Positions 1 through 21,858 of a stretch of 21,858 nt of DNA are shown here, one piece after another. The DNA comes from a virus. The position numbers were made by a program, and so were the translations under genes. The stretch is taken from positions 1 through 21,858 of the IMG/VR virus record IMGVR_UViG_3300007236_000076. The stretch is one strand, 5' to 3'. Under the pieces are notes generated by a model. It saw only the letters and a program-made list of their open reading frames with translations. It made no database searches and was not told where the DNA came from. Every line of letters begins with the position of its first letter. The first letter of the stretch is position 1.

Positions 1-1145
1 AACCCTCCTGATTTACCTGCGTCCATCATGAACACATTCGATACACCGTAAAATGCGGCAATACGCATTCGTATTTCATCACGAACCTGTGCGTATTGCA
101 TCTCATCGAGACTGTCCATGAAACGAACAAACTCAACTTTACCGCGACCTGATGAAGACTCAACACCAACCTTCGGAATATAGTGTGGGTCACGCTCCAT
201 CTTTTCTTCCGCGCCTTTCCAAAACGAAGCGGTGGATTGGATGTTGTCGGTTGTGATGGCGAGAACACCGCGAGGTATTCGTCGCTTTTGATATGCGAGG
301 TAAATGTAATTGTCCATCGCTGTAAGCGACTGTGCTTGACGCCACATGCTCGCGACGGGTGAACGCCCATACAACTTCGATGGGTTGAATTTAGACAGAT
401 GCAACACTTCTCCGTCAACATAGTATTGCGTTTTACCGCTCCCTGCTGTGTTGATGTAGTGAACGTCTTGAAGTGGTAAAGAACAAACGTCGCACTTTTT
501 GTGGTCGCCGTTGTGAGGGTAAGTTTTGTCTCGGTGAATAGGACATATGAGGTATCGTCCTCCGCGCTTCCCTGCTTTGTCAGCCACGATGCGCATGAAG
601 GTTGGGTCTCCGCGAACCAATTCTTTGACGCGGTAAAATTCAATCTCACCGCTTTGTGGGTCGATGAAGTATTCCTTGATGAGCAACAAGAACGCGTCGT
701 CGACGATGTTCAAATCCCATTCAATCTCTTTCATGACTTCAATAAACGATTGGTCCATGCTGTTGCGCTGTTTCATCAACCATCGCGGATACAAAATTTG
801 GTCAGCATCAGGGCTTTCAAATTCTTCGTTGCCGCATATCCGACATTGCGACACAGTATCGTGTTGATATTCTTCTTCACAGTTCGTGCATTTCTTGTGG
901 AATTTCTTTTCCCAATAATAACCGCGACGAAATATCTCTTGACATAGCGTGTTGATGGTTGTTCGGAGGATGATTGATTCTTGAACAGTCGCGTAAAGTG
1001 CAGGGATTGAAACACCTTGAACGAGAACAGGCTCTTGAATACCCGTCTTCCAAAGCGGCATCTGTGGTTCAGGCGTTGTTCGACGACTGAACGGCTTGGT
1101 CAATCTCGACAAAAAACGACCGACTAAGCCTTTCTCTTCTGCCAT
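1..1145 (-). CDS. Portal protein, N-terminal 381 codons (cut by window edge)
   Basis: The portal forms the dodecameric ring at the capsid vertex through which the terminase pumps DNA. The frame is open from an ATG at 1145 to position 1 with no stop, so the C-terminus lies outside the window. Portal-like features are the segment FNPSKLYGRSPVASM (about residues 253-267) and the region after it, VRDEIRMRIAAFYGVSN, typical of phage and archaeal virus portals that bind the terminase. Two Cys pairs form a likely zinc ribbon at C86/C89 and C101/C104. A second set is C201/H204 and C218/C221. Such insertions are not usual in well-studied phage portals. The start codon overlaps the upstream stop in an ATGA junction, so translation is probably coupled. 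The portal call rests on motif recognition and on the large terminase being in the same operon; fairly sure. Confidence 0.85.
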   Translation of the reverse strand, partial: MAEEKGLVGRFLSRLTKPFSRRTTPEPQMPLWKTGIQEPVLVQGVSIPALYATVQESIILRTTINTLCQEIFRRGYYWEKKFHKKCTNCEEEYQHDTVSQCRICGNEEFESPDADQILYPRWLMKQRNSMDQSFIEVMKEIEWDLNIVDDAFLLLIKEYFIDPQSGEIEFYRVKELVRGDPTFMRIVADKAGKRGGRYLICPIHRDKTYPHNGDHKKCDVCSLPLQDVHYINTAGSGKTQYYVDGEVLHLSKFNPSKLYGRSPVASMWRQAQSLTAMDNYIYLAYQKRRIPRGVLAITTDNIQSTASFWKGAEEKMERDPHYIPKVGVESSSGRGKVEFVRFMDSLDEMQYAQVRDEIRMRIAAFYGVSNVFMMDAGKSGG

Positions 1146-2545
1146 CAAATCATCTCCACAAGTCGGTTCGCGTCATCGACAAGACGTAGCGTTTCGCCGT
1201 CTCGCTCAAACATCGCATGGACTCCCGCTTCATCAATGTTCCACTCTTTGAGAAGTTCAGCGCGCTTATCAGGAACGTCACGCCAATTCAACCACTTCAC
1301 CATTTTGTATAGGTCGTCTCTTCTCGACTTAACGATGTCGGTTTTTCTTCCTCGCAAATCAAGCAATTCAATAACAGCACTCGCTTGCCCTTTCTTCATT
1401 CGCAAATGAGGCGCGATACCTTTCAACAATGTTCGTAAATCATTTTCGCTGTAAAATTGCAACCGATGTTGCGTCCGTCGACTGTTTTTGTGTATCTTCA
1501 AATCTGTTTGCAACACACCACATTCGAGTGCTTTATGCAATCGCTCGCAATGCAACTTACCACGCTCTCCTGTGGCGATGAAACCTGCTCGCGGCTCCAT
1601 GCGCTTTGTAATCGTGATGTATCCGTCAGCGTCAAGAAAACCCGCCGCATACGCCCATACATCTTTGAAAATCACATTGTTATCGCGAACGATTCCCCAA
1701 TTGTTACCAATCTTTTCGATGTCGTATTCGACACCATGCATCTTGAAAAGCGCACTTAATTTAGAAGGAGAAGTGTGTTTCGTTCCTTCCATAGAAGCAA
1801 AGATTTCGTTTGAAGGTAAAGGTCCGCGCCTTTCAAGAATTGTAACGGCTTTAGTGAGAAAAACAGCATCGGTCTTTTTGATGTTGTCAATTGAATGTAA
1901 CGTGTTTCTCCATTCTTTTTTCGCGTTCTTCTTCAACTGTTGAGCATCGACCCACATTTGACGTTGGTCATCGGTGAAATCACCTTCGATGAGTAACAAC
2001 TTGCTGATGGTATCATTGGCTTTCTCCCATTGAACGCACGCACGTCGAAGAGCATATTCGCGAGTCTGACCGTGTTTGCGGAGTGCTTGTAAATCACGTT
2101 CGCTGATTCCTAAATTGCGAACGGTTGGTTCGTGTTTACCAATCCATTCGATGGATTGCAACGTTGCCTCAACTTCCTGCCTTTTTGCGATACGAATAGC
2201 GTCAATGGCTTCGTCGATAGCGTCACGCATACCTTTGTTGATACGGCGCGCCATTCTCAAATCTTTAACAAGTTCTTCCGCGCCTCGACCAAACATTGAC
2301 TGAAACCAACCACCATCAGGGAGCGAACGTTTGAGTTGTTGTTTGATTTTATTCGTCATCTCTTCTTCTTCTTCGCGCTTCTTGTTTTCATCGACGAGTG
2401 GTGGTGTTGGATTAGCGTTGACTTCACCACCACCCTGACTGATGGTTTGAGGTGCGTCGCCAAACGAAGCACCGCGAATCTGATTTTTCAACAAAGGATG
2501 AGAACGAACAATGTCAGAAATGTCGTTCAAGTTAATTTGTGCCAT
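1145..2545 (-). CDS. Coiled-coil/winged-helix protein fused to a LAGLIDADG endonuclease domain
   Basis: A 466-residue protein. Residues 1-60 are polar and Pro/Gly-rich with an acidic E run near 58-62. Residues 63-215 are strongly helical and charged. Residues about 225-287 look like a winged helix (a helix-rich stretch ending in GNNWGIV). Residues 299-310 are YAAGFLDADGYI, a classic single LAGLIDADG motif, followed by the basic, Arg/Lys-rich body of such a domain to about residue 420. LAGLIDADG proteins with one motif act as homodimers and cut long DNA sites. I see no intein splice motifs and no extein remainder, so this is a fusion or a domain capture rather than an intein. The ATG at 2545 is chosen because GGAGGA lies just upstream; an in-frame TTG at 2599 is the longer alternative. 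It overlaps the next gene (portal) by ATGA. Whether it is a mobile endonuclease or a domesticated structural/packaging protein cannot be told from sequence. Confidence 0.8.
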   Translation of the reverse strand: MAQINLNDISDIVRSHPLLKNQIRGASFGDAPQTISQGGGEVNANPTPPLVDENKKREEEEEMTNKIKQQLKRSLPDGGWFQSMFGRGAEELVKDLRMARRINKGMRDAIDEAIDAIRIAKRQEVEATLQSIEWIGKHEPTVRNLGISERDLQALRKHGQTREYALRRACVQWEKANDTISKLLLIEGDFTDDQRQMWVDAQQLKKNAKKEWRNTLHSIDNIKKTDAVFLTKAVTILERRGPLPSNEIFASMEGTKHTSPSKLSALFKMHGVEYDIEKIGNNWGIVRDNNVIFKDVWAYAAGFLDADGYITITKRMEPRAGFIATGERGKLHCERLHKALECGVLQTDLKIHKNSRRTQHRLQFYSENDLRTLLKGIAPHLRMKKGQASAVIELLDLRGRKTDIVKSRRDDLYKMVKWLNWRDVPDKRAELLKEWNIDEAGVHAMFERDGETLRLVDDANRLVEMI

Positions 2546-2667
2546 TGTCCTCCATTCGCATTCAACGGTTTTCCATGCGCTGTCCAACATAATTCGCAAA
2601 ACCCAAACGGTCTTTCACCTTCCATGTAGCATATACCGCAAAACATGAAATTGTGATTAGCAACCAT
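2527..2667 (-). CDS. Small 46-residue zinc-ribbon protein
   Basis: A short open frame that fills the apparent gap between two genes. It starts with an ATG directly after the TGA of the upstream gene and ends 19 bases inside the start of the LAGLIDADG gene. The protein has C10-x2-C13 and C24-x2-C27, spaced ten residues apart, in CGIC and CELCW contexts, which is the pattern of a small zinc ribbon/knuckle. A GGTGGA ribosome-binding site sits about 8 bases ahead of the ATG, inside the end of the upstream gene. The correct Cys spacing, the ribosome site and the perfect packing into the operon argue that it is real. The partner (DNA, RNA or protein) is unknown. A second in-frame ATG at 2646 would give a 39-residue form. 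Confidence 0.65.
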   Translation of the reverse strand: MVANHNFMFCGICYMEGERPFGFCELCWTAHGKPLNANGGQWHKLT

Positions 2668-3084
2668 TCAACAATTCCACCGTTTCAACGCCGCTCCTTT
2701 CGGGGTCAACTTACCCTTTTTGGAAGTAGGACCTTTGACGCCACCCATCCGCGCACAAAAAGACTTACGGCGTTTAGCCTTCTTAGAACCCGCTTTCAAT
2801 TTACTTGGTTTGGTCGTCACAGGAGGTTTGAGATTTGAGCCTTGTTCACGCTTTGCTTTAGCGCGCCCTTTCGCATTCAGTCCACCTTTACGATGATGCC
2901 TGTTGGGATTGTATCCGTGAAACGGTTTGCTCTTTTTCTTCGCTTTGAGAACGCTATTCGCGATGTCAAACGGCGAACAACATGTGCAAAACGACACTTC
3001 TTTCGCGATGTCTTCGTCGTTCATCATTGCTAATTCTTCGGCTGTTATTGGTTCATCGTGGTATATGTATTCGTATTCTGTCAT
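2668..3084 (-). CDS. Basic protein with C-terminal DUF6321-like motif
   Basis: A 138-residue protein. The first 50 residues are acidic (TEYEYIYHDEPITAEE) and contain FCTCC. The remainder is very basic, rich in Lys, Arg and Gly, and ends with KRRKSFCARMGGVKGP followed by a Lys-rich linker and LKRWNC at the very C-terminus. This SFCAR...WNC ending is one I recognise from small proteins of marine tailed viruses (DUF6321-type); their function is not known to me. A nucleic-acid or virion-core role would fit the charge, but this is inference. The ATG at 3084 is chosen over an upstream GTG at 3114 because the preceding gene stops at 3089 and GGAAG lies about 8 bases upstream. Confidence 0.75.
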   Translation of the reverse strand: MTEYEYIYHDEPITAEELAMMNDEDIAKEVSFCTCCSPFDIANSVLKAKKKSKPFHGYNPNRHHRKGGLNAKGRAKAKREQGSNLKPPVTTKPSKLKAGSKKAKRRKSFCARMGGVKGPTSKKGKLTPKGAALKRWNC

Positions 3085-3088
3085 GTTA

Positions 3089-3547
3089 TCAACTTCCTGT
3101 GTTGTGATATGCACCGCATCCTATAACTCGCGAACGACCGTTTTCATAGACTACTCGGTAGCAACGATAAGCGCGAAGGCCGTATTCCCGCTGAATCCGC
3201 AATGCCTCTTGTTCGGAGCGAGGCTCTTTCCCATCGGGGCATTGATTGGCCTTCATGAAGACCCACGCCTCGTTCATCGCTTTAACGATGGTGGGCTTTC
3301 CGCCTACGCCCTGCTTTTTGCTACGCTTGCGTTTTGTCGCCGCGCGCTTTTGACCTGACGTCATCGAACCGCTTGTCTTTGGCGTCTTACTTGAAACTTT
3401 GACGGATGGTCGACACTTCGGATAACCCTTTGAAGAAGTCTTGGCTTTGCTTCGGCCACATGGAGGATGCTTACCATCCTTACCTGTGCGCGAAACATCC
3501 ACCCACTTCTCCTTGAACCAACGGTTCAAGTTCTTCTCAACCGTCAT
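3089..3547 (-). CDS. DUF5872-like basic protein
   Basis: A 152-residue protein. Residues 5-75 carry the pattern LNRWFKEKWVDVSR, PPCGRSKA, KGYPKCRPS, SKTPKTSG and GQKRAATKRKRS, which matches the DUF5872 family found in marine phages and large eukaryotic viruses. The family has no assigned function that I know of. The C-terminal half (PTIVKAMNEAW onward) is less basic and ends in a Cys/Tyr-containing segment. The start is the ATG at 3547, which overlaps the upstream stop in an ATGA junction; an upstream GTG would only add four residues. It sits in a run of mini-proteins between the large terminase and the portal, so an accessory capsid or packaging role is possible but unproven. Confidence 0.8.
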   Translation of the reverse strand: MTVEKNLNRWFKEKWVDVSRTGKDGKHPPCGRSKAKTSSKGYPKCRPSVKVSSKTPKTSGSMTSGQKRAATKRKRSKKQGVGGKPTIVKAMNEAWVFMKANQCPDGKEPRSEQEALRIQREYGLRAYRCYRVVYENGRSRVIGCGAYHNTGS

Positions 3548-3747
3548 TTTTTCGCCCACGCATCACAAGTGTAGTCTTTGTTGCAAGTGAAATCATACCA
3601 CTTGCAGTAGCCCGTTTGAGGGTCTTCTGTTGCTGAATCATCCCACGCTTTACAATTGCCACAGCACTTGCTACTTTCACAAGGGCGATAATTTGGCGCG
3701 TCTTTCTTTGCTTTCATCAAAGCCCACGCATCTTCAAGAGGAATCAT
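3544..3747 (-). CDS. Small Cys-rich protein (HiPIP-like Cys pattern)
   Basis: A 67-residue protein with seven cysteines: CESSKCCGNCKAW, then GYCKWYDF, then TCNKDYTCDAW at the end. This order (C..C.x2.C, aromatic, GYC, then a last C with D-A-W) is common in short phage and virus proteins and resembles the cysteine layout of high-potential iron-sulfur proteins. Metal binding is therefore likely, but whether it is zinc or an Fe-S cluster cannot be told from sequence. The ATG at 3747 overlaps the stop of the upstream gene (ATGA), and its own stop overlaps the next start in the same way, so it is embedded in a coupled chain. Confidence 0.75.
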   Translation of the reverse strand: MIPLEDAWALMKAKKDAPNYRPCESSKCCGNCKAWDDSATEDPQTGYCKWYDFTCNKDYTCDAWAKK

Positions 3748-3938
3748 TTCTTCTTCTTCCCTCCCTTCTTCTTGCGGAACTTACCGCGACAGTATTGAAC
3801 AGCCCATCCATTCGCGTATGCTGATGGATACACCTTGAATTTGCGCTTCGCCGCCGCTTTACCTGCGGGACATAACTTCTTCTCAAGATAACCAAACGCC
3901 GCTTCTCCGCCTACACAGAATTCACAATCGCACGTCAT
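3744..3938 (-). CDS. Small basic protein with KVYPSAYANGWA motif
   Basis: A 64-residue protein. It begins MTCDCEFC, followed by a Gly/Ala-containing helix. It has a motif KRKFKVYPSAYANGWAVQYC in the middle and a Lys/Gly tail ending in KKKK. The KVYPSAYAN..A motif recurs in short proteins and domains of marine tailed viruses; I know of no assigned function. The ATG at 3938 is chosen because a GAGGTGG ribosome site overlaps the upstream stop at the right distance. An in-frame TTG at 3956 would overlap the upstream gene further. Confidence 0.75.
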   Translation of the reverse strand: MTCDCEFCVGGEAAFGYLEKKLCPAGKAAAKRKFKVYPSAYANGWAVQYCRGKFRKKKGGKKKK

Positions 3939-3940
3939 TT

Positions 3941-4240
3941 TCAACCACCTCGACAAATAGGGCAGGGGTCGCCTTCAATTTGGCCCTTCCCTTGACAAGC
4001 GGGGCAGTTAGCATCACCGCTTGGTTGTTCAGTCATAAACCCTTGAAGAAATTGCATCATCTCGCGATTTTCGTCGGGCGTAAGAGGTGCGCGCAAGTTG
4101 GCAGGTTTTTGACAATGGTGATTATTCAAACCGTTTTCGCCGTAAAAATAGCGTTCGCATTTAGGACATTGCACTTTGCGACCGCCGCGCCCCTCATCTC
4201 CGAGAGGCATGTTTTTCAAAAAAAGCCACCAATCGCTCAA
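3941..4240 (-). CDS. Double zinc-finger protein (C2HC finger plus DnaJ-type CxxCxGxG)
   Basis: A 99-residue protein directly after the large terminase. Residues 25-43 form CPKCERYFYGENGLNNHHC, a classic zinc-finger frame with an aromatic core. The C-terminus has CPACQGKGQ followed by CPICRGG, the CxxCxGxG repeat known from DnaJ-type zinc centres. Two separate zinc sites are thus likely. The probable start is a TTG at 4240 that shares TTGA with the stop of the terminase; the same arrangement is seen at 9064-9067. If the TTG is not used, the first ATG is at 4210, but it has no ribosome-binding site. Function unknown; DNA or protein binding next to the packaging motor is an inference. Confidence 0.75.
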   Translation of the reverse strand: MSDWWLFLKNMPLGDEGRGGRKVQCPKCERYFYGENGLNNHHCQKPANLRAPLTPDENREMMQFLQGFMTEQPSGDANCPACQGKGQIEGDPCPICRGG

Positions 4241-5637
4241 TCTAACAACCCCGCCATTATGTCATCCAAGTCCACAATACGCTCACGGAACTCCGTTGTC
4301 GCCCAATGAGCCAACGCGAGAGCAATAGCAAAGTCGTCATGCCGACCGATGCTGTCAAGCCGTCCTTTCTTGCTCATACCGAACATCAGCAATTCACGTT
4401 CAAGTTCAGACGTGAGTGTACGAGAACGGTCGTCACCGTAAGGCAATCGTATTTGTTCATTCTCAAAACGCAACACCAACCCCATGAGTAGTGACTCGCG
4501 ACGTTGCCGTGTGGATATGAATGTCTTAATTGGTAAGTCTGTATCCGCGCGTAGTTCTGTTGCGAAGACGCGTTGAAAGTTGTTGGCTTCAAGTTCGATG
4601 ACGTCAGGATTGAATTTTGCATTCAAACGCTGTATCTCCATGATTTGCGTGCGGAAGTCCATGTTCTTACGACGAACCGCATGAACCATCTCAAGTAATT
4701 CAGGGTTGGTTGATGGACGTCGAAGAACGACCATCACGGTATAGTCAGCCGCGCGGTCTGATGAAATCGCGGGGTCCCAACCGATGAAGTATTGGTCGTC
4801 AGGGTCGCCTGTTTCACGTTCGATTAACCGAAGCGACGAATCTTTTGCCGCTTGAAGAACGGTGGATGGGAAGAGACTGCTAACGTCGTCCATTGGTTCA
4901 CATAGATATTCACGCGCAAATGCAATCGCGGGCATATCGTTTCGACGTGCATCAAGTGATTCTAAATCCCATCGTTCAGGCCACAACGCCTCACCTTTGC
5001 TGTTGATGGCAGGGTAAGTTTCGACAAGATACCCTTCGCGACTTTCCAACTCCGTGTAAAGGTCGGTCGGTGTAAACGGTGTTCCGACAATCATCAACTT
5101 GGATGTGTGGTGAAGTGTAGGAACAAGGACTTCGTAAAACCACGAAGCGACGCGAGCGAGTTCTGTGTCGGTTGTTCCCCACAGAATGTCGTCGCATAGA
5201 ATCAAGTCAGGGTGAATACCACGAATAGCACCACCAACCGACTTTGCGCTGATGTTTGAGCCGTTACTGAAACCAAAAAATGTCTTCGACCATGAGTCAG
5301 CCTTCTTCATTTTCGCGAGAAACGGCACACCATCAATCAAATCATTGAGTGTGCGCATGTGGTGAATGGACTGATGAAGACTGTGCGAAATCAAAACGGC
5401 TTTGGTCTTGGGATTGAATGCAGTCTTCCAAAGCATGTAGCCAAGAAACAACGTTGACTTACCGTGGTCACGCGCCGCTTTGACACAATATCGCTTTCGT
5501 GATTCAAGGTTGTTATACCACTGCTCATGATGCCACGACAATTGAAACCCAAGAATCTCTTCAAAGAAGAATTTGAAGTCGCGCTTCGCTACTTCAAAAT
5601 CAATCTCTTCGATGGCTTCAAGGGATAACTGTTGCAC
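4237..5637 (-). CDS. terL: Terminase large subunit (packaging ATPase/nuclease)
   Basis: The large terminase powers DNA packaging into the prohead and cuts concatemers. This 466-residue protein has the expected two domains. The ATPase has a Walker A at residues 54-62 (AARDHGKST) and a Walker B at 145-150 (LILCDD), followed by GTPFTP (185-190), the usual coupling segment. The RNase H-like nuclease domain has D288 in GWDPA, acidic residues E348/E350 in ELEANN, and D434/D435 in RHDDFAIALALAHW. All key residues look intact and the length is normal for the family. The start is a GTG at 5637 with GGTGAT five bases upstream; no in-frame ATG lies near. It follows the gene ending at 5644 and is translationally coupled to the small zinc-finger gene after it. 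Confidence 0.95.
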   Translation of the reverse strand: MQQLSLEAIEEIDFEVAKRDFKFFFEEILGFQLSWHHEQWYNNLESRKRYCVKAARDHGKSTLFLGYMLWKTAFNPKTKAVLISHSLHQSIHHMRTLNDLIDGVPFLAKMKKADSWSKTFFGFSNGSNISAKSVGGAIRGIHPDLILCDDILWGTTDTELARVASWFYEVLVPTLHHTSKLMIVGTPFTPTDLYTELESREGYLVETYPAINSKGEALWPERWDLESLDARRNDMPAIAFAREYLCEPMDDVSSLFPSTVLQAAKDSSLRLIERETGDPDDQYFIGWDPAISSDRAADYTVMVVLRRPSTNPELLEMVHAVRRKNMDFRTQIMEIQRLNAKFNPDVIELEANNFQRVFATELRADTDLPIKTFISTRQRRESLLMGLVLRFENEQIRLPYGDDRSRTLTSELERELLMFGMSKKGRLDSIGRHDDFAIALALAHWATTEFRERIVDLDDIMAGLLD

Positions 5638-5643
5638 GCGCCA

Positions 5644-7269
5644 TCACCGAATGTTCAACCCTTTCAATAGCGCATCCCATGATGCTATGTGTTTATCGCT
5701 TGAGAACAACGCGAGAGGTGCGGCGGCAGGGTCATCATCATCACCACCACTCCCTGCTGAATCAGGGAACATAACCTGCGCTTGTTCACCACTCGTCGCT
5801 TCCTCAACCTTTTGTTTCGCGTCAGGATTGCCTTGTTCTGCTGATTGAACAGTCGCGTCAGCCTGTGCAGGTGACATACCGTGATAAGCGGCAACAGCCT
5901 GTGCCAACTTGGTCCTGTATCCCCTGCTACCTGTCGCGGATGTAATCGCTTCATAACTTTCGGGTTTGTCAAACAAACCAAGTGCTACTTCACGCGCTTT
6001 TTTGCGTGAAGTGCCGCCTGTATATCCTGCTGTATCGAGCATTTGGTCTGCGAATCGTCCGCGCTCATCATCTTCTTGAGACGCATCTCCGTCAAGTGTG
6101 AGGTCATACATTTCTTCATCTTGAGGTTGTTCATTCTCACCTTCGCCAAGTGTGAGGTCATACATTTCTTCATCTTTAGGAGGCTCGGCAGGTGCAGGTG
6201 TTGGATTGATAGCAGGTGGTGGTGGTGAGTCGGTATTGACCGACTCTTTTAGTCCTTCAGACGCGCTATCAATTTCTTGGTTGATTGCTTCAACAGTTCC
6301 TTCATTTGCATCTTGCTCGGCTTGTCGCGCTTCTTGCATTTGTTCAGGCGTCTGTTGCAATCCACGATTTTGTCGCGAAATGTCCAACGCTCTTCGGAAT
6401 CTGTTTGGTCGCGGACCTTCTAACGAACTTTTCTTTTCAGCCAATTGTTGTCGCATCTCTTCTTCTTTTTGAGCCAATGGTGTTTGAGCAATCGCCACCA
6501 ACTGACGGTGTCGCTCACCTGCGTCAGTTCCCGCTTCTCGACGAGCGCGCGCTCGTTGGTCTTCTAATCTATTCAAGTCACCTTGAAGAACGTCGCGTCG
6601 CATACCTGCCGCTTTGTCTTTGCGTGCTTGGTCTTTCGCTTGTCTTCTTCCTTCTCGGTAATTCCCCGCCACTCCCATGAAATCTCGCATACGCTCACTC
6701 GCGCCCGGAAATTTATCAGCCAAGAATCGCCCTGCCTGACCTGCTTTGTCACCGACAAACCGTCCTGCACCTGCGATGCCTCGACCCATACCTTTGACAC
6801 CTTCGACTACACCTCGACCTGTTTGAGCGACAGCGCGACCTGCGGCTTGTCCGTATTGACCTGTTCGTGCTAAATTGCCAACGGTGCGTTGTCCTTGCTC
6901 AAGCGCGGCTTGTGAATCCAAAGCGCGTTGCGCACCGAGCAAACGTCGTGCGTCTCGCGCATTTCTAAAAGCGGTATTTGTATTACCAACAGTTCCCGAA
7001 ATAGCAGGAACAAATCCTTGATTGACGCCGAAAGGTTGCTGTGGTTGCTGTGGTTGCGGAACATTCTTCCGAATGATGTCAGGATGTGAGTTGTCGCGCT
7101 CCGCGACAGCCTTGATGAGTGGCTCCCAAGTGTCGTCGTGTTGATTGAGCATAACGTAATTGACATCCGTGAGGTTGCCTCCTTTCGCGAAGATAAACTC
7201 CATTGTGCCTAAATCGACACCGTGTTCAATCATACTGCTGTTCCATTCAATTTCCCATGTTTCAACCAT
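5644..7269 (-). CDS. Large low-complexity probable virion/assembly protein
   Basis: A 541-residue protein I do not recognise. The first 70 residues look folded. Then comes a PQPQQPQQP linker, then a Gly/Ala/Arg-rich helical region (about 100-200) with a recurring GR..AG pattern (GRAVAQTGRG, GMGRGIAGAGRF) that may be amphipathic. A long charged coiled-coil-like part (about 215-330) follows. An acidic Pro-rich part contains two copies of DEEMYDLTL 18 residues apart. The last about 150 residues are Ala/Gln-rich with a GGDDDD run. The ATG at 7269 has GGAGG eight bases upstream and overlaps the previous gene by eight bases; an earlier in-frame ATG at 7314 lacks this. Position between the Zn-HTH protein and the large terminase suggests a head, scaffold or ejected internal protein; that is inference. 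Confidence 0.75.
   Translation of the reverse strand: MVETWEIEWNSSMIEHGVDLGTMEFIFAKGGNLTDVNYVMLNQHDDTWEPLIKAVAERDNSHPDIIRKNVPQPQQPQQPFGVNQGFVPAISGTVGNTNTAFRNARDARRLLGAQRALDSQAALEQGQRTVGNLARTGQYGQAAGRAVAQTGRGVVEGVKGMGRGIAGAGRFVGDKAGQAGRFLADKFPGASERMRDFMGVAGNYREGRRQAKDQARKDKAAGMRRDVLQGDLNRLEDQRARARREAGTDAGERHRQLVAIAQTPLAQKEEEMRQQLAEKKSSLEGPRPNRFRRALDISRQNRGLQQTPEQMQEARQAEQDANEGTVEAINQEIDSASEGLKESVNTDSPPPPAINPTPAPAEPPKDEEMYDLTLGEGENEQPQDEEMYDLTLDGDASQEDDERGRFADQMLDTAGYTGGTSRKKAREVALGLFDKPESYEAITSATGSRGYRTKLAQAVAAYHGMSPAQADATVQSAEQGNPDAKQKVEEATSGEQAQVMFPDSAGSGGDDDDPAAAPLALFSSDKHIASWDALLKGLNIR
6093..6176. repeat. Two perfect 30-bp direct repeats encoding DEEMYDLTL
   Basis: The 30-base sequence at 6093-6122 recurs exactly at 6147-6176, a 54-base period (18 codons). 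On the coding (minus) strand each copy encodes the nonapeptide DEEMYDLTL, preceded in both cases by an acidic or Pro/Gln context. The identity at the DNA level implies a recent duplication, or selection to keep the peptide in two copies. Confidence 0.9.
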
Positions 7270-9067
7270 TGAGTGCGCCTCCACAAGACCGCTTGATAGC
7301 GCGAACCACGTCATGCGTCGTGTTAAAAGATTTCGCTATCACATTCCAATCTCCGAGCGACATAGCAATCGCGCGGACATCAAGACTCGACATACCTACA
7401 TTTTCGCCCAACTGTTGCATATCATACGAATCCATAGGGTCGTATTTCTGCATCAATGAGCCACCTGCGTCATGCATTTGCACACGCTCCATAATCGTCG
7501 CGATGACACCCATTGGGTCATCGTTCGACTTCATTGAGAAAGATGGACCGAACCCACCAAACCCTCCAAATTCAGGCGGAGCAAATCCGCCGAATGGCAC
7601 TTGGGCTGAACCGCCTTCGTCAGCCAACGGGTCAGCCGCGAGAGGTTTTTGCGTTTCGTTCTCGGACGGCATTGTGGTCAATGGCTCTTGAGGTGGGAGC
7701 AACGGCTCAACAGGTTGTTGTTCCGCGCCTATCGTTCCTCCACTCAAGTGCGACGGGAAGGAGTCGTGCAAATGGTCGTAGTTCGTATTGAATTTACCGC
7801 GCATATCATGATGTTCGTCAGCAAGACCGAGCGAATCCATGTCGATTTGTCTCGCTCTCGACGAAGCATATTCGACGTAATTATCACGCACATTCGGTCT
7901 TGTAAGTGGAGTGTCGCCAAGTTCGACGCCTGTTTCTTCTGCTGTCTTGAGCATAGCCATGATGTCGATTGCCGCATTCTTTTGGCCGCGTTCATCATCG
8001 CCAATAAGACGACCAAATTGTCCGACGTGTTTCGTGTAAAGTTGGTGAATATCGCGATTTTTGTCAATGCCGATTTGTTCTCGTATGTCTTTCATTATGG
8101 TGCGCAAACCTGTTGCACGTCCATCTTTACCTGTTCCTCCGCCATACAACAACTGATTGACGGGAGCGCGAGCCATCTCTCTCGCTGTGTTTTGGTCGTA
8201 TCCCAACTCCATCAATTCATTCATGAAATCAGTCGACATACCGCCCTGCGTTGATGGATTGAAGAATGCATTCGGTAAAACAGACACGATGGACATAGGT
8301 GATATTTCACCATACGCGGCAGTTTGAGAGTGCAATTGTTTGTAATGCGAAGGGAATTTTGTGTTCTTCTTTGACGTTGGGTCAGCCTCATTTGACGTGT
8401 ATCGTCGCGTTACTCCACTTGTAATTTGTTGAGGTTCGATAACGTTCTGTCTTGCACCCAAACGTGTATCTATACCGCGCTTCTTTACTTCATCTTGGAA
8501 CTCTTTGGAAAAATGAAATGCCGCTGACTCAAGATGCACACCAAGCGTTGGGTGCGCTTTGTTGTTCGCGTGGTTGTTGATTAACTTCCCATCTTCTGTT
8601 CTTGTTCTTCGTTGTGCTGTCGGCACACGCTTGTGTTCGTGCGAACCGTAGTGATTGTTCATGTATTCAGGATGGAGACGACCATCTTCTCCGAACGGAA
8701 TTGGGACGGTGTGAAAGTCGTCGTTGTTGTCGCGTTTGATTTTGTTGAATCGCATCGCGGAAGCATTCATGATTTCTTTCGCCATACTCAAAGCGTTGGA
8801 TTCTGTTGTCGGCTTTCGCCTGACGCCGTTTTCATCAATGTATCCTCCCTTCATGATTTCATTGGCTAAAATCATCGCGCTTTTCTCCATAGGGAATTGA
8901 CGCATGTGCGCAGGTATCTCCTTGAAAGGCTTACCTGTTATCGAATTGATGTAAAAATGTGATTCGTTTTCGTGGTCAGAATCTTCAGGTGGGAACGACA
9001 TAGGGTGCATGACCCCATCTTCGTCCATGTAGTAAACGCCTTTTCCTTTGAGGATGATGTCGCTCAA
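7262..9067 (-). CDS. Large unknown protein, probable virion component
   Basis: A 601-residue protein that I cannot assign to a family. The N-terminal two thirds are His-, Asn- and Arg-rich with no membrane segments and read as a globular or extended structural protein. Residues about 460-530 form a linker rich in Pro, Gln and Glu, then GGFAPPEFGGFGGFG. The last about 60 residues form helices resembling a helix-turn-helix (LDVRAIAMSLGDWNVIAKSF, then THDVVRAIKRS). The start is most likely the TTG at 9067, which shares TTGA with the stop of the upstream gene and has GAGAGGTGG ahead of it. An upstream ATG at 9115 would force a 52-base overlap. It ends overlapping the next gene by eight bases. Confidence 0.75.
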   Translation of the reverse strand: MSDIILKGKGVYYMDEDGVMHPMSFPPEDSDHENESHFYINSITGKPFKEIPAHMRQFPMEKSAMILANEIMKGGYIDENGVRRKPTTESNALSMAKEIMNASAMRFNKIKRDNNDDFHTVPIPFGEDGRLHPEYMNNHYGSHEHKRVPTAQRRTRTEDGKLINNHANNKAHPTLGVHLESAAFHFSKEFQDEVKKRGIDTRLGARQNVIEPQQITSGVTRRYTSNEADPTSKKNTKFPSHYKQLHSQTAAYGEISPMSIVSVLPNAFFNPSTQGGMSTDFMNELMELGYDQNTAREMARAPVNQLLYGGGTGKDGRATGLRTIMKDIREQIGIDKNRDIHQLYTKHVGQFGRLIGDDERGQKNAAIDIMAMLKTAEETGVELGDTPLTRPNVRDNYVEYASSRARQIDMDSLGLADEHHDMRGKFNTNYDHLHDSFPSHLSGGTIGAEQQPVEPLLPPQEPLTTMPSENETQKPLAADPLADEGGSAQVPFGGFAPPEFGGFGGFGPSFSMKSNDDPMGVIATIMERVQMHDAGGSLMQKYDPMDSYDMQQLGENVGMSSLDVRAIAMSLGDWNVIAKSFNTTHDVVRAIKRSCGGALNG

Positions 9068-10293
9068 CCTATTCCACCTCTCCTGACATACAAGTCGTAT
9101 GCGTGTGCGCCCCATCGCGTCGCATCGTCATCAGGGTCGGTCTCGGTTGGACCTGTTGGATTTGATGTCTCCCCACCTGACGAATTCGGTGTGGACGTTT
9201 TATCTTCTTTATGCATCATGCGTCGCAACAAACGATTCAATTTGTCCATCAACGTTCGATATTCAATCCTATCGCGAGGTGATATACCTACCTTGACTTT
9301 CTGTGCGCGTCCTTTCATGAATTCTTCGGAAGCGAGAATCGAATCCGCACCACCCGCAAGTGAAGTTGCTTCTGTCATTTCTTGACCCATTGGTGTTGGT
9401 GCTGTGCGCGGTTGCCGAGTTGCTTTGCTGTGCAACTTCTTACGACCGCGACCGCGAGGTGGTTTTGTCAATCGAGACATCGGAGACATCGTTGGGATAG
9501 GCGGTGTAATGTCCTGCGTTGGTTGTGTTTGTCGAATTTGTTGTCGTGCCGCTTCCGCTTCGCGTTGTCGTGGGTCAGGATATGCTTGTTTAGCACGCGA
9601 ACGGCCTGTCGCACCACCGACACGGATAAATCGGGTTGGCTGACGGTATGTGTATCCTGTTCCAAACGAAGCATACGGAGCGCGAGCGGCAGAAAGGGCT
9701 GACATACTCCCCATCTGTCGAACGTTTCCTGCTTTGAGCGGAATACCGCTTCCTTTTCTTCGCCTTCGACGCTTGAGTGATTCGACGGTGACGTTTTTCC
9801 TCGCTTTACGCTTCTTACCTGTTTTCGCTCTCGCTCTCGCTCGTATTGTTGAAATCGTCGTTGTCTTCTGTGGTTTTTCGTCGTCGTATTTTGGCTTGTC
9901 GCGTTTTTTGCGAATCATTTCAAACGCGTCGTCGATGTAATCCGTCGTCGAGAGCATGATGTTCGCACCGAGACCACTCGCGTTCGGATTCGCACCGTCG
10001 ATAGCCTCGCTTTGTCCGACCTGTCCTGTCATTTGACCAAGTTCAGCCTGTTGCTTCATATCGCTGTCTTCTTCATCGTCAGGATTCTTTTGAGGAATCT
10101 TAATTTTCATATGTTGAAGACCTTGCAATTTGCGTGCGCGCTTATCTTGTTCTTCACGCTTCTTTGCATCGTGAAGTGCGCGCTCTTCGGAGTCTTCGCG
10201 ACCAACCGATGAATCTTCTTGCAATTCTTCCGCGCTTTGACGCGGATTGAATCGAAAACCTGCGGTGCTTCCTGTTCCCGCAGTTCCAACCAC
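9064..10293 (-). CDS. Highly basic disordered protein, possible DNA-binding virion protein
   Basis: A 409-residue protein with no family that I recognise. The N-terminus (to about 85) is charged and coiled-coil-like (EERALHDAKKREEQDKRARK). The centre has very basic clusters, RARARAKTGKKRKARKN and LKRRRRRKGSG, followed by Arg/Gln/Pro-rich disordered sequence. The C-terminus holds a helical stretch (RDRIEYRTLMDKLNRLLRRMM) and an acidic, Thr/Pro-rich tail. The charge suggests contact with DNA inside the head or during packaging, an inference only. The start is a GTG at 10293 that shares one base with the upstream TAG and has GGTGAC about six bases ahead. Confidence 0.75.
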   Translation of the reverse strand: MVGTAGTGSTAGFRFNPRQSAEELQEDSSVGREDSEERALHDAKKREEQDKRARKLQGLQHMKIKIPQKNPDDEEDSDMKQQAELGQMTGQVGQSEAIDGANPNASGLGANIMLSTTDYIDDAFEMIRKKRDKPKYDDEKPQKTTTISTIRARARAKTGKKRKARKNVTVESLKRRRRRKGSGIPLKAGNVRQMGSMSALSAARAPYASFGTGYTYRQPTRFIRVGGATGRSRAKQAYPDPRQREAEAARQQIRQTQPTQDITPPIPTMSPMSRLTKPPRGRGRKKLHSKATRQPRTAPTPMGQEMTEATSLAGGADSILASEEFMKGRAQKVKVGISPRDRIEYRTLMDKLNRLLRRMMHKEDKTSTPNSSGGETSNPTGPTETDPDDDATRWGAHAYDLYVRRGGIG

Positions 10294-10961
10294 TATTCGT
10301 CACCGCCCATCAATTTGTTACGAAGGCGCGCCCATACTTCAGGGCTTTCTTTCGCCAATTCAACTTTGAGGATGTTGATGGTTTGAGCGTTCATGGTTTC
10401 GTTCGTGCTTCCTGCCGCACGTTCTTGGACGCGCACGATGTCTTTCACCGTCTCACGCACTTCTTTGTGTAACGAAACAATGTTACGAACGTATTGAGGG
10501 TCGTTGCGGTCAGCATCGTCAAGAAAGTGACCTAATTCACCGTTGATTCGTGCTAAATTGTTACGCAAAGACTCCATCTCCTGCCCTGCTTCAACGATGA
10601 TGAGGTCAGCCGCACCTTTTTGCACAACAGGCTTGAGGTGGTGTTTAAGATGATGATATACGTTTGATTCAGGAATTTGGAGGTCGTCAGCGATTTGTTG
10701 GGTTGTCATTGATAAGTTGAAATACGCTTGCTCAAGGTTTTCGCGCTTTGGAGAAGTGCAAAAACCGCATTGACTGTTGCTCGCCATGTGATACTCGCCC
10801 ATATGGTTACGAAAATGACGGTCAGCCGTTCCTTCACGCCATCCCATATCACTATCCATATCTTTCGCGGTCATCATTCCGCTCTTCATCATCTCTTCCA
10901 AAGAGTCGCGACCCTCGTCCTGACAGAATTTGCAAGAAGCACGCGATATACGCTCCGCCAT
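10293..10961 (-). CDS. Tandem Zn-HTH DNA-binding protein, candidate small terminase subunit
   Basis: A 222-residue protein with two copies of the same module. Module one has C10-x2-C13 and H49-x3-H53; module two has C65-x2-C68 and H104-x3-H108. Every metal ligand is displaced by exactly 55 residues, so this is an internal duplication. Each module contains a helix-turn-helix-like stretch (MTTQQIADDLQIPESNVYHHL in module two). After residue 120 comes a coiled coil and a C-terminal helix with ESPEVWARLRNKL, similar in layout to small terminase C-termini that contact the large subunit. Small terminases bind the packaging site and often have N-terminal HTH and central coiled coils, and the gene opens the operon leading to the large terminase. 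A viral transcription regulator is the main alternative. Start ATG 10961 lacks a clear ribosome site; an in-frame TTG is at 10973. Confidence 0.7.
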   Translation of the reverse strand: MAERISRASCKFCQDEGRDSLEEMMKSGMMTAKDMDSDMGWREGTADRHFRNHMGEYHMASNSQCGFCTSPKRENLEQAYFNLSMTTQQIADDLQIPESNVYHHLKHHLKPVVQKGAADLIIVEAGQEMESLRNNLARINGELGHFLDDADRNDPQYVRNIVSLHKEVRETVKDIVRVQERAAGSTNETMNAQTINILKVELAKESPEVWARLRNKLMGGDE

Positions 10962-10986
10962 AGCAAAGACCAAGTAGCCGTATCAA

Positions 10987-11307
10987 ATGAGTGTTTCTAT
11001 GCGAGAGAGGCTTCGTCGTTCACCTAAAATAGCAGGTGTTCCGCTTTCAAAGAATACAGCAAAGAGTCTTTCTCGCGCCGCTATGGATATTATCAAAAAC
11101 AACAAGGCTGACCTCACAGAACGAGAGCGTCGTTACAATATATGCCAACAATGCCCTGAACGGCGACACGACCGATGCGGATTGTGTGGTTGTTTTATCA
11201 AAACAAAGACGATACTGCTCAACAGCGAATGCCCTATTGGTAAATGGTCAACCTTGTTGTCCGAGTCGTCGGTAAATCATTCCCGTCGCGCTGAACGAGA
11301 CGAATAG
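10987..11307 (+). CDS. Small Cys-rich protein (DUF6171-like), only plus-strand gene
   Basis: A 106-residue protein. The first 45 residues are basic and helical. The core is RYNICQQCPERRHDRCGLCGCFI followed by a Lys-containing strand and ECPIGKW, with cysteines at 53, 56, 64, 67, 69 and 82. This CxxC...CxxCGCF..K...CPxGKW layout is widespread in short phage proteins (DUF6171-type) and is probably a metal site; the function is unknown. The recognisable domain ends at W87, base 11247. The last 19 residues (11248-11304) and the stop codon lie opposite the 3' end of the convergent gene. Start ATG at 10987, or in-frame ATG at 10999; neither has a strong ribosome site, so a leaderless mRNA is possible. 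A TATA-like GATATA at 10944-10949 lies upstream. Confidence 0.8.
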   Translation: MSVSMRERLRRSPKIAGVPLSKNTAKSLSRAAMDIIKNNKADLTERERRYNICQQCPERRHDRCGLCGCFIKTKTILLNSECPIGKWSTLLSESSVNHSRRAERDE

Positions 11308-11481
11308 TGCGCCGATAACCCAACTTAAGTCGGTTGAAGTCATTTGTGGTCCTGAAAAGACCAAGATAAGAAAGCAACCAAGCGTCAATGTGATAAGTTG
11401 AACCATAATCATGTCAACAATAACTGATTTGCGCAAATTTGTCATATCGCTGATGGTCGTGTATAGCGAAGAGATGTCCAT
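11248..11481 (-). CDS. Small two-helix membrane protein
   Basis: A 77-residue protein with two clear hydrophobic segments, about residues 19-43 (VIVDMIMVQLITLTLGCFLI) and 52-71 (DLSWVIGALFVSFSATGMIY), ending in a basic RRLGQQG. It has no signal-peptide cleavage site that I can see. Start ATG 11481 has GGAGG eight bases upstream and lies one base after the stop of the preceding gene, so it is the last gene of the GTPase cassette. Its frame stays open far upstream, but that extension only reads the neighbour in another frame. Holin-like or membrane-anchor roles are conceivable; nothing in the sequence decides. Its 3' end overlaps the plus-strand gene by 60 bases. Confidence 0.75.
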   Translation of the reverse strand: MDISSLYTTISDMTNLRKSVIVDMIMVQLITLTLGCFLILVFSGPQMTSTDLSWVIGALFVSFSATGMIYRRLGQQG

Positions 11482-11482
11482 A

Positions 11483-12064
11483 TCATCGACCTCCTGCCAT
11501 TCCGCGCATGAACGAACCGATGCCACCACCAACGTTCTGTAACATGCCGGGGTCCGCGAGAGCGTTATCCAACATACCTTGTAACGAACTTTGGTTTGCG
11601 ATTTGCACCATTTGTTGGAATTGCATGTTTGTTTGTTGAACATTGTTGGATGCTTGATTGAGTATTTGCGTTTGCGCCATCGTGACGCTATCAGCAGTCG
11701 GTAATCCCTGCACACCGCTAAAATCGAACGTATATCCGTTGTCCTTTTCGACCAATTTCGCGTTTGATAGCATTGTGTGGACAGAAACAGCAACAAGACT
11801 GCTCAAAAGCGAGATAAGCATGTTCATATTTGCGCCGTTGTTGTCCGATAACCACTTGTCGATGAGAGGATTGCTTGTTATCATCGCGGACAAAATATCC
11901 ATTTCTGACGGTGGTGGAGGTGGCGCATAGGGGTTGTATCCCCCATTTTGCGTTCCATTCGTGATTTGATACGGAACTTGTTGCTGTCCGCTCGGTAATC
12001 CGAGATTCAACGCGCCATTTTGTTGTTGCGCGGGTTGGTTATTGTTGCTAAAAGGCCACACCAT
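11483..12064 (-). CDS. Q/P-rich protein with one hydrophobic segment
   Basis: A 193-residue protein I do not recognise. Residues 1-55 are Gln/Asn/Pro-rich and probably disordered, with a PPPPPS run. A hydrophobic stretch around residues 79-98 (NMLISLLSSLVAVSVHTML) could be a membrane helix or a buried helix. The second half is Gln-rich and helical (MAQTQILNQASNNVQQ), ending in a Gly/Met-rich tail (GGGIGSFMRGMAGGR). Start ATG 12064 has GAGGTTG about seven bases upstream. It is flanked by the Cys protein and the small membrane protein, so it may act with them and the GTPase at a membrane; this is inference from context. Confidence 0.75.
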   Translation of the reverse strand: MVWPFSNNNQPAQQQNGALNLGLPSGQQQVPYQITNGTQNGGYNPYAPPPPPSEMDILSAMITSNPLIDKWLSDNNGANMNMLISLLSSLVAVSVHTMLSNAKLVEKDNGYTFDFSGVQGLPTADSVTMAQTQILNQASNNVQQTNMQFQQMVQIANQSSLQGMLDNALADPGMLQNVGGGIGSFMRGMAGGR

Positions 12065-12073
12065 GATACAACC

Positions 12074-12955
12074 TCACGCTACACCATCATTTGATTCTGT
12101 CGGTAAAGGAAGAGGGGCGGTTTGTTGCTGTGCTTGATGTATCGCGAGCGCATCAAACAACAACCGCGCATTGTTCCCTGCTTGAAATTGACGCATATCA
12201 AACACAATCATCACTAAATCATTCATTCCTGTCGCGGTATTGGTTAAATGTGTGACAGGAATGTTATCTTGTTTGAGCATTTGAAAGAATGGCTCATATT
12301 TAGCGAGTATTGGAGGTGTGTTGTCCTTCTTTTTGATGCTACTGATTGGCACAGCAACGGTCGAAACACCCTTTTTCAACTTCGCTTTAAGCGTCCCACC
12401 GCTCGCTTCCTCTTCTTTCTCGTCTTCTTTCTCCCATTTCGTCAACAAATGATACAAATGAAGGTGTTCAGGGCAGTATGTTGCGCGCAATTTACGCCCA
12501 CTTGTGACTTTTTCGCGTGCTACAAAGGCTTCAACCTCGCCTGTTACAGGGTTTTTGAAGTACAAATCCCACAACGTTTGACCTGTTTCTTCGTCTCCAA
12601 CCTGCTCGTAAATGTTCCCTGCATGTCGTAAAAGGTGTTCAACATCGCATCCGTCAACGCAACATCGCATTGTGTTGGTATTGTAACGATATTTACCGCC
12701 CCAAATGCGTTTGAGAGAGAAAATTGACCTTTTTGTGGGTTTCAAGAGGCGATATGCTTGCTTTATGTCCTTTCTTCGCGCTTTTTTGGGGTTTGGGTGC
12801 TGTGAAGGGTAAAAATTGACCTGCGGAACTTCGATATGTTGGCTCGCATTGCTCATCGCGGCCTGTGCGGATGCCTGTTGTTGCATCTGTGCGAGGCTCA
12901 TTTGTGTCTGTGCGGCGAGGCGTAAGAGGTCGTTTTGAGGGGTATTACCAAGCAT
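12074..12955 (-). CDS. Unknown protein with a zinc-like C/C-CPEH site, in GTPase cassette
   Basis: A 293-residue protein without a recognised family. Residues 1-60 are Gln/Ala/Met-rich. Residues 60-95 are basic. A probable metal site uses C98/C99, C103 and C161-x2-H164 (CCVDGC and YCPEHLHLYH), enclosing a compact segment with GNIYEQV and TLWDLYFKNP. A charged linker with an EKEDEKEEE run follows at about 175-184, then a C-terminal domain of alternating strands and helices (PVTHLTNTATGMNDLVMIVFDMRQFQ) and a Q/P-rich tail. The start ATG 12955 lies four bases after the stop of the GTPase gene, with GGTGAT formed over that stop, so the two proteins are made in step and may be partners. Confidence 0.75.
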   Translation of the reverse strand: MLGNTPQNDLLRLAAQTQMSLAQMQQQASAQAAMSNASQHIEVPQVNFYPSQHPNPKKARRKDIKQAYRLLKPTKRSIFSLKRIWGGKYRYNTNTMRCCVDGCDVEHLLRHAGNIYEQVGDEETGQTLWDLYFKNPVTGEVEAFVAREKVTSGRKLRATYCPEHLHLYHLLTKWEKEDEKEEEASGGTLKAKLKKGVSTVAVPISSIKKKDNTPPILAKYEPFFQMLKQDNIPVTHLTNTATGMNDLVMIVFDMRQFQAGNNARLLFDALAIHQAQQQTAPLPLPTESNDGVA

Positions 12956-12959
12956 TTTA

Positions 12960-13682
12960 TCACCAATTTAGCATTTCAATCAACGTTTTTTCCACATTCC
13001 AACCAATTTTCGTCGCCATCATGCTAACGCGACACGGAATACCTGCTTTTTGAAGCCTCCGCATGGCAGGACGGTGCGAATCGAACACTTTATGCTCGCG
13101 TAATCGGTTGGATTGCCACAAAATGTTCGCATTATCATCCCACCACTCGTCCGCTTTGTTCGCGACGAGCCATATTTGCTTCGGAGCGTAGCGTTTTCCG
13201 CGCAATCTTGTCAATAATGAGCGGTATCTCCACCGTTTTTCAATCAACGAGTCGGTGAGATACTCAAAACCACCGATTGCGTCAATAACTTCGGCTCCTT
13301 GTCCTTTCAAGACGCGCGTATCTGTCATAAATATGACAATTTCGACTTGTCGGTCAACCATATCGTCAATCCACAAGTTCCAAAAGCGTTGCTGACCGCC
13401 AATATCAGACGAATGTACCACTCTTTTCTCCCCCTGCCATCGAATTCGCTTTCGCGTGGCTTTTGGTAAGACGTATCCGCCACCGATAAGGCGTTTTGCG
13501 TGCATTGTGCGGTCTTCGATGTCGTCCATTTCACCCGGAGTGCGCATAAATTGGTCGAGCGTGGTTTTTCCAACGCGAGTTGGACCGTAAACACCAATCC
13601 TGCGTGGTTTTACGAAGTTATACAACTCCTTACCGTAAACAATCGCGCCCATAAGTGCGCTTCCTGCTACTGTTCCGACCAA
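12960..13682 (-). CDS. Ras/Arf-like small GTPase with hydrophobic N-terminus
   Basis: A 240-residue P-loop GTPase. G1 is GPTRVGKTT at 33-41, G3 is DIGGQQRF at 93-100 (Arf/SR-beta type DxGGQ), and G4 is NKAD at 175-178; a G5-like SMMATK follows near 220-225. The hydrophobic segment at 1-17 could anchor it in a membrane. The order and spacing fit a TRAFAC-class small GTPase, such as those that switch membrane or polarity processes in cells. These are uncommon in tailed viruses. The start is probably the TTG at 13682 directly after the upstream stop, with GGGTGG ahead; an ATG at 13652 with AGGAAG upstream would remove part of the hydrophobic segment. The neighbours on both sides encode membrane proteins, which suggests a membrane-bound switch; the process is unknown. 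Confidence 0.85.
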   Translation of the reverse strand: MVGTVAGSALMGAIVYGKELYNFVKPRRIGVYGPTRVGKTTLDQFMRTPGEMDDIEDRTMHAKRLIGGGYVLPKATRKRIRWQGEKRVVHSSDIGGQQRFWNLWIDDMVDRQVEIVIFMTDTRVLKGQGAEVIDAIGGFEYLTDSLIEKRWRYRSLLTRLRGKRYAPKQIWLVANKADEWWDDNANILWQSNRLREHKVFDSHRPAMRRLQKAGIPCRVSMMATKIGWNVEKTLIEMLNW

Positions 13683-13919
13683 TCATTCCACCCATCCGCG
13701 TATTTTATTGAAAAACCACTCAACTGTGTTCTCCCAAATGCTTACATCGGTTGCTTGTTCAAACCATGATACACCAAGAGCCGTTGAAAAACCAACGATG
13801 ATGCATAAAACCAACGCTTTACCGCGTTCGTAGTAAGTGTCGAGTGTGTTTTGAGTATGTAAAGCGCGCAACGTTGCTTCCGTAGCATCATCTGATGGGG
13901 TTTTGAACAACCAACCCAT
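13683..13919 (-). CDS. Small single-pass membrane protein
   Basis: A 78-residue protein with one hydrophobic segment at about 33-51 (KALVLCIIVGFSTALGVSW), flanked by a polar N-terminal half and a short amphipathic C-terminus rich in Trp (IWENTVEWFFNKIRGWVE). Start ATG 13919 has AAGGAG eight bases upstream, overlapping the stop of the previous gene. Its stop is followed directly by the start of the GTPase gene, making it the closest candidate membrane partner of that enzyme. Confidence 0.75.
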   Translation of the reverse strand: MGWLFKTPSDDATEATLRALHTQNTLDTYYERGKALVLCIIVGFSTALGVSWFEQATDVSIWENTVEWFFNKIRGWVE

Positions 13920-13924
13920 AACGT

Positions 13925-14446
13925 TCACTCCTTTTTCTTGTCTTTCGCGTATGTCCCGTCAGCGTTTCGCTTACGACCACCGCTCAAATTAAGTGGTTCT
14001 TTCTTTTTTGCTTTGTGTTGAGGCGCGTCAGGCTCATAATCAACATTCATCAAATCGAGATACTGCTGAACTTCGGGGTCTTTCTCCAACTCTTCAAGTT
14101 GTTTCGCGAATGCGACCTCTTGTTTCTTGATTTCAACGTCCATTTGAGCCTTAGCAAACCGCATTTGTTGGTTTTGCATCTGTCGTGTCATGCTTCGTTG
14201 CATGTTTGAAATAACAGCGCGCTGGTCCATACCATCTTGTGCTATCATCTTGTAAATAAAATACGACATGCCCTGTAATGTGAATGCGCCCATCATGTAT
14301 GTTATCGCGTTTGTTTGTGTTGAATCATCTTTCAGCCATAGCCCTGCGTCAAAGACTGCAATCGCGGCTCCAACGAGTATAGCGACGAAAGAAATCAGTC
14401 CGAATACTCTCAATTCATCTTTATTTTGTGGCGTTCGCTCTTGCAT
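13925..14446 (-). CDS. Two-helix membrane protein with cytoplasmic-type coiled coil
   Basis: A 173-residue protein. Two membrane helices are predicted at about 14-37 (FGLISFVAILVGAAIAVFDA) and 48-70 (ITYMMGAFTLQGMSYFIYKM). A long charged coiled coil follows (about 85-130, QMQNQQMRFAKAQMDVEIKK), then a basic, Lys-rich tail. Start ATG 14446 has GGAGG nine bases upstream and is the first clear gene after the AT-rich promoter region. The shape (hairpin in the membrane, coiled coil and basic tail outside it) would suit a scaffold that recruits a soluble partner such as the GTPase or DNA. No family recognised. Confidence 0.8.
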   Translation of the reverse strand: MQERTPQNKDELRVFGLISFVAILVGAAIAVFDAGLWLKDDSTQTNAITYMMGAFTLQGMSYFIYKMIAQDGMDQRAVISNMQRSMTRQMQNQQMRFAKAQMDVEIKKQEVAFAKQLEELEKDPEVQQYLDLMNVDYEPDAPQHKAKKKEPLNLSGGRKRNADGTYAKDKKKE

Positions 14447-14447
14447 A

Positions 14448-14495
14448 TCAAACAACCTCCATACATACCGCGTGACGCGAGCGATACATAAGCAT
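14448..14495 (-). CDS. Possible 15-codon leader ORF
   Basis: An ATG at 14495 follows GAGGTGA (14502-14508 on the plus coordinates) with a six-base gap, one of the best ribosome sites in the window. The frame reads MLMYRSRHAVCMEVV and stops at 14448, one base before the ATG of the membrane-protein gene. The ribosome site of that next gene lies inside this frame. It could be a leader peptide controlling translation of the cassette, or a chance frame in the untranslated leader. Confidence 0.35.
   Translation of the reverse strand: MLMYRSRHAVCMEVV
14469..14479. repeat. Short inverted repeat CGCGT-G-ACGCG
   Basis: Five-base arms around one base, within the leader region of the GTPase cassette and ahead of the ribosome site of its first gene. 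It may be an operator half-site pair or chance, since CGCG words are common throughout the window. Confidence 0.3.
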
Positions 14496-14575
14496 GTTGA
14501 TTCACCTCTTTATTGATATTATCATATTATTATTACAACAATATAGTATATTATCATTATAAGAAAAATATGATA
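14496..14575 (-). promoter_or_regulatory. AT-rich promoter region of the GTPase cassette
   Basis: About 62 of the 70 bases from 14511 to 14580 are A or T, against roughly half in the surrounding genes. The region holds a perfect 6-base palindrome with a central G (aatatagtatatt, 14540-14552) and an outer inverted repeat tatcatatt / aatatgata at 14520-14528 and 14567-14575. Read on the minus strand it offers TATA-like ATAATATACTATATT about 25-30 bases before a plausible transcription start, followed by the GAGGTGA site. It lies at a boundary between the giant gene and the cassette. An origin or a protein-binding site is an alternative. Confidence 0.55.
14556..14571 (-). terminator. Possible T-rich terminator of the giant gene
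   Basis: Directly after the TAA of the giant gene the minus strand reads ATATTTTTCTTATAA, with a T5 run followed by CTT. Archaeal polymerases stop at such U-runs without needing a hairpin. There is no GC-rich stem ahead of it. Confidence 0.4.
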
Positions 14576-17500
14576 TTATTGAGAATCATCTTCTCCCAAT
14601 TGCGGCACGTTCGGTCGAGGGAAAAGTTGGAATTGCGGCAACCCTGCCGTTTCAAGTTGCTGTTGTGGTGTCATTGGGATTCGCGGTGATGGCATTTGAG
14701 ATACCGTCGTTGGTTGCTTTTGCGGTGCGACAGGAGGCGCAAGTGATACAGGGCGTTGTGCTGTTGATTGTATCGGCGTTCCCGCGTGCCTTCGGTGCGC
14801 TATCGAATCGTATATATGTAAATCATCGAAGCGACCGTGTTGCCATGTGGGGTGGAAACCGTTGATGCCTTTTATCACGTTTTCAAATTCTTTCATTTCG
14901 GCTTGATTCAATTTTCCTTCTGATGCCGCTTGCGACACCTCTTCGGCTGACGCGAATCCACCCTTTTCCATCAAGTCCATCATTTTTTGGTCATAAACGA
15001 CATTTGGCGTATATTCGTGTTCAGCCACTTTCCACATCAAGTCGTGCATTTGTTTGTCTTGTTGTCGCGCTTCTTCGGATGCGCTGTAATTGACAGCGAC
15101 GCTTTCTTTGAAGACTTGTTGCGCGTTTGGAATGGAGTGCGGTGTTACGTCGGCAGGTTTAGCGTCGTTCAAAATTTCTTCTTTGAAATCATCACCTTTC
15201 AAACCTGCAACCTTTTTCGACATCGTTAATTTCTTTTCCATATCGTTCTCATCTTGGAATCCTAACATTCGCGCGGCTTCGTTGTAGGCTTGAGTCATGA
15301 GGGGGGTATCGTTTTGTATGAGTGTCAGGAAGTTACCCGGCGACATGCGCGTGTCAGCCGACAATCCAACTCTTTTGTTCGCGGACACAATCTTTTCGTG
15401 CAATCCAACGTGGGACAATCCGTCGTATTCTTCACACAACTGTTTCAAACCTGTCAAAAGCGCGAATTGATGCCACATTGGTTTGACTGCGTTTCGGACT
15501 TCTGCATTGTATTCCGCGTCTAACCCTTTTCGCTTAACAGGGCCGTGAACGTATTCTCCTTCCTTTAAATCGCGTGAGAAGTATAAATTGCGCTTCGATT
15601 GTTTCATTTGATTTTTAATTTCGTCAGTCCATGTAGGTTCGGCTGATGACGTCTCGACATTTTCAAAATCGACTCTTCGGTCAGCATCAAATCCGAATTC
15701 ATCCAACAACGCTGACAAAGCAGGGTGCGACATCTTGGTCAGTTTTTGCTTCACCATCGGTGTGTATTTCACACCTTTTTCTCGCGCATCGTTGGCTTCT
15801 TTGTCATCAGCGCGTCCTGTGGTGACAAGATTCAACATTTTGTTGGCTTCTTCTTCGTCGAAGCCACTCTCGCCCGTATGACGATTCCATGCTTGAGTGA
15901 ATTCAGGTGAGTGTCGGAACAAATGAAGAACGTCTTCGACGTCCATAACGTAAGGCTTACCTGCGTTCTTAGGATGAAAAATTTCTCTTAGCGACTCAAA
16001 CGGTGTTTGAAAACGCCCATGTTCATAGATGAGTGAACTATATTCCGAAGGATTGTCTCCCCTTAATCGACCTTCTTTGTCCACGCTGAATTGTTGTTTT
16101 TCACTTCTTACAAGATGACGTGTCGCGTAATCGTGAAGTCGTTCCATTGCTTCCGACACTTCATGCTCTTCGTCTCCGTGAGACATGGATTTGTCAGGGT
16201 GGTTGAGAACCGTGTTGAGCAATTCAAGAACTTCATCTTTGTCTTGACCATTTTCAATAGCCGTGTTCGCCATGTTACTTGCGCGCACTTCAATCATGTT
16301 TTCGTGATACGCTCTCATCAGCGCGTCACTCTTTACTTCGCTTTCAGGTAATTGGTCGATACCTGCTGAATCTTGCGGTTGTTGTGCGAGCCGCTCAATT
16401 GCGTCTTCCATTGAAGCAGGAGCCATCTGACGAGGCGATGCGTCTTCTTCTCCTTGTTCGGCTCTAAATTGCGCAACAAGGTCTTGGAACGTCTTTTCTC
16501 TTCTTCGCGCTTCGTCTCCGCCACCGTAACGCTTTGCGTTCAATTCTCGGATTGTTCCCATGTTGGTCAAAGGTGCAAACATACCTCTCGCGACGTTGTC
16601 TTTGAACACCTCAAGTGCCATACTTTTTGTCGAAGGGCGTCCTTTGACACCCATAACTCGACCCAACTTTTCTTGAAGTGTGTCGGTTGTAAACGATTTA
16701 CCATGATGAGGATTGTGTCGTTCACCTTCATATGAGTGTTCGACACCATTATCATCGACCATTGAATATCCCTTGAGCCAATCGTCGTCGTCAGGGTGAA
16801 GAATGCCGTGTCCGTGACATTGCGAACAAACACCGTCAGCACACCGTCCTGTGGGCGAATCTTCGTTTTCGTGGTCGCAATCAGGGCAAGTGACGTGATG
16901 ATGTTCGTGTGGCTCTTTTCGCGAACCTTCAAAATTTTCTTTGTTTGGTGGGCGCAAGTGTTTTCTGATGTGTTCTCTCATCGCTTTACTTTGAGGGTGC
17001 GCGTTGCGAAGTAGTGGATTATGGGCGCGTATGTAGGATATTGCATCATTCATAGTGACGGCTCGATTACCACCACACGTTCCGCACGCAGTCGCACCAC
17101 CGCGAGAAAATGGCACGTCGAACGATTCACCGTTTTTAATTCGCTTAAGTTCTTCATCGGTGTAATGACTGTTTTGAATGGCTTTTGCAATCTCGTTTTC
17201 AGTCATCTCTTTTTCTTCTTCTTCTATGGTTTTGTTGCCCGTCAAAATATCCAAGCGCGCTCTTGTCATATCAGCCTCGTTGTATTGAGCATCAAGAATA
17301 GCGTTCATTTGTTTGCGCGAAAGTCCGCGCTTGTTGTATTTACGACTGTGGGCTTGCAACACAGCCATGTCAGAAAGATTTGGTAAGTGCTTGTTGTTGT
17401 CCATGAACGTGAGACCTGTTCCACCACTTGCGCCCATTTGACCCACCATGTATTCGTCAGGTGCATACAAAGTTGATTGGCGCGTATTGCCCTCTCCGTC

Positions 17501-20500
17501 AGCCATGAAGACAGTCGAAAGAGGGAAGCCATCGTCGCCTGTGTAAAGTTGTTCACGCAACTTAAGAAGCATGTTGAGTTGCTTCTTTTCGTCTTTTTCT
17601 TTGAGAATAGGCGCGAGAAGGTTTTCGTATTTTTTCTTCTTTTCGTTGTATGACATGCAATTGACCAATGCACCAAGCGCGTATTCGTTTCGTCGCTTGT
17701 TGTATTCTTCGTCGTTTCTGACGATTTCAGTCTTTGATTCAATGCCGCTTATTCGATTCTTCATTCTCTTGAAGTAATCGGCAGGATTCTTCACACCATC
17801 CCTGAATGCTTCCTTTTCAAAGAACAACGTTTTACCTGCTTGGAGGAACGAGTTCTTAGGAACTTCGGTAAATCGAATTGCACCGCGCCCCGCCTCAACA
17901 TTCTCAATCAACGGTTTGTCGAGAACGAGACGGTAATTTTCACCTTGTTTTCGCGGTGGGCGACTGTCGACGATGCGATAGGTCTGATTACTCAAGTGAC
18001 TCAGCGACCCTACGGTGATTTGAGAGTCGCCAATTTTGATGTTATGAAGACCCATAGCATATCGCGGAATCTCAATCTCTCTTTGCCCCATTTGAGCGTC
18101 CTGCACCATATCGACATGTCCGTCGCGTATAGCGTGCAATCTTTCGTTGAGTTCATCCGCGTGTTGTTGTGCTATCGCCGCCTTTTGTTGCATCGCGATT
18201 GCGTGTCCTTTAGGATTAACTTTTTCCTGCAAATTACCGCTTTCGACGCGCTTACCGAACTCTTTGTTCCACGCATCCATCGCGAGTTGATAACGTTCTT
18301 CGATACCACCCAAGTGTTCTTGAAGCATCTGATACCGACGCAACTTTGCTTCGTTCTTTTTGGCGAGATTGATGTCTTTGCTGTTGTTTACAATGAACTT
18401 CTTGATGTCGCTTCTTCCTTTGAAATCTTTGACTTTGTAATTGTATTTCTTTTTACCCTCTTTGTATTGGTATTTGCCGTCTTCGACGTCGTTCATAATC
18501 TCCAACGCTTCAACAAGACCACCCATTTGCGCGTTGAACAAATTGTCCAATCGCAACTGTTCACGTTCTTCGTCGCCCATGAAATTTGAACCCGCAATAT
18601 GTCCAATCGCGACACGTTGCGCGGCAGAACTTCTCGCTCCACCCATCGGTTGAATTTTTTCATCTTTGAATTTGATGCCCGGAAATTCAACGTCCAAATC
18701 TTCAATTTTTTCGTTGTATTTCAGCGCGGCTTTGCGTATTTGATTCTTGATTTCTCGACGAACACCGTCGCGACCACCCTGATAGTATTTCGCTTTACGT
18801 TCCAATTTGCTTTTGAATGTGCTAAATTCAGTTCCTTCACCCAACACATGATGTGCAATCTTAGCCAACGACGTTTTGCTTTCATCGTCAGAAAACAACG
18901 GAATGTATTCGTCTTCGTTCGTTAGTGTATTGAAGATGAAATCGAGTTGCGGAACCATGACACGCTTGTGTTTTATCGACGATGTGCGTGCGCCGTCGCG
19001 AGCCATCCTCGCCTCTTCAGGCGTCGACGATGAAAAATGCTTAGGGTGACACGCAACACATTGCTCTTCATCGTCAATGATTTTTTCTTTGCGCTTATCA
19101 GGTAAGCCTTCCAATTCTTCTCCTTCTTTTGGTTTCGCGTTGTGATGGTCGATGTGTCGCTTTGTTTGCGCTATTCTTTCTTCGTAGCGCGCTGTATTCT
19201 CAGCGTGTGCATCGTTCATTCGCTTGATAGCATACATTGTTCGCAACGCCGCACCTTTCGTTATGTCGCCGCCCAACTTACCAAACATGCTCGCGAATGC
19301 TTGGTCGAATCCTTCTTTTGTAAATCCTGAATTTGCATAGCGCGCTCCCATATCAGCAATGTCGATGGGGTCAATGCCGAATTGTTCAGCGATGTTGCGC
19401 AACTCTTCTGCGTCTCTCGCCGCTTTGTTGAGGAATTGTTGCGTGACCCCTGCTTCAAAACATGTGTTGTATCGCTCAATGTTCTTTTCAGATTGCTTGT
19501 TTAATGCTGATTCAGGGTCGTCAGCGTTTACTATTTGATTCATATTGTAAATGTCTTCGGTGTTGAGATTCAAGTCCATAATTTCTTTTAACGACAGACC
19601 GCTTTTCCTCAACTTCCCTCTCACTTGAACAACGCGACGATTCGCTCCAACCAAATCATCCATGAACTTCGATGCTTCTTTGATGATTTGAATTTCGTCG
19701 AGTTTATGATACGGGTGGCCTTCAGGGAAGTCATCTCCGTGAGGAATTTCGCTGAAATACGTCGGACGATAGTCTCCTGTGACGTCGTTCAACACTTGGT
19801 CGCGAAGGTAATTGTATTCATCTCGACCACCTTCAAACATGTCGTTTTCCAACATGAAATCTAAATCGAGAAGACGGCTATCTTGCGCGACTGTTGCTTG
19901 TCCTCCACCACGTCTCGTTGATGCAGTATAACGCCCCAACTTGGTCTGCTTTACACCACCTTTCGTTCCTTTTACTTCACGTTGCATTTCTTCAACAGAA
20001 GGAAGATTGGCTGTTTCACCGCGCGCACTTCTATCTCCACCACGTTCAGTTCGCTCCTGCAAACCAACGTCTTTGATGTCGGCTGACACTCCCACTTCAG
20101 GCATTTTCGCTTTGCTATCCACTTCATCTCCCAACTGATACAGAATGCCTTCATCTAAAGCAGTAGCAAGAGCAGGGTGCGCTTCCATTTCATTATCGAA
20201 TTGAGGCGGGTCGCGTGCAATTGCGCGTCGATTCTTTTCGCTGTTCGGTGCGTCTCCGCGTAAGAAAAATTCCGTCATACCATCAGGTGCGTTTGGTCGC
20301 GATTCCAACGTCACACCCATCTTACGCGCCTGTTCGTAAAACGAAGGCGTAACGAAGTCGGGAGCCTTGATTGACGTTGCCGCACGACCAAAGCGTCCAC
20401 CGCGTCCCGCAGTCCCGACAGCACGATTTTGTAGGAATACGCGCATGTGTTTGTTCAAATCTTCTTGAACCAACTGCACCGCTTCTTTGACGTCAGATAG

Positions 20501-21499
20501 ACCTTCGTCCTTCGCTTTACGGTCAATCAACCGCTTCCATTTGTTCATTTCTTTCGCTTTACCCGCATACACTTCGCCGGGTCGGAATACAGGGCTTGAG
20601 AAAACCTGTTGTTCATACAACTTCTTTGCTCTATCAAGGTCAGCGCGCACTTTTCGCGGCTCATCAAAATATGCCGCCTGTTCTTCAGGCGTTTTGTATT
20701 GCGCGCTAAAGTCTTCACGGTTTGGTTTGGCTTGAGTGACACCTTCCAACATGCTTTGCGGTATGTCGCGCAATGACTTTCGACCCGACACTCTTACCAT
20801 CGAACCTTTCTTTGGTCGCTCTTTGAATTTGCCAAGACTGCGGAACGTTGTTTCACTCAACGGGTGTCGAGACTTTTCTTTGAAGTATTCCATCAACTTG
20901 TTTTTTCCTCGCGGCGAATCAGCGTTGTCAATCCATGCTGTGATGTCAGGTGGCACGCCATGTGTTTTCATTCGCTTCCCTAATTCACCGTTGTCTTGTT
21001 CGTCGATGTCTTTAATGAACTGCAACTCTTGACCGTCTAACGGTTCGCGACCGAGCAAATCCGCTTCTTTTTCTAAAAATTCTTCGCTTTGAAAGTGTTC
21101 AATCATCTTGTCGAGTGAATCAAGAACGCGCTTCGTAATAATCGGAACAGACATCATGCTCGGTATTGCGATGTCACCCTCTTCATCAAGCACTTCGCTG
21201 TATCGTTGGTCTTCGTCAAGACCCAATTTATCAGCCAACATATTGTTGTTCGCGAAAAGAATGTCGTCGTAAAGTTCACCGAAGTCAATGTCACCGACTT
21301 CTGTAAATTCATCGTCGTCTTCTTCACCTTCTTTCCAGCGCGGAGGATTTTTCATCAATTTTTCCATGTATCGCGCCATGAGCCTGTCAGCCAACTGTTG
21401 ATTGGTTGGTGCTGTGCGCCTCATACCACGCTTGAATCGTCGGACGGTGTCCTCTTCCTCTTCTTCGTCGGCCTTGATGATACGGACAAAGCGACGCAT
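14576..21499 (-). CDS. Giant 2,307-residue protein of unknown function
   Basis: One unbroken frame of 6.9 kb. The protein is charged and helical without membrane segments or a signal peptide. The N-terminus has an acidic DEEEEED run. Three parts carry Cys motifs: CVACH near 812, CGTCGG near 1470, and a cluster at about 1537-1563 with CPDCDHE, CADGVC and CSQCHGHG, the last like a DnaJ-type zinc centre. A His-rich HEHHH precedes that cluster. Long coiled-coil stretches fill the middle, and the last about 70 residues are Pro/Gln-rich. I see no polymerase, nuclease, protease or lysozyme motif. Giant proteins of tailed viruses include tape measures, internal ejected proteins and polyvalent proteins. 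A tape measure is less likely because no hydrophobic segments are seen. The ATG at 21499 is taken as start; an in-frame TTG is at 21520 and neither has a good ribosome site. Confidence 0.85.
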   Translation of the reverse strand: MRRFVRIIKADEEEEEDTVRRFKRGMRRTAPTNQQLADRLMARYMEKLMKNPPRWKEGEEDDDEFTEVGDIDFGELYDDILFANNNMLADKLGLDEDQRYSEVLDEEGDIAIPSMMSVPIITKRVLDSLDKMIEHFQSEEFLEKEADLLGREPLDGQELQFIKDIDEQDNGELGKRMKTHGVPPDITAWIDNADSPRGKNKLMEYFKEKSRHPLSETTFRSLGKFKERPKKGSMVRVSGRKSLRDIPQSMLEGVTQAKPNREDFSAQYKTPEEQAAYFDEPRKVRADLDRAKKLYEQQVFSSPVFRPGEVYAGKAKEMNKWKRLIDRKAKDEGLSDVKEAVQLVQEDLNKHMRVFLQNRAVGTAGRGGRFGRAATSIKAPDFVTPSFYEQARKMGVTLESRPNAPDGMTEFFLRGDAPNSEKNRRAIARDPPQFDNEMEAHPALATALDEGILYQLGDEVDSKAKMPEVGVSADIKDVGLQERTERGGDRSARGETANLPSVEEMQREVKGTKGGVKQTKLGRYTASTRRGGGQATVAQDSRLLDLDFMLENDMFEGGRDEYNYLRDQVLNDVTGDYRPTYFSEIPHGDDFPEGHPYHKLDEIQIIKEASKFMDDLVGANRRVVQVRGKLRKSGLSLKEIMDLNLNTEDIYNMNQIVNADDPESALNKQSEKNIERYNTCFEAGVTQQFLNKAARDAEELRNIAEQFGIDPIDIADMGARYANSGFTKEGFDQAFASMFGKLGGDITKGAALRTMYAIKRMNDAHAENTARYEERIAQTKRHIDHHNAKPKEGEELEGLPDKRKEKIIDDEEQCVACHPKHFSSSTPEEARMARDGARTSSIKHKRVMVPQLDFIFNTLTNEDEYIPLFSDDESKTSLAKIAHHVLGEGTEFSTFKSKLERKAKYYQGGRDGVRREIKNQIRKAALKYNEKIEDLDVEFPGIKFKDEKIQPMGGARSSAAQRVAIGHIAGSNFMGDEEREQLRLDNLFNAQMGGLVEALEIMNDVEDGKYQYKEGKKKYNYKVKDFKGRSDIKKFIVNNSKDINLAKKNEAKLRRYQMLQEHLGGIEERYQLAMDAWNKEFGKRVESGNLQEKVNPKGHAIAMQQKAAIAQQHADELNERLHAIRDGHVDMVQDAQMGQREIEIPRYAMGLHNIKIGDSQITVGSLSHLSNQTYRIVDSRPPRKQGENYRLVLDKPLIENVEAGRGAIRFTEVPKNSFLQAGKTLFFEKEAFRDGVKNPADYFKRMKNRISGIESKTEIVRNDEEYNKRRNEYALGALVNCMSYNEKKKKYENLLAPILKEKDEKKQLNMLLKLREQLYTGDDGFPLSTVFMADGEGNTRQSTLYAPDEYMVGQMGASGGTGLTFMDNNKHLPNLSDMAVLQAHSRKYNKRGLSRKQMNAILDAQYNEADMTRARLDILTGNKTIEEEEKEMTENEIAKAIQNSHYTDEELKRIKNGESFDVPFSRGGATACGTCGGNRAVTMNDAISYIRAHNPLLRNAHPQSKAMREHIRKHLRPPNKENFEGSRKEPHEHHHVTCPDCDHENEDSPTGRCADGVCSQCHGHGILHPDDDDWLKGYSMVDDNGVEHSYEGERHNPHHGKSFTTDTLQEKLGRVMGVKGRPSTKSMALEVFKDNVARGMFAPLTNMGTIRELNAKRYGGGDEARRREKTFQDLVAQFRAEQGEEDASPRQMAPASMEDAIERLAQQPQDSAGIDQLPESEVKSDALMRAYHENMIEVRASNMANTAIENGQDKDEVLELLNTVLNHPDKSMSHGDEEHEVSEAMERLHDYATRHLVRSEKQQFSVDKEGRLRGDNPSEYSSLIYEHGRFQTPFESLREIFHPKNAGKPYVMDVEDVLHLFRHSPEFTQAWNRHTGESGFDEEEANKMLNLVTTGRADDKEANDAREKGVKYTPMVKQKLTKMSHPALSALLDEFGFDADRRVDFENVETSSAEPTWTDEIKNQMKQSKRNLYFSRDLKEGEYVHGPVKRKGLDAEYNAEVRNAVKPMWHQFALLTGLKQLCEEYDGLSHVGLHEKIVSANKRVGLSADTRMSPGNFLTLIQNDTPLMTQAYNEAARMLGFQDENDMEKKLTMSKKVAGLKGDDFKEEILNDAKPADVTPHSIPNAQQVFKESVAVNYSASEEARQQDKQMHDLMWKVAEHEYTPNVVYDQKMMDLMEKGGFASAEEVSQAASEGKLNQAEMKEFENVIKGINGFHPTWQHGRFDDLHIYDSIAHRRHAGTPIQSTAQRPVSLAPPVAPQKQPTTVSQMPSPRIPMTPQQQLETAGLPQFQLFPRPNVPQLGEDDSQ

Positions 21500-21540
21500 T
21501 GATGATAGGGAAGCCGACAACAGCCTTGAAGATAGCGGTC

Positions 21541-21564
21541 AGAAAATTTTTGAAATTTTTTTTT
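21541..21564 (-). promoter_or_regulatory. A/T tract, possible TATA region of the giant gene
   Basis: A run of A and T (AAAATTTTTGAAATTTTTTTTT on the plus strand, shortened here to its core) lies 44-65 bases upstream of the ATG and about 20-45 bases upstream of the alternative TTG. This is a fitting distance for an archaeal TATA element giving a short or leaderless transcript. No consensus BRE was recognised. Confidence 0.35.
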
Positions 21565-21607
21565 GACCCCACGAAAAAAATGTCTGTATTTCGCACGCGG
21601 TTAAGCA

Positions 21608-21664
21608 GGGCAAATTGTCGCGCGAGAAGCGCGACTCCGCCTAAGCGCGATAAGCAATTTGCCC
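21608..21664. repeat. 10-bp inverted repeat enclosing a 7-bp hairpin
   Basis: GGGCAAATTG at 21608-21617 is mirrored exactly by CAATTTGCCC at 21655-21664. Inside lies GTCGCGC / GCGCGAC (21617-21623 and 21629-21635) with loop GAGAA. The two arms could form a stem with an internal side hairpin in DNA or RNA. Confidence 0.85.
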
Positions 21665-21672
21665 GCGAGAGA

Positions 21673-21697
21673 GCGCATCGCGTGAAGCGCGATGCGT
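21673..21697. repeat. 9-bp hairpin GCATCGCG/CGCGATGC
   Basis: Arms CGCATCGCG (21674-21682) and CGCGATGCG (21688-21696) are perfectly complementary around the loop TGAAG; a G-T pair extends the stem by one. Confidence 0.85.
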
Positions 21698-21779
21698 CGC
21701 AGTCGCGCGAAGCGCGACGCTCAGGCGCGATGCAATTGTGAGCGACGCCTATGTCGCGATGCTTCATATATCGCGATGC
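21675..21779. repeat. Five copies of CGCGATGC (four direct, one inverted)
   Basis: Direct copies start at 21688, 21726, 21755 and 21772; the inverted copy GCATCGCG is at 21675-21682. The spacing is 38, 29 and 17 bases, so this is not a regular array. It resembles clustered protein-binding sites (iterons) more than a tandem repeat. Confidence 0.75.
21702..21718. repeat. 7-bp hairpin GTCGCGC-GAA-GCGCGAC
   Basis: The same two 7-base arms as in the hairpin at 21617-21635 recur here around a GAA loop, so the stem sequence is used twice within 100 bases while the loop differs. Confidence 0.85.
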
Positions 21780-21858
21780 ATCCGCGACAAGCGAAATATC
21801 GCGCGGGGTTGTTCGCGCCGACATCTTATCGCGATACTCATTCTGTCGCGCTCCAACC

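What the first reader, a model, noticed from the sequence alone, without database searches (positions are those of the whole stretch)
11248..14446. Six-gene cassette built around an Arf/Ras-like GTPase with membrane partners
A small GTPase with intact G1, G3 (DIGGQQ) and G4 (NKAD) motifs is flanked by tiny membrane proteins (13683-13919, 13925-14446, 11248-11481), a Cys/His metal-site protein (12074-12955) and a Q/P-rich protein with a hydrophobic helix (11483-12064). Stops and starts touch or lie within about ten bases, so the proteins are likely made together. GTPase switches of this type act on membranes, polarity or trafficking in cells and are not part of standard tailed-virus modules. 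The cassette could remodel the host membrane, guide egress or placement of the virus, or counter defence. No known system that I can name has this composition.
Basis: partly seen in the sequence, partly recalled or inferred. Interest (0 to 1): 0.75.

Follow-up and report, generated by a model that had tools for sequence, protein, structure and literature searches.

The report
Conserved GTPase operon in archaeal viruses
A large group of ocean viruses that probably infect archaea carries, always in the same place among its particle-building genes, a six-gene set around an Arf-like molecular switch and several small membrane proteins, which may let the virus reshape or use its host's membrane, a step that is poorly understood for tailed viruses of archaea.

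Summary
Six genes (14446-11248, minus strand, gaps of 0-9 nt) encode a small GTPase, a Cys/His protein, and four small proteins with predicted membrane helices. The GTPase predicts as a G domain (best solved matches: Arf/Arl proteins, VIA Z 13.5) and all G motifs are conserved in 152 distinct sequences. The gene order is the same in all 195 related loci (three are cut by a contig end). The set is found 30/30 times when sampled through the terminase and 47/49 through the capsid protein; the two misses are contigs too short to reach it. The GTPase is among the most conserved proteins of the virus (60% between two distant genomes; capsid 73%, portal 64%, terminase 53%). The virus is a ~110-kb magrovirus-like archaeal tailed virus: capsid and portal resemble Druskaviridae, with PolB, RFC and thermosome. 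The set is absent from the Druskavirus HCTV-5. The GTPase is not ArvA, the GTPase that drives vesicle budding in Haloferax, but it may work similarly. I infer a late, membrane-bound GTPase switch for assembly or egress; this is untested. The 'counter-defence' and 'accessory cassette' readings are disfavoured. No earlier report was found in the papers held.

The parts
13925..14446 (-). gO, 173 aa (176 from an upstream TTG): one strong and one weaker hydrophobic helix, long charged helix, basic tail
   Evidence: ORF; hydrophobicity; homologs at the same place in 192/195 loci
13683..13919 (-). gN, 78 aa single-span membrane protein (conserved FKTPxDDxTExTLRAxH start, Trp-rich tail)
   Evidence: 193/195 loci
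12960..13682 (-). Arf/Ras-like small GTPase, 240 aa, with N-terminal helix 3-24 and a basic/aromatic insertion (about residues 148-166) before G4
   Evidence: structure; fold searches; motifs; 195/195 loci
12074..12955 (-). gM, 293 aa soluble protein, confident model without a solved match, putative zinc site C98/C103/C161/H164
11483..12064 (-). gL, 193 aa Q/P-rich protein with a moderately hydrophobic helix (82-100)
   Evidence: a TM-like helix passes the threshold in 96 of 195 homologs
11248..11481 (-). gK, 77 aa two-span membrane protein (conserved SVIVDMIMVQ motif in span 1)
   Evidence: 195/195 loci
14456..14575 (-). AT-rich non-coding stretch upstream of gO, likely promoter of the cassette (archaeal TATA type, inferred)
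   Evidence: sequence and alignment of relatives
10293..10973 (-). gJ, 226 aa Cys/HTH protein, probable small terminase subunit by position; always follows the cassette but lies beyond a 274-bp gap
4237..5637 (-). Large terminase subunit (genomic landmark, about 7.3 kb downstream)

Best explanation
The six genes are one late operon and a core part of the morphogenesis block of a magrovirus-like lineage of marine archaeal tailed viruses. Its Arf-like GTPase, with gM as likely soluble partner or effector, works as a GTP-dependent switch on a platform of small membrane proteins (gO, gN, gK, probably gL) and drives a membrane step late in infection, most likely deformation, vesiculation or opening of the host membrane for virus release. 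Shown here: gene reality, predicted fold, motifs, invariance, co-inheritance, position. Inferred: co-expression, membrane location, GTP hydrolysis, physical complex, late timing, egress role. The confidence given is for the egress/membrane-remodelling mechanism; the claim 'conserved core operon with an Arf/Ras-like GTPase' stands at about 0.95.
For: G-domain fold, closest solved structures Arf/Arl and Asgard ArfR. Profile match to Asgard Ras 96% and Arf 89%, against 0.1-1% for terminase and IF2 controls, and 98.9% to Asgard Arf-like GTPases with the same DxGGQxxFWxLW motif. Invariant order in 195 loci; 30/30 by terminase; 47/49 by capsid protein. GTPase identity tracks TerL identity (r 0.92) and is higher than TerL at long range. 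Same strand as capsid, portal, protease and TerL, opposite to PolB and thermosome. gO, gN and gK carry predicted membrane spans. Precedent that a small GTPase drives membrane budding in Euryarchaeota: ArvA of Haloferax (PMC10927574).
Against: No partner has a known homolog, so nothing links the set to egress directly. ArvA's partners ArvB and ArvC have no counterpart here. The GTPase's own N-terminal helix is weak as a membrane anchor. The related Druskavirus HCTV-5 lacks the set, so tailed archaeal viruses can do without it. No expression, localisation or biochemical data.
Confidence: 0.4

Rival explanations
1. The set anchors head assembly or DNA packaging at the host membrane, or its products ride in the virion and act at genome entry; the GTPase is an assembly-timing or docking switch rather than a membrane-remodelling motor.
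For: It lies inside the head/packaging block immediately before the probable small terminase, 7.3-8.2 kb before TerL, and evolves as slowly as capsid-module proteins.
Against: Other tailed viruses assemble heads without such a set, including the related HCTV-5. Neighbourhood alone does not show participation.
Confidence: 0.27
2. The GTPase mimics or overrides a host small GTPase (polarity, division, vesicle production) to take over the cell, independent of virion assembly.
For: Archaea use small GTPases for vesicle formation (PMC10927574). The viral G domain shares its P-loop/switch I look with ArvA (YGxxxxGKTTL...IPxERT) and its DxGGQxxFWxLW motif with Asgard Arf-like proteins.
Against: No close cellular copy: a scan of 84,980 species found only three contigs, all carrying the viral cassette. 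Five dedicated partners always travel with it.
Confidence: 0.17
3. The set is an anti-defence module.
For: Compact operon of small unknown proteins, a common look of such modules (inference).
Against: No PADLOC match. Strict conservation, fixed place and low dN/dS are unlike the patchy, fast-changing pattern expected of anti-defence genes.
Confidence: 0.06
4. The GTPase fold has been repurposed as a non-switching NTPase or scaffold (for example a capsid or chaperone factor), and the membrane helices are incidental.
For: The catalytic Gln position is Gln in 98, Glu in 45 and Asp in 8 of 152 sequences; long insertions in the interswitch and before G4.
Against: Nucleotide-binding motifs and the switch-I Thr are invariant. 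Glu at this place is compatible with hydrolysis in Ras Q61E (own knowledge).
Confidence: 0.1

Closest known systems
Arf/Arl family and Asgard ArfR GTPases
   Same: Fold (8jc5 Arl8b Z 13.5, 8oum GerdArfR1 Z 12.5) and DxGGQ switch II
   Different: No Pfam Arf (or other) hit; no Gly2 myristoylation site visible; weak N-terminal helix; insertions between switch I and beta-2 and before G4
Asgard archaeal Arf-like GTPases of about 290 aa with DxGGQxxFWxLW (L544, L545, L547, L548)
   Same: Nearest cellular relatives found; shared W-rich switch II; they group with the viral clade (98/89 support)
   Different: Extra N-terminal domain of about 100 aa; not part of this operon. They were picked with the viral profile and branches are long, so the grouping is tentative
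ArvA-ArvB-ArvC, archaeal vesiculating GTPase operon (PMC10927574)
   Same: Small GTPase with N-terminal helix in an operon with a metal-site partner, in Euryarchaeota; similar P-loop/switch I
   Different: G3 is DxPG in ArvA, DxGG here; separate clades; no ArvB or ArvC homolog here; four extra membrane-type proteins
Signal recognition particle receptor beta (SRb)
   Same: Arf-like GTPase with an N-terminal helix and membrane partner (5ck3 Z 11.6)
   Different: Eukaryotic; not tested beyond fold
Rab/Ras GTPases of giant viruses
   Same: Virus-encoded small GTPases (best structural matches among viral proteins)
   Different: Giant viruses of eukaryotes; in this tailed-virus lineage the gene is fixed in the head module with dedicated partners
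Magrovirales / Druskaviridae
   Same: Capsid and portal related to Druskaviridae (36% and 31%); PolB, RFC-like AAA, thermosome, opposite-strand modules and about 110 kb as in Magrovirales profiles (PMC12999244, PMC10768690)
   Different: HCTV-5 lacks the cassette; classified magrovirus genomes were not available for comparison

Membership tests
Ras/Arf superfamily small GTPase | P-loop, switch-I Thr, DxxG and NKxD motifs | tested here: met
   152 distinct sequences
Ras/Arf superfamily small GTPase | G-domain fold | tested here: met
   AlphaFold2 pLDDT 75, pTM 0.75; Foldseek E 9e-8; VIA Z 13.5
Ras/Arf superfamily small GTPase | GTP binding and hydrolysis | not testable with these tools
   needs purified protein; catalytic Gln position is Q/E/D
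Arf family | Matches the Arf sequence profile (PF00025) | tested here: not met
   no Pfam family at E <= 0.1
Arf family | N-terminal amphipathic, myristoylated helix | tested here: inconclusive
   helix predicted, weakly amphipathic; modification not testable
ArvA family (archaeal vesiculating GTPase) | ArvA-type G domain with DxPG switch II, clade membership | tested here: not met
   DxGG in 144/152 and DxAG in 8 of the viral set; separate clades; hhalign 71% over P-loop and switch I only
ArvA family (archaeal vesiculating GTPase) | ArvB (DUF2073) and ArvC (DUF2072) in the operon | tested here: not met
   no Pfam hit; hhalign of every cassette protein against ArvB/ArvC at 1.2% or less
Magrovirales | Capsid/portal kinship with Druskaviridae, PolB-based replisome, chaperonin, 90-110 kb, modules on opposite strands | tested here: met
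Magrovirales | Phylogenetic placement among classified magroviruses | not testable with these tools
   OR863078, ON649702 and PP497040 not held
Magrovirales | Poseidoniales host | not tested
   archaeal host inferred from replication and chaperonin genes only
Known defence or counter-defence systems | Match to a PADLOC model | tested here: not met

The most novel reading that the evidence does not exclude
A tailed virus of archaea runs its own Arf-like, GTP-switched membrane machine: a virus-encoded analogue of vesicle-budding GTPase systems, built from partners with no known relatives and fixed in the head module, used to release virions. It would be the first small-GTPase-driven assembly or egress apparatus in a tailed virus that I know of.
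Probability: 0.3. Interest if true: 0.92.

Novelty: new variant of a known kind. Interest (0 to 1): 0.74.

Why it matters
How tailed viruses of archaea leave their hosts is poorly understood, and those of Poseidoniales, among the commonest ocean archaea, are uncultured. A fixed operon of a membrane-type GTPase and membrane proteins in such a lineage gives a concrete candidate that can be expressed in Haloferax and tested for vesiculation or lysis. It would also extend Arf-like membrane switches, usually tied to eukaryotes, Asgard archaea and recently haloarchaeal vesicle formation, to a core gene of tailed viruses. Its sequence-unique GTPase could serve as a lineage marker.

Tried and rejected
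Accessory or host-derived single gene: rejected, fixed order and place in 195 loci and almost no cellular copies. Anti-defence: no PADLOC match, conservation pattern wrong. ArvABC member: sequence and partner tests failed. Magrovirus reference genomes by accession: not held. Pfam and NCBIfam on the cassette: only chance-level hits. PHROGs: only weak sub-threshold hits. gM against solved structures: no match with Foldseek E <= 0.001, best VIA Z 3.4, so its fold is open, not shown to be new. Cassette in HCTV-5 and vir335: none found, although those empty answers had no positive control. Sigma-70-type promoter scan is not informative for archaea. No Rfam hit. An apparent missing GTPase in the G001-G003 comparison was my ORF picker choosing a wrong frame. 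Three reported 'TGA inside' cases: one real (G034); in G051 the in-frame stop lies before the start, and the G052 half-gene shows the same. Papers: no mention of a GTPase in the magrovirus literature held; Philosof 2017 and Prabhu 2025 were not held and Zhou 2023 was not looked up, so prior mention there is not excluded.

Full report
WHAT IS THERE. The window is a 21,858-base virus record from IMG/VR. The cassette lies on the minus strand: gO, gN, GTPase, gM, gL, gK, from 14446 down to 11248, with 0-9 nt between genes. It is bounded upstream by about 120 bp of very AT-rich non-coding DNA after a 2314-codon gene and downstream by 274 bp before gJ. That 274-bp stretch holds a small Cys-rich gene on the opposite strand (10987-11307), a DUF6171 protein, conserved in 143 of 195 loci and in 119 of them at this very place. 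So the cassette looks like its own transcription unit.

THE GTPASE. No Pfam family matches it at E <= 0.1, but AlphaFold2 with 43 relatives gives a G domain with an extra N-terminal helix (mean pLDDT 75, pTM 0.75). Foldseek finds hundreds of small GTPases (best E 9e-8), and structural re-ranking puts Arl8b, Arl, Arf and Asgard ArfR first (Z 12-13.5). Profile-profile comparison gives 96% with Asgard Ras-like and 89% with Asgard Arf-like proteins, and 0.1-1% with terminase and IF2 controls. Searching 227 Asgard genomes with the profile picked out Arf-like proteins of about 290 aa with the same DxGGQxxFWxLW switch II; they match at 98.9% and group with the viral clade in a tree (98/89). These were chosen by the viral profile and branches are long, so this affinity is tentative. 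Motifs are invariant in 152 sequences, the catalytic-Gln position being Q 98, E 45, D 8, H 1.

THE PARTNERS. gK (two spans), gN (one span) and gO (one strong, one weaker span plus a long charged helix) are predicted membrane proteins; gL is Q/P-rich with a borderline helix; gM is soluble with a conserved C98/C103/C161/H164 site and a confident model without a solved match. None has a convincing match in Pfam, PHROGs, NCBIfam or PADLOC. All are under purifying selection. In 88 loci a gap of 150-299 nt lies between GTPase and gM; those inspected hold a small MazE/AbrB-like ORF.

CONSERVATION. All 195 loci examined (151 distinct GTPase sequences, 100% down to about 55% identity) keep the order gO-gN-GTPase-gM-gL-gK-gJ; three lack gO or gN at contig ends. 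Sampling without using the GTPase gives the same: 30/30 terminase loci with at least 9 kb upstream, and 47/49 records sampled through the capsid protein. The two misses have about 19 kb and 8 kb upstream of the capsid gene, where the GTPase sits 21-23 kb away. GTPase and TerL identities correlate at r 0.92. Between two distant genomes (G001, G003) identities are capsid 73%, portal 64%, GTPase 60%, TerL 53%, protease 49%, gM 45%, PolB 42%. This is core-gene behaviour.

THE VIRUS. Large relatives reach 118 kb, and one 110,196-bp contig has the GTPase gene split across its two ends, as expected of a nearly complete circularly permuted genome. Capsid and portal match Druskaviridae (HVTV-1, HCTV-5). 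The opposite strand carries PolB, an RFC-like AAA protein, an ERCC4-domain protein, a Cas4-like protein and a thermosome. This fits the published profiles of Magrovirales, the viruses of Poseidoniales (PMC12999244, PMC10768690). Classified magrovirus genomes were not available, so membership is likely, not proved, and the host is inferred. HCTV-5 has no cassette in the corresponding place, so it was gained in, or lost outside, the marine lineage.

HOW IT MAY WORK. In Haloferax the small GTPase ArvA, with ArvB and the Zn-ribbon protein ArvC, drives vesicle budding: deletion cut vesicle yield about threefold and abolished RNA-carrying vesicles, and overexpression raised yield 3.5-fold (PMC10927574). 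The viral GTPase is not ArvA: its switch II is DxGG not DxPG, the clades are separate, and ArvB/ArvC are absent; only the P-loop/switch I region is alike. As an analogy it shows that a small GTPase can reshape a euryarchaeal membrane. With position in the late block and several membrane partners, the best-supported reading is a late membrane switch for egress or membrane-bound assembly. Every functional step is inferred.

LIMITS. One structure per protein, no co-folding, no expression data. Collection scans return the best 80 loci, so very distant relatives may be missed. The 195 loci include some records fetched twice in different scans; the count of distinct GTPase sequences is 151. Two key magrovirus papers were not held and a third was not looked up.

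Noticed in passing
window 10987-11307, + strand: Small Cys-rich gene (DUF6171, E 1e-6; phrog_13558) lies on the opposite strand in the gK-gJ gap and overlaps the end of gK; conserved in 143/195 loci, 119 at the same spot.
   Followed up: partly
L056, L260, L270, L300, L311 and others, between GTPase and gM: About half of the lineage (88 of 195 loci) has a 150-299 nt gap here; inspected cases hold a MazE/AbrB-like ORF of about 60 aa.
   Followed up: partly
window 2668-3956 (gB, gC, gD, gE): Small basic/Cys genes (DUF6321, DUF5872) are 61-93% identical in viruses whose GTPase is only about 55-60% identical, and sit at another place there: they look like recently mobile cargo.
   Followed up: partly
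window 14576-21520; G001 5784-14897, 30522-37706, 51060-66359: Giant proteins (2314, 3038, 2395 and 5100 aa) in the morphogenesis block; those scanned (2314 and 2395 aa) have no family match, and the one before the cassette diverges much faster than the cassette.
   Followed up: no
L215 10001-10714: One GTPase copy has an in-frame TGA at an invariant Trp codon; a related record of the same group (L213) is intact.
   Followed up: partly
L163, 8011 bases: A cassette-bearing contig is binned in an Asgard MAG that also has 40 Arf-profile matches; mis-binning or an Asgard host cannot be told apart here.
   Followed up: partly
L544, L545, L547, L548: Asgard Arf-like GTPases of about 290 aa with an N-terminal extra domain share the DxGGQxxFWxLW switch II of the viral family.
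   Followed up: partly
window 1145-2599 (gA): Protein with an HNH endonuclease-like stretch (phrog_5046, residues 315-418) kept between TerL and portal in G001 and G003.
   Followed up: no
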